A stretch of DNA of 64,000 nucleotides from Bosea sp. 29B (lineage in GTDB: Bacteria; Pseudomonadota; Alphaproteobacteria; Rhizobiales; Beijerinckiaceae). Positions within the stretch are counted from its first letter, which is position 1, and each line of letters starts with the position of its first letter. The position numbers and the translations under genes are program-made. Below are positions 1 to 64,000 of the stretch, piece by piece. The notes under the pieces are model-generated. The model saw only the letters and a list, made by a program, of their open reading frames with translations. It did no database searches and was not told the DNA's origin. The stretch spans positions 4,679,625 to 4,743,624 of the forward strand of contig NZ_LR733817.1 of the NCBI RefSeq assembly GCF_902506165.1. The letters are read 5' to 3'.

Positions 1-370
1 CGAGCTCGTCCGTGCCCGGCTCGAACGGCACGGCGCAGGCGTTCATGCCGTCGAGCAGCGCGTCGGAGACGATGTTGACGGTGAAGGCCAGCGTCTCGCG
101 GACATTGCGGCCGGTGTCCTTCTGCCCGCCGGTCTGGCGGTACTCGACGCCGAGCGCCAGGATCGCCGGATCAGCCGAGAGGCAGTTGAAGAACGAGAAG
201 GGAGCGGCGTTGACGACGCCATTGGCGTCGATCGTGGTCACCAGCGCGATCGGCCGTGGCACCACCGCGCCGATCAGGAGCTTGTAGCGCTCGCGCGGGG
301 TCAGAGCAGCGAAGTCGAAGGTGACGATCTCGGCGGAGGCCGGCCGGTCCTGCGTCAGCGTCTGGGTCAC
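1..370 (-). CDS. Flavin reductase-like FMN-binding protein (partial, C-terminus outside window)
   Basis: The first 123 codons are visible and the gene runs off the left edge. The translation has the N-terminal pattern of flavin-reductase-like split-barrel proteins: a LLIGAVVPRPIALVTT stretch, then NAAPFSFFNCLSADP, which in this family lines the FMN site. Members bind FMN, either as reductases that feed monooxygenases or as stand-alone oxidoreductases. The start is a GTG whose bases overlap the TGA of the upstream GntR gene (GTGA), so the two are probably co-translated. The partner oxygenase, if any, lies outside the window. Confidence 0.8.
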   Translation of the reverse strand, partial: MTQTLTQDRPASAEIVTFDFAALTPRERYKLLIGAVVPRPIALVTTIDANGVVNAAPFSFFNCLSADPAILALGVEYRQTGGQKDTGRNVRETLAFTVNIVSDALLDGMNACAVPFEPGTDEL

Positions 371-1128
371 GATGGGGTCAATCCTTCACTCAAGGCATAG
401 GGCGCGAGCACGTCGCGGATGTCGCGTTCGGCGCGCGGGGCCAGCAAGGCGCGCGTGACGACGGACTGCAGGTGGTGGTCCATCAGCGCGGCGGCGCGGG
501 CGGCATCGCCGGCACGCAGGGCCTCGATCAGCTGGCGATGCTCGGAGACGGCGCATTCGGAGGAGTGCGGGCGGCCATAGATGGCAAGGATCAGCGAGCA
601 GCGCGACGACGCTTCCTGGACATAGCGCAGCAGCAGCGCATTGCCGGTCATCTCGGCGAGGCGGATGTGAAACTCGCCGGAGAGCCGGATCGATTCCGGA
701 CCGTCCTGGCCATGGGCCTTTTCCTCGAGCCGGACATGGGCCTCGAGCTCGGCTGCCTGCGCGGCGGTCAAGCGCCCCGCCAGGTTCTCGGCGACGAGCC
801 GCTCCAGTCCGCGGCGGACATCGAAGACGTCGCGCGCCTCCTCCAGTGTCGGATAGGCGACATTGGCGCCGCGATTGGGCTTGAGCTCGACCAGGCCCTC
901 GACGGCCAGCCGTCCGAAGGCCTCGCGCACCAGCGTGCGGCTGACGCCGAGCTGCTCGCCGATCGCATCCTCCGGCAGCTTCACGCCCGGCTTCAGCGCC
1001 TGCTCGATGATGGCACGCCGCAACGCCTTGTAGACCGCCTGCGCGCGCGGCACCGGCGCGCCCTTCTCGGGCATCTTGCCGTTGGAGTCTGACTTGTTCG
1101 CAGCGAGCGGGCGGGCAGGGCGCGGCAT
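367..1128 (-). CDS. GntR-family transcriptional regulator (FadR/FCD type)
   Basis: This 253-residue protein has an N-terminal winged helix (about residues 25-95, with the EDAIGEQLGVSRTLVREAF recognition region) and a C-terminal all-helical FCD domain (about 105-230) that usually binds a small carboxylate and often a metal. It overlaps the flavin-reductase gene by four bases and is divergent from the peptide-type ABC transporter operon starting at 1317. A strong inverted repeat at 1159-1187 in the shared upstream region is its likely operator, so it probably controls both itself and the transporter. The effector is unknown; a substrate of the transported compound class is the natural guess. 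Confidence 0.88.
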   Translation of the reverse strand: MPRPARPLAANKSDSNGKMPEKGAPVPRAQAVYKALRRAIIEQALKPGVKLPEDAIGEQLGVSRTLVREAFGRLAVEGLVELKPNRGANVAYPTLEEARDVFDVRRGLERLVAENLAGRLTAAQAAELEAHVRLEEKAHGQDGPESIRLSGEFHIRLAEMTGNALLLRYVQEASSRCSLILAIYGRPHSSECAVSEHRQLIEALRAGDAARAAALMDHHLQSVVTRALLAPRAERDIRDVLAPYALSEGLTPS

Positions 1129-1158
1129 GAATCGAGTTTCCGCTTGTCTTCAATAATC

Positions 1159-1187
1159 GCATACAATACGGTTCTTGTATCGTATGC
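1159..1187. promoter_or_regulatory. Inverted repeat, probable GntR operator
   Basis: The arms GCATACAATAC and GTATCGTATGC flank a 7-bp spacer and pair over 11 bp with one mismatch. The repeat lies between the divergent GntR gene (start 1128) and the ABC binding-protein gene (start 1317), in locally AT-rich DNA. Position and symmetry fit an operator for the adjacent FadR-type dimer. No promoter hexamers could be fixed with confidence around it. Confidence 0.6.
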
Positions 1188-1316
1188 AAGTTTGATGAAT
1201 TATCGCACACGAGATGGCGCGCAAAGCGCCACGATGGTCACAGAGGCGGCAACGAAACGGCATTCCCCGGTACGCAGCGCGGGCCGGCGGCGAGCAACGA
1301 AAAAGGGGAGAGTTCG

Positions 1317-2885
1317 ATGAAGAAGGCCTGGCTGCTGGCGGCCGTTGCCGCCTTTGCGCTGAACGGCGCGGTCGAAGCGAAGACGCTGAAATGGGGCGCG
1401 TCGCGCGAGATCGCCTCGCTCGACCCCTATTCCTATGGCGAGACCTTCACGCTCGCCGTGCTGAACCATGTCTATGAAGGGCTGGTGCGCTATACCGGCG
1501 ATCTCAAGATAGAGCCGGCGCTGGCGGAATCCTGGGAGACGGTGACGCCGACGACTTGGCGCTTCAAGCTGCGCAAGAACGTCAAGTTCCACAACGGCAA
1601 CCCGTTCACGGCGGACGACGTCATCGCCTCGCTGGCGCGGGTCACCCACGACACCTCGCCGCTCAAGGGCAATCTGCCGGCCTATAAGAGCTCGAAGAAG
1701 ATCGACGACTACACGGTCGAGCTCGAAGTCAATGGCCCCTATCCGCTGCTGCTCAACGACCTCACCAACATCTTCATCTTCGACAAGGAGTGGATGGAGG
1801 CGAACAACTCGCTGCTCCCCACCGATTCCGGCAAGGGCGTGAAGGGCTACGCCACCGACAACGCCAACGGCACCGGCCCGTTCAAGATCGAGAGCCGCCG
1901 CGTCGACGCCAAGACGGTCTTCGCCAGGAACCCGGACTGGTGGGACAAGCCGCAGCACAATATCGACGTGATCGAGTTCACGCCGATCACCTCGTCCTCG
2001 ACCCGCGTCGCGGCGCTGCTCTCCGGCGAGATCGACTACACCAATGTCGCGCCGCTGCAGGACCTGCCGCGCCTCTCGGCTTCCAACGAGGTCAAGGTGC
2101 TGCAGACCAATGAATTGCGCTCGGTCTTCTTCGCCTTCAACCTGACCGACAAGCTGGTCGAGAGCGACGTCAAGGACAAGAACCCCCTCAAGGACATCAA
2201 GGTGCGCGAGGCGCTCTACCGCGCCATCGACATCGACGCCGTGCAGAAGCGGGCGATGCGCGGCCTCTCGCGCAACACCGGCGCGCTCGTCGCCCCGGCG
2301 ATCCCCGGCTACGAGCCCTCGCAGGATGAGCGCCTGCCCTTCGACCTCGCCGGCGCCAAGAAGCTGCTGGCCGAGGCCGGCTATCCCAATGGCTTCTCCT
2401 TCCTGATGAACTGCCAGAGCGACTCGCTCGTCAACGAAGAGGAGTTCTGCCAGGCGGTGGCGGCGATGTGGTCGCGTGCCGGCCTCAAGCCCAATCTCAG
2501 CCTGGCGCCGCGCAGCCAGCAGACGCCGAAGCGGGTCAAGGGCGATTTCGACGTGATCTCTTTCGGCTGGGCCAATGAGCCGATGATCGACGCCTATTCG
2601 CTGCTGGTGCAGGTGCTGCGCTCGAAGAGCGGCACGGGCGGCGTATTCAACTGGGGCAATTGGGGCGATCCGCGCATCGACGCGCTCGTCGACAAGGCCG
2701 GCGTCGAACTCGATACGCCCAAGCGCATCGCGCTGATGAAGGAAGCGCTGAAGATCGCCAAGGCCGAGCAGCTTTTCATCCCGCTGCACCAGCAGCCGAT
2801 GGCCTGGGCGATGCGCAACACCGTCGTCTCCACTGTGCAGGCGTCGGACAACAAGCCGCGGCTGTGGCTGACCATGATGAAGTGA
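1317..2885 (+). CDS. ABC transporter substrate-binding protein, family 5 (peptide/opine/nickel type)
   Basis: This 522-residue periplasmic binding protein begins with a Sec signal peptide (MKKAWLLAAVAAFALNGAVEA, cleaved near residue 21). It then shows the SBP_bac_5 pattern: YEGLVRY, an ALAESWE segment, FKLRKNVKFHNGNPFTADDV near residues 80-100, and a C-terminal lobe with FGWANE. It captures substrate for the permeases and ATPases encoded downstream. A ribosome-binding site (AAAGGGGAG) lies just before the ATG. The family binds oligopeptides, opines, glutathione or nickel. The neighbouring amidohydrolases and gamma-glutamyltransferase suggest an N-containing organic substrate rather than generic dipeptides. 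Confidence 0.9.
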   Translation: MKKAWLLAAVAAFALNGAVEAKTLKWGASREIASLDPYSYGETFTLAVLNHVYEGLVRYTGDLKIEPALAESWETVTPTTWRFKLRKNVKFHNGNPFTADDVIASLARVTHDTSPLKGNLPAYKSSKKIDDYTVELEVNGPYPLLLNDLTNIFIFDKEWMEANNSLLPTDSGKGVKGYATDNANGTGPFKIESRRVDAKTVFARNPDWWDKPQHNIDVIEFTPITSSSTRVAALLSGEIDYTNVAPLQDLPRLSASNEVKVLQTNELRSVFFAFNLTDKLVESDVKDKNPLKDIKVREALYRAIDIDAVQKRAMRGLSRNTGALVAPAIPGYEPSQDERLPFDLAGAKKLLAEAGYPNGFSFLMNCQSDSLVNEEEFCQAVAAMWSRAGLKPNLSLAPRSQQTPKRVKGDFDVISFGWANEPMIDAYSLLVQVLRSKSGTGGVFNWGNWGDPRIDALVDKAGVELDTPKRIALMKEALKIAKAEQLFIPLHQQPMAWAMRNTVVSTVQASDNKPRLWLTMMK

Positions 2886-2897
2886 AGGCAAGTCGTC

Positions 2898-2992
2898 ATT
2901 CTCGGGCGAAGCGAAGCGCAGACCCGAGAATCTCGTGACGAGAAGGCAATGCCGCCCCCTGGTCCTGAGATGCTCGGGTCAAGCCCGAGCAT
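2898..2992. repeat. Paired hairpin intergenic repeat between binding protein and permease
   Basis: Two inverted repeats lie in the 145-bp gap inside the transporter operon. The first has arms ATTCTCGGG (2898-2906) and CCCGAGAAT (2923-2931). The second has arms ATGCTCGGG (2970-2978) and CCCGAGCAT (2984-2992) around a 5-nt loop. The sequences resemble the small palindromic repeats scattered through many alphaproteobacterial genomes. Placed after a binding-protein gene, they could stabilise its mRNA or partly terminate, giving more binding protein than permease. Confidence 0.7.
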
Positions 2993-3030
2993 GACGGCGG
3001 GGTTCATCCGAGAGCTGGAGTAGCCATTCC

Positions 3031-4023
3031 ATGCCGGCCTTCCTTTTCAAGCGCTTCGTCAATGCAGCCGGCGTTATGCTGGCGGTGGCGTTCCTCGCCT
3101 TCCTGACCTTCCGCTTCGTCGGCGATCCCGTCGAACTGATGCTGAACGAGCAGGCGAGCCAGGCGCAACGCGACGAACTGCGGACGCGGCTCGGGCTCGA
3201 CAAGGGCTTCGTGCTGCAGTTCGCGACCTTCGTCGGCAACGCCGTGCGCGGCGATTTCGGCATCTCCTATCGCAACCAGCAGGAGGTGTTCACGCTGATC
3301 GCCGAGCGCTTCCCGGCGACCTTCGAGCTGGTGCTGGTCGCGACCTTCCTGTCGCTGGCGGTCGGCATCCCGCTCGGCGTTTACACTGCGATCCGACGAG
3401 AGAGCCTGCTCGCCAAGGCACTGCAATTCATCTCGGTGCTCGGTGTCTCCCTGCCCAGCTTCGCGCTCGGCATCCTGTTCATCCTGGTCTTCTCGGTGAA
3501 CCTGCAGTGGCTGCCGGCCTTCGGCCGCGGCGAGGTCGTGCAGCTGGGCTGGTGGAGCACCGGGCTGCTGACCGCCTCCGGCCGCAAGGCGCTGATCCTG
3601 CCCGGCATCACGCTCTCGCTCTTCCAGATCACGCTGGTGATGCGGCTGGTGCGGGCCGAGATGCTGGAGACGATGCGGACCGATTTCATCCGTTTCGCCA
3701 GGGCGCGCGGCCTGCCGGCCCGCGTCGTGAATTTCCGGCACGCACTGCGCAACTGCCTGATGCCGGTGATCACGGTGACCGGCCTGCAGATCGGCAACCT
3801 GATTGCCTTCGCCCTGGTCACCGAGACGGTGTTCCAATGGCCGGGCATGGGCATGCTCTTCGTCCAGGCCGTCACCTTCGTCGATATCCCGGTGATGGCG
3901 GCCTATCTGATCGTCGTCTCCTTCATCTTCGTCTCGCTCAATACGCTGGTCGACCTGACCTATGCCTGGGTCGATCCGCGCCTGCGCGAGGACGCGCTTT
4001 CGGGAGGCGCCAATGCCCGCTGA
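3031..4023 (+). CDS. ABC transporter permease, DppB-like
   Basis: This 330-residue inner-membrane permease starts with a hydrophobic helix and the TFRFVGDPVELMLNEQAS segment typical of DppB/OppB. About six transmembrane segments follow, with the cytoplasmic coupling (EAA) loop around RFARARGLPARVVNFRHALR, residues 220-245. It should pair with the next gene to form the pore. The gene follows the hairpin repeat and overlaps the second permease by 11 bp. Confidence 0.92.
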   Translation: MPAFLFKRFVNAAGVMLAVAFLAFLTFRFVGDPVELMLNEQASQAQRDELRTRLGLDKGFVLQFATFVGNAVRGDFGISYRNQQEVFTLIAERFPATFELVLVATFLSLAVGIPLGVYTAIRRESLLAKALQFISVLGVSLPSFALGILFILVFSVNLQWLPAFGRGEVVQLGWWSTGLLTASGRKALILPGITLSLFQITLVMRLVRAEMLETMRTDFIRFARARGLPARVVNFRHALRNCLMPVITVTGLQIGNLIAFALVTETVFQWPGMGMLFVQAVTFVDIPVMAAYLIVVSFIFVSLNTLVDLTYAWVDPRLREDALSGGANAR

Positions 4024-4945
4024 AGCCGCCAAACCCGGCCGCTTGCGCCGCTTCCTCGACAGCGACATCGGCTGGAGCTTCCGGCGCACGCCGGCCGCCT
4101 GGCTCTCGACGCTGGTGCTGGCGATCCTGATCCTGACCGCGTTGTTCTGCCCGCTGATCGCGCCGCAGAACCCGCACGACCTCGCCCAGGTCTTCATCGA
4201 CAAGGCCGAAATCCCGCCGATCTGGTCGGCGGACGGCGAATGGCCCTTCCTGCTCGGCACCGACCCGCAAGGGCGCGACGTCTTCTCCGCCATCCTCTAC
4301 GGCACGCGAGTGTCGCTGATCATCGGCTTTTCGGCCGTTATGGTCTCGATGGTGATCGGCGTCTCGCTCGGCCTCGCCGCCGGCTTTTATGGCGGGCGGA
4401 TCGACAATCTCCTGATGCGGCTCGGCGACACCGTGCTGTCGATCCCGACGCTGCTGATGGCCATCCTGGTCTCGGCGATCTTCCGCGAATTGCTGCCGCC
4501 CGGCCTGCGTGATCCTTTCGCCGCCGCGGTGCTCGTCGTCTCGATCGCGCTGACCAGCTGGGTCCAGTATGCCCGCACCGTGCGCGCCTCGACCATGGTC
4601 GAGCGACGCAAGGAGTATGTGCTGGCGGCGCGCATCATCAAGGTGCCGGCCGGGCGGATCATGCGCCGGCACATCCTGCCGAACACGCTGACCCCGGTGA
4701 TGGTCGCAGCCACGCTCAATCTCGGCCTCGCCATCCTCTCGGAAGCGACCCTGTCCTTCCTCGGCGTCGGCATGCCGATCACCCAGCCCTCGCTCGGCAC
4801 GCTGATCCGCATCGGCAACCAGTATTTGTTCTCCGGCTCCTGGTGGCTCGTCGTCTTCCCCTCGCTGCAGCTCGGCCTGATCGTGCTCTCGGTCAACCTG
4901 CTGGGCGACTGGCTGCGTGACGCGCTGAACCCGAAGCTGCGCTGA
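4013..4945 (+). CDS. ABC transporter permease, DppC-like
   Basis: This is the second pore subunit, 310 residues. The chosen ATG at 4013 is preceded by GGGAGG at 4002-4007. An in-frame ATG at 3962 lies inside the previous gene and would add 17 unconvincing residues. The protein has the N-terminal extension and extracytoplasmic loop typical of DppC (LLGTDPQGRDVFSAILYGTR), then five core helices and the coupling loop near EYVLAARIIKVPAGRIMRRH. It forms a heterodimer with the DppB-like protein encoded upstream. Confidence 0.92.
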   Translation: MPAEAAKPGRLRRFLDSDIGWSFRRTPAAWLSTLVLAILILTALFCPLIAPQNPHDLAQVFIDKAEIPPIWSADGEWPFLLGTDPQGRDVFSAILYGTRVSLIIGFSAVMVSMVIGVSLGLAAGFYGGRIDNLLMRLGDTVLSIPTLLMAILVSAIFRELLPPGLRDPFAAAVLVVSIALTSWVQYARTVRASTMVERRKEYVLAARIIKVPAGRIMRRHILPNTLTPVMVAATLNLGLAILSEATLSFLGVGMPITQPSLGTLIRIGNQYLFSGSWWLVVFPSLQLGLIVLSVNLLGDWLRDALNPKLR

Positions 4946-4976
4946 CGACAAGAAACCAAACGAGGATACGCCTGCG

Positions 4977-6176
4977 ATGACCGCTTCCCTGCTGCTCCGT
5001 AATGTCCGCCCCTATGCCGGCAAGGCCGTCGACCTGCTGATCGAGAACGGCAAGATCACGCAGGTCGGTGCCAACCTGTCCGCGCCTGCCAGCGTTGTGG
5101 TCGAGGACGGCAAGGGCGAGATCGTCATCCCCGGCCTGGTCGAGGCCCACACCCATCTCGACAAGAGCCTGCTCGGCCTGCCTTGGTACACCAACGAGGT
5201 CGGCCCCAAGCTGCTCGACAAGATCGACAATGAGCGGATGAACAAGAAGCGGCTCGACATCGATCCCGAGCGCCAGTCCGCCCGCCAGAGCATCCTCTCT
5301 TCGCTCAAGGGCACGACCCATATCCGCAGCCATGTCGATGTCGACACCGAGCACGGGATGTGGGGCGTCGAGGGCGTGATGAAGACCCGCGACGCCTATC
5401 GCGACATCGTCGACATCGAGCTCGTCGCCTTCCCGCAATCCGGCCTGCTGCGCCGGCCGGGTACGCTCGAGTTGATGGACCGGGCGATGAAGGCCGGCTG
5501 CGAGATCGTCGGAGGGCTCGACCCCTGCACGATCGACCGCGACCCGAAGGGCCATCTCGACGCCGTCTTCGGCCTTTGCCAGCGCTATGGCAAGCCGCTC
5601 GACATCCACCTGCACGAGCCCGGCGAGGTCGGCGCCTTCTCGCTCGACATGATCATCGAGCGCACCCGCGCGCTCGGGATGAAGGGCAAGGTCACGGTCA
5701 GCCACGCCTTCTGCCTGGGCACGCCCGACCCGGCCCTGATCGATCCCTTGATTGATGAGCTCGCCGCGCTCGACATCGCGATCATGACGACGGCTCCGGC
5801 AAGCCGTCCTGCTCCCCCGGTGAAGAAGCTGCTGCAGGCCGGCGTGCGCGTTTGCTCCGGCTCTGACGGCATCCGCGACACCTGGAGCCCCTATGGCAAC
5901 GCCGACATGCTGGAGCGGGCCATGTTCGTCGGGCTGCGCAACAATTTCCGCCGCGACGACGAGGTCCGGCTGGCGCTCGACGTCTGCACCACCGAGGGCG
6001 CCAAGGTGATGGAGATCGAGGGTTACGGGCTCGATGTCGGCTGCGTCGCCGATCTCGTCCTGCTGCCGACCGAGTCGATTGCCGAGGCCGTCGCGACCCG
6101 TCCGGCCCAGCGTCGCGTGATCAAGCGCGGCAAGATCGTCGCCCGCGACGGCGTCTCGATCAGGACCGCGCCGTGA
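4977..6176 (+). CDS. Amidohydrolase, cytosine-deaminase-like
   Basis: This 399-residue metal-dependent hydrolase has the full set of amidohydrolase ligands: VEAHTHLDKSLLG near residues 56-66 (HxH), DIHLHEPGEVG near 208, VSHAFCLG near 241 and the catalytic Asp in GSDGIRDTW near 296. The arrangement is closest to cytosine deaminase/CodA-type N-deaminases. It likely removes ammonia or opens an amide or amidine of the imported compound in the cytoplasm. It lies within the ABC transporter operon and overlaps the next amidohydrolase by four bases (GTGA). Cytosine itself need not be the substrate. Confidence 0.85.
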   Translation: MTASLLLRNVRPYAGKAVDLLIENGKITQVGANLSAPASVVVEDGKGEIVIPGLVEAHTHLDKSLLGLPWYTNEVGPKLLDKIDNERMNKKRLDIDPERQSARQSILSSLKGTTHIRSHVDVDTEHGMWGVEGVMKTRDAYRDIVDIELVAFPQSGLLRRPGTLELMDRAMKAGCEIVGGLDPCTIDRDPKGHLDAVFGLCQRYGKPLDIHLHEPGEVGAFSLDMIIERTRALGMKGKVTVSHAFCLGTPDPALIDPLIDELAALDIAIMTTAPASRPAPPVKKLLQAGVRVCSGSDGIRDTWSPYGNADMLERAMFVGLRNNFRRDDEVRLALDVCTTEGAKVMEIEGYGLDVGCVADLVLLPTESIAEAVATRPAQRRVIKRGKIVARDGVSIRTAP

Positions 6177-7678
6177 CCCTGCAAGCCAAGAAGCGGCCGG
6201 AAGGCCGCATCCTGATGACCGCACGCTGGGTGGTCGGCCACAAGCAGGGCCGCCATCGCCTCTATGAGAACGGCGAGGTCGTGTTCGAGAACGGCGAGGT
6301 CGTCTTCGTCGGCCACGGCTTCCCGGGCGAGGTCATCAGGCGCCTCGATTACGGCCACGCCCTGATCGGGCCGGGCTTCATCGATTGCGATGCGCTCTCC
6401 GACCTCGACACCACCATTCTCGGCTACGACAACCAGCCGGCCTGGAAGAAGGGCCGCGTCTGGCCGCGCAGCTATCTCGAGGCCGGCCCCTACGAGATGT
6501 ACACGCATGAGGAGCTGGCCTTCCAGAAGCGCTATGCCTTCTCCCAGCTGATCCGCAACGGCATCACCACGGCGCTGCCGATCGCCTCGCTGTTCTACCG
6601 CGCCTGGGGCGAGACGGTGCAGGAGTTCGAGGACGCCGCGGAAGCCGCCGCCGATCTCGGCCTGCGCGCCTATCTCGGCCCCGGCTATCGGACCGGCAAC
6701 CAGCTGGTCGAAGCCGACGGGCGCATCGTCACCCATTACGATGAACCGCGCGGCCTCGCCGAGCTCGACGCTGCCATCGACTTCGCCAGGCGTCATGAAG
6801 GCGCGGCCGGCGGGCTGATCCGGGCGATGCTTGCGCCCGACCGCATCGAGACCTCGACGGCCGAGTTGCTGCGCCGCACCGCCGCCGCGGCGCGCGAACT
6901 CGACATCCCCGTCCGGCTGCACTGCTGCCAGTCGAAGATCGAATACGACCTCGTCCTCGCCCAGCACGGCATGAGCCCGCCGGAATGGCTGGAAAGCCTT
7001 GGCTTCCTAAATGAGCGCTGCCTCCTGCCGCATGGCACCGTGGTCTCCGGCAGCCGCCTGATCGACCGTCCCGGCCGCGACCTCGAGATCATCCGCGATT
7101 CCGGCGCCAGCATCGTCCATTGCCCGCTGGTCTCGGGCCGGCATGGCAATGCCATCAACCATTTCGGCAGCTATCGCGCCATGGGCCTCAACATCGCCAT
7201 GGGGACCGACACCGCCCCGCCGGACATGGTGATGAACCTGCAGACCGGTATGATCCTCACCCGCACCATGGCCGGCAATGTCGGCGCCGTGCGCTCCGAG
7301 GACTATTACGACGCCGCGACGATCGGTGGCGCGGATGCGCTGCAGCGGCCCGATCTCGGCCGGCTTCAGCCGGGCTCTCGCGCCGACATCACCGTCTTCG
7401 AGTTCGACCGGCCGCATAGCGGGCAGGTCATCGACCCCATCCAGACGATGATGCTGACCGGCCATGGCCGTGATTTCTCGACCGTGGTGATCGACGGGCG
7501 CTTCGTCATGGAGAACCGGGCCATTCCGGGCCAGGACGAGGCCGCCGACAACGTCCGTGCCCAGAAACAGTTCGAGGGCGTGATGGCGCGCTATCCGCAG
7601 CGCACCCTCGGCAACCCGCCGATGAGCGAGATCTTCTCGTCCAGCTACGCAATCGAACGTAAGGAGGACACCGCGTGA
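6173..7678 (+). CDS. Amidohydrolase-superfamily protein lacking the HxH metal motif (chlorohydrolase/TRZ-ATZ-like)
   Basis: The 501-residue protein follows the amidohydrolase fold order (N-terminal beta-sandwich, TIM barrel, C-terminal sandwich). The normal GFIDxHxH signature reads GFIDCDALSDLD at residues 69-80, so both His ligands are replaced (Asp73, Leu75). Later ligands remain: LHCCQSKIE near 250, LLPHGTVVSG near 283 and MGTDTAPPD near 345. The GTG start overlaps the previous stop. It may use a single-metal or altered chemistry on the product of the preceding deaminase, or be non-catalytic. A 21-bp tandem duplication at 6266-6307 lies in the N-terminal sandwich. Confidence 0.8.
   Translation: MTLQAKKRPEGRILMTARWVVGHKQGRHRLYENGEVVFENGEVVFVGHGFPGEVIRRLDYGHALIGPGFIDCDALSDLDTTILGYDNQPAWKKGRVWPRSYLEAGPYEMYTHEELAFQKRYAFSQLIRNGITTALPIASLFYRAWGETVQEFEDAAEAAADLGLRAYLGPGYRTGNQLVEADGRIVTHYDEPRGLAELDAAIDFARRHEGAAGGLIRAMLAPDRIETSTAELLRRTAAAARELDIPVRLHCCQSKIEYDLVLAQHGMSPPEWLESLGFLNERCLLPHGTVVSGSRLIDRPGRDLEIIRDSGASIVHCPLVSGRHGNAINHFGSYRAMGLNIAMGTDTAPPDMVMNLQTGMILTRTMAGNVGAVRSEDYYDAATIGGADALQRPDLGRLQPGSRADITVFEFDRPHSGQVIDPIQTMMLTGHGRDFSTVVIDGRFVMENRAIPGQDEAADNVRAQKQFEGVMARYPQRTLGNPPMSEIFSSSYAIERKEDTA
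6266..6307 (+). repeat. 21-bp in-frame tandem duplication within amidohydrolase gene
   Basis: Positions 6266-6286 and 6287-6307 are copies of the same 21-mer with one mismatch (GTG versus GTC). They encode ENGEVVF twice in a row, at about residues 32-45. It lies in a surface beta-hairpin of the N-terminal sandwich and keeps the frame. Confidence 0.85.
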
Positions 7679-8658
7679 ACGCCCAGCCAGCGCTGCTCTC
7701 GGTCCGCGACCTGCGCATCGTCTTCGACGGGCGGCGCGGCCCGCTGACGGCGCTCGATGGCGTCTCCTTCGAGATCGCGCCGGGGGAGATCTTGGGCGTC
7801 GTCGGTGAATCCGGCGCCGGCAAGTCGCTGACCGGCACGGCGGTGATCGGCTTGCTCGATCCGCCGGGGCGCTTGGCCGGCGGCGAGATCAAGCTCTCCG
7901 GCCAGCGCATCGATAACCTGCCGGCCGAGGCGATGCGCAAGCTGCGCGGCCGCCGGATCGGCGCGATCTTCCAGGATCCGCTGACCTCGCTGCATCCGCT
8001 GCTGACCGTCGGCGAGCAATTGGTCGAGACCATCACCACGCATCTGCCGGTCGGCAAGGCCGAGGCGCGGAAGCGCGCGCTCGATCTTCTGAAAGAGGTC
8101 GGCATTCCCGCGGCGGAAACGCGGATTGACCATTATCCGCACCAGTTCTCCGGTGGCATGCGCCAGCGCGTCGTCATCGCGCTCGCGCTCTGCGCCGAGC
8201 CGATATTGATCATCGCCGACGAGCCGACGACGGCGCTCGACGTCTCCATCCAGGCGCAGATCACGACGCTGCTGAAGCGGCTCTGCCGCGAGCACGGCAC
8301 CGCGATCATGCTGGTGACGCACGATATGGGCGTGATCGCCGAGACGGCCGACCGGGTTGCGGTGATGTATGCCGGGCGCGTCGTCGAGATCGGCCCGGTC
8401 GAGGAGGTGACGCGCCGGCCGCGCCATCCCTACACCGCCGGTTTGATGGCCTCGATCCCGAGCGTCCACCGCCGCAATGCCCATCTCAACCAGATCGACG
8501 GCTCGATGCCGCGGCTGACCGCCATTCCCGCCGGCTGCGCCTTCAATCCGCGCTGCGGCTTTGCCACCGATCTTTGCCGTCAGACCAAGCCCGGTCTGCC
8601 GCTGGCGGGCCACGCTGCCGCCTGCCATTTCCCGCTGCGGGAGATGGCCCATGGCTGA
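7675..8658 (+). CDS. ABC transporter ATP-binding protein, DppD-like
   Basis: This 327-residue cytoplasmic ATPase shows Walker A GESGAGKS (residues 44-51), the Q-loop IFQDPLTSLHP, the signature FSGGMRQR, Walker B ILIIADEPTTALD and the H-loop LVTHDMG. It ends in the oligopeptide-type C-terminal domain with Cys-bearing CAFNPRCGFATDLC, which in some relatives binds an Fe-S cluster. An AAGGAGG ribosome-binding site at 7661-7667 precedes the GTG start, which overlaps the previous stop codon. It powers the DppBC-like pore with the next ATPase. Confidence 0.95.
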   Translation: MNAQPALLSVRDLRIVFDGRRGPLTALDGVSFEIAPGEILGVVGESGAGKSLTGTAVIGLLDPPGRLAGGEIKLSGQRIDNLPAEAMRKLRGRRIGAIFQDPLTSLHPLLTVGEQLVETITTHLPVGKAEARKRALDLLKEVGIPAAETRIDHYPHQFSGGMRQRVVIALALCAEPILIIADEPTTALDVSIQAQITTLLKRLCREHGTAIMLVTHDMGVIAETADRVAVMYAGRVVEIGPVEEVTRRPRHPYTAGLMASIPSVHRRNAHLNQIDGSMPRLTAIPAGCAFNPRCGFATDLCRQTKPGLPLAGHAAACHFPLREMAHG

Positions 8659-9619
8659 GGCGAACACCATCCTCGAAGTCGCATCCGCCTCCTGCCGCTT
8701 CGACGTCTCGGCCCCGGCCCTGTCGCGCCTGTTCTCGCACGAGCCGCGCCGCATCCTGCGGGCGGTCGAGAACGTCTCCTTCAGCGTCGCGCGGGGCACC
8801 ACCTTCAGCATCGTCGGCGAATCCGGCTGCGGGAAGTCGACGCTGGCACGCATGGTCGTCGGCCTGCAGCGGCCGACGCAGGGCATGCTGGATTTCAAGG
8901 ACATCAGGCGCGCCGACGGCTCGGTCGGGCCGCCGCGCGTGCAGATGATCTTCCAGGACCCCTACGCCTCACTCAATCCGCGCTGGCGCGTCGGCGACAT
9001 CATCGCCGAGCCGATCCGCGAACTGAAGCTGCGCAACGACGAGAGCGAGACGGCGACCCGCGTCGGCGACCTCCTGGAGATCGTCGGCCTGTCGCGGGCG
9101 GATGCGAGCCGTTTCCCGCACGAGTTCTCCGGCGGCCAGCGCCAGCGCATCTCGATCGCCAGGGCGCTGGCGACCGAAGCGGATTTCCTCGTCTGCGACG
9201 AGCCGACCTCGGCGCTCGACGTCTCCGTGCAGGCGCAGATTCTCAACCTGATGGTCCGCCTGCAGAAGGAGTTCGGGCTGACCTATCTCTTCATCAGCCA
9301 TAATCTCTCGGTGGTCCGGCACATGTCGGACCATCTCGCCATCATGTATCTCGGCCGCTTCGTCGAGAGCGGGCCGGCGGAGGAGGTGTTCGGCCGGCCG
9401 CGCCACCCCTATACGCGGCTACTGCTCGACACGATTCCCGATGTCGAGAAGCCGAACCGCGAGCGCCGGCCGATGTCGGGCGAGGTGCCGAGCCCGATCG
9501 CGCCGCCGCCGGGCTGCGCCTTCCATCCACGCTGCGCGCAAGCCGTCGAGCGTTGCCGTACCGAGGCGCCGGCGCTGCGGCGTGAGGGCGAACTGGAGAT
9601 CGCCTGCCACCTCGCCTGA
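8651..9619 (+). CDS. ABC transporter ATP-binding protein, DppF-like
   Basis: This second ATPase has 322 residues. The ATG at 8651, overlapping the DppD-like stop by eight bases, gives the expected N-terminus; an in-frame ATG at 8561 lies deep inside the previous gene. Motifs are GESGCGKST (Walker A), MIFQDPYASLNPR (Q-loop), FSGGQRQRIS (signature), VCDEPTSALDVS (Walker B) and FISHNLSV (H-loop). The C-terminal oligopeptide domain has CAFHPRCAQAVERC. It completes a five-component importer and is the last gene of the plus-strand operon, ending 6 bp from the convergent dehydratase. Confidence 0.95.
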   Translation: MAEANTILEVASASCRFDVSAPALSRLFSHEPRRILRAVENVSFSVARGTTFSIVGESGCGKSTLARMVVGLQRPTQGMLDFKDIRRADGSVGPPRVQMIFQDPYASLNPRWRVGDIIAEPIRELKLRNDESETATRVGDLLEIVGLSRADASRFPHEFSGGQRQRISIARALATEADFLVCDEPTSALDVSVQAQILNLMVRLQKEFGLTYLFISHNLSVVRHMSDHLAIMYLGRFVESGPAEEVFGRPRHPYTRLLLDTIPDVEKPNRERRPMSGEVPSPIAPPPGCAFHPRCAQAVERCRTEAPALRREGELEIACHLA

Positions 9620-9625
9620 GGCCGC

Positions 9626-11329
9626 TCAGCAGAAGTCGAAATCGACGCCTTCGTCGGCCTGGAGCACGTGCTCGTTATAGAGCCGGTCGTAGCCGCGGCG
9701 CTGGATCGGCACCGGCTGCGGCAGGGCGGTCCGGCGTGCCGCGAGCTCGGCCTCGTCGACCAGGAGATCTAGCCTTCGCTCGGCGACGCTCAGCCGGATG
9801 CGGTCGCCGGTGCGCACAAGGGCGAGGGGGCCGCCCACCGCCGCCTCCGGCGCGACATGCAACACGATTGCGCCATAGGCGGTGCCGGACATGCGGGCGT
9901 CGGAGATGCGGACCATGTCTTTGACGCCCTTGGCCGCAAGCTTGCGCGGGATCGGCAGATAGCCGGCTTCCGGCATGGCAGCGGCGCTCTTCGGGCCGGC
10001 ATTCTGCAGGACGAGGATGTCGTCCGGGCCGACGTCGAGATCGGGGTCGTCGATGCGGGCGGCAAGGTCTTCGAGTGACGAGAAGGCGATGGCGCGGCCC
10101 TCATGCTCGAGCAGGCGCTTCTCGGCGGCGGCGCGCTTGACGATGGCGCCGCGCGGCGCGAGCGAGCCGAACACGGCGACGAGCCCGCCATCGGGATCGA
10201 CGGGTTCCTGGCGCGAGCGGATGATCGTGCGGTCGAGCTGATCGATCAGGGGCTCGTCGATCAATTCGCCCAATGTCCTGCCAGTGACCGTCAGGCAGTC
10301 GAGATGCAGGAGGTCCCGCAGTTCCCGCAGCACGGCGGGCACGCCGCCGGCGGCGAAGAAGTCCTCCATATAGTTGTTGCCGACCGGCTTCAGGTTCACC
10401 AGCACCGGCGTCTCGTCGGAGAGCTGGTTGAGCCGGTTGAGGTCGACCTTGATGCCGGCGCGGCGGGCGATCGCAGTGAGGTGGACGACGGCATTGGTCG
10501 AGCCGGAAATCGCCAGCAGCACGCGCCAGGCGTTCTCGACCGCCTGCTCGGTGACGATCTGGCGCGGCAGCAGGGTTTGCGTGCCGATCAGCGCGACGGC
10601 GCGCTTGCCGCTTTCCTCGGCGCAGCGCAGGCGGTCGGCATGCACGGCGGGGATCGCGGCCGAGCGCGGCAGCGACAGCCCAAGCGTCTCGGCGATGCAG
10701 GCCATGGTCGAGGCGGTGCCCATCACCGCGCAGGTGCCGGCGGTGGTGGCGAGCCGGCCCTCGACCACGTCGATCTCCTCCTGGTCGATCTCGCCGGCAC
10801 GAAAGCGGGCCCAGAAGCGGCGGCAATCGGTGCAGGCGCCCAAGCGCTCGCCCTTGTGGCGGCCGGTCGACATCGGCCCGCCGACGAGCTGGACGGCCGG
10901 GACATTGGCCGAGAGCGCCGCCATCAATTGCGCCGGCACGGTCTTGTCGCAGCCGCCCATCAGCACGACGGCGTCGATCGGCTGGGCTCGGATCATCTCC
11001 TCCGTGCCCATCGCCATCAGGTTGCGGAACTTCAGGCTGGTCGGGTTGAGGAAGACCTCGCCAAGCGAGATCGTCGGGAACTCGACGGGCAGGCCACCGG
11101 CCATCAGCACGCCGCGCTTCACCGCTTCCAGCAATTCCGGGAAGTGCCGGTGACAGTTGTTGAAGCCGCTATAGGTGTTGGCGATGCCGACGATCGGGCG
11201 CGCCAGCGCCTCGTCGGAATAGCCCATCGAGCGGGCGAAGGAGCGGCGGAGGTATGCCGCGAAGTCCGGGTCGCCGTAATTGGTCAGCCCGCCGGCAATG
11301 CCGCGCCCCTTCGGTTCCTCGCTCGCCAT
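9626..11329 (-). CDS. IlvD/Edd-family dehydratase, probably sugar-acid (pentonate) type
   Basis: This 567-residue Fe-S dehydratase has cluster-type cysteines at residues 59 (FNNCHRHF), 127 (GGCDKT) and 200 (GTCAVMG). These match, from memory, the numbering of the [2Fe-2S] L-arabinonate dehydratase of Rhizobium, and DCRRFWARFRAGEID is also typical. The catalytic Ser lies in SDARMSGTAYG near residue 480. The enzyme should dehydrate a 2,3-dihydroxy acid to a 2-keto acid in the cytoplasm. It differs from the branched-chain IlvD and its context is catabolic. It is the last gene of the leftward unit with GGT and a binding protein. Confidence 0.88.
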   Translation of the reverse strand: MASEEPKGRGIAGGLTNYGDPDFAAYLRRSFARSMGYSDEALARPIVGIANTYSGFNNCHRHFPELLEAVKRGVLMAGGLPVEFPTISLGEVFLNPTSLKFRNLMAMGTEEMIRAQPIDAVVLMGGCDKTVPAQLMAALSANVPAVQLVGGPMSTGRHKGERLGACTDCRRFWARFRAGEIDQEEIDVVEGRLATTAGTCAVMGTASTMACIAETLGLSLPRSAAIPAVHADRLRCAEESGKRAVALIGTQTLLPRQIVTEQAVENAWRVLLAISGSTNAVVHLTAIARRAGIKVDLNRLNQLSDETPVLVNLKPVGNNYMEDFFAAGGVPAVLRELRDLLHLDCLTVTGRTLGELIDEPLIDQLDRTIIRSRQEPVDPDGGLVAVFGSLAPRGAIVKRAAAEKRLLEHEGRAIAFSSLEDLAARIDDPDLDVGPDDILVLQNAGPKSAAAMPEAGYLPIPRKLAAKGVKDMVRISDARMSGTAYGAIVLHVAPEAAVGGPLALVRTGDRIRLSVAERRLDLLVDEAELAARRTALPQPVPIQRRGYDRLYNEHVLQADEGVDFDFC

Positions 11330-11388
11330 GCCCGCTTCTCCCTCGACTTGTTCTCAAGAAGAAGCTTGCCGGGATCGCCGGCGCTGTC

Positions 11389-11414
11389 GAGGCCGCCTTG
11401 TGCAGGGCGGCCTC
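11389..11414 (-). terminator. GC-rich hairpin between GGT and dehydratase genes
   Basis: Arms GAGGCCGCC (11389-11397) and GGCGGCCTC (11406-11414) pair perfectly around an 8-nt loop, directly downstream of the gamma-glutamyltransferase stop. No T-run follows on the minus strand, so full termination is uncertain. It may act as an attenuator or an RNA 3'-end stabiliser before the dehydratase gene. Confidence 0.45.
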
Positions 11415-11425
11415 GCGCTGGACAC

Positions 11426-13021
11426 TCAGTAGCCGAGGGCACAGCCGTCCTTGCGCGGATCGGAGCCGCCGGTCAGCGTGCCCTTCTCCCAGTCGATCCA
11501 GATCGCCTGCGCGCCGCCCATCGGCGATTTCGGAACCTCGATCTTGAAGCCGCGCGCGGTGAGGGCCGCGCCGACGCTGTCGCGCAGGCGCTTTTCCGTC
11601 TCGACGATGTTCGTGCCCGGCAGCGGGAAGAGGCGGGGCAGGTCGATCGCCTCCTGCAGGTCGAGGCCGTGGTCGAACAGCTTCGCCAGGAAATGGGCGT
11701 GGCCCATCGCCTGATAGTGCCCACCCATCACGCCGAAGGGCATGACGACGCGGCCGTTCTCGGCGAGCATGCCGGGGATGATGGTGTGCATCGGGCGCTT
11801 GCGCGGCGCGATTGCGTTGGGGTGACCCCGCTTCAGCACGAAGCTCTGGCCGCGATTGTGGAAGAGTACGCCGGACTTCCTGGTCATCAGCCCGCTGCCA
11901 TAGGGCGAGAAGATCGAGTTGATGAAGGAGACGGCGTTCCGGTCCTTGTCGACGACGCTGATGTAGACCGTGTCCTTGTGCTCGGCGCCGCCGGGGATGA
12001 CCGGGAGCGGATCGAGCGCGCGATTGGGATCGATCATCCCGGCGAGCTCGTCGGCGAGCGCGTCCGACAGCAGATGCTCGACCGGAACCTCGGCCTTGGC
12101 GGGGTCGGCGAGGAAGCGGTCGCGGGCGGCATAGGCGAGGCGGGTGGCTTCCAGCTCGATATGCAGGTTCTCGACCGCGAGCGGGCCGCCCTTGGGCTGG
12201 AAGCGCTCGAGGATCCTCATGATCAGCAGGGCGATGACGCCCTGGCCGTTCGGCGGGCACTCATAGACGGTGCGGCCACGGAAGCTCGCACTGATCGGCT
12301 TGACGTATTCGCCCTCGGCCGCGGCGAAGTCGTCAGCCGTGTGCAGGCCGCCGGCGGCCTGGAGATAGTCGACCATCTCCCTGGCGATCTCGCCGCGATA
12401 GAAGGCGTCGCGGCCCTCGCGGCCGATCGCCTCAAAGGTCTCGGCAAGGGCCGGTTGGCGCTGGACCGCGCCGGCCGCCGGGGCCTTGCCGTCGACCAGG
12501 AAGGTCGCGGCCGCGTTGGCGTCCTTGATCAGCAGCTCGTGCTGGGCGGCAAGGTCATAGGCGACGCGCGGCGTCAGCGCATAGCCGTCGCGGGCATAGG
12601 CAATGGCGGGCGCCAGGACTTCCGAGAGTGGCAGGCGGCCATGATCCTTGTTGAGCCGCGTCCAGGCGTCGATCGCGCCGGGCACGGTGACGACATGCGG
12701 CGAATGCCGCTCCAGCGAGGCGATGCCGGCCTTCTCGTACCAATCCAGTATCGCGGCGGCGGGCGTCCGGCCCGAGCCGTTATAGGCGATGACATCGGTC
12801 GAGCCGCCGCGCGAGTAGAGCACGAAGCAGTCGCCGCCGACGCCGGTCGAGCCGGCCTCGACGACGCATTGCACGGCGCAGGCGGCGATCGCTGCATCGA
12901 TCGCGTTGCCGCCGGCCTTCATGATGTCGAGCGCGGCGAGCGTCGAGGCGGGATGCGAGGTCGCCGCCATCGCATTGCGGCTGATGGCGAGGGGCCGACC
13001 GGGAAGCTCTAGATCACGCAT
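11426..13021 (-). CDS. Gamma-glutamyltransferase-family (glutathione hydrolase-like) protein
   Basis: This 531-residue Ntn-hydrolase precursor carries the GGT signature region around GGNAIDAAIAA (residues 37-47) and VGGDCFVLY. The autoprocessing nucleophile is expected at Thr351 in KDTVYISVVDKD, and the small subunit contains NSIFSPYGSGL and PNAIAPRKRPMHT. There is no signal peptide, so it probably acts in the cytoplasm, as YwrD-type relatives are thought to. It would hydrolyse or transfer a gamma-glutamyl group. Its position between a binding protein and a dehydratase suggests processing of an imported glutamylated or amide compound. Confidence 0.9.
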   Translation of the reverse strand: MRDLELPGRPLAISRNAMAATSHPASTLAALDIMKAGGNAIDAAIAACAVQCVVEAGSTGVGGDCFVLYSRGGSTDVIAYNGSGRTPAAAILDWYEKAGIASLERHSPHVVTVPGAIDAWTRLNKDHGRLPLSEVLAPAIAYARDGYALTPRVAYDLAAQHELLIKDANAAATFLVDGKAPAAGAVQRQPALAETFEAIGREGRDAFYRGEIAREMVDYLQAAGGLHTADDFAAAEGEYVKPISASFRGRTVYECPPNGQGVIALLIMRILERFQPKGGPLAVENLHIELEATRLAYAARDRFLADPAKAEVPVEHLLSDALADELAGMIDPNRALDPLPVIPGGAEHKDTVYISVVDKDRNAVSFINSIFSPYGSGLMTRKSGVLFHNRGQSFVLKRGHPNAIAPRKRPMHTIIPGMLAENGRVVMPFGVMGGHYQAMGHAHFLAKLFDHGLDLQEAIDLPRLFPLPGTNIVETEKRLRDSVGAALTARGFKIEVPKSPMGGAQAIWIDWEKGTLTGGSDPRKDGCALGY

Positions 13022-13092
13022 GGAAGAGGCTTTCGTGAAGATAGGGGCCGGCGGCAGTGCCGCCGGGTTTTCGGGAGGGAAGCGAAGGGCGC

Positions 13093-14679
13093 TCAGCCCT
13101 TGCGCAGATTGGTGAAGACCGGGACGCCGTTCAGCATGCCGGTGAGGTTCTTGCGATAGGCGACCGGCTGCAGGTACTGGCCGGCCGGGACATAAGGCAC
13201 GTCCTGCATCGCCTGCAGTTCGATCTCACGAGCGATCGCCTTCTGCTCGGTCGGGTCCGCGGCGGTCAGGAAGCGAGCGCGCAACGCCTCGATCTGCGGG
13301 CTGTCGGGCCAGCCCGGACTGCCCTTGGCGCCATTGCCGCGCAAGGGTGAGCTCGTCGCCGGCGAGCCGAGATCGAGCCCGGCCCAATAGGTGACGTAGC
13401 AGCTCCAGCCGCCCTGCTCGACCGGGTTGCGGCTGCTGATGCGCTGCAGGACGGTGCCCCAGTCAGCGGCGACGAAGTCGACATTGACACCGATCTTGCG
13501 CAGCGCATCGGCGGCGACATCGCAGACCAGGGCAATGCGCGGCACATCCTGCGCCGCAAGGAAGACGGCGCGCTCGCCTTTGTAGCCGGCCGCAGCGAGT
13601 TCCTGCTTGAGCTTGCCGAAATCCTTCGGAGCTTTCAGGGTCTTGGCCGCGACGTCGGACGCCATCGGCGAGTTGTTCGGGAAGAAGCCGATGCTGCCGC
13701 GCTCGACCTGCGGATCGCCGCCGCACACGGCGTTCATGCACTCCTCCTGGTCGATCGCCTGGAGGATGACGCGGCGCACCGCCGGATTGTTGAAGGGCGG
13801 CTGCAGATGGTTGAGCCGGAGCTGCCCGGCCATGCCGGTCCGGTCCTTGACCTCGACGACGATGTTCGGGTCCTTCCGCAGCAGCGGCAGCAGATCGATG
13901 ATCGGCTGCTCGACCCAGTCGACCGCGCCGGTCTGCAGCGCTGCGACCGCGGTCGCAGCATCGGGCATGACAGTGAATTCGATGCGGTCGAGATGGGGCG
14001 TGCGCGGCCCGGCGGTGAAGCTCGGCGTGCCGCTCGGGCGCGGGACGTAACCCTCGTGCCGTGCATAGACATGGCGGGCGCCGGCGATCCGGTCGGCGGT
14101 GAGATAGCGATAGGGGCCGCTGCCGATCGCCTCGGGGATCTGCTTGAACGGATCGGTCTGGGCGAGGCGCTCCGGCATGATCGCGGCGACGAGCGCGCTC
14201 GGGCGGGCGAGCGCCGCCGGCAGCTGCGGGAATGGCGTCTTCAGGCGGAAGACGATGGTGCGGTCATCAGGCGCGGAAAGCTCGTCGGTCGCGGCCATCA
14301 GCGCCTGGCCGAAAGTGTCGCGGGCGCCCCAGCGTTTGATCGAGGCGACGGCGTCGCGCGCCAGCACCTTGCTGCCATCATGGAAGACGAGGCCGGGCCG
14401 CAGCGTCAGCGTCCAGCGTTTGCCGTCCTCCTCGACGACATGGCCCTCGACCATTTGCGGCTGCGGCTGGAACTGCTCGTCGAGCCCGTAAAGCGTGTCC
14501 CAGACCAGCAGGGCGTGGGTGCGCGTCGAATAGCCGTTGGTCCAGATCGGATCGATGATCGCGACGTCGGAATAGGGCACGAAGCGCAGGGTCTTGGTGT
14601 CCTGAGCGCTGGCGAGATGCGGCGCGGCCGGCAGGAAGGTGGCCGCGGCCGAGGCTTTCAGGAACTGGCGTCGATCCAT
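13093..14679 (-). CDS. ABC transporter substrate-binding protein, family 5, Tat-type signal
   Basis: This 528-residue periplasmic binding protein begins MDRRQFLKASAAATFLPAAP, a twin-arginine-like leader. The ATG at 14679 is chosen because GAGGGGAA sits just upstream; an earlier in-frame ATG would swallow that site. The SBP_bac_5 core is clear: WTLTLRPGLVFHDGSKV near residue 95 and SGPYRYLTADRIAG. No permease or ATPase follows it. It probably feeds the DppBCDF-like transporter at 3031-9619, giving two binding proteins for one pore. Confidence 0.88.
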   Translation of the reverse strand: MDRRQFLKASAAATFLPAAPHLASAQDTKTLRFVPYSDVAIIDPIWTNGYSTRTHALLVWDTLYGLDEQFQPQPQMVEGHVVEEDGKRWTLTLRPGLVFHDGSKVLARDAVASIKRWGARDTFGQALMAATDELSAPDDRTIVFRLKTPFPQLPAALARPSALVAAIMPERLAQTDPFKQIPEAIGSGPYRYLTADRIAGARHVYARHEGYVPRPSGTPSFTAGPRTPHLDRIEFTVMPDAATAVAALQTGAVDWVEQPIIDLLPLLRKDPNIVVEVKDRTGMAGQLRLNHLQPPFNNPAVRRVILQAIDQEECMNAVCGGDPQVERGSIGFFPNNSPMASDVAAKTLKAPKDFGKLKQELAAAGYKGERAVFLAAQDVPRIALVCDVAADALRKIGVNVDFVAADWGTVLQRISSRNPVEQGGWSCYVTYWAGLDLGSPATSSPLRGNGAKGSPGWPDSPQIEALRARFLTAADPTEQKAIAREIELQAMQDVPYVPAGQYLQPVAYRKNLTGMLNGVPVFTNLRKG

Positions 14680-14760
14680 CGTAATTCCCCTCATTTTCTT
14701 TTGGATCCCCAGACGTTCCTCGGGAGCGCGGCCTGCTGACGAGCCGCTGCGTCGTTTGGG

Positions 14761-15468
14761 TCAGAGCTGCGCGCTGGCCGGCAAGGTCGATGGAATTCCG
14801 GCTGCCTGGCCGCGGCTGCGCAGGAACTCGGCGAGGCGCGGCGCAGTGCGCAGGACGTGGTCGCGCATCACCGCCTCGGCATGCTCGGCATCGTCGGTCC
14901 TGATCGCCTCGACGACCTCGTCCTGGCGCTCGGTGGCATGGGCGGGCTGGGCGACATGGTGGAGCCAGACGCGCATATAGGGCTCGACGGCGATGTGCAG
15001 CGCCGCGATCTGGGCGATCAGCTTGGGGCGCCGGCTCAGCCCGCAGATATAAGCGTGGAATTCCTGGTGCCGGCTCAGCCAGTCGGCGCCGCCAGCCGCG
15101 CCGGCGCGGTGCATACGGACGACATGGTCGTCGAGCTCGGCCAGGGCGGCGGCATCGAAGCGCGGCATGGCGAGGCGGACCGCCAGCCCCTCCAGCACCG
15201 AGCGGATCTCGAAGAGCTCGTAGATCTCCTCGATGGTCAGGCCGGAGACGACGCAGCCGCGATTGGGGCGGATGAGAACGAGGCCTTCATTGGCGAGGCG
15301 CTGGAAGGCTTCGCGCACCGGCATGCGGCTCATGGCGAGTTCGCGCGCGATCGTCTCGGGAATCAAGCGCTCGCCGGGCTGATAGCGCCCGCTGCGGATG
15401 TCCTGGAGGATGGCGCGATAGGCCTCGTCCTGCGCCGTCGCAGCCATGCCTTTCGAGGCGAAGCTCAT
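14761..15468 (-). CDS. GntR-family transcriptional regulator (FCD type)
   Basis: This 235-residue regulator has an N-terminal winged helix (GERLIPETIARELAMSRMPV through EAFQRLANEGLV, roughly residues 30-75) and an FCD ligand domain with EIRSVLEGLAVRLA. The start is placed at the ATG 15468. An upstream TTG in frame is less likely. It lies directly ahead of the binding-protein gene in the same direction, so GntR, binding protein, GGT and dehydratase may be one leftward transcription unit. AGTG-N4-CACT at 15515-15526 is a candidate operator. Confidence 0.87.
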   Translation of the reverse strand: MSFASKGMAATAQDEAYRAILQDIRSGRYQPGERLIPETIARELAMSRMPVREAFQRLANEGLVLIRPNRGCVVSGLTIEEIYELFEIRSVLEGLAVRLAMPRFDAAALAELDDHVVRMHRAGAAGGADWLSRHQEFHAYICGLSRRPKLIAQIAALHIAVEPYMRVWLHHVAQPAHATERQDEVVEAIRTDDAEHAEAVMRDHVLRTAPRLAEFLRSRGQAAGIPSTLPASAQL

Positions 15469-15514
15469 CCCGTTTCCCCGCAAGCCGTCTGCACTCGGTC
15501 AGCCGCTCTGTATG

Positions 15515-15526
15515 AGTGTATCCACT
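15515..15526. promoter_or_regulatory. Short palindrome AGTG-TATC-CACT, candidate GntR operator
   Basis: A 12-bp sequence with perfect 4-bp arms lies in the 125-bp AT-richer gap upstream of the second GntR gene. FCD-type regulators often bind short palindromes of this size. Support is only position and symmetry. Confidence 0.35.
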
Positions 15527-15593
15527 ATTACAAAGCTAGAATCGGGCGGCGCGCAAGGGGCTTGCGCGGTGACAGCGCCATGGCGTCGGAGGG

Positions 15594-16745
15594 TCAGAGC
15601 GCGGCGGCGTAGAATTCGAGATAGCGGCGCGTGACCTCGTGCCAGGAATAGGATGCGAGGTCCGAGAGGCGTGGACGCGTATTGCCGGGATAGCGGACGA
15701 GATCGGCATGAGCCTGCTCGACGGCCAACGCAGCCTCGTCCGCATCGGCGAAATCGACGGTGCGGACGACCGGGAATTTGCTCGCCAGGCCGGCGAAGGC
15801 GGCATTGGGCTGGACGATCGGTACCAGGCCGGCGCTCATCGCCTCGACCAGGGCAAGGCCGAAACCCTCGAACTCCGAGGCCGAGACGAAGAGCGAGGCA
15901 CGGCTCATCACCGTTCGCGCGCCGGCATCGTCGAGGCCGAGATGCAGCGTCACATTCTGCTCCATGCCGGCGTTGGCGATCGCCTTGCGCAGCGCCTCTT
16001 CGGTCCAGTCGGAGGCGACGCCGAGCATGTCGAGCTGCCAGGAAGGCTCGCGCCGCACGAGCGCCGCCATCATCGCGATCAGCCGGTCCGGTCGCTTGTT
16101 CTTGGAGAAGCGGCCGATGCTGACGAGGCGCCGCTGCGGGTCGAGGCTGGAGGCGCCGGCGAACTTGTTGAGGTCGACGCCGTTCTCGATCACGCGGACC
16201 TTGCCGGGCGCGAGCCGCTCGAACATGCGGGCATCGTTCGTGCTGCAGCCGGCGATGCCACGATAGACCTGCGCCGAAAGCCGGGTCGGGCCGTTGAACC
16301 AGAGCTTCTTCAGGCCGGCGAAATCGGTGGTGTGGAAGAAGCCGCCATGGGTGGTGGCGACGAGCGGCTTGCGATGCAGCAGCCAGCCCAGAGCGAGCGC
16401 ATCGAAGAAGAAGTCGATCGCGTGGACATGGACGAGATCGGCATCGCGCAGATGCGAGAAGACCTGAGGTGCGAGCGGATAGCGCGTCGAGCCACGGAAG
16501 GGGATGCGGGTGACGGGGATGCCGTCGATGACGTCGCTCGCCGGCAGGACGAGCTCCGGTCGCGAGAACAGCCGGTCGAGCGTCACCACGGAGGGCTTGA
16601 GGCCGAGCGCGGCTTGCGCCCGGCAGAGATTGGCGACGACGTCCTCGAGCCCGCCGCGATTGGGCAGGAACTGGCGCACGATATGGACGATGCGCGTGCC
16701 GGCCGGCAGTGCCGGCGCGGCGCGATGCGAGAACGGAGCGGTCAC
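15594..16745 (-). CDS. GT4-family glycosyltransferase
   Basis: This 383-residue retaining glycosyltransferase has a GT-B fold. The N-terminal lobe contains FLPNRGGLEDVVANL (residues 27-41) and LVHVHAIDFFFDALAL. The C-terminal lobe has VSIGRFSKNKRPDRL and the donor-binding EX7E motif in SEFEGFGLALVEAMSAG. It transfers a sugar from an NDP-sugar to the growing lipid-linked exopolysaccharide unit on the cytoplasmic membrane face. The GTG start overlaps the TGA of the glycanase gene (GTGA). It is the last gene of the leftward exopolysaccharide operon. Confidence 0.9.
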   Translation of the reverse strand: MTAPFSHRAAPALPAGTRIVHIVRQFLPNRGGLEDVVANLCRAQAALGLKPSVVTLDRLFSRPELVLPASDVIDGIPVTRIPFRGSTRYPLAPQVFSHLRDADLVHVHAIDFFFDALALGWLLHRKPLVATTHGGFFHTTDFAGLKKLWFNGPTRLSAQVYRGIAGCSTNDARMFERLAPGKVRVIENGVDLNKFAGASSLDPQRRLVSIGRFSKNKRPDRLIAMMAALVRREPSWQLDMLGVASDWTEEALRKAIANAGMEQNVTLHLGLDDAGARTVMSRASLFVSASEFEGFGLALVEAMSAGLVPIVQPNAAFAGLASKFPVVRTVDFADADEAALAVEQAHADLVRYPGNTRPRLSDLASYSWHEVTRRYLEFYAAAL

Positions 16746-17770
16746 GATTTGGCCTCCCGGCCGCAGATGGCGCTGGGCCGCTTCGTCTTCAAGCGCTCGA
16801 GCAGCACCTTCATCTGCGGGCGCTCGCCGGCCTTGGTCGGTTCGAGATTGAAGACATAGTCTGCTGGCCACCAGGGTCCGGCGCCCCAGGCGGTCCAGCC
16901 GAGCCATTGCTGCGGGCTGGCATCGACCTTCGTCGCCATCTGCCTGAGCGCAGTCAGGCATTCCGGCTTGTCGGACGCGGCGAACTCGCCGAGGAAGCCT
17001 CGGCGGCCATTGGCCTTGAGCCAGGCGGTGACGTCGTCGATCGCTTTCAGCGCACCGGCCGCGGCCGAGCACTCGGGAGCGCGGCCGGAATAGTCGGCGT
17101 CGAGATATTGGTGGAAGTCGTAGGCGTAGCGGTCGAGCGGGTCGACGACGCCGAGGAGGTCGCGGCCATTGTTGCCGACCGGCAGGTCCGAGGTCCAGCT
17201 ATGGGCGCCGCCGAAGGCCGTGCCGGTGACCAGCAGGAGCTGCCTGGCGCCAGCCTTGCGGATCGCGGCGATGGCGACGTTCTGGAACTTCGCCCAGTTG
17301 GCGCTGGTGATGTCGTAGGGCTCGTTCATTAGCGAGAAGACGAGCTTGGGCCGGTCGCGATAATGCGCGGCGAGCCGGCTCCAGACATTGGCGAGTGCCT
17401 CCGCCTGAAGCTCCTTGGAACCGAGCTGCTTCTTGGCGTAGTAGCCGTAATTATGCAGGTCGATGATGGCGATCAGCCCGGCCTCGTTGATCCGGCGGAC
17501 CGTCTGGTCGAGATAGGCCAGCTCCATGATGTCGAGCCCGCCGTTGAGCTCTGGCTGGATGCGCTCCCAGCGAAAGGGCAGGCGGATGGCGCTGGCGCCG
17601 AGCTTGCCGAGCCGCTGGATCGCCTGTTCGCTCGGATAGGTGTAGTCGGTGTCGACCTTGCCGGGCGTGTCGCCGAATTCGGCGCCAGACAAGTTGACGC
17701 CGCGCAGGCAAGTCTCCGCCTGCGCCGGCAGGGCGGTGAGCAGCACCAGTGTGAGCGCGGCCAGCCTCAC
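16742..17770 (-). CDS. Secreted glycoside hydrolase family 5 (endoglucanase-like)
   Basis: This 342-residue protein has a signal peptide (MRLAALTLVLLTALPAQA) and a GH5 TIM barrel. The acid/base is Glu150 in FSLMNEPYD and the nucleophile Glu262 in GFLGEFAAS. Substrate-side residues occur in IRLPFRWERI and IDLHNYGYY. It would act in the periplasm or outside, trimming or releasing a beta-linked polysaccharide. The GTG start overlaps the upstream hydrolase stop. An embedded glycanase is common in exopolysaccharide operons, where it limits chain length or clears mis-secreted polymer. Confidence 0.9.
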   Translation of the reverse strand: MRLAALTLVLLTALPAQAETCLRGVNLSGAEFGDTPGKVDTDYTYPSEQAIQRLGKLGASAIRLPFRWERIQPELNGGLDIMELAYLDQTVRRINEAGLIAIIDLHNYGYYAKKQLGSKELQAEALANVWSRLAAHYRDRPKLVFSLMNEPYDITSANWAKFQNVAIAAIRKAGARQLLLVTGTAFGGAHSWTSDLPVGNNGRDLLGVVDPLDRYAYDFHQYLDADYSGRAPECSAAAGALKAIDDVTAWLKANGRRGFLGEFAASDKPECLTALRQMATKVDASPQQWLGWTAWGAGPWWPADYVFNLEPTKAGERPQMKVLLERLKTKRPSAICGREAKS

Positions 17771-19551
17771 GGCACGACAATCCGCATCAGCGCATCGAGC
17801 AGCCGGCGCCCGGCAGCGAGATGCGTGAAGTTGTGGTCGGCGTCGGCGAGCATGGTCAGCGAGGCGTTCGGATAGGCGGCAAGGCCCTTGCCGGCCTCGC
17901 CGAAATAGGTCTCGAGCTCGGCCATGCCGACATCGCCATCGGCATAGAGCAGCGACAATTCGACATTGCGCGCCGTGAGCGTGGCGAAATGACGATGGCA
18001 CTGGTGGTGGAGCCGGCCATGCTTGGTCAGCCGGCCGAGAACCGGCGCGAGCTTGACCGAGAGCCGCTTACGGTACCGGTAGATCAGATAGCGCCCGGCC
18101 GGCCCGACCCGGAGCTTGCCGGTGAGCAGGCGGCGCAAGCCGTCCTTGCGGGCCAGTGTCGCGCCGAGATCGCCGGCACTGCGATGGGCATAGCGGATCG
18201 CATCCTCGACGCTCTCGTCCGGATCCCAGACGAAGCGCTCATTGTTGATGATGACGAGGCGGCGGATGCGCTCGTCGACGACGGCGGCGTGGAAGGCAGC
18301 ATAGGCACCGCTGCAGCGCCCGATCAGGATCGGCGCGTCGAAGCCGTGCGCCTGCATGGCGTCGATGGCGAGGCGGACATCGTCGATCTGCGCCTGCGAA
18401 TAGAGGATCTCCTCCGGCCCGTCGGCGGCGATCCCGCTGTCGCCGACGCTACTGGCGTCGAAGCGCAGGGAGGCGATGCCGCGCTGGGCAAAGGCGCGCG
18501 CCTGGCTGACGCTGACCCGGGCCCAACCGATATGGTAGTCGCGGCCGGCATTGACGAAGACGATGGTTTCGCGCGCCGTCGGCCCGACCGGCTCGCAGAG
18601 CACGCCGAAGAGCCGGCCATCCGGGCCGAAGCGGATCGGACGCTCGACGAAGCCGTCGCCGAGCAGGCCTTCCGCCGGGCCGGGCAATTGCAGCGTCCCG
18701 ATGTCGGCGGGAGCAGAGCCGGCCGCCGCCGCTCGCTTGGCGATCCAGTCGACGATCCCGGCGACGGTCGCCATGGGCGGGCGCGCCGCGGTCGGGTCGG
18801 TGGTCAGGATCTCGTAGCCGTCATAGTCGCGCTGCGTCACGGCGGCGCTGAGGCCGGACAGCGCCTCTGCCAGGGTCGCATCGCCGCCATGGCCGGGGCG
18901 GGACAGGAGCAGCACCTGCTCGGACGGCGCCTGGCTGAGTGCTCCCGTGCCGAGCGTCGCGATCGCGGGCAGGCGGCCGGGGGCGATGCGCAGGCCCGCA
19001 ACGGCACAGCGCGTATCGTCATCGGGGTCGGTGCCGATGCCGATCCGGTCCGAGACGATGCGCGTCCAGGCCGAGAGCTCGCGCAGATAGCGCTTGCCGT
19101 TGGCGACCGGAGCCATCAGCACGCTGGCTGCGACCGGCGCGAGCTCCTCGGCGAGCCTGAGCGCCAGCGTGCCGCCGAGGCCCTGGCCGAGCAGGATGAG
19201 GCGCTCGCAGCCGCTGGCGCGGCGCAGCAGGTCGGCGGCGGCGCGGATGGTCTCGAACCAGTCCTCCAACCCTTGCACATCGGCGGCTTCATGGGCGTCG
19301 CCCTGGCCGGGATAGTCGAAGCGCAGGCAGGCGATGCCCTTGTCCGAGATCGCCTGCGCCAGGCTGCGCCATGTCGCGCGCAGGCAGAGCTCCTCATAGC
19401 CGATGGCGCCGAGCATCAGCACCGCGATCGGGGCGCGGCCTGCATGGAGCATGCCCATGCTGCCGCCAAAGGTCACCGGCGTGCCGAAAGGCGAGGGGGC
19501 CGTGCTCGTCTCGCCGGCCGGATCGATACGATAGGCTGCAGCTGCCGTCAT
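17767..19551 (-). CDS. Tandem alpha/beta-hydrolase, exopolysaccharide-associated, with non-Ser nucleophile elbows
   Basis: The 594-residue protein contains two alpha/beta-hydrolase domains (about 25-280 and 300-594). The first elbow reads LLGQGLGGTLAL, putting Gly124 where Ser is expected, so this half is probably inactive. The second reads ILIGRCSGAYAAF, giving a Cys413 nucleophile in a GxCxG elbow as in dienelactone hydrolases and, as I recall, in exosortase-A-associated hydrolases (GLCDGA). The start ATG overlaps the flippase stop. It may act as an acyl esterase or transferase on polymer decorations. No signal peptide is seen. Confidence 0.75.
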   Translation of the reverse strand: MTAAAAYRIDPAGETSTAPSPFGTPVTFGGSMGMLHAGRAPIAVLMLGAIGYEELCLRATWRSLAQAISDKGIACLRFDYPGQGDAHEAADVQGLEDWFETIRAAADLLRRASGCERLILLGQGLGGTLALRLAEELAPVAASVLMAPVANGKRYLRELSAWTRIVSDRIGIGTDPDDDTRCAVAGLRIAPGRLPAIATLGTGALSQAPSEQVLLLSRPGHGGDATLAEALSGLSAAVTQRDYDGYEILTTDPTAARPPMATVAGIVDWIAKRAAAAGSAPADIGTLQLPGPAEGLLGDGFVERPIRFGPDGRLFGVLCEPVGPTARETIVFVNAGRDYHIGWARVSVSQARAFAQRGIASLRFDASSVGDSGIAADGPEEILYSQAQIDDVRLAIDAMQAHGFDAPILIGRCSGAYAAFHAAVVDERIRRLVIINNERFVWDPDESVEDAIRYAHRSAGDLGATLARKDGLRRLLTGKLRVGPAGRYLIYRYRKRLSVKLAPVLGRLTKHGRLHHQCHRHFATLTARNVELSLLYADGDVGMAELETYFGEAGKGLAAYPNASLTMLADADHNFTHLAAGRRLLDALMRIVVP

Positions 19552-20930
19552 CGGCCGGCTCCTTCGCTGGCGCGGCCGGTCGGCAGCGGGTCTGGCTTGT
19601 CCTGCGGCGCGCCGCCGAACAGGAAGGGCCGGAAGAAAGCGGTCGCCATGTTGTCGATCCGCCATTTCTGCTTGATCCAGTACCAGGCGGCGAGGCTGGA
19701 GGCGGTGCTGAAGGCCAGCCCGGCGATGGCGATGCCCATCAGCCCGCCGACCCGCGCCAGCGCGTAGAGCAGGCCGAGATAGAGGACGAACATGATCGCC
19801 CGCGCGATCAGGAAGAAGCGCTCGCCGCCGCCGATCATCAGCAGCCAGGAGCCGGGACCGAAGAAGGCGAGCGAGACCGAGAGCACGCAGAGCGCGGTCA
19901 GCACGTCCTCATGCTTGACGAATTCCGGATTGAACAAATGCAGGATAAAGGGCGCGACGACGGCGAGCGCCAGCGCACCCAGCAGCGAGATGCAGAAGCT
20001 CGCGAAGGACAGTCGCCCGATCAGCAATTGGGCGCCGGCCGTGTCGGACTTCTGGAAACGGGCGGCGATCATCGGGATGCCGACCGTGTCGATCGCCGCC
20101 AGTGGCAGCAGGAGCAGCATCGAGATCCGCAGCGCGACGAAATAGAAGCCCGCCTCGTTCAGGCCGAGCAGCGCGCCGATCAGGATGGTTTCCAGATAGG
20201 CCGAGGCCGAGTTCAGCACGTTGTTGGCGATGAAATAGCCGCTCTCCCGGCGCCACTCGCCATGGGTCTCCGGCGGCACCTGGTCGCGCGCCCTGAGCCA
20301 GCTCACTCCCTCGTCCTGCAGGAAGCAGACGCTCTGGTAGAGCGTGGTCGCGGCGAGCAGGCCGGTGATGATCGCCATCGCGCCCGCGCCGCCGCTCAGG
20401 AAGCCGGCGAGCCCAGCCCCCGCGATCAACAGGATCGAGCTGCTGCGCCAGACGATCTCGCGCGGCACCAGCGACATGTTGATCCGGCCATGGATGCGGA
20501 AATAGTTCTGGAGGTATTCGCTGAGCGCGAAGATCGCGGCGAAGACGAAGGCGAGCCAGAGATAGTGATAGGTCGGCGGCAGCCGGTCGGCGAACAGCCA
20601 GAGCGGCAGCGCCGCCGCCAGCAGCACGAAGCAGCCCAAGGCGAGCCAGCGTGCGTTGACGCCGAGCAGGGCCTGGTTGAGCGGATGGCCGCTCGCTTCG
20701 GCCCGGCGATAATGCTTCACCACCAGGATCTGCTGGCCGAGCACGGCGATCAGCCCGAGTGCGCTGCCGATGGAGAACAGGAAGACGTAGAGCCCATATT
20801 CCGAGGTCGGCAGGAAATGGCTTGCGGCCAGCAGGACGAGGAAGCTGAGCAGCGTGCTGCTGAAGCGCGACGAGAAAGCCGGCAGGAAGCGGCCGGCTCC
20901 GTTCCAGGCGAGATCGAGCAATTCCCTCAC
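19548..20930 (-). CDS. Polysaccharide flippase (Wzx-like, MATE/MVF superfamily)
   Basis: This 460-residue integral membrane protein has about 12-14 hydrophobic segments from residue 20 onward, with the polysaccharide-biosynthesis-protein pattern (LLSFLVLLAASHFLPTSEYG near the N-terminus). It should flip undecaprenyl-linked repeat units across the inner membrane. It overlaps its neighbours on both sides by four bases, tying it to the glycosyltransferase and hydrolase genes. Confidence 0.87.
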   Translation of the reverse strand: MRELLDLAWNGAGRFLPAFSSRFSSTLLSFLVLLAASHFLPTSEYGLYVFLFSIGSALGLIAVLGQQILVVKHYRRAEASGHPLNQALLGVNARWLALGCFVLLAAALPLWLFADRLPPTYHYLWLAFVFAAIFALSEYLQNYFRIHGRINMSLVPREIVWRSSSILLIAGAGLAGFLSGGAGAMAIITGLLAATTLYQSVCFLQDEGVSWLRARDQVPPETHGEWRRESGYFIANNVLNSASAYLETILIGALLGLNEAGFYFVALRISMLLLLPLAAIDTVGIPMIAARFQKSDTAGAQLLIGRLSFASFCISLLGALALAVVAPFILHLFNPEFVKHEDVLTALCVLSVSLAFFGPGSWLLMIGGGERFFLIARAIMFVLYLGLLYALARVGGLMGIAIAGLAFSTASSLAAWYWIKQKWRIDNMATAFFRPFLFGGAPQDKPDPLPTGRASEGAGR

Positions 20931-22153
20931 GGCCTCGCCTCCCGCGGCTGCAGGAGGGCGTTCCCGGCCGGCTTGCCGACGAGACCATCGAAGACGGCGC
21001 CATAGGCGGCGGCGATTCGATCCGGGCTGTAGCGGGCGGCAGCGGCGAGCGTGCCGGCCGACTGCGCCGCGACGAGCGTGCGATCCCTGGCGTAAGTCAT
21101 GATTTGCTCGGCCAGCGCGGCGTCGTCACCCGGCTCGAACAGGGCGCCGTTGACGCCCGGCTGGATCGTCTCGGGGATGCCGCCGGACCGGGCGCCGATC
21201 ACCGGTACGCCATGGGCGAAGGCCTCGATCACCACCCGCCCGAACGGCTCGCGGAACAATGAGGGGACGACGAGGACGTCGATCTCAGGCAGGAACGCGT
21301 CGGGCTTGGTCCAGCCGAGGAAGCGGGTGTTCTGCGCCGGGAAGCGCTCGGGCAGGGCCTTGGCATAGTCGCTCTGGCCTGTGCCGGCGATCAGGAACTC
21401 GACCGGTTCGCCTGCGAGCCGCTGGGCGGCGGCAGCGAGCGTGTCCAGGCCCTTGACCGGATCATGGACGCCGATGAAGCCGATGCGCAGCGGGCGCTCC
21501 GTTGGCGGCGCCGTACGGGGCAGGGCGCCGGGGACGGGCGCGATCGCGCCGGGAATGGCGTGCGTCGACGCGTTCGGGAAATAGCCGTGCTCGGTGTGGC
21601 GGCCGATGATGAAATCGGTCTCGCCGATCACCGCGTCGACGAAACGCGAATTCAGCTTCTTGCCATAGGACGTCGCCTGGCAGGAGCCGCAGGCGCGCCC
21701 GCAATTGTCGTTGCCGCGCCACATGCTGCCTTTCCAGCAGAGCAGGAAGGTGCTGCGCAGGATATGCGCGACCGGCACGCCGCAGCTCTTCGACGCCGCC
21801 CAGGTCGCGACATTGATGTTCTCGATCGAGTCGGTCAGCACGACGTCCGGTCGCAGGCGCCTGATCTCGCGGCGCATCACGAAAAAGGCGCGCGGATTGA
21901 AGTTCTCCAGCGCATGCCAGATCGCCTTCTTCCAGCCTGGCCGGGGCAGCCGGTAGTTCCAGTCGATGTTGAGCGAGCGCAGACGGTGCACCGGCACGCC
22001 GTCATAGGTCTCGTGCTTGTCCTCGCCGGAGACGTTGACGACGGTCAGGTCATGGCCGGCCGCGAGCAGCAGCTTGGCGACGATCATCGCCGAGATCGGC
22101 CCGCCGCCGTCGATGAAGGGCGGGAACGCTGCACAGGCCATCAGGATACGCAT
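20927..22153 (-). CDS. GT4-family glycosyltransferase with Cys-rich insert
   Basis: This 408-residue GT-B glycosyltransferase begins at ATG 22153 with MRILMACAAFPPFIDGGGP; an earlier in-frame ATG adds 24 atypical residues. The C-terminal lobe has IGFIGVHDPVKGLDTLAAAA and EPFGRVVIEAFAHGVPVIGA (EX7E). A distinctive middle insert has several Cys (around CWKGSMWRGNDNCGRACGSC) that could bind metal. It heads the leftward exopolysaccharide operon and is divergent from the Wzz/GumC-like gene. Confidence 0.88.
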   Translation of the reverse strand: MRILMACAAFPPFIDGGGPISAMIVAKLLLAAGHDLTVVNVSGEDKHETYDGVPVHRLRSLNIDWNYRLPRPGWKKAIWHALENFNPRAFFVMRREIRRLRPDVVLTDSIENINVATWAASKSCGVPVAHILRSTFLLCWKGSMWRGNDNCGRACGSCQATSYGKKLNSRFVDAVIGETDFIIGRHTEHGYFPNASTHAIPGAIAPVPGALPRTAPPTERPLRIGFIGVHDPVKGLDTLAAAAQRLAGEPVEFLIAGTGQSDYAKALPERFPAQNTRFLGWTKPDAFLPEIDVLVVPSLFREPFGRVVIEAFAHGVPVIGARSGGIPETIQPGVNGALFEPGDDAALAEQIMTYARDRTLVAAQSAGTLAAAARYSPDRIAAAYGAVFDGLVGKPAGNALLQPREARP

Positions 22154-22620
22154 GCTGTCTGGACTCGTCCTCGTCACGGCGCGTTTGCCGGGGCGGCCTT
22201 TCCCAAGGGCAGGAATAACCGGCACGAGCTAAGCAAAGGTTGGCGTGACCGAGGGATTTCTTCCCGTTGTAAACGAGGCATGAACGGGATCGCGCAGGTC
22301 GCAGATAGGCTGGTCGAAAAGCCGTTCCGATCACGCTGATTTTCGTAAATGTTGAACTATCATCGGCGGCCCTGGAACGAAACATGTCTTTGAAAATGCT
22401 TTGGCTGTGTAGTTAATTTTCGGCGAGCTGATTGATTGAATACTTGAATCAAATCGCCCTGAGTCTGTTGCCGAAATGTTAACTACGCCTCGGCAGGATG
22501 CGCGGTGGAATTCCAGCCGAGCCGTCGGCGCGTCCGGCCGTGGATGCGCCGTGCCGGGCCGGATCGAGGAGGCTTGTGGTGTCGGCTGCGTTCGAGGCGG
22601 GGAGACGGGAGGAGGCGCCG
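22154..22620. promoter_or_regulatory. Divergent control region of the exopolysaccharide locus
   Basis: This 467-bp gene-free stretch separates the leftward glycosyltransferase operon from the rightward Wzz/polymerase pair. Its middle (about 22330-22485) is clearly AT-richer than its surroundings. It contains a 21-bp palindrome TTGATTnAA-n3-TTnAATCAA at 22432-22452. Flanking it is a wider inverted pair, TAGTTAA (22410-22416) and TTAACTA (22479-22485). These look like regulator sites set between two promoters. No confident -35/-10 pair could be assigned. Confidence 0.6.
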
Positions 22621-24570
22621 GTGAAGGACCGCGACTCCGCCGCTTTCAGTCTGTCCGACTTGCTCCAGCTGCTGCGCCGCCGCCGCTGGTTGGTGATCGC
22701 CAGTGCCGCAATCTGCCTGCTGTTCGCGCTCGCCTATCTTGCGGTGCAGGTCGCGGTCTACCGCGCGACCGCCGAGCTGCTCGTCGATCCGCAGGCGCTC
22801 CAGGTCGTCGGCAAGGACATCGTGCGCACCGACACCTCGGCCTCGATCGACTTCGCCAACGTCGACAGCCAAGCCCTGGTGATGACCTCCACCGGCGTGC
22901 TGCGCCAGCTGATCGAGGAGCTCGACCTCGAGAACGATCCCGCCTTCGTCCGGCCGCCGGGACTGGTCTCGCGCCTGCTCGGCAAGCTGGTGCAGCCGAC
23001 GCCCGAGCAGCGCCTGGCCCAGGCGGTCGATGCGCTCAAGAAGGCGATCGTGATCCAGCGCGTCGACAACTCGCTGGTCTTCCGCATCACCGTCTCGCAT
23101 CCGCAGGCGCAAAAGGCGGCCGACATCGCCAATGGACTGGCTCAAGTCTATTTCCGCCAGGGCAATGACGGCCGCCGCGCCGTCGTCGAGCGCGCCAACA
23201 TCTCGCTGATCGGCCAGATCGCCGGCCTGCGCACGCAGCTCGACGAGGCGGAACGCGCCGTCCAGAGCTTCCGCAGCCAGCACAGCCTCGTCAGTACCGG
23301 CGAGGGCGGGCTCATCATCTCGCAGCAATTGCGCGATCTCTATGGCCAGATCAGCCAGGCGGAGGCCGAGCTTGCGCGCCAGCAGGCAAGGCGCGACCAG
23401 CTCGCCCGCTATCAGAGCCGCGATCCCTTGTCCGACACCCTGCCGGAGGCGCTCACCTCCTCGGTGGTGACCTCGCTCAGGGGGCAATACGCCCAGAGCG
23501 CGCGCGAGGCGGCGAGCCTTGCCCAGACGCTCGCGCCGCAGCATCCGCGCCTGATCGAGATCCGGGCCGAGCTCGCCGAAACGCGCAGGCTGCTGTCCGG
23601 AGAGCTCGCCCGCCTGCGTTCGACGGTGCAGGAAAGCTATCGCCAGACGGAGGCCAATCTCGCCAATCTCAGGAAGCGGGCGACGGAGCTGACCAAGTCG
23701 CAGGAGGTCAGCGGCGCCGCGCAGATCAAACTGCGCCAGCTCGAGAGCGAGGCCGAGGCGGTGCGCGTCGTCTACAGCGCCTCGCTGCAGCGCGCCAAGG
23801 AGCTGGAGCAGCAGAAGCGGATCGAGACCAATAATTCGCGCATGCTGTCGGAAGCGGTCGCGCCGGCGCAGCCGACCAAGCCGCCGGCTCCGGTCGTGCT
23901 CGCCGCAGCCCTGCTCTTCGGCGCCTGCGCCGGCCTCGGCATCGCCTATCTGCTGGAATGGCTGCCATCCTCGCGGATCATCCCCGAGCGGCTGAAGCCG
24001 ATGGCAGCGTTGACGCCGGAGGCCGCCGGCCAGGCGATAGGCGTCGGCACGGTGGTATCTCTGCCGGCCGCGACAGCCCGTCGCGAGGATGCGCTCATAC
24101 CGGTGACACGCCTGCTGCAGCGGACGCTGGGCCCGCATCTGCCGGCCTCCGTGATGATCGCCGGCTCGGTCGACGACGCGACGCAGGCGGCGCTCGCCGA
24201 ACATCTCGCCAACAGCCTGGCGGCGCATGGCGAGAGTGTTCTGCTCTGCCAGGACGGCTCGGGCCGCGACATGAACATCCGCCGGATCGAGCCGCCCGCC
24301 TCGGCCACGGCCAAGCCCGGGCGGCGGCGCAACTTCATCATCATGCGGCGCACCTCCCCGTCGGACGGCAAGGCGGGTGCGCGTCCGGATGCGATCGTGT
24401 TTGCCGCGTCCCTGACCGGCGAGACTCCGCGCAGTCTGGTCGACCAGGCGGCGGCGATCGACCCGGTCGGCGAGCACATCGTCGCGCTCGTCATTCCCGA
24501 AGATGCGGGAACCGGCGCGCGCGGCCTGGCGTCGCGCTGGCTGCGTCGCCCGGCTCAGGCGGCGGCGTGA
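22621..24570 (+). CDS. Wzz/GumC-like polysaccharide chain-length and export protein, no kinase P-loop
   Basis: The 649-residue protein starts at the GTG at 22621 behind a strong GGGAGGAGG; an ATG at 22498 would add an Arg/Pro-rich tail. It has a first membrane helix at about 25-45, a periplasmic coiled-coil region with GNVR-type tail, a Pro-rich turn (AVAPAQPTKPPAP) and a second helix at about 420-445. The roughly 200-residue cytoplasmic C-terminus resembles the BY-kinase position, but no Walker A (GxxxxGKT/S) is visible and no Tyr cluster ends the protein. It probably works as a structural copolymerase without kinase activity. Confidence 0.85.
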   Translation: MKDRDSAAFSLSDLLQLLRRRRWLVIASAAICLLFALAYLAVQVAVYRATAELLVDPQALQVVGKDIVRTDTSASIDFANVDSQALVMTSTGVLRQLIEELDLENDPAFVRPPGLVSRLLGKLVQPTPEQRLAQAVDALKKAIVIQRVDNSLVFRITVSHPQAQKAADIANGLAQVYFRQGNDGRRAVVERANISLIGQIAGLRTQLDEAERAVQSFRSQHSLVSTGEGGLIISQQLRDLYGQISQAEAELARQQARRDQLARYQSRDPLSDTLPEALTSSVVTSLRGQYAQSAREAASLAQTLAPQHPRLIEIRAELAETRRLLSGELARLRSTVQESYRQTEANLANLRKRATELTKSQEVSGAAQIKLRQLESEAEAVRVVYSASLQRAKELEQQKRIETNNSRMLSEAVAPAQPTKPPAPVVLAAALLFGACAGLGIAYLLEWLPSSRIIPERLKPMAALTPEAAGQAIGVGTVVSLPAATARREDALIPVTRLLQRTLGPHLPASVMIAGSVDDATQAALAEHLANSLAAHGESVLLCQDGSGRDMNIRRIEPPASATAKPGRRRNFIIMRRTSPSDGKAGARPDAIVFAASLTGETPRSLVDQAAAIDPVGEHIVALVIPEDAGTGARGLASRWLRRPAQAAA

Positions 24571-25823
24571 CCGGGCAGGCGGCGATGTCTGATGGCGTCG
24601 ATCCTGCCCGCCCGATGCCGATCCTGCCGCTCGCGCTGCTGATCGGCGCGCTCACCTTCAACATGGCGTTGTGCTTCATCAACACCAACGTCATGGGCAT
24701 CAATGACACCATGGTGATGGGGTGCGAGGTCGTGCTGGTCGCGACCGCGCTCTATCTCGGCCTCGGCCGCAACGCCGCGCCCTATCTGCTGCTGGCGGTG
24801 TTCTTCTCCTATGCCGTGCTGCTGATGGCGATGCGGCCGCTGATCGACCCCAAGGCGGTCCGCGACTTCCTGATTCCGGTCGCCTTCTATCTGCTCGGCA
24901 AGAGTTGCAACGATCCGCGCCTGGCCGATCGGGCTGCCCTGATCAGCGGGCTCATCGTTGTCGTCTTCGGCCTGTTCGAATTCCTCGCCCTCGACCTCTA
25001 CGTCACCTATTTCAACATCATCAAATACTATGTCGCGCGCGGCACGGTCGCGCCGAGCGACGTCAGCAGCCAGACCGGGGCGCTCTTCGCCAGCGGCCTC
25101 AGGCCCGATTCGCGGACGCTGCTGCCCTTCCTCGGGCCGCACCGGGCCTCCTCGGTCTTCCTGGAGCCGATCTCGACCGGCAATTTCGGCGCGATCCTCT
25201 ATATCTGGGCGTTGAATCGTCCGCAGATGGCCAAGCGCTGGCTGACCATGGCCGCGGGCATGACCGCGATCGTGCTCAGCGATTCCCGCTTCGGCGCCAA
25301 TGTCTGCATCGTCGCGACAGTCGCCTATCTCACAGCGCCGATCACGCCGCGCTTCGTCTGGCTGGTGGCGCCCTTCGTCATGCTGATCGGCTTCGCGATC
25401 TATGGCTTCGTCAGCGCCGAGGTGAACTGGCAGAACAATTTCGCCGGCCGCATGCTCTGGACGTCGCGCCTGATCACCTCGCTCTCTCCGGCCGCGGTTT
25501 TCGGCCTGTCTCCCGACAAGCCCTTCCTGTCGGATTCCGGCTATGCCTATTCGCTGAACCAGATCGGGCTCTTCGGCGTCATCGGCTTCTGGAGCCTGTT
25601 CATCTTCGCGCCGGAGAAGTCGCCGCGAGCCTGGCGCTTCAAGGTCTGCGTCGCGACCTATATCTGCCTGCTGATGATCGTCAGCGACTCCGTCTATTCG
25701 ATCAAGACGGCGGCCTTGCTCTGGTTCATGACCGGATCGAGCGACGCCGATGCGGGGTCTGAGCCGACACCGGCCGCCGAGCGCAGCATGGTTCCCAACT
25801 ATTCCGCTGCAGCGACCGGCTGA
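24567..25823 (+). CDS. O-antigen ligase/polymerase-like membrane protein
   Basis: This 418-residue polytopic protein has about 10-11 hydrophobic helices and a large periplasmic loop, as in Wzy/WaaL-type proteins. It shows TLLPFLGPHRASSVFLEPIS near residue 190 and a late EVNWQNNFAGR loop. The GTG start overlaps the Wzz-like stop; an ATG at 24585 is an alternative. It likely polymerises the repeat units delivered by the flippase, giving this locus a Wzx/Wzy-type layout. The C-terminal 30 residues are polar and probably cytoplasmic. Confidence 0.75.
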   Translation: MTGQAAMSDGVDPARPMPILPLALLIGALTFNMALCFINTNVMGINDTMVMGCEVVLVATALYLGLGRNAAPYLLLAVFFSYAVLLMAMRPLIDPKAVRDFLIPVAFYLLGKSCNDPRLADRAALISGLIVVVFGLFEFLALDLYVTYFNIIKYYVARGTVAPSDVSSQTGALFASGLRPDSRTLLPFLGPHRASSVFLEPISTGNFGAILYIWALNRPQMAKRWLTMAAGMTAIVLSDSRFGANVCIVATVAYLTAPITPRFVWLVAPFVMLIGFAIYGFVSAEVNWQNNFAGRMLWTSRLITSLSPAAVFGLSPDKPFLSDSGYAYSLNQIGLFGVIGFWSLFIFAPEKSPRAWRFKVCVATYICLLMIVSDSVYSIKTAALLWFMTGSSDADAGSEPTPAAERSMVPNYSAAATG

Positions 25824-25940
25824 ATTCACTGGAAACCGAGTATTCGCGGCAATCCGCTGTTTACCACATCTCCAGACGCCGGGCTGTGCGACGCTTCCGC
25901 CAGTCATTCTGCGGCCGGCGCAAGGTAACTTTAAATTTTA

Positions 25941-25958
25941 TGCGTTAGGCCTGACGCA
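25941..25958. promoter_or_regulatory. 18-bp palindrome upstream of the carrier-protein operon
   Basis: TGCGTTAGG-CCTGACGCA pairs over 18 bp with a single mismatched pair. It lies 150 bp upstream of the carrier-protein ATG, next to the AT-rich TTTAAATTTTA at 25930-25940. This suggests an operator beside a promoter for the 26111-32022 operon. The 287-bp gap between 25823 and 26111 shows nothing else I can name. Confidence 0.5.
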
Positions 25959-26110
25959 ACGAACAACACGGCGTCAAACCAACCGACCGAAGCGTCCCGA
26001 CGGCGATCGCCAGCGCCCTGCGCCAGCGTATGCCGCCGCGCGCCGGGGGGCGGAGCCAAAACGGGGCTGCACCGCAGCAGCGATGGCATCAGACAGGGCA
26101 GGACCGAACG

Positions 26111-26356
26111 ATGAAGACCAGGATCCGCGAAATCCTCAAGACCACCGGCAAGCTGCCGGTCGATGTCGCCACCCTCGCCGATGAGGCCGATCTCTACAAT
26201 GCCGGCCTCACCTCTTTCGGCACGGTCGAGCTGATGATGGCGCTCGAAGAGGCCTTCGAGGTCGAGTTTCCCGACAATATGATGAACCGGCGCAACTTCG
26301 CCTCGATCGCCGCGATCGAGACCGCGATCCGCACCATCCAGAGCGAGCACGTCTGA
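26111..26356 (+). CDS. Acyl carrier protein, cognate carrier of the aminoacyl ligase
   Basis: This 81-residue four-helix carrier protein has a phosphopantetheine attachment at Ser35 in AGLTSFGTVELM; the usual Asp-Ser-Leu is replaced by Thr-Ser-Phe. It ends with EDIxxx-like acidic and hydrophobic helices (EEAFEVEFPDNMMN). The ATG at 26111 gives the compact ACP length. It is followed with a one-base overlap by an acyl-CoA dehydrogenase and then a class II synthetase-like ligase. In Bradyrhizobium and Agrobacterium such carriers are aminoacylated by the adjacent ligase, so the same is inferred here. Confidence 0.88.
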   Translation: MKTRIREILKTTGKLPVDVATLADEADLYNAGLTSFGTVELMMALEEAFEVEFPDNMMNRRNFASIAAIETAIRTIQSEHV

Positions 26357-27591
26357 TGACGACGCTCGCCCGCCTCGCCGAAGCCGGCTACCAGCTCACC
26401 TCCGAGACATCGGGCGCCAGCGCCGAGGCGCAGAAGGCAATGATCGCCAAGGCGCGCAAGATCGCCAAGCTCGCGGCCGAGCATGCCGGCGATGTCGATG
26501 CCAAGTCGCGCTTTCCGCACGAGGTCTTCGAGGCGCTGAAACGTGAGCGCCTGCTGGGGATCATGATCCCGGCGGCCCATGGCGGCGAGCAGGCGAGCCA
26601 TGCGACCATTGCCGAGATCTGTTCAGTGCTGGCCCAGGCCTGTGCCTCAAGCGGCATGATCTACGCGATGCACCAGATCAAGGCGTCGAGCCTGGTCGTG
26701 CATTGCAATGACGATCCCTGGCATGCCGGTTTCATGGCGCGCATTGCCCGCGAGCAGCTCCTGCTCGCCTCGGCCACCACCGAGGGCGGCGGCGTCGGCG
26801 GTGACCTGCGCTCGTCGATCTGCGGCGTGGTGCGCGAGGGTGACGACTTTACCCTCGACAAGGAAGGCTGCCTGATCTCCTACGGCGCGCAGGCCGACGC
26901 CATCCTGATCACCTCCCGGCGTACGCCCGAGGCCCCGCCTTCCGACCAGGTCATGTCCGTCCTGACCAAGGACCAGTACACGCTGGAGCGCAGCGCCGCC
27001 TGGGACACGATGGGCATGCGCGGCACCTGCTCCGACAATTTCACCTTCGCCGGCCGGGCTCCGGCCGAGCAGATCATCCCGGTTCCCTTCGCCGAGATCG
27101 CGGCGCAGTCGATGCTCCCCAACGCGCATCTGCTCTGGGCCTCGGTCTGGTACGGCATCGCCGCCGAGGCCGTCGCCCGCGCCGAGGGCTTCGTTCGCAG
27201 CGAGGCGCGCAAGCGTCCGGGCTCGACCCCGCCGAGCGCGCTGCGCCTGGCCGAGCTGCTCGCCCGCCTGCAGCAGTTCAAGGCGCTGGTCGTCGCCGGG
27301 CTCGATCGCTACGAGCGCGCCCGCGGCGATGCCGACGAACTCTCCTCGATGGGCTTCGTCGTGGCGATGAACAGCATCAAGGTCGTGGCCTCGCAGAGCG
27401 TCGGCGAGATCGTGATGCAGGCCTTCCTGATCTGCGGCATCCAGGGCTATCGCAATGACAGCCCGGCGAGCCTGGCGCGCCTGATGCGCGACGCGCTCTC
27501 GGCGCCGATCATGATCAACAACGACCGAATCCTCGGCAACACCTCCAACCTGCTGGCGGTCTACAAGCACGACCCCAGCCTTTCCAGGTGA
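26356..27591 (+). CDS. Acyl-CoA dehydrogenase-family protein of the carrier operon
   Basis: This 411-residue flavoprotein has the acyl-CoA dehydrogenase fold: a helical N-domain, a beta middle domain around [15 protein letters not shown] and [16 protein letters not shown], and a C-terminal four-helix domain ending [19 protein letters not shown]. Some relatives are group D oxygenases or act on carrier-bound substrates. Its start codon overlaps the ACP stop (TGATG). A role in oxidising an aminoacyl-S-carrier intermediate is inferred from context. The usual active-site Glu could not be placed with certainty. Confidence 0.85.
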
Positions 27592-27595
27592 TCGC

Positions 27596-28516
27596 ATGTG
27601 CCAGAACTGCCCCCAGCCGCAGGGCTTCCTCGCGGAACTGATCGATAACGGCCTGCTGATCGACATCGGCGTCGATGGGCTCTATGGCCGCAGCGGCCTG
27701 TTCGAGCAGGTCATCGCCCGCTTCGACGACCTGATCACCCGCCATGGCGGCAAGGACGGCGCCGAGGTCGTACGCTTTCCGCCGGCGATGAGCCGCAAGC
27801 ATTTCGAGAAGAGCGGCTATCTCAAGAGTTTCCCGCAGCTTGCCGGCACCGTGCATTCCTTTGCAGGTGACGAGCGCGCCCATGCCGAATTGCTGCACAA
27901 GGTGGCTGACGGGGTCGACTGGACGGACGGACAGGTCTCGACCGAGGTCGTGCTGACCCCGGCCGCCTGCTACCCGCTCTATCCGGTCGTGGCCAAGCGC
28001 GGCCCGCTCAAGGCGGAAGGCGCGCTGTTCGACCTGCAATCCTACTGCTTCCGGCACGAGCCCTCGAAGGACCCGGCCCGGATGCAGCTCTTCCGGATGC
28101 GCGAATATGTCTGCTTCGGCACGCCCGAGCAGGTCACAGAGTTCCGTGCGCTCTGGCTCGAACGCGGCCGAGAGATGATGGCTTCGCTCGGCGTGCCCCT
28201 GCATCTCGACGTCGCCAACGACCCGTTCTTCGGCCGCGCCGGCCGCATGCTCGCCAACAACCAGCGCGACCAGCGCCTGAAGTTCGAGCTGCTGATCCCG
28301 ATCGAGAGCGAGGAGAAGCCGACCGCCTGCCTCTCCTTCAACTACCATCAGGACCATTTCGGCACGACCTGGGGTATCCAGACCGCGGCCGGCGAGACCG
28401 CGCACACCGCCTGCGTCGGCTTCGGCATGGAGCGGGTCGCGCTCGCGCTGTTCAAGCACCACGGCTACGACGTCGAGCGCTGGCCGACTGCGGTCCGCAA
28501 CGTGCTCTGGCCGTGA
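27596..28516 (+). CDS. Amino acid:[carrier protein] ligase (class II aaRS homologue)
   Basis: This 306-residue protein has the catalytic core of atypical seryl-tRNA synthetase without a tRNA-binding domain. Motif 2 is [20 protein letters not shown] and motif 3 is [11 protein letters not shown] (Arg280). Probable zinc ligands are Cys125, Glu170 and Cys273, each six positions before the Cys131/Glu176/Cys279 I recall for the Bradyrhizobium enzyme. It should activate a small amino acid (Gly or Ala in characterised members) with ATP and load it on the carrier protein encoded at 26111. It sits 4 bp after the dehydrogenase gene and overlaps the next gene. Confidence 0.92.
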
Positions 28517-29535
28517 GCGCGATGACGGCACAGCAAAAGATCGCCGCGCCCGCCGCCATGGCGGGCCGGCTCCTGCCGGTCGATCCGCTCGCCTATGACA
28601 GGCATGCCATGCATGCCGGCGAGCGGCATTGGCCGCAGACCAATTGCTATGCCGATCTCTGGATCGAGATCCTGCATGCGCTTGGCCTGGAGCCGGCGGC
28701 GGCCTTCGGCTTCACGATCACGCAGGATTTCGAGGGCGACCAGTTCACCTTCTTCAAGCCGCCGCTCGATGACCTGGAGGCGCTCTACGGTCTCAAGGTC
28801 ACGGAGCTTGCGCTGTATGACGATCTGATCGGCCATATCGAACAGCAGATCGGGCTCGGCCGCCTCGTCCTGCTCGAACTCGACTCCTTCTACATGCCCG
28901 ATACCCGCGGCGTCTCCTATCGCGACAGCCACGGCAAGACGACGATCGCGGTGAACCGGCTCGACCGCGCCGCCCGCGAGCTCGATTATTTCCATAATGA
29001 CGGCTTGCATCGCGCCGAGGGCGAGGATTTCGACGGCTTGTTCCGGCTGCTGCCGGGGCAGATGCGCGAGGACACGCTCTTCCCCTATGCCGAGATGGTG
29101 CGCCTGCCGCAGCGCCGGCCGGATGAGGCAACCCTGCGCGCGACTGCGCTGAAGCTGCTCGCCCGCCATGTCGCGCGCCGGCCGAGCGACAATCCCGTCG
29201 CGGCCTTCCGGGCAGTGGCGACCGCGCAGGCCGAGGCGCTGGCCGAGCGGCCCGGCGCAGCCTTCCACCACTACGCCTTCAACACGCTGCGCCAGCTCGG
29301 CGCCAATTTCGAGCTGCTCGCGAGCCATCTCTCCTGGCTCGGTCAGTCGGTCGATGGGCTGGAGGTCGCCCGCGACGGCTCCCTGCGCATCGCCGAGGGC
29401 GCCAAGGTAGCGCAGTTCCATCTGGCACGGGCGATGAAGCAGAAGCGCTTCGAACGTTTCGATGCGACGCTGGCCGGCCTCATCGGCGAGCATGACCAGG
29501 TCAGCGAGGCGCTCGGGCAGCGCTTCCCCGGCTGA
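28513..29535 (+). CDS. DUF1839-family protein, possible Cys acyltransferase
   Basis: This 340-residue protein regularly accompanies aminoacyl-carrier ligases. It contains [13 protein letters not shown] with Cys45 near the N-terminus, and [20 protein letters not shown] followed by a beta-strand. That layout recalls BtrH-type papain-like acyltransferases, which move an amino-acyl chain from a carrier protein to an amine. The resemblance is by eye only. The GTG start overlaps the ligase stop; an ATG at 28522 is an alternative. If correct, it would be the transfer step of the operon. Confidence 0.75.
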
Positions 29536-29538
29536 GCC

Positions 29539-32022
29539 ATGGCCCGCATCGTCGCGCGTAGCGGAGAACGGACCCTGCCGCTCGCGGGCTGGTCCTGGCT
29601 TGCGACCCCGGCCGATGCCGCTACGACGCCGGCCGATCTGCCGGAGGGCGGCGACTGGCAGGAAGCTGCCGTGCCCGGCACCGTTGCCGGGACGCTGCGC
29701 AGCCTTGGTCGGCTCGACGACATCAGCGCCAACGCTATCGGCCAGCAGGATCACTGGTATCGCACGCGATTGACGGAAGCCCTCGACGGGCGCCTGCGCT
29801 TCGAAGGGTTGGCGACCGTCACCGAGATCTGGGTCGGCGGGATCAGGCAGGCCGACAGCGCCTCGATGTTCGCGGCTGTCGAGATCGCCGCCAACTGTCC
29901 GGCTGGGACCGAGATAGCCTTGTGCTTCCGCGCTTTGGCGCCGAAGCTCGCCACGGCCCCGCGCCGTTCGCGCTGGCGGCCGGCGATGATCCAGCCCAAT
30001 GGCCTGCGCTGGTTCCGCACCAGCGCGCTCGGCTCGATGCCGGGCTGGTGTCCGCCCGGCCTGCCGACCGGGCCGTATCGTCCTGTGCTGCGGATCGAGA
30101 GCGAGATGAATGCGCCGCAGATCGACGCTGTCGATCTGCGCACGCGCTATGACAGGCAGACCGGCACTGTCGCACTGAGTCTGACGTTTGCTGCGAACTC
30201 GCAGATGCCAAGGAGCGCTATCATGCGCTGTGCCGGCAGCGAGGCGCCCCTCCACTCGGGTGGGGGTAGTCAATTAGCTGGCACATTATCCTTGCCCGGC
30301 ATCGTGCCCTGGTTCCCGCACACCCATGGCGAGCCGGCGCTGCACGATCTTACGCTCATGCTTGATGGCGAGACGATCGATCTCGGCCGTGTCGGCTTCC
30401 GCTCGCTCGAAGTCGATCGCGGCGACGATGGCGAGGGCTTCGGCCTGATCGTCAACGGCGTCCCGGTGTTCTGCCGCGGCGCCTGCTGGAGCAATGCCGA
30501 CGTTACGACGTTGGCGGGTGGCCGTGCAGCCTACGAGCCTTGGCTCCGGCTGGCGCGCGAGGCCGGCATGAACATGATCCGCCTGCCCGGCGTGATGACC
30601 TATGAGGACGATGCCTTCTTCGCGCTCTGCGATGAGCTCGGCATCATGGTCTGGCAGGAGATGATGCTGGCCAATTTCGACTATCCGCAGGGCGATGCCG
30701 GCTTCCGCGCGGCGATCGCGGCCGAGGCGGAGGCGCTGCTCAGCCGCACGCAGGGCTCGCCGAGCCTTGCCGTGCTCTGCGGCGGCAGCGAGGTCTTCCA
30801 GCAATCGGCGATGCTGGGCGCGCCGCCGGAAGCATGGTCCGGACCGGTCTTCGACGAGATCCTGCCTGAGGCGGTCGCCGCTTTAAGGCCGGACATCGCC
30901 TATGTTCCGAACTCGCCCTCGGGCGGGCCGCTGCCCTTCGTCGCCGACAAGGGCGTGACGCATTATTACGGCGTCGGCGCCTATATGCGTGGGTTCGACG
31001 ATGCGCGCCGTGCCAATGTCCGCTTCGCCGCCGAAAGCCTCGCCTTTGCCAATGTGCCGGAGGAGGTCTCGCTGCGTGGTGGCAAGCCGCCGGCGATCAC
31101 CCATCATCCCGACTGGAAGCGCGCCGTGCCGCGCGATGCCGGCGCCTCCTGGGATTTCGAGGATGTGCGCGACCACTACCTCGAACGGCTCTACGGGCTC
31201 GAGCCGGCGCGTTTGCGGCGCGAGGACCCAGAGCGCTATTTCGCTTTGTCGCGCGCGACCGTCGCCGAGGTGATGGAGGAAACCTTCGCCGAATGGCGGC
31301 GGCCGGCCTCGCCGACATCAGGCGCGCTGGTCTGGCTGCTGCAGGACCTCCAGCCAGGCGCCGGCTGGGGCGTCATCGCCAGTGATGGCGAGCCGAAATC
31401 GGCCTGGCACGGGCTCGCCCGCGCCTTCCGCCCGGTCCAGCTCGCGCTGACCGACGAGGGCGTCAACGGGCTCGGCCTGCATGTCCTGAACGAGCGTCCC
31501 GAGCCTTTGGCTGCGACGGTTGAATTGACCTGCTGGCGCGCCGGCGAGGTCGAGGTCATCAAGGCCAAGCGCGACGTCGCGCTCGCTCCACGCGCGGCGG
31601 TGACACTCTCGGCCTTCGAGTTGATCGGCCGCTTCTTCGACATCGCCTATGCCTACCGCTTCGGCCCGCCCGGCCATGACGTGACCTCGGCGGTGCTGCG
31701 CGATGCCGCGAGCGACGCGGTGCTGGCGGAGGCCTTCCACTTTCCGCTCGGGCGCGGTCATGAGCGCCATCATTGCGGACTTATCGCGCAGCTGGAGCGC
31801 GAGGGCGACGATTGGAGCCTCGCACTCTCGACCCGGCGCTTGGCGCAATCGGTCGAGATCGTTGATGCCGGCTGGCGCCCCGAGCGGAGCTGGTTCCATT
31901 TGGCGCCGGGCGAGCCGCGCCGGATCCGCCTGCACCGCCGCGCAGGCGCCACCGGCGAACCTTCCGGCGAGGTCCGCGCGGTCAACGCGCTCGACCGTGC
32001 CGGCTACGCCGCGGGGGCGTGA
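29539..32022 (+). CDS. Glycoside hydrolase family 2-like (beta-mannosidase-like) protein
   Basis: This 827-residue protein has a jelly-roll N-domain, Ig-like domains and a TIM barrel beginning at FCRGACWSNADV (about residue 313). Candidate acid/base Glu418 is in VLCGGSEVFQQ, where the usual Asn-Glu reads Ser-Glu. The candidate nucleophile is Glu499 in VRFAAESLAF. No signal peptide is visible, so it appears cytoplasmic. It is the last gene of the carrier-protein operon, 3 bp after the DUF1839 gene, which suggests the final product is a glycosylated or sugar-linked aminoacyl compound. It ends 4 bp from the convergent lyase-like gene. Confidence 0.82.
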   Translation: MARIVARSGERTLPLAGWSWLATPADAATTPADLPEGGDWQEAAVPGTVAGTLRSLGRLDDISANAIGQQDHWYRTRLTEALDGRLRFEGLATVTEIWVGGIRQADSASMFAAVEIAANCPAGTEIALCFRALAPKLATAPRRSRWRPAMIQPNGLRWFRTSALGSMPGWCPPGLPTGPYRPVLRIESEMNAPQIDAVDLRTRYDRQTGTVALSLTFAANSQMPRSAIMRCAGSEAPLHSGGGSQLAGTLSLPGIVPWFPHTHGEPALHDLTLMLDGETIDLGRVGFRSLEVDRGDDGEGFGLIVNGVPVFCRGACWSNADVTTLAGGRAAYEPWLRLAREAGMNMIRLPGVMTYEDDAFFALCDELGIMVWQEMMLANFDYPQGDAGFRAAIAAEAEALLSRTQGSPSLAVLCGGSEVFQQSAMLGAPPEAWSGPVFDEILPEAVAALRPDIAYVPNSPSGGPLPFVADKGVTHYYGVGAYMRGFDDARRANVRFAAESLAFANVPEEVSLRGGKPPAITHHPDWKRAVPRDAGASWDFEDVRDHYLERLYGLEPARLRREDPERYFALSRATVAEVMEETFAEWRRPASPTSGALVWLLQDLQPGAGWGVIASDGEPKSAWHGLARAFRPVQLALTDEGVNGLGLHVLNERPEPLAATVELTCWRAGEVEVIKAKRDVALAPRAAVTLSAFELIGRFFDIAYAYRFGPPGHDVTSAVLRDAASDAVLAEAFHFPLGRGHERHHCGLIAQLEREGDDWSLALSTRRLAQSVEIVDAGWRPERSWFHLAPGEPRRIRLHRRAGATGEPSGEVRAVNALDRAGYAAGA

Positions 32023-32026
32023 AAGC

Positions 32027-33481
32027 TCAGTCGTCCGCGCCGATCAGGGCGTCGATCTCTTTGCGCCTCGCCTCGACATGCCGCAGCAGCGGATCGAGAT
32101 GTGGCACGCGGTCGCCGGCCGCAGCGAAGGGGACAGCCTCGCGCACCAGGGCGAAGAGCTTGCCGGTCGTTGCGCCAAGCGGCGTTGCCTTCCGGCTCTC
32201 CACCGCCTGCGCCGCGACCATCAGCTCGACGCCGGCGATCGACTTGCACAGGCCTGCGACCTCCGCGGTCTTGCGCGCGGCAAAGGTCGCCATGCCCGCC
32301 CGGTCGAGATTGCCGTTGGAATGGCTGGAGCTGGCGAGTTCCTGAACGACCGGGGCGGTCGCCAGCCGCGCCTCCGAGGTGATCGCCTTGTGGAACTGGG
32401 CGAGGCCGTTGAAGCCGGGCAGGCCGACGCCGTCCTCCTCGATCAGCCCGACCGTCAGGCCTGACCAGAAGGAATCGACCTGCTTGGCGACGCGCTCGGC
32501 TGAAGCCGTCACGACCGGTGCGAAGGCGAGCCGGGCGATATCGAGCGCCATCGACAGGCAGACCGTGTCGAAATTGGCGACCGAGACCAGCGAGCGATCT
32601 TCGAGTGAGACGATCGGATTGTTCTGGCTCGACCGGAATTCGGTCTCGATCTGGCGCCAGGCGAAATCCAGGCTGTCCGCCGCCGTGCCGTGCAGCAGGG
32701 GCAGCGAGCGGAAGCTCAACGGGTCCTGCAGATGGCGCGGGCCGCCTTGGGCCAGGATGTAGCTGCCATCGAGATAGCGCCTGATCCGGCTTCCATGCCG
32801 CTCCAGCCCGGCGAAGGGTCGCGAGCGCAGCGCGGCCTCCGAGACGATCGACGGGTTGGCGGCGAAGCCCTCCATGCTCAGCGCCGCGATCAGGCTCCAG
32901 AGGTCGAGGCTGCGCTGCAGATCGGCCATGGCCAGTGCCGCAATGCCGAGCGCGAGCGCGCTGGAATTCAGCATCGCCAGAGCTTCGCCGGCCTGCAGGT
33001 CGAGATCGCCATAGAGCGCGAGCGCGAGGTCGGTGATCGGCGCCATGTCGCTCTGGCCCATCGAGCCCCAGACATGCACGTCGATCTGTCGGTCCGCGTT
33101 GAGAGCGGCCATGAGTTTCTCGGCCAGCAGCGGGCGCACGCCGAGGCGCCCGCTCGCCATCGAGTTGAGCAGGACGAGCATCATTGCCCTGACGGTCTCG
33201 GGCGCGGCGAGGGGGCCGTGCGCGACGTTGTGGGTGAGCAGCAGGCGGCGGTTGAACTCGCCGATGCGCTCCGGCGCGAGCGGCACGCCGGTCTTGGCGC
33301 CGACGCTGGTGGTGACGCCATAGATCTTCTCGCCGCGTGCGACGGCGTCGTCGATGATGGCGCGAGCGGCTTTCATCCGCTCAACCGCTTCCGGCGTGAC
33401 GGCGACCGGTGCCTTCTCCCTGGCGACGCGGACGATCTGATCGATCGTCAGGTCGAAGCCGGTGATGTCGACATGGCTCAT
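32027..33481 (-). CDS. HAL/PAL-family ammonia-lyase homologue lacking the MIO triad
   Basis: The 484-residue protein is collinear with histidine/phenylalanine ammonia-lyases: YGVTTSVGAKTG with the catalytic Tyr54, LNSMASGRLGVRP, and SSQNNPIVS near residue 295. The MIO-forming GASGDLAP segment reads GQSDMAP at residues 142-148, so Ala-Ser-Gly is absent and one residue is missing. Without MIO the classic ammonia elimination is not expected. The start is the ATG at 33481 behind AGGACGAG. It is divergent from a fumarase/tartrate-dehydratase pair, 160 bp away. Confidence 0.85.
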   Translation of the reverse strand: MSHVDITGFDLTIDQIVRVAREKAPVAVTPEAVERMKAARAIIDDAVARGEKIYGVTTSVGAKTGVPLAPERIGEFNRRLLLTHNVAHGPLAAPETVRAMMLVLLNSMASGRLGVRPLLAEKLMAALNADRQIDVHVWGSMGQSDMAPITDLALALYGDLDLQAGEALAMLNSSALALGIAALAMADLQRSLDLWSLIAALSMEGFAANPSIVSEAALRSRPFAGLERHGSRIRRYLDGSYILAQGGPRHLQDPLSFRSLPLLHGTAADSLDFAWRQIETEFRSSQNNPIVSLEDRSLVSVANFDTVCLSMALDIARLAFAPVVTASAERVAKQVDSFWSGLTVGLIEEDGVGLPGFNGLAQFHKAITSEARLATAPVVQELASSSHSNGNLDRAGMATFAARKTAEVAGLCKSIAGVELMVAAQAVESRKATPLGATTGKLFALVREAVPFAAAGDRVPHLDPLLRHVEARRKEIDALIGADD

Positions 33482-33641
33482 GATCGCTCGTCCTGTCCTC
33501 GGGCGCATTTCCGCTCGCTTGCTCAATAAAGCGGAGCTGGGGCGCGAGGAGGGGCATGGCCTCGATTTCACCTCGCGAAACGAGGCGTGGGCGCCGAGCC
33601 GGTTTCTGTCATTCGACTAGTTTCACGCCGTCGAACGGACG

Positions 33642-34517
33642 GTGCGCATGGCAATCACCTACGAGCTGGTCAAGGAAGTCACCGCCAATCTCTATGATTG
33701 GTCGCTGCGCCGCATCCCCGAATCCTCCAAGGCCGAATTCCGCAAGGCACTGGTGAGCGAGACCGAGCCGCAGGCCCGCCAGACGCTCGCCTTCATGCTC
33801 GACAGCGCCAAGCGCGCCGAGACCACCGGCAAATTTCTGTGCTCGGATGCCGGCGTGCCGAGCTACAGCATCAAGATCGGCTCCGGCGCCCGGATGGAGG
33901 GCGACATCCGCCAGGCGATCGTCGATGGCTTTGCCGAGCTTACCCGCACGATCCAGCCGCCGCTGCTGCGCTTCGTCACCAACCCCTTGACCAATGAGCG
34001 CAGCTTCCACGGCAAGGACATGCCGCTGGTCTCATGGGACCTCGTCGGCGAGGGCGACTATCTCGACATCACCTGCGCGCCCAAGGCGCTCGGTGGCGGG
34101 CGCTGGGCCGCGGTCGAGATCCTGGTCAGCCCGAGTCTCGACGAGATCGAGCGCTGCATCCTGGAGATCGTGCTCAGGGCAGGCGGCCAGCATTGCCCGC
34201 CGGTGGTGATCGGCGTCGGCATCGGCGGCACCTTCGACCATGCGGCGAAGCTCTCCAAGGACGCGACCCTACGCCCCTTCGGCGAGTGCAATCCCGAGCC
34301 GATGGTGGCGGAGATGGAGGAGCGGCTGACCCGCGCGGTCAACCAGATGGGCTTCGGCCCGATGGGCGTCGGCGGCTCGACCACGACCTTCGGCGTGCAT
34401 GTCTACTACGCCTCCGGCCACGGCTTCACCCCGGTCGCCGTTTCGTTCAACTGCTGGATCAACCGGCGGACGCGGGCGCGGATCTACAATTCCGGCGTGG
34501 TGGAGCGGATCGAATGA
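33642..34517 (+). CDS. Fumarate hydratase class I / L(+)-tartrate dehydratase alpha subunit
   Basis: This 291-residue Fe-S hydro-lyase subunit has candidate cluster ligands Cys67 (FLCSDAG), Cys185 (GGQHCPPVVIG) and Cys271 (SFNCWINRR). Their spacing resembles the tartrate-dehydratase alpha subunit. GVGIGGTFDHAAKLSKDA and GFGPMGVGGSTT are diagnostic. With the next gene it forms a two-part class I enzyme that adds or removes water from fumarate, tartrate, mesaconate or a similar dicarboxylate. An alternative ATG lies two codons in. The start is divergent from the MIO-less lyase, suggesting shared control. Confidence 0.9.
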   Translation: MRMAITYELVKEVTANLYDWSLRRIPESSKAEFRKALVSETEPQARQTLAFMLDSAKRAETTGKFLCSDAGVPSYSIKIGSGARMEGDIRQAIVDGFAELTRTIQPPLLRFVTNPLTNERSFHGKDMPLVSWDLVGEGDYLDITCAPKALGGGRWAAVEILVSPSLDEIERCILEIVLRAGGQHCPPVVIGVGIGGTFDHAAKLSKDATLRPFGECNPEPMVAEMEERLTRAVNQMGFGPMGVGGSTTTFGVHVYYASGHGFTPVAVSFNCWINRRTRARIYNSGVVERIE

Positions 34518-35152
34518 CGAGTCTGTCTCCCATCCGCCTGAGCCTACCATTGACGCCAGACGCGGCGCGCGCGCTCAAGGTCGGCGATGTCGTTCTGCTC
34601 GATGGCGACGCGGTTGCGACCGTCGGCATGCCGACCCAGAAGCGCATGGTCTCGGAGCTGGAGGCCGGCCGCGAACTGCCGCTATCCCTGCGCGACGGCA
34701 CCTTCTTCCATATGGGCGTGAGCTATGAGGACGATGGCGGCCGGCCCGGCCCGGTCCATTACGTCAACCCGACCACCTCCAGCCGCTTCAACCATCTGAT
34801 GCCGACGCTGATCCGCGGCCTGCGCCTCACCGCGACCGGCGGCAAGGGCGGGCTCTCGCAGGGGAGCGTCGAGGCCATGCGCGAGGTCGGCTGCGTCTAT
34901 TTCTCCTTCGTCGGCGGCGCCTCGGCCCTGCTGAGCGAGGGCGTCGAAGCAGTGACCGATTGCGCCTGGCGCGACCTGATCATGCAATTCCGCCTGAATC
35001 GGCTCCGGCTGAACGGCTTTGGCCCGGTGATCGTCGCGATCGATGCTCATGGCAACTCGATCTATGAGCGCCTGATGACGTCTGCCCGCGAGCGCCTGCC
35101 GGAGATTATCCGCTCGCTCCACTCCACAGAACATGACGACGGGACCGACTGA
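34514..35152 (+). CDS. Fumarate hydratase class I / L(+)-tartrate dehydratase beta subunit
   Basis: This 212-residue partner subunit carries NPTTSSRFNHLMPTLIR and the glycine-rich TATGGKGGLS, equivalent to the PTTSxRM...GKG signature of the fumarase C-terminal domain. The ATG overlaps the alpha stop (ATGA), fitting 1:1 synthesis. Together the two genes match the two-subunit TtdAB/FumX layout rather than fused FumA. The substrate cannot be fixed from sequence. Confidence 0.9.
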   Translation: MTSLSPIRLSLPLTPDAARALKVGDVVLLDGDAVATVGMPTQKRMVSELEAGRELPLSLRDGTFFHMGVSYEDDGGRPGPVHYVNPTTSSRFNHLMPTLIRGLRLTATGGKGGLSQGSVEAMREVGCVYFSFVGGASALLSEGVEAVTDCAWRDLIMQFRLNRLRLNGFGPVIVAIDAHGNSIYERLMTSARERLPEIIRSLHSTEHDDGTD

Positions 35153-36135
35153 TGCAAGCGATCGAGATCACCAGGCCGGGCGGACCCAAGGTCCTCGCCT
35201 TCTGCGACCGTCCCTTGCCAGCGCTCGGTCCCGGCGACGTGCTGATCCGCGTCCGGGCAGCGGCCGTGAACCGGCCCGACATCCAGCAGCGGCGCGGCCT
35301 CTATCCGCCGCCGCCCGGCGCGACCGACCTGCCCGGGCTCGACGTCTCCGGTGTGGTCGAGGCTGTCGGCACCGAGGTCAGCTGGCCGAAGGTCGGCGAT
35401 GACGTCTGTGCGCTTGCCAATGGCGGCGGCTATGCCGAGTTCTGTGCGGTGCCGGCCCTGCAATGCATGCCGCTGCCGGCCGGCTTCTCTTTCGCTGAGG
35501 CGGCGGCGCTGCCGGAGGTGTTCTTCACCGCCTGGAACAATGTCGTCTGGCTCGGCCGGCTCGCTGATGGCGAGACCCTGTTGGTCCAGGGCGGTACCAG
35601 CGGCGTCGGCATGGCCGCGATCCAGATCGCCAAGCAGCTCCGGGGCGCCCGCGTGATCGCGACCGCCGGGACCGCCAAGAAGCGCGCGGTCTGCCTGGAT
35701 ATCGGCGCCGATCTCGCCGTCGACTACCGTGCCGACTGGGTGGGTGAGATCGAGTCGGCGATCGGCAAGGAGAAGGTCGACGTCGTCCTCGACGCGCAGG
35801 CCGGGCCCTATACCGAGAAGCAGCTGCAATTGCTCGCGCCCGATGGCCGCGTCGTGCTGATCGCCAGCCATCTCGGCCAGATGGCCGAGGTCAATGCCCG
35901 CAACATCGTCCGCCGCCGCCTGACCCTGACGGGCTCGACGCTGCGGCCGCGCGATGCCGCCTATAAGGGGCGGATCGCCGCCAAGCTGGTCGAGAAGGTC
36001 TGGCCGCTCTTGGAAAGCGGGGCGATCCGCAGCCATATCTGCGCGAGCTTCGACTGGCGCGATGTCCGCGACGCACATGCGCTGATGGATGCCGGCGATC
36101 AGGTCGGCAAGGTCGTCCTGACCATGCCGGAATAG
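35152..36135 (+). CDS. NAD(P)H:quinone oxidoreductase (zeta-crystallin/MDR family)
   Basis: This 327-residue medium-chain reductase has a GroES-like N-domain (NRPDIQQRRGLYPPPPGATD near residue 40) and a Rossmann domain with VQGGTSGVGMAAIQIA near 145-160. Zinc ligands of alcohol dehydrogenases are absent, so it is a quinone/enone reductase. Its ATG overlaps the hydratase beta stop by one base, making it the third gene of that operon. It may reduce an unsaturated or quinoid intermediate, or be a general reductase. Confidence 0.9.
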   Translation: MQAIEITRPGGPKVLAFCDRPLPALGPGDVLIRVRAAAVNRPDIQQRRGLYPPPPGATDLPGLDVSGVVEAVGTEVSWPKVGDDVCALANGGGYAEFCAVPALQCMPLPAGFSFAEAAALPEVFFTAWNNVVWLGRLADGETLLVQGGTSGVGMAAIQIAKQLRGARVIATAGTAKKRAVCLDIGADLAVDYRADWVGEIESAIGKEKVDVVLDAQAGPYTEKQLQLLAPDGRVVLIASHLGQMAEVNARNIVRRRLTLTGSTLRPRDAAYKGRIAAKLVEKVWPLLESGAIRSHICASFDWRDVRDAHALMDAGDQVGKVVLTMPE

Positions 36136-36146
36136 TCCGCCGGACT
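36134..36146. promoter_or_regulatory. Palindrome AGTCCG-C-CGGACT, candidate IclR operator
   Basis: A perfect 6-bp inverted repeat with a one-base centre overlaps the quinone-oxidoreductase stop codon and lies 75 bp before the IclR gene. A related GTCCGGAC palindrome recurs upstream of the Bug binding-protein gene (37063-37072). A second, weaker repeat in the same gap is GAAC-N4-GTTC at 36184-36195. Confidence 0.4.
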
Positions 36147-36220
36147 GCGCGAATAGCTAGCGGGTTTGGAGAATTCTCATTTAGAACAGCGGTTCGTGCT
36201 CGCTTAGCCGGATCCGCCGC

Positions 36221-37024
36221 GTGTTCTCCTTCGCGCCTGTTCAGTCCGTTCTCAAGGCGCTGCGGCTGCTGACCGAGGTCAATCGCTGCAGCGTCGCGAC
36301 CGTAGGCGAATTGCATCGCCGCACCGGTATCCCGAAGCCGACGATCGTGCGCCTGCTCGAGACGCTGATGGAGGCCGGCTATGTCGTCCGTGACGAGCGC
36401 ATGCGCGGCTATCTCGTGACCTCGCAGGTCGCGCATCTGAGCGCGGGCTTCCATGGCGCGCCGCTGGTGATCGAGGCGGCGCGGCCCTGGGCGACCGCGC
36501 TGACGCGCCAGATCAAATGGCCCTGCGCCGTCTGCTTGCTCGACTATGACGCCGTGGTCGTGCGCTTCTCGACGATCCCCGACAGCCCGATCTCGCCGTT
36601 CCATGCGACGCTGGGCTACCGGCTGAACCTTGGCGGCCGGGCGCTGGGCCGCGCCTATCTCGCCTTCTGCCCCGACGAGGAGCGCGAGGTGCTGCGCGCC
36701 GCGATGCGGACCTCGACCGAGCCGGAGAACAGCAGCCTCAGCGACGAGGACGTCGAGCGCATGATCGAGCAGGCGCGCTGGCGCGGCTATACCGAGCGCG
36801 ATCCTGCCGCCGAGCCGAAGAATTCCGCGACGATTGCGGTGCCGATCAAGCTCGGCGAGCGCGTGCTCGCGACCTTCGGCGTCACCTTCTTCCGCGCCGC
36901 GGTGCCCAATCCCGAGGACAAGGCCAGGATCATCCATCCGCTGAAGAAGGCGGCGGCGAATATCGAGGCGCAATTGGAGGCGCTCTCGCAATCCATGGGC
37001 GTCGCGTTTCAAGGCGAGAAATAG
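36221..37024 (+). CDS. IclR-family transcriptional regulator
   Basis: This 267-residue regulator has an N-terminal winged helix (GELHRRTGIPKPTIVRLLET, residues 29-48) and a C-terminal IclR effector domain with RVLATFGVTFFRAAV near 210. The GTG at 36221 is the only start that gives the whole helix-turn-helix domain. It stands between the hydratase operon and the Bug binding-protein gene and probably controls one or both in response to an aromatic or dicarboxylic acid. Confidence 0.9.
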   Translation: MFSFAPVQSVLKALRLLTEVNRCSVATVGELHRRTGIPKPTIVRLLETLMEAGYVVRDERMRGYLVTSQVAHLSAGFHGAPLVIEAARPWATALTRQIKWPCAVCLLDYDAVVVRFSTIPDSPISPFHATLGYRLNLGGRALGRAYLAFCPDEEREVLRAAMRTSTEPENSSLSDEDVERMIEQARWRGYTERDPAAEPKNSATIAVPIKLGERVLATFGVTFFRAAVPNPEDKARIIHPLKKAAANIEAQLEALSQSMGVAFQGEK

Positions 37025-37062
37025 CGGCGCTTTCCTGAGGGGGGCGATCGGCTCGTGCCTAG

Positions 37063-37100
37063 TGTCCGGACAACCGCTGCAAAGCGATCTTGTCCGGAGG
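37063..37100 (+). promoter_or_regulatory. Leader hairpin overlapping the ribosome-binding site of the Bug gene
   Basis: TCCGGACAA (37065-37073) pairs perfectly with TTGTCCGGA (37090-37098). Inside, CGCT-GCAA-AGCG (37075-37086) forms a second stem capped by a GNRA-type loop. The right arm covers the first bases of the GGAGG ribosome-binding site (37096-37100) of the gene starting at 37109, so folding would hide it. TGTCCGGACA at 37063-37072 is also a DNA palindrome that could bind the IclR protein. Which level it acts at is undecided. Confidence 0.5.
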
Positions 37101-37108
37101 AAACCTCA

Positions 37109-38095
37109 ATGATGCGGCCGATCACACGCCGTGGCTTCATCGCGTCCATGGCAGGCGCCGGTGCGCTGGCAGTCCAGGGGCGAGCCTTTGCCGAGACCTG
37201 GCCGAGCCGGCCGGTCACCATCGTCGTGCCATTCCCGGCGGGCGCCTCGACCGATGTGGTCGCTCGCCTGCTGGCAGAGCGTTTGCGCAGCGAGCTCGGC
37301 CAGGGCTTCGTCGTCGAGAACAAGACCGGCGCCGGCGGCAATATCGCGGCGACCGGCGTCGTCCGGGCGGCGGCGGACGGCTACACGCTGCTGTTCTCGT
37401 CCTCGGGCCCTCTTGCCACCAACAAGCTGCTCTACAAGAAGCTGACCTTCGATCCGCTCGCCGATTTCGCCCCGGTCGCATTGCTCGGCGACGTCCAAGG
37501 CATCGTCGCGGTGCATCCCTCGCTGCCGGTCAAGTCCTTCGCCGAGCTCGTCGCCTACGGCAAGGCCAATCCCGGCAAGCTGACCTTCGGCAGCCCGGGC
37601 TTCGGGCTGATGGGTCACGTCACCGGCGAGCTGATCCAGCGCAAGGCCGATTTCCAGATGACGCATGTGCCCTATCGCGGCTCGGCCCCGCTCTCGACCG
37701 ACCTGCTCGCGGGCACGGTCAATGTCGCCATCGACTTCATCCCGGCCTATATCCCACATGTCAAAAGCGGCGCGATCCGTGCGCTCGCGGTGACCAGCGA
37801 CCAGCGCGCCCCGCAATTGCCTGAGGTGCCGACCCTGGCCGAGGCCGGCTTGCCGGACGTCAACGCCACCGGCTGGTTCGCCATGGTCGGGCCGAAGGGC
37901 CTGCCGGAGCCGATCGTGGCGCGCATCGCGGCGATCACCCGCGCCTATGTCGAGAGCGCGGAAGGGCGCGAAAAACTCGCGACGATCGGCGTGCGCTCGC
38001 TCAGCGGCGATGCCGCGGCGGTGCGCAACGCGCAGACGCAGGAAGTGGCGAAATGGGCGGACGTCGTGAAGGCCGCGGCGATCTCGCTGGATTGA
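37109..38095 (+). CDS. Bug-family (tripartite tricarboxylate transporter) substrate-binding protein
   Basis: This 328-residue periplasmic protein has a twin-arginine-like leader (ITRRGFIASMAGAGALAV). The Bug signature follows: WPSRPVTIVVPFPAGASTDV, then GAGGNIAATGVVRAAADGYT and VPYRGSAPLSTDLLAG. Such proteins bind carboxylates for TctAB-type transporters. No TctA or TctB membrane partner is present in the window, so it may be an orphan receptor or use a distant transporter. GGAGG at 37096-37100 sets the start. Confidence 0.9.
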   Translation: MMRPITRRGFIASMAGAGALAVQGRAFAETWPSRPVTIVVPFPAGASTDVVARLLAERLRSELGQGFVVENKTGAGGNIAATGVVRAAADGYTLLFSSSGPLATNKLLYKKLTFDPLADFAPVALLGDVQGIVAVHPSLPVKSFAELVAYGKANPGKLTFGSPGFGLMGHVTGELIQRKADFQMTHVPYRGSAPLSTDLLAGTVNVAIDFIPAYIPHVKSGAIRALAVTSDQRAPQLPEVPTLAEAGLPDVNATGWFAMVGPKGLPEPIVARIAAITRAYVESAEGREKLATIGVRSLSGDAAAVRNAQTQEVAKWADVVKAAAISLD

Positions 38096-38115
38096 GCTGA
38101 AAGTTACGAACCAAA

Positions 38116-38145
38116 AGCCTGGCCGGAGGTTTGCCGGGCCAGGCT
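38116..38145 (+). terminator. Hairpin terminator after the Bug gene
   Basis: AGCCTGGCC (38116-38124) and GGCCAGGCT (38137-38145) pair perfectly over 9 bp with a 12-nt loop, 20 bp after the stop codon. An A-rich stretch precedes it and a weak pyrimidine/T stretch follows. It probably ends transcription of the binding-protein gene. Confidence 0.6.
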
Positions 38146-38270
38146 CTGGCTTTCCATTCAGCTATAGCTGACAGACCTGACGTAGCGAATGTTGCGACCG
38201 GGTCGAAAGCGATCGCTCGCGTAGAGATCATGATAACCTTTTCCGCTTCGACATTGAGCTAGGTTCGACC

Positions 38271-38615
38271 GTGGAAATTGAGCGCGACGAGACCGGTTGC
38301 CCGACGGACCCAGTCCTTAAGGGAGCCTTTCACATGCTTTGGGTCTGGCTTCAGTACGGCACCTCTTTCCGGGATGAGGCCGGCATTCTTCATTTTGAGC
38401 ACCGTTGCTCCGGTGCGGGTGAGCACGCGACCGCTCACTTAGCTTCGCTGGGACTAGGTGCCAATCAAGGCTGGACCTGCGTTCTCTCGAACCTGGGCTT
38501 AGCACTAATGGGTTTGATAGGCCCAGTTGGCGAAAGGCTCTACGGCGGGCCGCTGCGGGGCTGGGAAGAGGTCCACACAAACCCCCGCTTGGCAGGGCAT
38601 GGGCCACTCCAATGA
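38271..38615 (+). CDS. Hypothetical protein in AT-richer patch
   Basis: This 114-residue ORF begins with GTG (MEIERDETGCPTDPV) and has no family I recognise. It carries a slightly hydrophobic middle (NLGLALMGLIGPVGERLY) and several aromatic residues. The base composition of 38.1-39.0 kb is visibly less GC-rich than all neighbours, and third codon positions do not show the strong G/C bias seen elsewhere. It may be a recently acquired gene, a decayed remnant or a chance ORF. Confidence 0.35.
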   Translation: MEIERDETGCPTDPVLKGAFHMLWVWLQYGTSFRDEAGILHFEHRCSGAGEHATAHLASLGLGANQGWTCVLSNLGLALMGLIGPVGERLYGGPLRGWEEVHTNPRLAGHGPLQ

Positions 38616-38748
38616 GGTTGGCGCCCGGACGACAGGGGATTTTGCACTTAGCAAACCAACAGACCGTCTGTCAGCTATGGGTCGGGAGCGGAAGTTGTCC
38701 CCAAGACCGTGAGATGCCATCTTAAGACGCCTCATTGACCGGACAATC

Positions 38749-39003
38749 GTGGCCGACCACACACATCCACCCCCGCCTGACAGCCGCCTCGACTTTGGGT
38801 GCGGTAGCTTCTTTTTGCTGTGGTTCGTTGTTTTCCCTCTGATGGGATGGATCGTCTACCCTCTTGGCAAGGCGATCTTTGGTAGCTCGTGGCCGTACTT
38901 GTTCATGGCTATCTTAGGTGCGGTGCTGCTTTGGCCCATCCTGCGGCGTCTCGGAGAGGCGTTTGAGAATGAGCAGGTGCATCGCCCAAAGGACGGCGCT
39001 TGA
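38749..39003 (+). CDS. Small membrane protein, unknown
   Basis: The 84-residue ORF has a GTG start and a polar Pro-rich head (HTHPPPPDSRLDFGCG). Two hydrophobic segments follow (SFFLLWFVVFPLMGWIVYPL at about 20-39, and YLFMAILGAVLLWPI at about 50-64) and then a charged tail. The shape fits a two-helix inner-membrane protein. No clear ribosome-binding site is visible. It shares the AT-richer composition of the preceding ORF. Confidence 0.45.
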   Translation: MADHTHPPPPDSRLDFGCGSFFLLWFVVFPLMGWIVYPLGKAIFGSSWPYLFMAILGAVLLWPILRRLGEAFENEQVHRPKDGA

Positions 39004-39064
39004 GAGCGCAATTAACGGCGCCTGACGCCTTCCGCTAAGGGGCGTGAGCTGCCTGTCCGCCTAC

Positions 39065-40006
39065 TTATTGGACGGCAGCCTCCAGCCCCAACCCCAGCAA
39101 TTCCGCCGCATGCCCGCCGGTCAGCCGCTTGATCTCGGCTTCCGTGAATTGCAGGTCGAGCAGGTGGCCGACGATCTCGCGGTAGCCGTCGATCGGGCGC
39201 GGCGAGCCGGTGAGGCCGAGATCCGAGCAGAGCACGGTGTTCTCGACGCCGGCGACCTCGATCACCCGGCGCAGCTCCGGCGGTTCGAACTTCTTCGACT
39301 TACCCTCGACGAACATGCAGATCGAGTGCTCCATCACCGCACCGAGCGAGACGAGGTCGCGGATCTCAGCATCGCTGCAGTTGTTGACCATGTAGGTCGG
39401 GTGATTGACGAGGAGCTTCCTGACGCCGCGCGCCCTGGCCTCCTCGAACACAGCGAAGAGCTCCGGCGTCGAAAGGTGCCCTCCGGCGAGGATGATGTCG
39501 CCGGCCGCGATCAGGTCGAGGATCAGCTTGACGTCGTCGGTAAGCTTGCCGTCGGCCCCGAAGGGGGTCAGCGGGATGGGATCGAGCATCTTCTGCGCGG
39601 TCTTCGGGAAGGTCTTCACCGCGCCGGAGGCGAGCACCTCGATATGGTTCCTGGCCGAGAGCGTCGGCATCCAGACGATTCTGCCGCCGAGCTTGATGGC
39701 ATGGTCGACCGCATGCGGGTTGAAGCCGCCCGAGGCATTGTTGAGCGCGATGCCGGAGAACAGCCTGACGCCGGTGTCCGGCACCAGCTTCTCGAGCAGG
39801 ATCGCATGGGCGGTGCCCAGGTAGAAATGATCCTTGTAGACGACGGCGCGGAACTTCGCCGCGGCGGCGTCGAGCATCGCCTCGTGATGGTCGAGGATGC
39901 GCGGCATCGCGGCCGGGCCGCTATGGCAGTGCAGGTCGACGGCGCCGACCAGGAGATCGGCGATCTGCCGGCTGCGCGCGTCGGTATCCGGGGAGGTGGC
40001 GGTCAT
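39065..40006 (-). CDS. DUF6282-like amidohydrolase-fold protein
   Basis: The 313-residue protein begins at ATG 40006. It carries VDLHCHSGP (about 23-31) as an HxH metal motif, further His in KDHFYLG and LLVNHPTY, and an Asp in VLCSDLG near residue 270, a pattern of TIM-barrel metallohydrolases. It is likely a cytoplasmic hydrolase or lactonase. It is the last of three leftward genes (aldolase, cupin, this), suggesting a shared short pathway on an aromatic or keto-acid substrate. Confidence 0.7.
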   Translation of the reverse strand: MTATSPDTDARSRQIADLLVGAVDLHCHSGPAAMPRILDHHEAMLDAAAAKFRAVVYKDHFYLGTAHAILLEKLVPDTGVRLFSGIALNNASGGFNPHAVDHAIKLGGRIVWMPTLSARNHIEVLASGAVKTFPKTAQKMLDPIPLTPFGADGKLTDDVKLILDLIAAGDIILAGGHLSTPELFAVFEEARARGVRKLLVNHPTYMVNNCSDAEIRDLVSLGAVMEHSICMFVEGKSKKFEPPELRRVIEVAGVENTVLCSDLGLTGSPRPIDGYREIVGHLLDLQFTEAEIKRLTGGHAAELLGLGLEAAVQ

Positions 40007-40017
40007 GTCGCGGGCCC

Positions 40018-40935
40018 TCAGGCGGTTTCGCCGGGCATCGGATAATCCGCGGCGTTGATGACCCAGCCGGGCTTCTGCGAGAAGTCGAGGCGAGGCGGCG
40101 AGAAGATGTCGATCATCTGGTTCAGCCCGGACAGGACCGAGCGCGAGGTGTGGATCGAGGGCGGCGGGATCACGGTCAGCGACGGGGCGGCCATCAGTTC
40201 GTGCTCGTCCTCGCGCCAGATCCGCATGTCGGGTGTCCAAGGCCAGCGGATGTCGTGGATGTAGCCGCCGTCGATCACGAGGGAGCCCTGCTCGAAATCG
40301 TCATGGTGATGCGGCGAGAGGGCGGTGACGTCGCGCAGGCCGTTTCGCGGATCGAGCACGTTCACCATCAGCGTGGTGCAGCGGAAGATGCGACCGAAGC
40401 GGCCTTCGCCGCCGCCGGCATCGAGGCTGTAGGCGCGGATCTTGAAGCCGCCTGATGGTTCCGGCCAGGGCGTCAGCAGCGCGACATTGGCATGGGGCTG
40501 CGCGTAAGAAGCGGCGTTGGAACAGGCGGCCGCCAGATCGGCCGCGACGCTGGAGAAGATGCGGATGACGCGCCCGGCGCCCTTGAGCGTGATGTGCGAG
40601 GCGCCCGGCGGCACGAAGACGATCGAGCCGCCCGCGACCTCGACCGTCTCGGCTCCGGCCGTGACGGTCGCTCCCAGCTCCTTCTCCGGCAGGATCAGGC
40701 AGTATTCGTCCGGCTGCGCGGCACGTGCCAGCACGGCGCCCGGCTTCACGTCGGAATAGGCGGTGATGAAGTTCTGGCCGCGCGCCAGCCAGGTGCGCTC
40801 GGTCTCGTTCGCCTGCTGCGGTTCTTCTGCGTAGAAGCGGGCATAGTCGGCGCCGGCATAGGCCTTGACCGGGGAGGCTTTCGCCGCTGCCGGAGCGGCG
40901 AGCTTCGAGCGTGGGTCGCTGGCGGGATAGCTCAC
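40018..40935 (-). CDS. Cupin-fold protein
   Basis: This 305-residue protein starts at a GTG (40935) after AGGAGA. It has two beta-rich halves: the first has VEVAGGSIVFVPPGASHITL, the second SPHHHDDFEQGSLVIDGGYI. The HHHDDFE cluster and a later His (PSIHTSR) look like cupin metal ligands (His, His, Glu, His). It may be an isomerase or dioxygenase of the same pathway as the flanking aldolase and amidohydrolase-like genes. A specific activity is not assignable. Confidence 0.7.
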   Translation of the reverse strand: MSYPASDPRSKLAAPAAAKASPVKAYAGADYARFYAEEPQQANETERTWLARGQNFITAYSDVKPGAVLARAAQPDEYCLILPEKELGATVTAGAETVEVAGGSIVFVPPGASHITLKGAGRVIRIFSSVAADLAAACSNAASYAQPHANVALLTPWPEPSGGFKIRAYSLDAGGGEGRFGRIFRCTTLMVNVLDPRNGLRDVTALSPHHHDDFEQGSLVIDGGYIHDIRWPWTPDMRIWREDEHELMAAPSLTVIPPPSIHTSRSVLSGLNQMIDIFSPPRLDFSQKPGWVINAADYPMPGETA

Positions 40936-40948
40936 GGATCGATGTCTC

Positions 40949-41749
40949 CTATCGCGTGCCGGGGTTTTCGACCCGGCTCCTGGCTGTCTGCATCTGCGCC
41001 AGGGTTTCACTCGCCGCCTTGCGCAGAAAACCCTGGTCGGAGGAGAGGATGAAGGCGCTGGCGCCGCGCTCGGCGAACCCAGTGGATTCCTCGCCATTGT
41101 CGGTCATCACGCAGACCGGCTTGCCGGCCTTCTTCGCCGCGCCGAGGATCGTCTCGACCGCATTGCGGACTTCCGGTGCATCACGGGTCGGCGCGCCGAA
41201 GGCGACGGTGAGGTCGCCGCGGCCGATGAAGACGGCGTCGAGCCCCTCGACGGCGAGGATGGCGTCGATCTCACCCAGCGCCGACGGGTCCTCGATCATC
41301 GCGATCGTCGCGACCGACGCATCGGCCGCGTCGACGAGGTTCCACATCTTGCTGCCGCCATAGCGGCCGGCGCGGGTGACGCCGGAGAAGCCGCGCTTGC
41401 CGCCGCGATAGCGGCAGGCCGCGACGAGCGCCTGCGCATCCGCGACGCTCGCGACATGCGGGGCGAGGATGCCGACCGCGCCGCAGTCGAGCGAAGCCTG
41501 GATCGCGTCGCTCGTCAGCGTCGGCACGCGCACGACCCCGGCGACGCCGGCCGCCCGCGCCGCCAGCAGAACGAGATCCGTGGTGACGCGGTCGAAGGGG
41601 GCGTGCTCCTGGTCGACGACGATGAAGTCGAAGCCGCTATTGCCGAGGATCTCGGTCGCATGCGGGCTCGGCGTCTTGACGAAGCTCCCCGCCAGGAAGG
41701 CGCCGCTGACGAGGCGCTGACGGAAGCTGGACTGGGCGGATGTCTGCAT
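40949..41749 (-). CDS. HpcH/HpaI-family class II aldolase
   Basis: This 266-residue metal-dependent aldolase has VDQEHAPFD (about 45-53), VVRVPTLTSD, MIEDPSALGEID and the FIGRGDLTVAFG segment, which carry the metal-binding Glu/Asp and phosphate/carboxylate-binding Arg of 2-keto-3-deoxy-acid aldolases. It should split a 4-hydroxy-2-oxo acid into pyruvate and an aldehyde. It is the first gene of a leftward operon and is divergent from the binding-protein/dehydrogenase operon at 41937. Confidence 0.9.
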   Translation of the reverse strand: MQTSAQSSFRQRLVSGAFLAGSFVKTPSPHATEILGNSGFDFIVVDQEHAPFDRVTTDLVLLAARAAGVAGVVRVPTLTSDAIQASLDCGAVGILAPHVASVADAQALVAACRYRGGKRGFSGVTRAGRYGGSKMWNLVDAADASVATIAMIEDPSALGEIDAILAVEGLDAVFIGRGDLTVAFGAPTRDAPEVRNAVETILGAAKKAGKPVCVMTDNGEESTGFAERGASAFILSSDQGFLRKAASETLAQMQTARSRVENPGTR

Positions 41750-41936
41750 GGTCTGCCGTGCCGATGTCGATGACCGGATGATGGCACTCCCGTTCCCGGA
41801 TATGGCCGGAAGTCCTGGCGTTTCACATCTCGAAATCAGCCGAGGCGCGCGCCCCCTGCGTCAGAAAGCCGTCAGGATCGCCCTGGGATCTGACGGAGAA
41901 ACGTCGGATACGACACTCGGGGGGAAGGGTATCCGA

Positions 41937-42947
41937 ATGAAGACTCGCCTATTGCTGATCGCCGGCCTGATGGCCGCCTGCGCCATGCCGGCCGCCGCCG
42001 GCACTCTGGAAACCGCAAGGGGCCGCGGCGAGATGATCTGCGGCGTCAGCCCGGGCGTCGCTGGCTTCTCGGTGCCGGACGAGGCCGGGCGCTGGGGCGG
42101 CTTCGATGTCGACATCTGCCGGGCTGTCGCTGCCGCCGTCTTCGGCGATGCCGGCAAGGTCCGCTACACCCCGCTCAGCCCGAAGGATCGCTTCGTCAGC
42201 CTGCAGAGCGGCGAGATCGACGTGCTCTCGCGCCAGGCGACCTGGACGCTCTCGCGCGACACCCAGATGGGCCTGCGCTATGTCGGCGTCGGCTATTACG
42301 ACGGCCAGGGCTTCATGGTCCGCAAGTCGCTGAACATCAAATCGGCGAAGGAGCTGAACGGCGCCTCGGTCTGCGTGCCGACCGGCACGACCACCGAGCT
42401 CAACATCGCCGATTATTTCCGGGCCAATGGCATGAAGTTCGAGGGCGTCGCTTTCGAGGCCGGCGATCAGGTCGCCAAGGCGTTCGAATCCGGCCGCTGC
42501 GACGTCTTCAGCAACGACGTCTCGGCGCTCTCGGCCTATCGGCTGAAGCTGGTCAACCCGACCGAATATGTGATCCTGCCGGAGCTGATCTCGAAGGAGC
42601 CGCTCGGCCCGGTGGTGCGCCAAGGCGACGAGACCTGGACCAGCATCGTGCGCTGGTCGCTCTATGCGATGCTCGTCGCCGAGGAGCTCGGCGTCAGCTC
42701 CGCCAATGTCGAGGAGCAGAAAAAAACCGGCTCGCCCGAAGTGCAGCGCCTGCTCGGCAGCACCGGCAATCTCGGCGAGCCGATGGGGCTGAAGCCGGAT
42801 TGGGCGCTGCAGATCGTCAAGCAGGTCGGCAATTACGGCGAAGTCTATGAGCGCAATGTCGGCAAGGGCTCGAAGCTCGGAATCGAGCGCGGCCTCAACA
42901 AGCTCTGGACCCAAGGTGGCCTGCAATACGCGCCGCCGGTGCGCTGA
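41937..42947 (+). CDS. Amino-acid ABC transporter substrate-binding protein (AapJ-like)
   Basis: This 336-residue periplasmic protein has a signal peptide (MKTRLLLIAGLMAACAMPAAA). The polar amino-acid binding-protein core follows: MICGVSPGVAGFSVPDEAGR, GGFDVDICRAVAAAVFGD and RDTQMGLRYVGVGYYDGQGF, as in the general L-amino-acid system. GGGGAAGGG sets the ATG at 41937. Aap permeases and the ATPase are not encoded here, so it must use components elsewhere. It overlaps the next dehydrogenase gene by one base. Confidence 0.9.
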   Translation: MKTRLLLIAGLMAACAMPAAAGTLETARGRGEMICGVSPGVAGFSVPDEAGRWGGFDVDICRAVAAAVFGDAGKVRYTPLSPKDRFVSLQSGEIDVLSRQATWTLSRDTQMGLRYVGVGYYDGQGFMVRKSLNIKSAKELNGASVCVPTGTTTELNIADYFRANGMKFEGVAFEAGDQVAKAFESGRCDVFSNDVSALSAYRLKLVNPTEYVILPELISKEPLGPVVRQGDETWTSIVRWSLYAMLVAEELGVSSANVEEQKKTGSPEVQRLLGSTGNLGEPMGLKPDWALQIVKQVGNYGEVYERNVGKGSKLGIERGLNKLWTQGGLQYAPPVR

Positions 42948-44005
42948 TGCCGAAGTCGGGCCGCTATCCCGCTGAGGCGCTGCGATCCTTCGCGGTCGCC
43001 TTGCTCGAAGCGGCCGGAGCGCCGCCGGGCAATGCCGCCATCGTGGCCAAAGCTCTCGTCGACGCCGATATCGAGGGCCTGGCCTCGCATGGCCTGCTCC
43101 AGCTGCCGATGTATCTGGAGCGGATCGCGCGAGGCTCGGTCGATCCGGCCGCCACTGGCGAGATCGTCGTCGATGCTGGCTCCCGGTTGACGCTCGATGC
43201 TCAAAACGGGCTCGGCCACGTCACGGCCGAGCGCGCCTGCGAGATCGCGATCGCCCGCGCCGCCGAGCATGGCGTCGCCATCGTCGCGGTCCGCAACGCT
43301 TTCCATTTCGGCGCGGCCGGGCGTTTCGCCCGCAGGATCGCGCTCGCCGGCAAGATCGGCATCGTCATGGCCAATACCCGCCCGATGCTGCCGGCGCCGG
43401 GCGGTGCCGAGGCCGTCGTCGGCAACAACCCGCTGGCGATCGCGGTCCCGACCGGTGGCGAGCCCATCGTGCTCGACCTTGCCATGAGCGCCGGCGCGAT
43501 GGGCAAGGTCCGGCTGGCGGCGAGCAAGGGCGAGCCCATTCCCGAAGGCTGGGCCCTGACCGCCGAGGGGCTGCCGACCCGCGACGCCGCCGAAGCGATC
43601 AAGGGCGTGCTCCTGCCGGCGGCAGGCGCGAAGGGTTTCGGTCTCGCCGTGATGGTTGATCTGCTCGCCGGCGGCCTATCGGCCGGCGGCATCGGCGCCG
43701 AGGTCCAGCCGCTCTATGGCGATCTCTCCCGGCCCTATGGCAGCGCCAACCTCATCATGGCAATCGAGATCGAGGGGATGCGGCCGCTCCCAGATTATGA
43801 AGCGGCTGCCAGTGGCTTCGCCGATCACATCCGGCAGTCGAAGGCGGCCCCAAGCGCCGCTCCGATCCGTTTGCCTGGTGATCGCGCTGCCGACGCGCGA
43901 AAGCGTTTCGATGGCAGCTGCGCACTGGCCGCGGGGACGCTGGCGGCGTTGCATGACCAGGCCAACCGCCTGGGCATTGCGATCCCGGACGATCTCGGCG
44001 GCTGA
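42947..44005 (+). CDS. Malate/L-lactate/ureidoglycolate dehydrogenase-family oxidoreductase (Ldh_2)
   Basis: This 352-residue NAD(P)-dependent dehydrogenase has the non-Rossmann Ldh_2 fold: IEGLASHGLLQLPMYLERI with the conserved Ser-His-Gly (about 45-63), NAFHFGAAGRFA, and GNNPLAIAVPTGGEPIVLDL. Members oxidise 2-hydroxy acids or reduce cyclic imino acids such as pyrroline-carboxylate. Coupling by a TGATG overlap to an amino-acid binding protein favours an amino-acid or imino-acid substrate here. Confidence 0.88.
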   Translation: MPKSGRYPAEALRSFAVALLEAAGAPPGNAAIVAKALVDADIEGLASHGLLQLPMYLERIARGSVDPAATGEIVVDAGSRLTLDAQNGLGHVTAERACEIAIARAAEHGVAIVAVRNAFHFGAAGRFARRIALAGKIGIVMANTRPMLPAPGGAEAVVGNNPLAIAVPTGGEPIVLDLAMSAGAMGKVRLAASKGEPIPEGWALTAEGLPTRDAAEAIKGVLLPAAGAKGFGLAVMVDLLAGGLSAGGIGAEVQPLYGDLSRPYGSANLIMAIEIEGMRPLPDYEAAASGFADHIRQSKAAPSAAPIRLPGDRAADARKRFDGSCALAAGTLAALHDQANRLGIAIPDDLGG

Positions 44006-44046
44006 CGACGATGGGGTTGAACACGGCTATGGTTCAGCTCGCATAA

Positions 44047-44077
44047 TTGATATGCAAAACTGATTCTCGTATATCAA
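44047..44077 (+). promoter_or_regulatory. Promoter-like inverted repeat upstream of the SDR gene
   Basis: TTGATAT (44047-44053) and ATATCAA (44071-44077) form perfect 7-bp arms. The same bases give TTGATA and TATATC hexamers 17 bp apart (44047-44052 and 44070-44075), a plausible sigma-70 promoter ending 50 bp before the SDR start. A repressor bound to the repeat would block it. The surrounding 60 bp is AT-richer than the genes. Confidence 0.5.
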
Positions 44078-44125
44078 ACGGCAATCATCGGCATCTGGCC
44101 GATTGCGTGAGGATAAGGCTGCATC

Positions 44126-44911
44126 ATGACATCGCAATCGTCTCGTGCTCCAGCTCTTTCCGGCAAGGTCGCGATCGTCACGGGCGGCGGCACCGGCATC
44201 GGCCTCGCCATCGCCAAGGCCTTCATCGATGAGGGCGCGCAAGTGGTGATCGCCGGACGCTCCCAGGCCTCGCTCGACAAGGCTGCAGCGGGGATCGGGG
44301 CGCATGCCATTGCCGCCGATGTCTCGCTGGAGGCCGATGCCACGAGGCTCGCCAAGGAGACGGCCGCGCGCTTCGGCGGCGTCGATATCCTCGTCAACAA
44401 TGCCGGGGTGACCGGGCAGGTCGCCAATGCCGAGGACCTCGACATCGCCCAATGGGACGAGACCATGGCGATCAACATCCGCGGCACGATCCTGTGCATC
44501 AAGCATTGCGTGCCGCTGATGCGGGCGCGTGGCGGCGGTTCGATCATCAACATGTCGTCGCTGATGGGGCTGCGCGGCTATCCGATGCGCAGCGCCTATA
44601 CCGCGACGAAGTTCGCGGTGATCGGCATCACCGAGGCCGTGGCGCAGGAGGTCGGCATCCACGGCATCAGGGTCAACGCGCTCTGTCCCGGCGCGGTCAA
44701 TGGCGAACTGATGCAGCGCGTCATCGCTGCCCGTGCCGCCAAGGAGAACCGGCCGGCGGCGGAGATCGTCCGGGCCAACTACACCGACAAGGCGGCGCTG
44801 AAGCGCTGGGTCGAGCCGGAAGAGGTGGCGCGCGCCGCCCTGTTCCTGGCGAGCGAGCAGTCGTCCTCGATCACCTCCGAGCGCATCAAGGTCGACGCCG
44901 GCCGGATGTGA
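44126..44911 (+). CDS. Short-chain dehydrogenase/reductase (SDR)
   Basis: This 261-residue NAD(P)-dependent enzyme has VTGGGTGIGLAIAKAF (cofactor, about 16-31), NNAGVTG, the catalytic Ser in INMSSLMG and YTATK (Tyr-x3-Lys). The C-terminal EPEEVARAALFLASEQSSSI is typical of classical SDRs. It stands alone behind its own promoter-like repeat and ends in a strong hairpin. The substrate is unknown; the downstream gene is convergent and unrelated. Confidence 0.92.
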   Translation: MTSQSSRAPALSGKVAIVTGGGTGIGLAIAKAFIDEGAQVVIAGRSQASLDKAAAGIGAHAIAADVSLEADATRLAKETAARFGGVDILVNNAGVTGQVANAEDLDIAQWDETMAINIRGTILCIKHCVPLMRARGGGSIINMSSLMGLRGYPMRSAYTATKFAVIGITEAVAQEVGIHGIRVNALCPGAVNGELMQRVIAARAAKENRPAAEIVRANYTDKAALKRWVEPEEVARAALFLASEQSSSITSERIKVDAGRM

Positions 44912-44939
44912 TCCGGCCGGAAGCCCGACAACAGTCGGG
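44898..44939. terminator. Bidirectional terminator between SDR and chemoreceptor genes
   Basis: CCGGCCGGAT-GTG-ATCCGGCCGG (44898-44920) is a perfect 10-bp stem with a 3-nt loop that spans the SDR stop codon. A second stem CCCGAC-AACA-GTCGGG (44924-44939) follows at once. The two sit between convergent genes and could stop transcription from both sides. Confidence 0.65.
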
Positions 44940-44947
44940 TTGCGGGT

Positions 44948-46468
44948 TCACGCCGCCCGGTTGCGCCGTGTGGGAGCCATGGCGGATGGCCTAAGTTCGT
45001 CTTCGGTCCGGAAGGCCGAGACGAGCTGGCTCAGCCGTTCGATCTGCGTCAGCAGCATGCGTGCCGAGGCTGCGCTCTGCTCCGCCAGCGCGGCGTTTCG
45101 CTGTGTGATCTCGTCCATGTGGCTGACGGCCTGGCTCATTTCCTCGATGCCGCTGGCCTGCTCGCCCGCCGCGGCCGCGATCTCGCCGACCGTCGTCGAG
45201 ACCCGGCCTGAGGCGCCGACGATCTGTTCCAGCGTGTCGCCCGCGAGCCTGACCAGCCGCACACCCTCGGTCACCTCGGTGCCGGAGGTGCCGATCAGGC
45301 CGGTGATGTCCTTGGCGGCCTCGGCCGAGCGCTGTGCCAGCGCCCGGACCTCGGCGGCGACGACGGCAAATCCACGCCCGGCATCGCCGGCGCGCGCAGC
45401 CTCGACGGCCGCGTTCAGCGCCAGGAGATTGGTCTGGAAGGCGATGCCGTCGATCACGCCGGTGATCTCGGAGATCTTCCTGGAGGCGTCCTCGATCCGG
45501 GCCATCGCCGCGATCGCCTCGCGGATGATGCCGCCACCCGTACGCGCGACCCCCGTCGCCTCGTCGGCCAGAGCCGTCGAGGTGCGTGAGGCCTGAGCCG
45601 AGCTCTTCACCGAAGCCGCGAGCTCCTCCGTCGTCGCCGCGGTCTGCTCCAAGGCGGAAGCCTGCTCCTCGGTGCGCTCCGAGAGGTCGGCGGCGCCGTC
45701 GCTGATCTCCTGCGAGGAGGCGGCGATGGCTGTCGAACTCGTCTTGATCGTCGCGATCATCTCGCCGAGCCTTTCCATGGCGTCGTTGAAATGGGTGCCG
45801 ATCTGGGCGTATTCGGCCGGCATGTCCTGTGCGATGCGGACGGTGAGATCGCCCTTCGCCAGCGCCGCCATGCCTTCGCTCATCAGGGCTATCGCCTTCT
45901 CGCGCTCCGCCGCCTTGGCCTGCTCGCTGGCGCGCGCCTGCGCTTCGGCCTTCAGGCGGGCCGCTTCCGAGGCTTCGAGATAGACCGAGATGGCGTAGTC
46001 CATGTCGAGCAGGCAGGCCTTGACGATCGCAGCGATCTCCGCAGCCCGCTGATCCGCCCCCGGCAATTTGGAGCCGAAGCGGCTCTTCGGCCAACGCGCT
46101 TCCAGCACCTTCCCGATTAGTTGCGAGAGCAGCAGCGCGTAGCCGCCGATATACCAGCGCGGCTCGAGCCCGATCCGGGCATGGACCTGGCCGACGCGGG
46201 TGACGGCGGCGACGTAGTCCTGGTCGAATTGTCCCTTGGCGATCCCGGCCCAATGCGAGACCTGGCTCGTCTTGGCGCCACCGAGCTGCGCTTCGCTGCT
46301 GAAGAGGGCCATGGTCTCCGGAAAGGCCCTGATCTGCGCGTAGAACGCGTCGAGCGCAGTCGGGAGAGCAGCGACGATCGTCGGCTCGACATCACGGAGG
46401 CGCTGCCGCGAAGTCCCATCGAGCTGCAGGAATTCGAGCCGCCGGGCGAGATCGTCGGACGCAGACAT
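44948..46468 (-). CDS. Globin-coupled methyl-accepting chemotaxis protein (aerotaxis-type)
   Basis: The 506-residue soluble chemoreceptor has no transmembrane helix. Residues 1-175 form a globin sensor with a candidate proximal haem ligand His96 in [20 protein letters not shown] helical linker rich in Ala/Glu/Lys (about 180-215), a HAMP-like segment and the signalling domain follow, with hairpin tip [18 protein letters not shown] and [15 protein letters not shown]. The start is the second ATG, preceded by GAGGAAAG. It likely reports oxygen to CheA/CheW encoded elsewhere. Confidence 0.93.
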
Positions 46469-46588
46469 CACTTCTTTCCTCAACATGTCGCCGCTTTGGG
46501 CGCAGGAACGGTCGAGGAAGCTCTGGAGCCGGCATGATTAACGATTCATGCCGCCGGATAGGTCTATTGGAGGTCCAGATGGTCGCAG

Positions 46589-46621
46589 CGCCCCCGGATT
46601 GATCTGCGTCAACCCGGGGCG
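46589..46621 (-). terminator. Possible terminator after the SleB-type gene
   Basis: CGCCCCCGG (46589-46597) and CCGGGGCG (46614-46621) pair with one bulged base, 22 bp beyond the cell-wall hydrolase stop codon. No T-run is seen, so the call is tentative. Confidence 0.3.
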
Positions 46622-46642
46622 GATCCTGCCATAAGGTGCAGC

Positions 46643-47554
46643 TCAGTCTTGCGACACGCTGCCGCGCAAACCGCGGGGCGGCGGCAGCAGCGCCGCGATC
46701 CGGGCATCGGCCTTCGGCGGTGCGATGAAGGTTCGCGCCAGCTTCTTGGGCATGTCGAGATCGAACGGCCGGCTCGGCGGCAGCGTCGCTTTGCTGACCA
46801 GGTGCGTGGTCTGGCCGGCAGGTGCGGCGGCAGCGGGGGCTTCCGGAGCGAAAGCCAGCGGTGCGTTGGCGAAGGAGGTCGGCACGGAGGAGGCACTGGC
46901 GGCGAGCGGTGCCGGCGCGGTGACTGCAGCCAGCTGGTAGCTCGGCTCCTCGATGCGGCGGCGTTCCGGACGCTCGCCCTTGACATAGAAGGCGTTGCCG
47001 CCCGCCACCGTCACGTAATGCATGTTGGCGTAGGAGAAGCGCAGGCCGGCCATGTGGAAATGCTTGGCGTTGCCGACGGCCTCGTTGCGCTTGCCGTTGA
47101 GGATGGCGTCGGCGGCGGCCTCGGCCTTCGGCATGTCGCGTGCCACCATCTGGCGCGTCAGTACGCCCGGCGCGAACTGGCGCGGAGCGCCGACGACACC
47201 GCAGATCGTCTCCGGATAGCGCGGCGATCCCACCCGGTTCATCACGACGGTGCCGACGCCGAGCAGGCCTGATTCGCTCGACCGGTTCGATTCGAAGTAC
47301 ATCGCGCGGACGAGGCATTCCCGCTCGCGCGGGTCGGCCTTGGCCAGCTCGATCGCGCGCTTGCGGGTCTCGTGGGTCTGCTTCGTCGTCGTCCCGGGAC
47401 TGGCCGTCGTCGTCGCAGCGGTCTGGACCGGGGCGGTGCTGCAGGCGGCCAGCGCCGGCGCGGCCAGAGCCATCAGAAGCGGGATCGCTGCGCGGCCGTG
47501 GCGGTTCTCTCCGGTGGAACGGACGGCATTGGCAGCGATCACGGTCCGCTTCAT
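46643..47554 (-). CDS. SleB-type cell-wall hydrolase, probable lipoprotein
   Basis: This 303-residue protein has a hydrophobic leader ending LAAPALAACST, which looks like a lipobox with Cys38. A Ser/Thr/Ala linker leads to a hydrolase_2 (SleB) domain at about 75-195, with LVRAMYFESNRSSESGLLGV containing the likely catalytic Glu, VVMNRV and AKHFHMAGLRFSYAN. The C-terminal 100 residues are Pro/Ala-rich and probably disordered. It should cleave peptidoglycan glycan strands in the periplasm, in wall turnover rather than spore germination. Confidence 0.85.
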   Translation of the reverse strand: MKRTVIAANAVRSTGENRHGRAAIPLLMALAAPALAACSTAPVQTAATTTASPGTTTKQTHETRKRAIELAKADPRERECLVRAMYFESNRSSESGLLGVGTVVMNRVGSPRYPETICGVVGAPRQFAPGVLTRQMVARDMPKAEAAADAILNGKRNEAVGNAKHFHMAGLRFSYANMHYVTVAGGNAFYVKGERPERRRIEEPSYQLAAVTAPAPLAASASSVPTSFANAPLAFAPEAPAAAAPAGQTTHLVSKATLPPSRPFDLDMPKKLARTFIAPPKADARIAALLPPPRGLRGSVSQD

Positions 47555-47703
47555 GCGGTGACCTCCTGATTACGGGATCTCGGCTGCCGCAATCAGCGAG
47601 CCATCGTCACCGGCAAGGAAACCCGAACCTCTTATCAGAAAGTTAATTTCGGAAGGAAGAGGCAAAGATGACACGACCAGAAGCGGTGGCGCGGCCTGAT
47701 TCC

Positions 47704-47733
47704 GGTTGCAGGGCGCCCAATCACCCTGCAGCC
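47704..47733 (-). terminator. Terminator hairpin of the ABC transporter operon
   Basis: GGTTGCAGGG (47704-47713) and CCCTGCAGCC (47724-47733) pair over 10 bp with one mismatch that becomes a G-U pair in RNA, and a 10-nt loop. It sits about 10 bp past the permease stop on the minus strand. No clear T-tract follows. Confidence 0.5.
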
Positions 47734-47743
47734 GGCCCGGCGA

Positions 47744-49498
47744 TCACACCCCGAAGATCATCGTGCCGCGGCGCTTCATCACCAGGTAGAAGGCCGTCGC
47801 GATCGTGCTCATCAGCAGCGACCAGAGCAGGCCGAGCGCCGCGACTTCGCTGAGCTCGCCATTGACGGCGCGATCGAAGATCGCGACCGCGATGGTCTTG
47901 GTGTCGGGGCCGGAGAGGATGATCGCGGTCGAGAGGTCGCGTGCGGCGTTGAGGAAGATGAAGACCCAGCCGGCCATGATCGCTGGCAAGAGCAGCGGCA
48001 TTACGACCTTCAGCAGGATCTTGCCGGGCGAGGCACCGCAGACGCCGGCCGATTCCTCGAGTTCCTTATGGATCTGCAAGACGCCGCCATAGGTGTAGCG
48101 CATGCCGAAGGGCAGGAAGTGGATGACGAAGGCGATCACGACGATCGTCAACGTCGAATAGAGCGGGATCGGCGCGCGCAGCGCGACATCCATCATCGCG
48201 ACGCTGAGCACGATGCCGGGCAGGATCATCGGCAGCGTGATCAACTGGTCGGTGACGGTATGGAAGGCCTGGCGGCGCGCGACGAGCCAGCCGCAGACCA
48301 CCATCAGCGCCATGGTGATGCTCGCCGCGGCGGCGGCCGTGATCAGCGTGTTGACGATCAGCTCGAAATAGCCCTGGCTGCCGAGCACGATCCTGAAATT
48401 GTCGAGCGTCAGCGATTTGAACGCCGCGACGCGAACCGGCCGGACGAAGGGCGTCAGCGCGATCCAGAGCAGGGTCAGGATCGGCAGTACCAGCACGACG
48501 ATGCAATTGGCCCAGATCAGCCCGCCGCCGAGCCAGCGCAGCCGCCCGAGCGGCAGGGGGCGCGGGCGAAAGCCCTTGCCGGTCACCGTGGCGAAGCGCG
48601 AGGCGTTCAGCGACAGGCGGCTGTAGAGATACATCAGGCCGGCGACGAGCACGGTCAGCACGACCGAATAGGCGCTGGCCTGGCCGACCTTGGGCGGCAC
48701 CGCGGCGCGGATATCGTCATAGATGTCAGTGGTCAGCAGCTTGATCCCGGCCGAGGTGCCGACGAGCTTGGGTACGTCGAAGGCCTGCAGCGTCTTGATG
48801 AAGATGAACAGGCCCGTTGCCAGCGCGGCCGGGGCCGCCAGCGGGATCGAGACGCGCAGCACCATGGTGAGAATGCCGGCGCCGCTCATGCGCGCCGCTT
48901 CCTCCAGTTCGGCATTGGCGGTGCGGAAGCTCGCGGCGAAGAGCAGGAACGACATCGGCAGCCACCCCAGCGTCTCGATCGCGACCATGCCGGCGATCGA
49001 GTTGACGGTGAACAGGTTGCCGCCATTGCCGGTGAGGTTGCGGTAGAGCTCGTTGAACGGGCCGACCGGGCCGAGCAGGAAGAGCCAGGCCGGGACATAG
49101 ATGATCAAGGGTATGCCGAGCGACACCACCGTCATCAGATAGGCGAGGGAGCGGTGCGGCGCGTCGGTCCGCTCCACCACCCAGGCGAGCGAGGCACCGA
49201 AGAGAAGCGAGAACAGCGTCGATAGTGCTGCGAACTGGATCGAGTTCCAGCCGCTGGCGAGGATGCCCTTCTCGCTGGCGAGATGCGTGAAGTTGTCGAA
49301 GGTGAAGGCACCGTGCGAGCCGTCCGGGTTCATCACGAACAGGCTGTTCTGGATGAGCGTGACGACAGGCGGCAGCACCAGGCAGGCGATGACGAGCAGC
49401 ATCGCCTGCGCCAGCAGATTGGTCTGCGCCGGGCGTTTGGCCAGCCCGGCGCGGCGTTGCTGCGGCAGTGCCGCGGCAGCGTCGATGACTTCGGTCAT
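47744..49498 (-). CDS. ABC transporter permease, fused two-domain Fe3+/phosphonate type
   Basis: This 584-residue permease contains two complete membrane domains of about six helices each. The coupling loops are LEEAARMSGAGILTMVLRVS (about 215-235) and LEESAGVCGASPGKILLKVV (about 500-520). One chain therefore forms the whole pore, as in AfuB/FbpB/PhnV-like importers. It overlaps the binding-protein gene by four bases. No ATPase follows; the only candidate in the window is the LysR-box-linked ATPase at 63517. Confidence 0.92.
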   Translation of the reverse strand: MTEVIDAAAALPQQRRAGLAKRPAQTNLLAQAMLLVIACLVLPPVVTLIQNSLFVMNPDGSHGAFTFDNFTHLASEKGILASGWNSIQFAALSTLFSLLFGASLAWVVERTDAPHRSLAYLMTVVSLGIPLIIYVPAWLFLLGPVGPFNELYRNLTGNGGNLFTVNSIAGMVAIETLGWLPMSFLLFAASFRTANAELEEAARMSGAGILTMVLRVSIPLAAPAALATGLFIFIKTLQAFDVPKLVGTSAGIKLLTTDIYDDIRAAVPPKVGQASAYSVVLTVLVAGLMYLYSRLSLNASRFATVTGKGFRPRPLPLGRLRWLGGGLIWANCIVVLVLPILTLLWIALTPFVRPVRVAAFKSLTLDNFRIVLGSQGYFELIVNTLITAAAAASITMALMVVCGWLVARRQAFHTVTDQLITLPMILPGIVLSVAMMDVALRAPIPLYSTLTIVVIAFVIHFLPFGMRYTYGGVLQIHKELEESAGVCGASPGKILLKVVMPLLLPAIMAGWVFIFLNAARDLSTAIILSGPDTKTIAVAIFDRAVNGELSEVAALGLLWSLLMSTIATAFYLVMKRRGTMIFGV

Positions 49499-50544
49499 TT
49501 GAACAGCTCGTCGTAGATCTTCAGCCAGCCCGCGAGCGGCTCGCTCTCCTGCGAGGAGATCTCCGGTGCGAGCAGGGTCGAGGTGAAGTTGCCGGTCACC
49601 GGGCCGATCGAGGGATCCTTCGGCGGCACATCGGGATTGCCCGGCGGATAGCCGGCTTCGGCGATGATCTTCTGGCCGTCGTCGGAGAACATGAATTCGA
49701 GGAAGAGCTTGGCGGCATTGGGGTGCGGCGCGCCCTTGGCCAGCGCGATGACGCCGAGATTGGCCACGAGCGGCTCCATCTTGACCCAGGCGATCGGAGC
49801 TTCCTTGGCTCGGCTGATCACTGCGTGATGGTTATAGGTCATCAGGCCGATCGCGTATTGGCCCGAGATCACCTTGTCGAGGATGACGCGCTGGTTGCCG
49901 GGCTCGCGCACGATCTTCTGCTTCGAGAGCTCGCGCAGATAAGCCATGCCCTTGTCCTGGCCCATCACGGAGAGGACATTGCCGATGAAGCCGGCCGGTC
50001 CGGAAATGGCGCGGGTATCGGTCCAGACCATCTTGCCGCGCCATTTCGGGTCGAGCAGGTCGTCATAGGTCTTGGGCGCCTCGGCCGCCTTGACCAGGTC
50101 GGTATTGTAGGTCGTCGTCAGATACAGTGCGTAGATGCCGGAATAGAGCTGGCTCTGCGGCTTGAAGGTCGGCGCATATTTGGCGAGCGCATCGGGCACG
50201 AAGGGCTCGATCAGCCCGGCCTTGGTCAGCGGCGGGATCGAGGTTCCCGGTGAGTCGAACAGGTCGACCTCCATCTTGCCGGCCCGCGCCTGGCTGGTGA
50301 TCTTCAGCACCGTGTCGGAATCGCCGGCCGTCGCGTAGCGAACTTCGATGCCGTACTTGGCCTGGAACTTCTCCGCCAGCGGCCGTACCACTTGGCTGAC
50401 CACCATGCCGGTGTACCAGACGAGCTGGCGCTCGGCCTTGGCCTTGGCGATCAAATCGGCTGCAGGCTGGCTCTGGGCGAAGCCTGCGGTCGGCAACAGC
50501 GCGAGCGTGCTCGCCCCGGCAATGAAGCCGCGTCTGGTCTGCAT
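49495..50544 (-). CDS. ABC transporter substrate-binding protein (Fe3+/organic-anion type, SBP_bac_1-like)
   Basis: This 349-residue periplasmic protein has a twin-arginine-like leader (MQTRRGFIAGASTLALLP). The AfuA/FbpA-like core follows, with AKAERQLVWYTGMVVSQVV, VDLFDSPGTSIPPL, YNTDLVKAAEAPKTYDDLLD and FMFSDDGQKIIAEAGYPP. GGGAGGAAGG precedes the ATG at 50544. Proteins of this group bind iron, but also phosphonates, sugar phosphates and organic acids. Being in the CoA-catabolic regulon (LysR box at 50673) points to an organic acid. Confidence 0.9.
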   Translation of the reverse strand: MQTRRGFIAGASTLALLPTAGFAQSQPAADLIAKAKAERQLVWYTGMVVSQVVRPLAEKFQAKYGIEVRYATAGDSDTVLKITSQARAGKMEVDLFDSPGTSIPPLTKAGLIEPFVPDALAKYAPTFKPQSQLYSGIYALYLTTTYNTDLVKAAEAPKTYDDLLDPKWRGKMVWTDTRAISGPAGFIGNVLSVMGQDKGMAYLRELSKQKIVREPGNQRVILDKVISGQYAIGLMTYNHHAVISRAKEAPIAWVKMEPLVANLGVIALAKGAPHPNAAKLFLEFMFSDDGQKIIAEAGYPPGNPDVPPKDPSIGPVTGNFTSTLLAPEISSQESEPLAGWLKIYDELFK

Positions 50545-50672
50545 GTCCTTCCTCCCAATCCTCACTGGACGCCGGTGCCGGCGCCTCGAATTCCTGGCGA
50601 TCTGCTGCCGCCGTGGCACCCCTCGATCGAGAGGGGAGCATGCTAGGCGAAACTGCCCGCGCGGCCGGGGTG

Positions 50673-50713
50673 GGTCAAACGAGTAAACGAGACAGGCGTA
50701 TGAGGAATTCTCA
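50673..50713 (-). promoter_or_regulatory. LysR-type box A, upstream of the ABC transporter operon
   Basis: On the minus strand, TGAG-N5-CTCA (50713-50701) is followed after 12 bp by GTTTACTCGTTTGACC (50688-50673). The final TTGACC could serve as -35 for the binding-protein gene starting at 50544. The box overlaps the last codon of the hydrolase gene ending at 50711. It is the best palindrome of the five copies. Confidence 0.75.
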
Positions 50714-51514
50714 ATGGTCTCGGGGTTGACCATCCGCTGGCCCGGCATCCACGAAACCCGTTCGGTCGAAGAAATCCCGGAGTGTCGCTGCCACCAGTTC
50801 CGGCGTATCGATCGCCATGACATGGCCGGTCTCCAGGACCAGGAATTCCGCCCCCGCGATCTTGTTGGCGACGCCCTCGACATGCTCCGGCGGGCGCGCC
50901 GCATCGTGGCGCCCAGCGACGACGAGGGTCGGGCAGCGTATCGCGGCCAGATCGGCGTCGAGATCGAGCCCTGCCAGCATTCGCCAAGTCGCTGCCAGCG
51001 CAGCCGGATCTGCGGCGAGGCGCAGTTCCTCATAGCGTGAGAGCGGCCTGGAACCCTCGTCGGCGAATGCCTGGCGGATGCCGAGGCGTTCGATCGCCGC
51101 GATACGCTGCTCGGTCCGTGCCCGCTTCGCCTCGTCAAGCACGGTCGCCGGCGCGAGCAAGGCAAGCGCGGCGACGGCCTGCGGATGACGCGCGGCGAAG
51201 GCAGCGGCCACCGCCGCCCCGACGGCAGCGCCGGCGACGGCGACGGGCCCGGTGATGGCGAGCGCGGCGAGCAGGGCGGCAAGGTCATCGGCCGCCTGCG
51301 CGACGGTGTAGGGGCCGGGCGGCTTCTCCGACAGCCCGGCGCCGCGCTGGTCATAGCGCAGCACGCTGGCAAAGGGCGTAAGCAGCGGCACGACCGCGTC
51401 CCAGCTCTCCAGCATTCCGCCCATCTCATGCAGCAGCACGATTGTCGTGGGCGGCCCCGCCTTCAGCTCGTAGCGCAGTTGGATGCCGTTGGCCTCGATC
51501 CAGCGGTTCGGCAT
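50711..51514 (-). CDS. Alpha/beta-hydrolase-fold protein with Ala at the nucleophile position
   Basis: This 267-residue protein resembles 3-oxoadipate enol-lactonase-type hydrolases: VLLHEMGGMLESWD (oxyanion region, about 27-40), YDQRGAGLSEKPPG, VVAGRHDAARPPEHV (acid) and ETGHVMAIDTPE (His). The nucleophile elbow reads AGAAVGAA at 94-101, with Ala97 where Ser belongs. GGGAGGTG precedes the ATG at 51514. It is divergent from the thiolase operon with paired LysR boxes between. It may be a non-hydrolytic alpha/beta-fold enzyme such as a decarboxylase-like or C-C lyase member, or inactive. Confidence 0.82.
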   Translation of the reverse strand: MPNRWIEANGIQLRYELKAGPPTTIVLLHEMGGMLESWDAVVPLLTPFASVLRYDQRGAGLSEKPPGPYTVAQAADDLAALLAALAITGPVAVAGAAVGAAVAAAFAARHPQAVAALALLAPATVLDEAKRARTEQRIAAIERLGIRQAFADEGSRPLSRYEELRLAADPAALAATWRMLAGLDLDADLAAIRCPTLVVAGRHDAARPPEHVEGVANKIAGAEFLVLETGHVMAIDTPELVAATLRDFFDRTGFVDAGPADGQPRDH

Positions 51515-51558
51515 GAAGCACACCTCCCGCCGCGAGCCTTGGCGTTGTCTCGAGCCGG

Positions 51559-51599
51559 CGTCAAACGAGGGAAACTGAGCCGGGCTTGAGGAATGCTGC
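51559..51599 (-). promoter_or_regulatory. LysR-type box B, upstream of the alpha/beta-hydrolase gene
   Basis: Reading the minus strand, a weakened GCAGCATTCCTCA (51599-51587) is followed by 12 bp and TTTCCCTCGTTTGACG (51574-51559), 45 bp before the hydrolase start. One half of the TGAG-N5-CTCA palindrome is degraded. It stands back to back with box C, with 14 bp between. Confidence 0.65.
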
Positions 51600-51613
51600 G
51601 GCAACGGCTCTTG

Positions 51614-51654
51614 TGAGCATTGCTCAATCGCTCTTTCGGTTAAGTCGTTTGACC
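51614..51654 (+). promoter_or_regulatory. LysR-type box C, upstream of the thiolase operon
   Basis: TGAGCATTGCTCA (51614-51626) is followed by exactly 12 bp and GTTAAGTCGTTTGACC (51639-51654), facing the thiolase gene at 51738. TTGACC at the end is a possible -35. Confidence 0.75.
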
Positions 51655-51737
51655 CTTCGCCGGCGTTGCGAAAAACCTCCGAGGTCTCGACGGCGATCCG
51701 GCCGGGGCTCTCGCGCAAGTCAGTATGAGGTTTCCGC

Positions 51738-52898
51738 ATGACGGGTTCGCTGTCCGGGGTCGCTTCGGTGATCGGCATCGGCCAGAGCGATTGGGTCGGC
51801 GACCACCAGCGGGTTCGGGCCGGCGAGCGGCCGCATGATTCCTATGGCTATGGCGCGCAGGCCTTCCTCTCGGCGCTGGTCGATTCCGGCATTGCGCGCG
51901 ACGAGATCGACGGGCTGATCGTCGGGCCGACCACGGCCTATGAGCGTGTCGGCGAACTGCTCGGCCTCAATGTCCGCTGGGGCGGGCAGGCCGATGCGAT
52001 GACGGCGGTGATGGAGGCCTGCATGGCGATCCGTTCCGGCCTCGCCTCGGTCGTCGCGCTGGTCTACGGCAACGACCAGCGCTCGGCGCAGGTCAATTAT
52101 GGCGGCTCGGATGCGCAGGGCGGTGGCGCCTTCCTCGCCTATGTCTACCACGCGCCCTGGGGCTTCACCTCGCAGGGCGCGCTCTATGCGATGATGGCGC
52201 GCCGCTACATGCATGAGCGCGGCCTGACCGAAGCCGAGCTTGGCGAGGTCGCGGTGGCGCAGCGCCTCGCCGCCTCGCGCAATCCGCGCGCGCTAATGCG
52301 CAAGCCGATAAGCGTCGAGGATTATCTCGCCTCGCCCTTCATCTGCGAGCCGCTGCATCTCTTCGATTATTGCCTGATCAATGATGGCGGCGTCGCACTG
52401 ATCATTGCCGAGGCCGGCAAGGCCAAGCGAATTGGCCGGGCTCCGGTCGCGATTAAGGGCGTCGGCCGCTATGACCTCAACCGCGGCGCCACCAGCCTCG
52501 AGCCCCGCCTGCTCGATTATTATTTGCCGGCGCAGCAGGCGGTCGCCGCCCAGGTCTTCGAGATGGCCTCGCTCGGTCCCAAGGACATGGACGCGCTGCA
52601 GATTTACGACAGCTTCTCGCTGCATATCCCGCTCGCGCTCGAAGGCTATGGCTATTGCCCAGTCGGCGGCGCCGGCCAGTTCATGCGCGAGACCGGCATC
52701 TCGCTGGCCAAGGGTCTGCCGGTGAATACCAGCGGCGGGCACCTCTCCGAAAGCTACATGCAGGGCTGGAACCACCAGATCGAAGCGGTCCGGCAGGTCC
52801 GCGGCGAGGCCGGAGACCATCAGGTCGAGGGCTGCCGCCATGTCCATTACAGCTCCGACGTCGCCGGCAAGGCGATCTCGATCATCTACGGAGCCTGA
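51738..52898 (+). CDS. Thiolase-fold protein, Ltp/SCP2-aldolase type (no nucleophilic Cys)
   Basis: This 386-residue thiolase-superfamily protein ends in the lipid-transfer-protein pattern LPVNTSGGHLSESYMQG and EAVRQVRGEAG. By alignment to AIxxG after the active-site helix, the biosynthetic-thiolase Cys position is Gln84 (GGQADAMTAVMEA). LQIYDSFSLHIPL carries a conserved Tyr. With the adjacent DUF35 protein this resembles Ltp2-ChsH2 retro-aldolases of steroid side-chain degradation. It likely cleaves a beta-hydroxy-acyl-CoA carbon bond rather than performing thiolysis. It is the first gene of a five-gene operon behind LysR box C. Confidence 0.85.
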   Translation: MTGSLSGVASVIGIGQSDWVGDHQRVRAGERPHDSYGYGAQAFLSALVDSGIARDEIDGLIVGPTTAYERVGELLGLNVRWGGQADAMTAVMEACMAIRSGLASVVALVYGNDQRSAQVNYGGSDAQGGGAFLAYVYHAPWGFTSQGALYAMMARRYMHERGLTEAELGEVAVAQRLAASRNPRALMRKPISVEDYLASPFICEPLHLFDYCLINDGGVALIIAEAGKAKRIGRAPVAIKGVGRYDLNRGATSLEPRLLDYYLPAQQAVAAQVFEMASLGPKDMDALQIYDSFSLHIPLALEGYGYCPVGGAGQFMRETGISLAKGLPVNTSGGHLSESYMQGWNHQIEAVRQVRGEAGDHQVEGCRHVHYSSDVAGKAISIIYGA

Positions 52899-52901
52899 GC
52901 C

Positions 52902-53300
52902 ATGGCGAACAGTCAGCCCGTCGTCACGCTCTACGACGCCCCGATGTGGGAGAGCTTGTCCCGCGAGCGGATGCAGCTCCAGTCCTGCGGCCATTGCGGC
53001 ACACTGCGCTACCCGCCCGGGCCGATCTGCACGGCCTGCACCAGCCTCGATTATCGCTGGACCGATCTTTCGGGCGGCGGCGAGATCCTCTCCTGGGTGC
53101 GCTTCCACCGCGCCTATTTCGACGATCATCCGCCGCCCTACAACGCCGTCGCGATCAGGCTCGACGAAGGGCCGATCGTCGTCTCCAACCTGATCGGCCC
53201 GGAGCCGGAGGGCGAGTGGATCGGCCGGCGCGTCAAGCTCGCCTATCACCGTCGTCTTGATCGCACGCAGCACGCCTTCATGCTGTCTCAGCAACCCTGA
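52902..53300 (+). CDS. DUF35 Zn-ribbon/OB-fold protein, partner of the thiolase-like protein
   Basis: This 132-residue protein has an N-terminal rubredoxin-like zinc ribbon (Cys29, Cys32, Cys43, Cys46: CGHCGTL and ICTAC) and a C-terminal OB fold that in this family binds CoA ester substrates or stabilises the thiolase-like partner. It starts 3 bp after the upstream gene. The same two-gene pair recurs at 58154-59715. Confidence 0.9.
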   Translation: MANSQPVVTLYDAPMWESLSRERMQLQSCGHCGTLRYPPGPICTACTSLDYRWTDLSGGGEILSWVRFHRAYFDDHPPPYNAVAIRLDEGPIVVSNLIGPEPEGEWIGRRVKLAYHRRLDRTQHAFMLSQQP

Positions 53301-53326
53301 CGGCGCGCGGTCGCCTGGAGAAGATC

Positions 53327-54058
53327 ATGTTCGAGAAAGACGTTTCCATCGTCACCCGGCACGGCCGGATGCCGGCCTTCGCCGTCAGGCCGGAGGGGCC
53401 GGGACCCTACCCGGTCGTCATCCTCTATATGGACGCGCCCGGCATCCGCGAGGAGTTGCGCCATATGGCGCGCCGGATCGCGACCGCCGGCTATTACTGC
53501 CTGCTGCCCGATCTCTATTACCGGATCGGCACCGTGCGTTTCGACCTGCCGCGGCGTGATGAGCGCATGTCGGCCGTGGTCGGCGCCTGCATGCGCTCGA
53601 TCGACAATGAGCGCACCACCGACGATACCGCCGGCATGCTCGCCTTCCTCGATGGCGAAGCGGAAGCGAATGCCCAGAAGGTCTCCTGCCTCGGCTTCTG
53701 CATGAGCGGGCGCTATGTCGTCGCGGCCGCGGCCAAGTTCGGCCCGCGCATCGCCTCGGCCGCCTCGCTCTATGGCGTCGGCCTTGTCACCGAGGATGAG
53801 GGCTCGCCGCACAAGCTGGTCGCGAAGGTGCCGGGCGAGCTCTATTTCGCCTTCGCCGAGACCGACGGCGCTGCCCCGCCGGCGACGATCGCCGCGCTGC
53901 AGGAGGCGCTCGCCGCGACCAGCGTGACGCATGATGTCGACGTCTTCCCGAACAGCGAGCACGGCTACTGCTTTACCGCTGGCCGCTGCTACCAGCCGGA
54001 GGCGGCCGAGGCGACCTGGACCAAGCTCTTCGCGCTCTGGAAGCGGACGCTGGCGTAA
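53327..54058 (+). CDS. Dienelactone hydrolase-family protein
   Basis: This 243-residue alpha/beta-hydrolase has a Cys125 nucleophile in SCLGFCMSGRYV (GxCxxG elbow), an Asp near AETDGAAPP and His in NSEHGYCF, the Cys-His-Asp triad of dienelactone hydrolases. It probably opens a lactone or hydrolyses an ester intermediate in the cytoplasm. Position in the thiolase operon links it to a ring-cleavage-like or lactone step. Confidence 0.9.
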   Translation: MFEKDVSIVTRHGRMPAFAVRPEGPGPYPVVILYMDAPGIREELRHMARRIATAGYYCLLPDLYYRIGTVRFDLPRRDERMSAVVGACMRSIDNERTTDDTAGMLAFLDGEAEANAQKVSCLGFCMSGRYVVAAAAKFGPRIASAASLYGVGLVTEDEGSPHKLVAKVPGELYFAFAETDGAAPPATIAALQEALAATSVTHDVDVFPNSEHGYCFTAGRCYQPEAAEATWTKLFALWKRTLA

Positions 54059-54103
54059 GCTCATGGGCCCGATAGCGCGCAACATGCACGATCGGACGCA
54101 GCC

Positions 54104-55126
54104 ATGACGGCGCGGCGCCCCTATGCCGGCCTCACCGTTGCCGAGGTGATCTCAGACGCGGCTGACGATGCGCTCGTGCTCGCCGCCGGCATGACGGGAC
54201 GCATCCTCGCCGATCTCGGCGCTGAGGTGATCTGCCGGCAGGGGCGCGAACGCGGCTTCGATGATAGTACCGAGCTGTTCCTGTCGCGCGGCAAGACGAG
54301 GTCGAACGAGAGTGTGGGCGAACTGCTCGCTCGCGCCGGTGTTGCACTCGTCGATGGCGCTGTGCTGCTGGAACGTGGGCGGGCGGGCCTGCCTACCGTC
54401 ACTGCGGTGCTCAGCTTATTCGGCGGAGCCCTCGCTGAATGCGACAGGCCGGCCAGCGCCTTCACCGCCGCGGCTTCGGCCGGACTGCTGGCGATGGTGG
54501 GCGATCCCCAGCGCGAGCCCTTGCGCCTCGGCGGCCACCAGGAGGCCTTCGCCCTCGGTCTCTGCGCCTATGGCGGCGTGGCGGCGGCGCTGGCTTCGGC
54601 GCGTCCAAAAGGCGTTCCCGTCACGATCCGGGCCAGCCTGCTCGAGACCCTCGTCTGGCTGAACTGGAAGGCCGTGCCGCTGGAGGGCTACGATGTCTTG
54701 CCGGGCCGCACCGGCGCTGCCGCGGAATGGCAGGTGCTGCGCTGCGCCGACGGCTACGCTGTGCTGGTCTATCAGGAGCCGGACTGGCCGCGGCTGAAGG
54801 CGGCACTGGCGGAGCCCGCGCTGGGCGAGCCGCGCTTTTCGACACGCGCCAGCCGGCTCGCCTATCTGGTTGAGCTCGCCGCGATCATCGAGCGGCGCTT
54901 CCTGACATTGACCCGCCGGGAGATCCACGGCTTGGCCCGGCAGCACCGCCTGCCGCTCGGGCCAGTCTGGAGCCCGACCGAGGCTTTCGACGAACCGCAC
55001 AACCAGGCGCGCGGCCTGTTCGAGCCACTTGGTGTCGATCCTGGAGTGCAGGCACCGCGCCTGCCGCTGGCCTGGCTCGATCAAGCGGCGGCTCGACAAG
55101 CTGAGATTACGGTGGGAGCAGCCTGA
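54104..55126 (+). CDS. Class III (CaiB/BaiF) CoA-transferase homologue, degenerate
   Basis: This 340-residue protein aligns with CaiB-type CoA-transferases (ILADLGAEVICRQGRER near the N-terminus; ALGEPRFSTRASRLAYLVEL near the C-terminus). It lacks the D-VENFRPG segment, and the catalytic Asp is not present: around residue 145 the helix start reads LGGHQEAFALGLCAYGG. It overlaps the next CoA-transferase by one base. It may act as a non-catalytic partner or have lost activity. Confidence 0.75.
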   Translation: MTARRPYAGLTVAEVISDAADDALVLAAGMTGRILADLGAEVICRQGRERGFDDSTELFLSRGKTRSNESVGELLARAGVALVDGAVLLERGRAGLPTVTAVLSLFGGALAECDRPASAFTAAASAGLLAMVGDPQREPLRLGGHQEAFALGLCAYGGVAAALASARPKGVPVTIRASLLETLVWLNWKAVPLEGYDVLPGRTGAAAEWQVLRCADGYAVLVYQEPDWPRLKAALAEPALGEPRFSTRASRLAYLVELAAIIERRFLTLTRREIHGLARQHRLPLGPVWSPTEAFDEPHNQARGLFEPLGVDPGVQAPRLPLAWLDQAAARQAEITVGAA

Positions 55127-56280
55127 TGAAGCTGCTGGAAGGCTGCCGCGTCCTCGATCTCGGCATCATCACCGCGGGCGCTGCGACCGCCGCTTTGCTC
55201 GCCGATTTCGGCGCCGAGGTGATCAAGGTGGAATCGCCGACCTATCGCGATCCGTTCCGCGCCTGGAGCGCGCAGGACGAGCCGGGCGCGATGCCGCCAC
55301 TGTTCCGCGCCACCAACCGCAACAAGCGCGCGATCAGCATCGACCTGAAGCGGCCGGAAGGGCAGGCGATCCTGCTGCGCCTGGTCCGTCGTGCCGATGT
55401 CGTGGTCGAGAATTTTCGCCGTGGCGTGATGGAAGGGCTCGGACTGAGCTTCGCCAGGCTGCGCGAGGCCAATCCCGACATCATCCTCGCCTCTATCTCG
55501 AGCCAGGGCGAGACCGGTCCCGATGCCGGCCATGTCTCCTATGGCTCGACGCTGGAGGCGCTGAGCGGCCTCGCCTGGGTGACCGGCTATGAGGGCGGCA
55601 AGCCGGAAGTTTCCGGCCGCGACGTCAACTATCCCGACCAGATCGTCGCGCTGTTCGCGGCCGGGGCGATCGCGACCGCGCTGCGCTCGGTGCGCAAGGG
55701 CGAGGGCGGCAGCCATCTCGACCTGTCGCAGCGCGATCTCGCCGCCTTCATGATTGGCGATCGCTTTGCCGCTGCCTCGCAGGGCGAGGCCGTCACTCGC
55801 CAGGGCAATGCCCAGCCGCAATATCCGCTGCAGGACTGTTTCCTCGCCGCCGATGGCATCTGGGTCGCGCTTTCAGTCTCGGCCCCGGCGTTGCCGCTGC
55901 TGTTGGATGTGCTCGCGGCTGGTGATCTCGATCGCCTGGATGCCCTGCGGACCGCCGTCACTGCTGCGATCAAGGCGCGGCCGGCCCGGGAGGCGGTGAG
56001 CTTCTTCGTCGGACTCGGCGTGCCCGCCGCTATCGTCAATGACGGCAACGGCATGATGATCGATTGGGGCGAGGCCTGGCAGCACGCGCTGCAGCGCGAC
56101 GAGCAAGGCCTGATCGTCAAGGGCTTCCCGCTCCAGGTCGACGAGGCGTCGCTCGCGATCGCACGTCCGGCTCCGCAAGTTGGCGCCGAGACCTATGCCG
56201 TCCTTGCCGGGATCGCCGGCTATAGCCGCAGCGAGATCGCCGACTTCGCCGCGGCGGGGATCGTCGAGACCGCGCGCTGA
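55126..56280 (+). CDS. Class III (CaiB/BaiF) CoA-transferase
   Basis: This 384-residue enzyme has the family features: LLADFGAEVIKVESPTYRDP (about 25-44), NRNKRAISIDLKRPEGQ, VVVENFRRGVMEGLGLS, and the catalytic Asp171 in VNYPDQIVALFAAGAIATAL. It moves CoA between carboxylates, activating the pathway acid without ATP. The start overlaps the degenerate paralogue. It is the last gene of the box C operon. Confidence 0.93.
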   Translation: MKLLEGCRVLDLGIITAGAATAALLADFGAEVIKVESPTYRDPFRAWSAQDEPGAMPPLFRATNRNKRAISIDLKRPEGQAILLRLVRRADVVVENFRRGVMEGLGLSFARLREANPDIILASISSQGETGPDAGHVSYGSTLEALSGLAWVTGYEGGKPEVSGRDVNYPDQIVALFAAGAIATALRSVRKGEGGSHLDLSQRDLAAFMIGDRFAAASQGEAVTRQGNAQPQYPLQDCFLAADGIWVALSVSAPALPLLLDVLAAGDLDRLDALRTAVTAAIKARPAREAVSFFVGLGVPAAIVNDGNGMMIDWGEAWQHALQRDEQGLIVKGFPLQVDEASLAIARPAPQVGAETYAVLAGIAGYSRSEIADFAAAGIVETAR

Positions 56281-56299
56281 GGCGAAGGGTGCCGGCCGC

Positions 56300-57253
56300 T
56301 CAGGCCGGCACCAGGCTCTCGCCGCCAGGCAGCCGCATATGGCGGACGGTCGCTTCGTATTCGATCGATTGCCCGAGGATCCAGTCGCGGAATTCGGCGA
56401 CGCCCGGCTTCTTCACCGCATGCTCGACATAGGTGAGGTAGTAGGCAATGCCGTTGTCGTGGATGAAGTCGAACGGTGCGACCAGCCGACCTGCATTCAG
56501 GTCCTCCAGCACCAGCGCCATCTGCCCGATCGCCATGCCGATGCCTTCCATCGCCGATTGATAGGCGAGGGTCGAGCTTTCGAAATAGAGGCCGCGGTCG
56601 CTCTCGATCTGCTCGCCGCCGGCGGCATCGAGCCATTCGCGCCAGTCAGTCGGGCGGACGGTGGAGTGCAGCAGGGTCTGCTCGACGAGGATGTCGATGC
56701 CAATCTCGGGGCCGAGGCGCTCCAGGAAGGCCGGGCTGCATACCGGGATCAGGGCGCTGCCGGCGAGGCGGTGCGAGACCAGCCCCGGCCAATCGCCGTC
56801 GCCCTGCTGGATCGCGATGTCGATATCACCCATCGAGAGCTGGTTGATCGGCCGCGGCGAGAGTGAGGTCGCAAGCTGGATCTCGCGCTTCGGATAGAGG
56901 CGATGGAACAGCGGCAGGCGCGGCACGAGCCAGCGCAAGGTGAAGGTCATCGGGCAGTGCACCCGCAGCGAGCTTTCCCCTTGCGCGCCCATTAGCCGCT
57001 TGGTGGCGCGCTCCATCTGGTCGAAGGCGGTGCCGAGCGCCGCGACATAGTCGTTCGCCTCGGCGGAGATGCGCAGATCCCGGCCGGTGCGCTCGAACAG
57101 CTCGACCCCGAGCACGTCCTCCAGCAGCTTGATCTGCCGGCTGATCGCGCCGGGCGTCACCGAGAGCTCGTCGGCGGCCTTGGTGAAGCTGACATGCCGG
57201 CCGGCCGCCTCGAAGGCGCGCAACGCGTTCAGCGGGGGCAGGCGACGCAGCAT
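56300..57253 (-). CDS. LysR-family regulator, likely master regulator of the CoA-catabolic region
   Basis: This 317-residue protein has an N-terminal winged helix-turn-helix (VSFTKAADELSVTPGAISRQ, about 20-39; LFERTGRDLRI) and a LysR substrate-binding domain of the GcvA-like group. It lies between two operons of the region and is divergent from the GST operon, with a LysR box in the shared gap (57266-57307). Five copies of that box in the window make it the obvious candidate activator. The effector is probably a pathway acid or CoA ester. Confidence 0.92.
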   Translation of the reverse strand: MLRRLPPLNALRAFEAAGRHVSFTKAADELSVTPGAISRQIKLLEDVLGVELFERTGRDLRISAEANDYVAALGTAFDQMERATKRLMGAQGESSLRVHCPMTFTLRWLVPRLPLFHRLYPKREIQLATSLSPRPINQLSMGDIDIAIQQGDGDWPGLVSHRLAGSALIPVCSPAFLERLGPEIGIDILVEQTLLHSTVRPTDWREWLDAAGGEQIESDRGLYFESSTLAYQSAMEGIGMAIGQMALVLEDLNAGRLVAPFDFIHDNGIAYYLTYVEHAVKKPGVAEFRDWILGQSIEYEATVRHMRLPGGESLVPA

Positions 57254-57265
57254 ATCTCACACGCT

Positions 57266-57307
57266 TGATGATTCCTCACAGGTGGCCTCCCTTTTAGTCG
57301 ATTGACG
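57266..57307 (+). promoter_or_regulatory. LysR-type box E, between LysR and the GST operon
   Basis: TGATGATTCCTCA (57266-57278), 13 bp, then TTTTAGTCGATTGACG (57292-57307) facing the GST gene, with TTGACG as possible -35. It is the most diverged copy and starts 13 bp from the LysR ATG, so binding should also repress LysR. The rest of the 57254-57491 gap holds a TGGATCA direct repeat near 57350 and nothing else clear. Confidence 0.6.
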
Positions 57308-57491
57308 CTTTTGCGCTTTTCGCGTTGCTTGTGGGTCGCGGGCGATGATGGATCAAATCGCTTGGATCATCAACAGGATGAAGCATGTTTTGCCTCGGTT
57401 TCGAGCCGATTTCGATGCAGGTGCGAGCGCCGCGGCTAGATTCCGCGGCGGTTCCGTCTCATGTGATTTTTCCTGAGCCTGAGGCGGCCAA

Positions 57492-58157
57492 ATGATGAGG
57501 CTTTTCTGGTCGCCACGCTCGCCTTTCGTTCGCAAGGTCCTGGTCGTCGTCCATGAGGTCGGCCTCGACGATGCGATTGAGCGCGTGCCGATGGTCATCC
57601 TCTCTACTCAGCCGAACGACACGCTGCTCGCGCTCAATCCGCTCGGCCAGATTCCGACGCTGGTCACCGAGGGCGGCGAGGCAATCTACGATTCCGTGGC
57701 GATCTGCCATTATCTCGACGTCGTGCGCGGCGATGGCCGGTTGCATCCGGCAGTCCCCGAGGCACGGACGGCCGCGCTGCGGCGCCAGGCGCTCGGCGAC
57801 GGGCTCTCCTGGTTGTTGCTCAACTGGCTGGGCGAGCGCTCGCGTCGGCAGGGCGAGCAATCGGCGATGCGCATCGCCGCCGTGCACAAGAAGCTACCGC
57901 ACATCTTCCGGGTGCTCGAGGCTGAGGCCGCCGCGGCGGATGCCGCGACCTTCGATGTCGGCCATGCCGCGATCGTCGCGGCGCTCGGCTATCTCGATTT
58001 CCGCTTCGCGCCGGATTTCCTCTGGCATGAGCGCTATCCGCGCCTGGCGCAATGGTGGCAGGCGGCGCAGCAGCGCCCCTCCGTCGCCGCGACGGTGCAT
58101 TACGACGAACTCGCGACGGCCGGCTCCGCCCTGTCGCGCCAGAAGGGCAGGGCATGA
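57492..58157 (+). CDS. Glutathione S-transferase-like protein
   Basis: This 221-residue protein has an N-terminal thioredoxin fold (MMRLFWSPRSPFVRK, Ser near residue 10 as likely thiolate stabiliser; NPLGQIPTLVTEGGEAIYDS for the gamma-glutamyl site) and a C-terminal helical domain. Glutathione transferases in catabolic operons often isomerise or dehalogenate intermediates. It overlaps the second thiolase-like gene by four bases (ATGA). Confidence 0.9.
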   Translation: MMRLFWSPRSPFVRKVLVVVHEVGLDDAIERVPMVILSTQPNDTLLALNPLGQIPTLVTEGGEAIYDSVAICHYLDVVRGDGRLHPAVPEARTAALRRQALGDGLSWLLLNWLGERSRRQGEQSAMRIAAVHKKLPHIFRVLEAEAAAADAATFDVGHAAIVAALGYLDFRFAPDFLWHERYPRLAQWWQAAQQRPSVAATVHYDELATAGSALSRQKGRA

Positions 58158-59323
58158 GTGTCAACGGACAGGCCTATATCGTCGGCGCCTATGAGCATCC
58201 GCTGCGCAAGGCGCCGGACAAGTCGCTGGCGCAATTGCATGCCGAGGTCGCACTCGGCGCGCTCGCCGATGCCGGGCTGAGCAAGGACGATGTCGACGGC
58301 TATTTCTGCGGCGGCGACGTGCCGGGCACCGGCCCGTTCTCGATGGTCGACTATCTCAATCTCAAGGTCCGCCACGCCGATTCCACCAATATCGGCGGCG
58401 CCTCCTACATCCTGCACGTCAACCATGCGGCGCAGGCGATTGCCGCCGGGAAATGCGATGTGGCGCTGGTCACGCTCGCTGGCCGGCCGCGCAGCGAGGG
58501 CGTTCCCAAGGGCGGGCTGAAGCGGGCCGACAGCCCGGTCCAGCCGGACTATGCCTGGGAAACGCCCTTCGGCATGACGATCCTCAACGTCTACGCCATG
58601 TGTGCGATGCGCCACATGCACGAATTCGGCACGACCCCCGAGCAACTGGCCTGGGTCAAGGTCGCGGCCTCGCATCACGCGCAGCACAATCCCAACGCCA
58701 TGCTGCGCGATCTCGTCACCGTCGACGACGTGCTGAACTCGACGCTGGTCGCCGACCCCCTGCACAAGCTCGATTGCTGCATCGTCTCGGATGGCGGCGG
58801 CGCCGTCATCGTCACCCGGCCCGAGATCGCCCGCCAACTGAAGCGCCCGCTGGTCAAGATCCGCGGCGCCGGCGAGGCGGTGAAGCACACCGCTGGCGGC
58901 GCGATCGATCTGACCTATTCGGCCGGCCGTTTCAGCGGCGCTGCGGCCTTCGCCGAGGCCGGATTGACGCCGGCCGACGTCAAATATGCCTCGGTCTATG
59001 ACAGCTTCACCATCACCGTGATCGTGCAGCTCGAGGATCTCGGCTTCTGTGCCAAGGGCGAGGGCGGCCGCTTCGTCGCCGACGGCAACCTGATCGCCGG
59101 TGTCGGCCGCTTGCCGGTCAACACCGATGGCGGAGGCTTGTGCAACAACCATCCGTTCAATCGCGGCGGCATCACCAAGATCATCGAGGCCGTCCGGCAA
59201 TTGCGCGGCGAGGCGCATCCGGCCGTCCAGGTCGCCAATTGCGACATCGCGCTGGCGCACGGCACCGGCGGCATGCTTGGCACCCGGCATGGCGGCGCCA
59301 CCCTCATCATGGAGCGGGAGTGA
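58154..59323 (+). CDS. Second thiolase-fold protein, Ltp/SCP2-aldolase type (no nucleophilic Cys)
   Basis: This 389-residue thiolase-superfamily protein starts at ATG 58154 overlapping the GST stop. The nucleophile region reads TNIGGASYILHVNHAAQAI, with Gly where the Cys of classic thiolases would be. ASVYDSFTITVIVQLEDLGF and LPVNTDGGGLCNNHPFNRGG match the lipid-transfer/aldolase subgroup. It is followed 5 bp later by its DUF35 partner. Two such pairs in one regulon suggest two successive chain-shortening steps. Confidence 0.87.
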   Translation: MSVNGQAYIVGAYEHPLRKAPDKSLAQLHAEVALGALADAGLSKDDVDGYFCGGDVPGTGPFSMVDYLNLKVRHADSTNIGGASYILHVNHAAQAIAAGKCDVALVTLAGRPRSEGVPKGGLKRADSPVQPDYAWETPFGMTILNVYAMCAMRHMHEFGTTPEQLAWVKVAASHHAQHNPNAMLRDLVTVDDVLNSTLVADPLHKLDCCIVSDGGGAVIVTRPEIARQLKRPLVKIRGAGEAVKHTAGGAIDLTYSAGRFSGAAAFAEAGLTPADVKYASVYDSFTITVIVQLEDLGFCAKGEGGRFVADGNLIAGVGRLPVNTDGGGLCNNHPFNRGGITKIIEAVRQLRGEAHPAVQVANCDIALAHGTGGMLGTRHGGATLIMERE

Positions 59324-59328
59324 GGCCC

Positions 59329-59715
59329 ATGTCGGTTTTGCGTGAGGCGCTGGATCACCAGCCCGAGACCAGGGCGTTCTGGAGCGAGCTTGCCGAGGGC
59401 CGCTTCAAGCTGCGCCACTGCCGTGCCTGCGAGCGGGCGCACTGGTATCCGCGGGCGATCTGCCCGTATTGCGCCAGCCCGGAGACGGAATGGCGGGCGG
59501 CGAGCGGGCGGGGCACGATCTACTCCTACAGCATCGCCCGCACGGCGGCCGAGCCCTTCGCCATCGCCTATGTCACCCTCGCGGAGGGGCCGACCATGAT
59601 GACCAATATCGTCGGCAGCGACTTCGGGGAGATCGCGATCGGCAGGCCCGTCGAGATCGCCTTCGGCCATGAGGCTGAAGACGGCATCACCTTGCCGGTG
59701 TTCAGGCTCGTCTGA
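59329..59715 (+). CDS. Second DUF35 Zn-ribbon/OB-fold protein
   Basis: This 128-residue protein has zinc-ribbon cysteines at 31, 34, 45 and 48 (HCRACERAHWYPRAICPYC) and an OB fold (GTIYSYSIARTAAEP). The ATG at 59329 is the start that matches the family N-terminus. It should form a complex with the thiolase-like protein encoded just upstream. Confidence 0.9.
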   Translation: MSVLREALDHQPETRAFWSELAEGRFKLRHCRACERAHWYPRAICPYCASPETEWRAASGRGTIYSYSIARTAAEPFAIAYVTLAEGPTMMTNIVGSDFGEIAIGRPVEIAFGHEAEDGITLPVFRLV

Positions 59716-59795
59716 GGCGCGCCTACGCCACACCGATTGGCGCCGCGTGCTCGATCACGCCGCGCGCGACCATAACGAGATCAGAGGAAACGACC

Positions 59796-61160
59796 ATGCC
59801 GACAGCCCTGTCACGCGCGCTTGCCGGTTTCGCCTCCGGCCTGCGGTATGAGCACTTGCCGGCCCGGGCGATTGAGGCTGTCCGCATCGGCATGGCCGAT
59901 ACGGTCGGCGTCATGCTCTCCGGCATCGACATGCCGGTCTCCCGTCATGTCCTCGCCAGCCTCGGCACGCGCGGCGTCAAGAATGAGGCCCGCATCCAGC
60001 TCGGTACCGAGACAGCCTCGGTCGCCGATGCGACGCTGGTCAACGCTGTGACGACCAGCAGCGTCGTCTTCGACGACGTCGCCTTCGCCGGCTGCCATAC
60101 CAGCACCGTGCTGATGCCGGCGCTGCTCGCCGAGGGCGAGCGGATCGGCGCCAGCGGCAGGCGGGTCATCCAGGCCTATGCCGCCGGCTACGAAGCCTGG
60201 GCGCGGCTCGCCGAGCGCGATCCCGACAGCTATTCGAGCAAGGGCTGGCACGCCACCGCATGCTTCGGTCCATTGGCCGTTGCCCTCGCCCTCGCTAATC
60301 TGCGCGGCTTCGACGAGGCGACGACGCTGCGCGCACTCGGCATCGCCGCCTCGATGTCGGGCGGCATCACCGCGAGCTTCGACACCGATGTCGGTCCGTT
60401 CCAGATCGGCCGTGGCGCCGCCGGTGGCGTGCTGGCGGTGCAGCTCGCCGAGGCCGGCATGTCGGCGCCGGCCGATGCGCTGGAACGCTCGGGGCGCGGC
60501 ATGCTGGTCGCGCTCTCGCCCAAGGGCGCCGTCGATCTGGAGAGCCCGCTCGATGATCTTGGCAGTGCCTGGCGCCTCGAAAGCATCGGCATCAACGTCA
60601 AGCAGTACCCGTTCGGCAATATCGCGCAGCGAGCCGTGGACGGCGCGCTCGACCTTGCGAACGCGCATGACGTCAAGCCTCAGCAGGTCATGCGGGTCGA
60701 ATTGCTGATCAGCGACGCCCAATACGCGGTGATCTCGAAATCGCCCTCGGTGCTGCATTTCGTGCCGTCGCACAGCGTGCCGCTGGCGGTCGTTGCGGCG
60801 CTGTTCGAGAAGCGCGTCACCTTCGATGCGCTGGAGGAGAGCTTCCACGGCCGCCCGGACGTCCAGGCGCTCCTGCAGAAGGTCGAGACCGTCGCCGACA
60901 GCCGCATCCCGGCTGACACCCAGCCCAATCTCGGCTTCAGCGGCGGCGTCCGGCTGCATCTCGCCGATGGCCGCGTGCTCGAAAGCCCCAGTGTCGATTA
61001 CGCCCGCGGTCACTGGACGCGGCCGATGAGCGAGGCCGAACTCTGGCAGAAATTCTGGTCCTGCAGCAGCAAGCAGCTCGCCCAGCCGCAGGCGGAAAAG
61101 CTCTTCGCCAGCCTGATCAGGCTCGACGAGGTCGCGAATGTCGGAACGCTCAATCGTTGA
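59796..61160 (+). CDS. MmgE/PrpD-family protein
   Basis: This 454-residue protein has the MmgE/PrpD fold: DTVGVMLSGIDMPVSRHVL near residue 30, a GWHATACFGPLAVALALAN segment near 150-170, and the second domain with KQYPFGNIAQRAVDGALDLA. Family members are 2-methylcitrate dehydratase, cis-aconitate decarboxylase and iminodisuccinate epimerase, all acting on polycarboxylates. The best role is a (de)hydratase or decarboxylase on an acidic intermediate. It is the last gene of the GST operon. Confidence 0.9.
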   Translation: MPTALSRALAGFASGLRYEHLPARAIEAVRIGMADTVGVMLSGIDMPVSRHVLASLGTRGVKNEARIQLGTETASVADATLVNAVTTSSVVFDDVAFAGCHTSTVLMPALLAEGERIGASGRRVIQAYAAGYEAWARLAERDPDSYSSKGWHATACFGPLAVALALANLRGFDEATTLRALGIAASMSGGITASFDTDVGPFQIGRGAAGGVLAVQLAEAGMSAPADALERSGRGMLVALSPKGAVDLESPLDDLGSAWRLESIGINVKQYPFGNIAQRAVDGALDLANAHDVKPQQVMRVELLISDAQYAVISKSPSVLHFVPSHSVPLAVVAALFEKRVTFDALEESFHGRPDVQALLQKVETVADSRIPADTQPNLGFSGGVRLHLADGRVLESPSVDYARGHWTRPMSEAELWQKFWSCSSKQLAQPQAEKLFASLIRLDEVANVGTLNR

Positions 61161-61211
61161 GTGATCGCGATGATGAGCGGCCGCAAAGAGCGGCCGTATT
61201 GAGCTTTCGAT

Positions 61212-61252
61212 TGAGGAAAGCTCATTCGACTGCGCGGTTAACTCGTTTGACC
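61212..61252 (+). promoter_or_regulatory. LysR-type box D, upstream of the enoyl-CoA hydratase operon
   Basis: TGAGGAAAGCTCA (61212-61224), exactly 12 bp, then GTTAACTCGTTTGACC (61237-61252), 60 bp before the enoyl-CoA hydratase ATG. It is one of the four clear copies with a 12-bp gap. Confidence 0.75.
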
Positions 61253-61311
61253 GGTGATGGCGCCGGTCCTACCTCGACTGCAGTCAGCGTTTGATCCGGC
61301 GGAGAGTCTGG

Positions 61312-62103
61312 ATGGTCCCCGACACCCCATCGCTACAGTTCAGCCAGGCCGGTCATGTCGCCACCATCGTGCTCGACCGGCAGCCGGCGCTGAACGCGAT
61401 CGACCCGGAGACGGGAGCGGCGCTCGTCACCTGCTTCGAGCATATCGCACGCGATGACGGCATCCGGGCCGTGGTCCTGACCGGAGCGGGCGAGCGGGCT
61501 TTCAGCGCTGGCGCCGATCTCAAGAAGACCGCCGAGGTCTCCGGCCCCTATGCGGCGCAGGCTTTCGCCGGCGGCGGCGATAGCAGCTTCGCCGCGGCGC
61601 TCGATTGCGAGAAGCCGTTGATCGCCGCGATCAATGGCTTGGCTCTCGGGGGTGGGCTGGAGTTCGCCTTGGCTTGCGACATCAGGCTGGCGGCGCCGCA
61701 GGCGCGCTTCGGCCTGCCGGAGGTCAAGGTCGGCACGATCCCGGGAGCCGGCGGCACGCAGCGTCTGCCGCGCAGCATCGGGCAGAGCGATGCGATGCTG
61801 ATGCTGCTCTCGGGCGACATGATCGACGCACCGGAGGCGCTGCGCCTTGGGCTGATCAGCCGGATTGTTCCTGCGCCGGATCTGCTGGCGGAAGCGCAAG
61901 CGCTTGCCGCCAGGATCGCGGCGAATGCGCCGCTCTCGGTCCGGGCGGTCAAGCGCCTCGTCCGCAGCGGCGGCGAACTGCCATTGCCCGAGGCGCTGCG
62001 GTTGGAGCGGCTGGTCTGGGGCATGCTGCGCGATACGCAGGACAGGGCTGAAGGCCGGCGCGCCTTCGCCGAGAAACGCCCGCCCGTCTTCACCGGGCGC
62101 TGA
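61312..62103 (+). CDS. Enoyl-CoA hydratase/isomerase-family protein
   Basis: This 263-residue crotonase-fold enzyme starts at ATG 61312 after GGAGAG; a TTG seven codons earlier is less likely. It has the oxyanion-hole segments RAFSAGADLKKT and NGLALGGGLEFALACD and the catalytic-region Glu in GLPEVKVGTIPGAGGTQRLP. It should hydrate a 2-enoyl-CoA to the 3-hydroxyacyl-CoA that a following aldolase or thiolase-like enzyme could cleave. It heads a rightward operon under LysR box D. Confidence 0.93.
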   Translation: MVPDTPSLQFSQAGHVATIVLDRQPALNAIDPETGAALVTCFEHIARDDGIRAVVLTGAGERAFSAGADLKKTAEVSGPYAAQAFAGGGDSSFAAALDCEKPLIAAINGLALGGGLEFALACDIRLAAPQARFGLPEVKVGTIPGAGGTQRLPRSIGQSDAMLMLLSGDMIDAPEALRLGLISRIVPAPDLLAEAQALAARIAANAPLSVRAVKRLVRSGGELPLPEALRLERLVWGMLRDTQDRAEGRRAFAEKRPPVFTGR

Positions 62104-62122
62104 GACTGGAAACGAGAGGCCT

Positions 62123-62833
62123 ATGATCGACAAGCAGGTTCCCGATATGGCCGCGGCGCTGGCTGATATAGGCGACGGCGCCTCCGTCCTCGTGGGCGGC
62201 TTCGGCGCGGTCGGCCAGCCCAATGCACTGATCGACGCGCTGGCGCTGAGCGGCGTGCGCAATCTGACGGTGATCGCCAATAATGCCGGCTTCGAACCGC
62301 AGACCGGGCTCGGCAAGCTGATCGGCAGCGGCGCGGTGTCTAAGTTGATCTGTAGCTTCCCGCGCGGCTCGACCGCCTTCGATGCGCGCTATGAGAAGGG
62401 CGAGATCGAGCTCGAGGTTGTGCCGCAGGGCACGCTGGCCGAGCGGATCAGGGCAGCCGGCGCCGGGGTCGGCGCCTTCTACACCCCGACCGGCGCGGGC
62501 ACGCGCCTCGCCGAGGGCAAGGAGACCCGCAACATCGGCGGGCGCGATCATGTCCTCGAATACGCGCTTGGCGCCGATGTCGCGCTGATCCAGGCCTATA
62601 CCGCCGATCGCTGGGGCAACCTGACCTACAAGGGCAGCGGCCGGAACTTCAATCCGATCATGGCGATGGCGGGCAGGCTCACCATTGTCCAGGTCGCCAG
62701 CATCGCCCCGCTCGGCGAACTCGATCCCAACATCATTGTCACCCCCGGCATCTTCGTGAACCGCGTGCTGACGGTCGCAGGCGGCGATCCGCCCTTGGCG
62801 ACGACATCAGCCAGCAAGGAGGGCGCCCGATGA
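62123..62833 (+). CDS. 3-oxoacid/succinyl-CoA-type CoA-transferase subunit A
   Basis: This 236-residue class I CoA-transferase alpha subunit has VLVGGFGAVGQPNALIDAL (GGF-G-GxP motif, about 29-47) and NLTVIANNAGFE. The C-terminus has NIGGRDHVLEYALGADVALI and DRWGNLTYKG. With subunit B it transfers CoA from succinyl-CoA or acetyl-CoA to a 3-oxo acid. The ATG at 62123 is preceded by GAGAGG. It overlaps subunit B by four bases. Confidence 0.92.
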   Translation: MIDKQVPDMAAALADIGDGASVLVGGFGAVGQPNALIDALALSGVRNLTVIANNAGFEPQTGLGKLIGSGAVSKLICSFPRGSTAFDARYEKGEIELEVVPQGTLAERIRAAGAGVGAFYTPTGAGTRLAEGKETRNIGGRDHVLEYALGADVALIQAYTADRWGNLTYKGSGRNFNPIMAMAGRLTIVQVASIAPLGELDPNIIVTPGIFVNRVLTVAGGDPPLATTSASKEGAR

Positions 62834-63492
62834 CTGCCGCGCTGGATCACACCCCGTTCAGCCGCAAGGAGATGGCTGGTCTCGTCGCGAACGACATCGC
62901 CGAGGGCTGGTACGTCAATCTCGGCATCGGCCTGCCGACCCTGGTTGCCGACCACATCCCCGCCGGGCGCGAGGTCGTGCTGCATTCGGAGAACGGCATT
63001 CTCGGCATGGGGCCGGTGCCCGGCCCGAACGAGGCCGATCCCTGGCTGGTCAATGCCGGCAAGGAGAACGTCACCTTGGTGGCGGGCGCTGCGCTCTTTC
63101 ACCATGCCGACAGCTTCGCGATGATCCGCGGCGGCCATATCGACCTTTGCGTCCTCGGCGCCTTCGAGATCGCCGAGACCGGCGACCTCGCCAACTGGTC
63201 GACCTCCGGCAGTGATCGCACGCCGGCGGTCGGCGGGGCCATGGACCTCGCCGCCGGCGCCCGCAATGTCTGGGTGATGACCACCCATGTCACCAAGGCG
63301 GGCGAGCCCAAGCTCGTGCGGCAATGCCGCTATCCCCTGACCGCGGCGAAGGCGGTGAACCGCATCTACTCGGATCTCGCGGTCATCGACTTGACCGAGG
63401 GCGGCTTCGTGGTGCGCGCGATGGCGCCGGGGATGACGCAAGGCAGATTGCAGGAATTGACCGACGCGCCCCTCACATTTTCGCTGAGGTGA
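62830..63492 (+). CDS. 3-oxoacid/succinyl-CoA-type CoA-transferase subunit B
   Basis: This 220-residue beta subunit has the catalytic Glu54 in LHSENGILGMGP and NLGIGLPTLVADHIP ahead of it. KLVRQCRYPLTAAKAVNRIY is typical of the C-terminal half. The ATGA overlap with subunit A indicates a 1:1 complex. The next gene (ABC ATPase) starts 24 bp later, so one transcript probably covers all four genes. Confidence 0.93.
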   Translation: MTAALDHTPFSRKEMAGLVANDIAEGWYVNLGIGLPTLVADHIPAGREVVLHSENGILGMGPVPGPNEADPWLVNAGKENVTLVAGAALFHHADSFAMIRGGHIDLCVLGAFEIAETGDLANWSTSGSDRTPAVGGAMDLAAGARNVWVMTTHVTKAGEPKLVRQCRYPLTAAKAVNRIYSDLAVIDLTEGGFVVRAMAPGMTQGRLQELTDAPLTFSLR

Positions 63493-63516
63493 ATGCGTGT
63501 CGCGGGAGGACAGACA

Positions 63517-64000
63517 ATGACGGCGGACACCACCGCAGCGATCGAGGTTCGGGGCCTCGAAAAGATTTTCTTCAACACGCAGGACGGCCCGGCCGGCGGC
63601 GTTCGCGATGTCGCCTTCACGCTCAAGCCCGGCACCTTCTTCACGTTGCTCGGGCCGAGCGGCTGCGGCAAGACCACGACCCTGCGCTGCATCGCCGGGC
63701 TGGAGCAGCCCGATCGCGGCCTGATCCGCGTCGGCACCCAGCCGCTCTTCGACGATACCGCCGGCGTCAACGTGCCGCTCAACCGGCGCAATATCGGCAT
63801 GGTCTTCCAGTCCTATGCGATCTGGCCGCATATGAGCGTGTTCGAGAACGTCGCCTTCCCCTTGCGCGTCTCGAAGGACCACGGCTTCGACCGCTCGCAG
63901 ATCGAGCGGATGACCAATGATGCGCTGAAGCGGGTCGGCCTCGACGGCTATGGCAGCCGCTCGGCGACGCGCCTCTCCGGCGGCCAGCAGCAGCGCGTCG
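63517..64000 (+). CDS. ABC transporter ATP-binding protein, Fe3+/polyamine type (partial, cut by window edge)
   Basis: The first 161 codons of an ATPase are visible. Walker A is GPSGCGKTT (residues 46-54), the Q-loop VFQSYAIWPHM follows, and the signature LSGGQQQRV lies at the right edge. The ATG at 63517 follows GGGAGGA. Sequence type matches FbpC/PotA-like subunits that serve fused permeases such as the one at 47744, which has no ATPase beside it. Being in the box D operon, it is the likely engine of that importer. The Walker B and regulatory domain lie outside the window. Confidence 0.9.
   Translation, partial: MTADTTAAIEVRGLEKIFFNTQDGPAGGVRDVAFTLKPGTFFTLLGPSGCGKTTTLRCIAGLEQPDRGLIRVGTQPLFDDTAGVNVPLNRRNIGMVFQSYAIWPHMSVFENVAFPLRVSKDHGFDRSQIERMTNDALKRVGLDGYGSRSATRLSGGQQQRV

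Follow-up and report, generated by a model that had tools for sequence, protein, structure and literature searches.

A probable LysR-type operator in five copies

Five short sites in the window, the whole stretch of 64,000 nucleotides that was analysed, are very probably the operators of the LysR-type regulator encoded at 56300-57253 on the minus strand, through which, judging from the sequence, it is predicted to activate five units of a catabolic CoA-ester pathway. All five sites that the first-pass annotation had proposed were found where it had placed them. Site 1 (50674-50713, minus strand) lies before the transporter unit, site 2 (51560-51599, minus strand) before the hydrolase gene, site 3 (51614-51653, plus strand) before the thiolase operon, site 4 (57266-57306, plus strand) in the divergent region between lysR and the glutathione S-transferase (GST) operon, and site 5 (61212-61251, plus strand) before the enoyl-CoA hydratase (ECH) operon.

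Sites 1, 3 and 5 are exact copies of TGAG-N5-CTCA-N12-[GC]TTWASTCGTTTGAC. The palindrome had been described as common to all five, but it reads GCAG-N5-CTCA in the degenerate site 2 and TGAT-N5-CTCA in site 4; the CTCA half is present in each. The gap that follows is 12 bp in four copies, as had been noted, and 13 bp in site 4. In sites 1 to 5, the second box reads GTTTACTCGTTTGAC, TTTCCCTCGTTTGAC, GTTAAGTCGTTTGAC, TTTTAGTCGATTGAC and GTTAACTCGTTTGAC, respectively; all five carry T and A at the T-N11-A places, and a clear dyad (GTTAA-N5-TTGAC) is formed in sites 3 and 5 only. The first box follows the T-N11-A rule of LysR proteins in four of the five sites, that of site 2 starting with G, and site 1 is not strictly intergenic, because it overlaps the hydrolase stop codon (50711-50713). 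In giving sites 2 and 4 the full TGAG half, the first-pass annotation overstated the uniformity of the sites.

Gene units of the cluster

Each copy faces the start of a transcription unit, as had been claimed, and the same units are preceded by a site in related genomes. The transporter unit contains an ABC transporter permease (47744-49498, minus strand; Pfam BPD_transp_1) and a solute-binding protein (SBP; 49495-50544, minus strand), the latter assigned from family scans and its start codon. The SBP matched models of the 2-aminoethylphosphonate type, all below their cut-offs, in scans that were run from 50583 and thus covered 13 additional residues. The PcaD-like alpha/beta hydrolase (50711-51514, minus strand) was assigned in the same way; it scored 145.2 bits against the PcaD model, below the cut-off of 255.85, in scans run from 51493, 7 residues shorter.

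On the plus strand, family scans of the thiolase operon (51738-56280) revealed a thiolase/lipid-transfer-like protein, a ChsH2-type OB-fold/zinc ribbon protein, a member of the dienelactone hydrolase family and two CaiB-type CoA-transferases. The GST operon (57492-61160) encodes a GST, a second thiolase, a second OB-fold protein and an MmgE/PrpD protein, and the ECH operon (61291-63492) encodes an enoyl-CoA hydratase, starting at TTG 61291 or ATG 61312, and CoA-transferase subunits A and B. Directly after it, from window position 63493 on, the sequence reads as an ABC-ATPase-like open reading frame (L042:118-1299). The pathway may resemble those with thiolase and OB-fold pairs (ChsH2/Ltp2, BbsAB) and CaiB CoA-transferases. 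As in systems of that kind, the thiolase adjoins a ChsH2-type OB-fold protein and there are two CaiB-family genes; the match to the BbsB model, at 94.6 bits, is far below the cut-off of 750.

Specificity of the sites

With up to three mismatches allowed, the pattern had three matches in the window and none in each of 100 shuffles. Across the 6.33 Mb genome, the fixed-gap pattern at the same tolerance matched sites 1, 3 and 5 only, and a reversed-pattern control matched nowhere. When the window was scanned with the consensus, the sites scored 23, 23, 23, 20 and 18 of 23, and the best unrelated place scored 16.

A model that deliberately excluded the five sites was built from 16 sites of other genomes, themselves found with matrices derived from the five. 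These 16 belong to an alignment of 23 sites, from which two sites of genome G013 were dropped for their 13-bp gap; sites of the L047 and L067 clusters lie outside this alignment. With 150 of 337 candidates in the 6.33 Mb genome scored, the four matches listed at E<=10 were sites 3, 5, 1 and 4 (40.1, 35.1, 30.0 and 23.0 bits), all inside the catabolic cluster, and site 2 was absent from them; within the window, site 2 reached 8.8 bits (E 0.16). Scored with a simple matrix from the 16 outside sites, sites 1 to 5 reached 42.9, 13.5, 54.2, 39.5 and 48.2, the value for site 4 being obtained after dropping one gap base. On both strands of window 1-49000 (97,920 positions), the background did not exceed 0.44. 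All site counts from the model are lower bounds, because only part of the first-look candidates were scored by it (150 of 337 here; 15, up to 98 or up to 150 per genome elsewhere).

On the shuffles, the whole-genome pattern scan, the held-out model and the matrix background, we rejected a chance origin of the sites. An equal frequency of the motif elsewhere, which the first-pass annotation had named as grounds against its proposal, was not what the genome scans revealed. Five similar copies inside 11 kb could also suggest a dispersed DNA repeat, but the spacers and flanks differ while the operator positions are kept across the 23 aligned sites, and no further place in the 6.33 Mb fits the fixed-gap pattern. 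We rejected a repeat element on these differing flanks and the lack of further genome matches, and consider it extremely improbable.

Conservation in related genomes

The sites were also found before homologous operons in G036, G015, N. soli (L043) and M. loti (L044), where the gene order is rearranged. At matrix scores of 17 or more, sites precede the SBP gene in L043 and L044, and both the first thiolase gene and the ECH gene in G036, G015, L043 and L044; a site before the SBP gene is present in G026, too. These sites are not independent of each other. Further, distal sites of M. loti, outside the training set, lie before the genes of two SBP homologs (L142 and L157) and before that of an alpha/beta hydrolase (L168). 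The L047 and L067 clusters, whose LysR proteins are 42-44% identical, have many genes in common with the window and poor sites, with best matrix scores of 18.6 and 22.4.

The degenerate site 2 may be a chance match or a dead copy, with the hydrolase driven otherwise and only the four better sites functional; it has lost the TGAG half, and its 8.8 bits are similar to those of half-palindrome matches in the window. However, the hydrolase genes of L043 and L044, from two other genera, are also preceded by degenerate sites resembling it (L043:15762+, L044:15705+). These counterparts share CAGTTTC-N2-TC-N2-TTGAC and score 17.6 and 19.9 against the background maximum of 0.44, which makes mere noise less likely; we consider a non-functional site 2 unlikely.

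Multiple sites occurred together with the regulator. Among 61 genomes, with up to 98 candidates scored per genome, the three with a LysR match at E<=1e-100 carry at least four, three and two sites. Among 397 genomes of the order, under stricter filters and with 15 candidates scored per genome, several sites were found only in the two that have a close LysR ortholog (E<=1e-75), which carry at least four and at least 11; three of the remaining 395 had one weak match each. One strong site, together with transporter genes, is present in G026, where the best LysR match is 39% identical and no close ortholog was found; this arrangement looks like a remnant.

The LysR protein and its subfamily

The LysR protein contains the Pfam domains HTH_1 and LysR_substrate and belongs to the GcvA subfamily, scoring 298.7 bits with NCBIfam NF008352 against a curated cut-off of 288. 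A plasmid search with this protein returned one record, 44% identical.

Of 563 loci with a related LysR gene, the 80 best were retained. The best matrix match fell within 200 bp upstream of lysR in 26 of 109 loci, with 2.8 expected. A palindrome plus CGTTTG pointing away from lysR, a pattern written after this result had been seen, was present in 24 of 108 GcvA-type loci (in the remaining one of the 109, lysR was too near the contig end) compared with 6 of 17,896 control windows. The combined element was absent in the other 84 loci. Its offset was identical in 20 of the 24, and seven of the 24 carry TTAG-N5-CTAA. At the recognition helix, the LysR protein of the window has the residues SRQ; SHQ is found in the nine of the 24 loci with TTAG as left half, and the residues vary among TGAG loci. 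A site lies between lysR and a divergent target at site 4 here and also in G036, L043 and L044; in G015, the ECH gene is divergent from lysR and preceded by its own site.

A different regulator encoded elsewhere might use the sites, the neighbouring LysR being a bystander. Binding by LysR is a prediction, and the strong site of G026 occurs without a close ortholog, but the multi-site genomes coincide with the ortholog, 24 of the 108 loci have a similar layout at the promoter region of lysR itself, and both boxes fit T-N11-A, save box 1 of site 2. We consider another regulator very unlikely. The held-out scan, the conservation, the co-occurrence and the layout in the subfamily all support the proposal of the first-pass annotation that these are operators of the LysR protein at 56300-57253.

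Promoter layout and proposed mechanism

The distance from the TTGAC end of the second box to the start codon is 130 bp for the SBP, 46 bp for the hydrolase, 85 bp for the thiolase and 186 bp for the GST gene. That TTGAC serves as the -35 element, as had been suggested, is plausible and rests on a weak -10: an A is present at position 20 after TTGAC in 12 of the 23 aligned sites, as expected for a -10 with 17-bp spacing, and a clear -10 consensus was not found among the 23. If both elements are real, the strongly conserved palindrome, approximately 31 bp upstream of TTGAC, lies at about -64.

The fixed place of TTGAC and the gene start faced by each copy would also suit a promoter element in place of a regulator site, be it of an alternative sigma factor or simply a strong promoter. 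Against such an element stand the strongly conserved palindrome approximately 31 bp upstream, the lack of a clear -10, and the lack of a match elsewhere in the genome in the pattern scan or among the candidates scored by the model. On the 23-site alignment, we rejected a sigma element alone, which is highly improbable.

For the LysR operators, we infer that one dimer would hold TGAG-N5-CTCA, a strong palindrome with its centre near -64 provided that TTGAC forms the -35 hexamer, and that a second dimer would occupy the less regular GTTWASTCGTTTGAC block, which runs into the -35. LysR would bind a coinducer, probably a pathway intermediate, and the coinducer-bound tetramer would contact RNA polymerase and activate the five units, which are predicted to encode uptake (the ABC transporter), hydrolases, CoA-transferases, two thiolase/OB-fold pairs and a hydratase for the pathway substrate. 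Site 4, whose palindrome has its centre 19 bp ahead of the start codon of lysR, would also repress this gene.

Comparison with known systems

For Escherichia coli GcvA, which acts at gcvA-gcvB and gcvTHP, inverted repeats of the form ATTAG-n5-CTAAT are reported, with their centres at -65 and -43 (PMC5002191). The layout in the window is similar in its odd palindrome with a 5-bp centre and its divergent regulator gene and, if TTGAC is the -35 and the weak -10 is real, would also be similar in a first repeat near -65 and a second element beside the -35; the LysR protein is above the GcvA-subfamily cut-off. In contrast, the palindrome here is TGAG-N5-CTCA, TCGTTTGAC is conserved, none of the five sites has a CTAAT half-site of the GcvA box, and the predicted targets are five catabolic units, not glycine cleavage and gcvB.

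A study of aromatic-catabolism regulons (PMC6449761), likewise reconstructed by comparative genomics, describes CatR, BenM, ClcR, AphT and a new CatR-like factor, which share with our system a LysR protein, a T-N11-A odd palindrome, a divergent regulator gene, and catabolic and transporter genes. Those regulons differ in LysR subfamily, motif and enzymes, and belong to Betaproteobacteria. A narrow text search, covering few subscription journals, found no paper on the regulator with this cluster, the motif halves or a link to cofactor F420. The proposed regulon is a new and well-supported instance of a type of regulation that is already familiar. It provides a testable operator map for a CoA-ester catabolic pathway and a consensus for a GcvA-subfamily branch in Alphaproteobacteria, and the pathway substrate can be approached by tracking site-bearing genes across genomes.

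A possible link to cofactor F420

The window's genome had no match for cofG or cofD, nor, at E<=1e-30, for the LLM oxidoreductase that follows the operator in the genomes below, so that another enzyme or a simpler substrate may apply there. In N. soli, the contig carrying cofD (C53) had no operator match, the matches being on C1 and C44 with up to 150 candidates scored per genome. An operator does precede an LLM oxidoreductase gene in N. soli, and its product is 73% identical to that of M. loti LU, where an operator lies before an apparently single operon, cofG-cofH-cofD-cofC/E-LLM oxidoreductase-npdG. We tentatively suggest that the LysR regulon may have captured the making and use of F420 in some Rhizobiales, a possibility to which we give slightly less than even weight. 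If so, the pathway would include an F420-dependent step induced by the same substrate signal, and the link in two related genera would tie F420 to a specific catabolic regulon.

Identification of the five candidate operators

The first-pass annotation had proposed five LysR-type operators (sites 1-5), all of which were found at the positions claimed and are delimited here as 50674..50713 (-), 51560..51599 (-), 51614..51653 (+), 57266..57306 (+) and 61212..61251 (+), ahead of the transporter, PcaD-like hydrolase, thiolase, GST and enoyl-CoA hydratase (ECH) units, respectively. The TGAG-N5-CTCA element ascribed to all five was exact in sites 1, 3 and 5, which fit TGAG-N5-CTCA-N12-[GC]TTWASTCGTTTGAC exactly, but site 2 had GCAG in place of TGAG, and site 4 had TGAT and a gap of 13 bp. 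When up to three mismatches were allowed, the consensus occurred at three places in the whole genome (6,334,746 bases), namely the exact sites 1, 3 and 5; the equal frequency inside random genes that the annotation had named as refuting was not seen. At the same tolerance, no occurrence was found in 100 shuffles of the window, and the reversed control pattern had no match in the whole genome.

A genome scan was performed with R1, a sequence-only model built from 16 aligned sites of related clusters outside the window. At E ≤ 10, with 150 of the 337 first-look candidates scored, R1 returned four matches in the whole genome, and each of them lay in this cluster: 40.1 bits for site 3, 35.1 for site 5, 30.0 for site 1 and 23.0 for site 4. 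Site 2 was not recovered in this search; in the window alone it showed 8.8 bits, close to half-palindrome matches with filters off. The training set was not fully independent of the window, because the related-cluster sites were first located with matrices built from its five sites; the absence of further matches in 6.33 Mb is unaffected by this shared origin.

Conservation of the sites in related genomes

The window LysR (56300..57253, -) shared 67% identity with that of Nitratireductor soli, 66% with that of Mesorhizobium loti LU, and 62% (G036) and 57-59% (G015) with those of two same-genus genomes. Sites scoring at least 17 were found upstream of thiolase 1 and of ECH in all four. Three of them (G036, N. 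soli and M. loti) also had one ahead of the GST or thiolase 2 operon that is transcribed divergently from lysR. The solute-binding protein (SBP) gene was preceded by such a site in N. soli and M. loti; no SBP match was present on the G036 contig, and the best match in the G015 stretch (29% identity) lacked a site. In G015, ECH adjoins lysR divergently and has its own site. The PcaD-like hydrolases of N. soli and M. loti had degenerate upstream sites (17.6 and 19.9) on a matrix trained without the window, on which site 2 scored 13.5 and the background maximum was 0.44 (97,920 positions). These scores argue that site 2 is probably a genuine but weaker operator subtype.

Across 61 genomes, the window's own included, R1 (E ≤ 0.01, stricter filters, up to 98 candidates scored per genome) matched in five, the counts being lower bounds: the window's genome (4), G036 (3), G015 (2), G013 (1) and G026 (1). 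The first three had LysR matches at E ≤ 1e-100, and G013 had one of 44% identity. G026 was the exception: its site, at the locus G026:C18:6689, was nearly identical to the window's and lay upstream of a 95% identical SBP, with a partial hydrolase match and an 88% identical permease piece nearby, and no close LysR ortholog was found in this genome. This locus is probably a cluster remnant. In a survey of 397 genomes from the same order, with R1 applied to 15 candidates in each, two had LysR at E ≤ 1e-75, and these contained at least 4 and at least 11 sites; three of the other 395 had a single weak R1 match each (16.7 to 24.3 bits).

Comparison with the GcvA operator

The window LysR scored above the cut-off of the NCBIfam GcvA model. 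In 26 of 109 related loci, versus 2.8 expected, the best match to the matrix of the window's five sites lay upstream of lysR and no more than 200 bp away. With this result known, we composed a loose palindrome pattern, T[GT]A[GA]-N5-[CT]T[CA]A, and applied it to 108 of the loci, some of them close relatives, taking a 160-base stretch that covers the lysR start and its upstream side and reading it in the direction away from the gene. CGTTTG was found in 39 loci in this direction versus 2 in the opposite orientation. Palindrome and CGTTTG occurred together in 24, at a 20-base offset in 20 of them, and in 6 of 17,896 control windows elsewhere. The arrangement, with CGTTTG 18-20 bases on from the palindrome, was seen upstream of GcvA-subfamily lysR genes in both Alpha- and Gammaproteobacteria (L005-L033, L043-L122).

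The palindrome halves were TGAG/CTCA in 7 of the 24 loci and TTAG/CTAA in another 7, the latter being the core of the published GcvA repeat ATTAG-n5-CTAAT, which is centred at -65 and -43 (PMC5002191). A weak -10 lies seventeen bases past TTGAC (position 20 is A in 12 of 23 aligned sites); if it is real and TTGAC is the -35, the palindrome centre falls near -64. The window operators resemble GcvA sites in layout, whereas the CTAAT half-site is absent from all five.

Additional sites in M. loti LU and N. soli

M. loti LU had at least 13 R1 matches at E ≤ 1, seven of them outside the training set. These preceded two further SBP homologs (L142 and L157; 33.6 and 30.8 bits), an alpha/beta hydrolase whose site has a GST gene immediately upstream of it (24.8), an ORF (19.5), a porin (19.0), another PcaD-like hydrolase (18.7) and MmgE (17.0). 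The top-scoring copy (L162:17613-17659, 40.7 bits), a training-set member first detected with the window's matrix (score 32.0), lay directly ahead of the F420 biosynthesis genes cofG, cofH, cofD and cofC/E, which run in one direction together with an LLM oxidoreductase and npdG (L162:11089-17521, -). In N. soli, another training-set site (L043:2243-2289, 37.1 bits) preceded an F420-type LLM oxidoreductase (L164:13268-14257) with 73% identity to that of M. loti. N. soli cofD was on a different contig, without a site among the matches listed. Of eight genomes carrying all or some of the cluster, four had cofD; in the window's genome, none of the three F420 markers searched for gave a match.

Motif-based reconstruction of LysR regulons is established, as PMC6449761 illustrates. 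Narrow search terms in open-licence literature returned no paper describing the motif, the cluster or its connection to F420.

Gene content of the cluster and the window

Besides an ABC transporter and hydrolases, the products of the units are CaiB-type CoA-transferases, two thiolase/OB-fold pairs, GST, MmgE/PrpD, enoyl-CoA hydratase and a CoA-transferase of two subunits, after which comes an ORF that reads as ABC-ATPase-like. This content of transporter and CoA-enzyme genes suggests organic acid uptake and CoA-ester breakdown.

Elsewhere in the window, two long ORFs (22540-24567 and 29539-32019, +; 676 and 827 aa) had no Pfam match at 1e-10. The gene at 32027-33481 (-) belongs to the aromatic amino acid lyase family (PF00221, 312.5 bits), and glycosyltransferase and polysaccharide-synthesis genes occupied 15594-20930.
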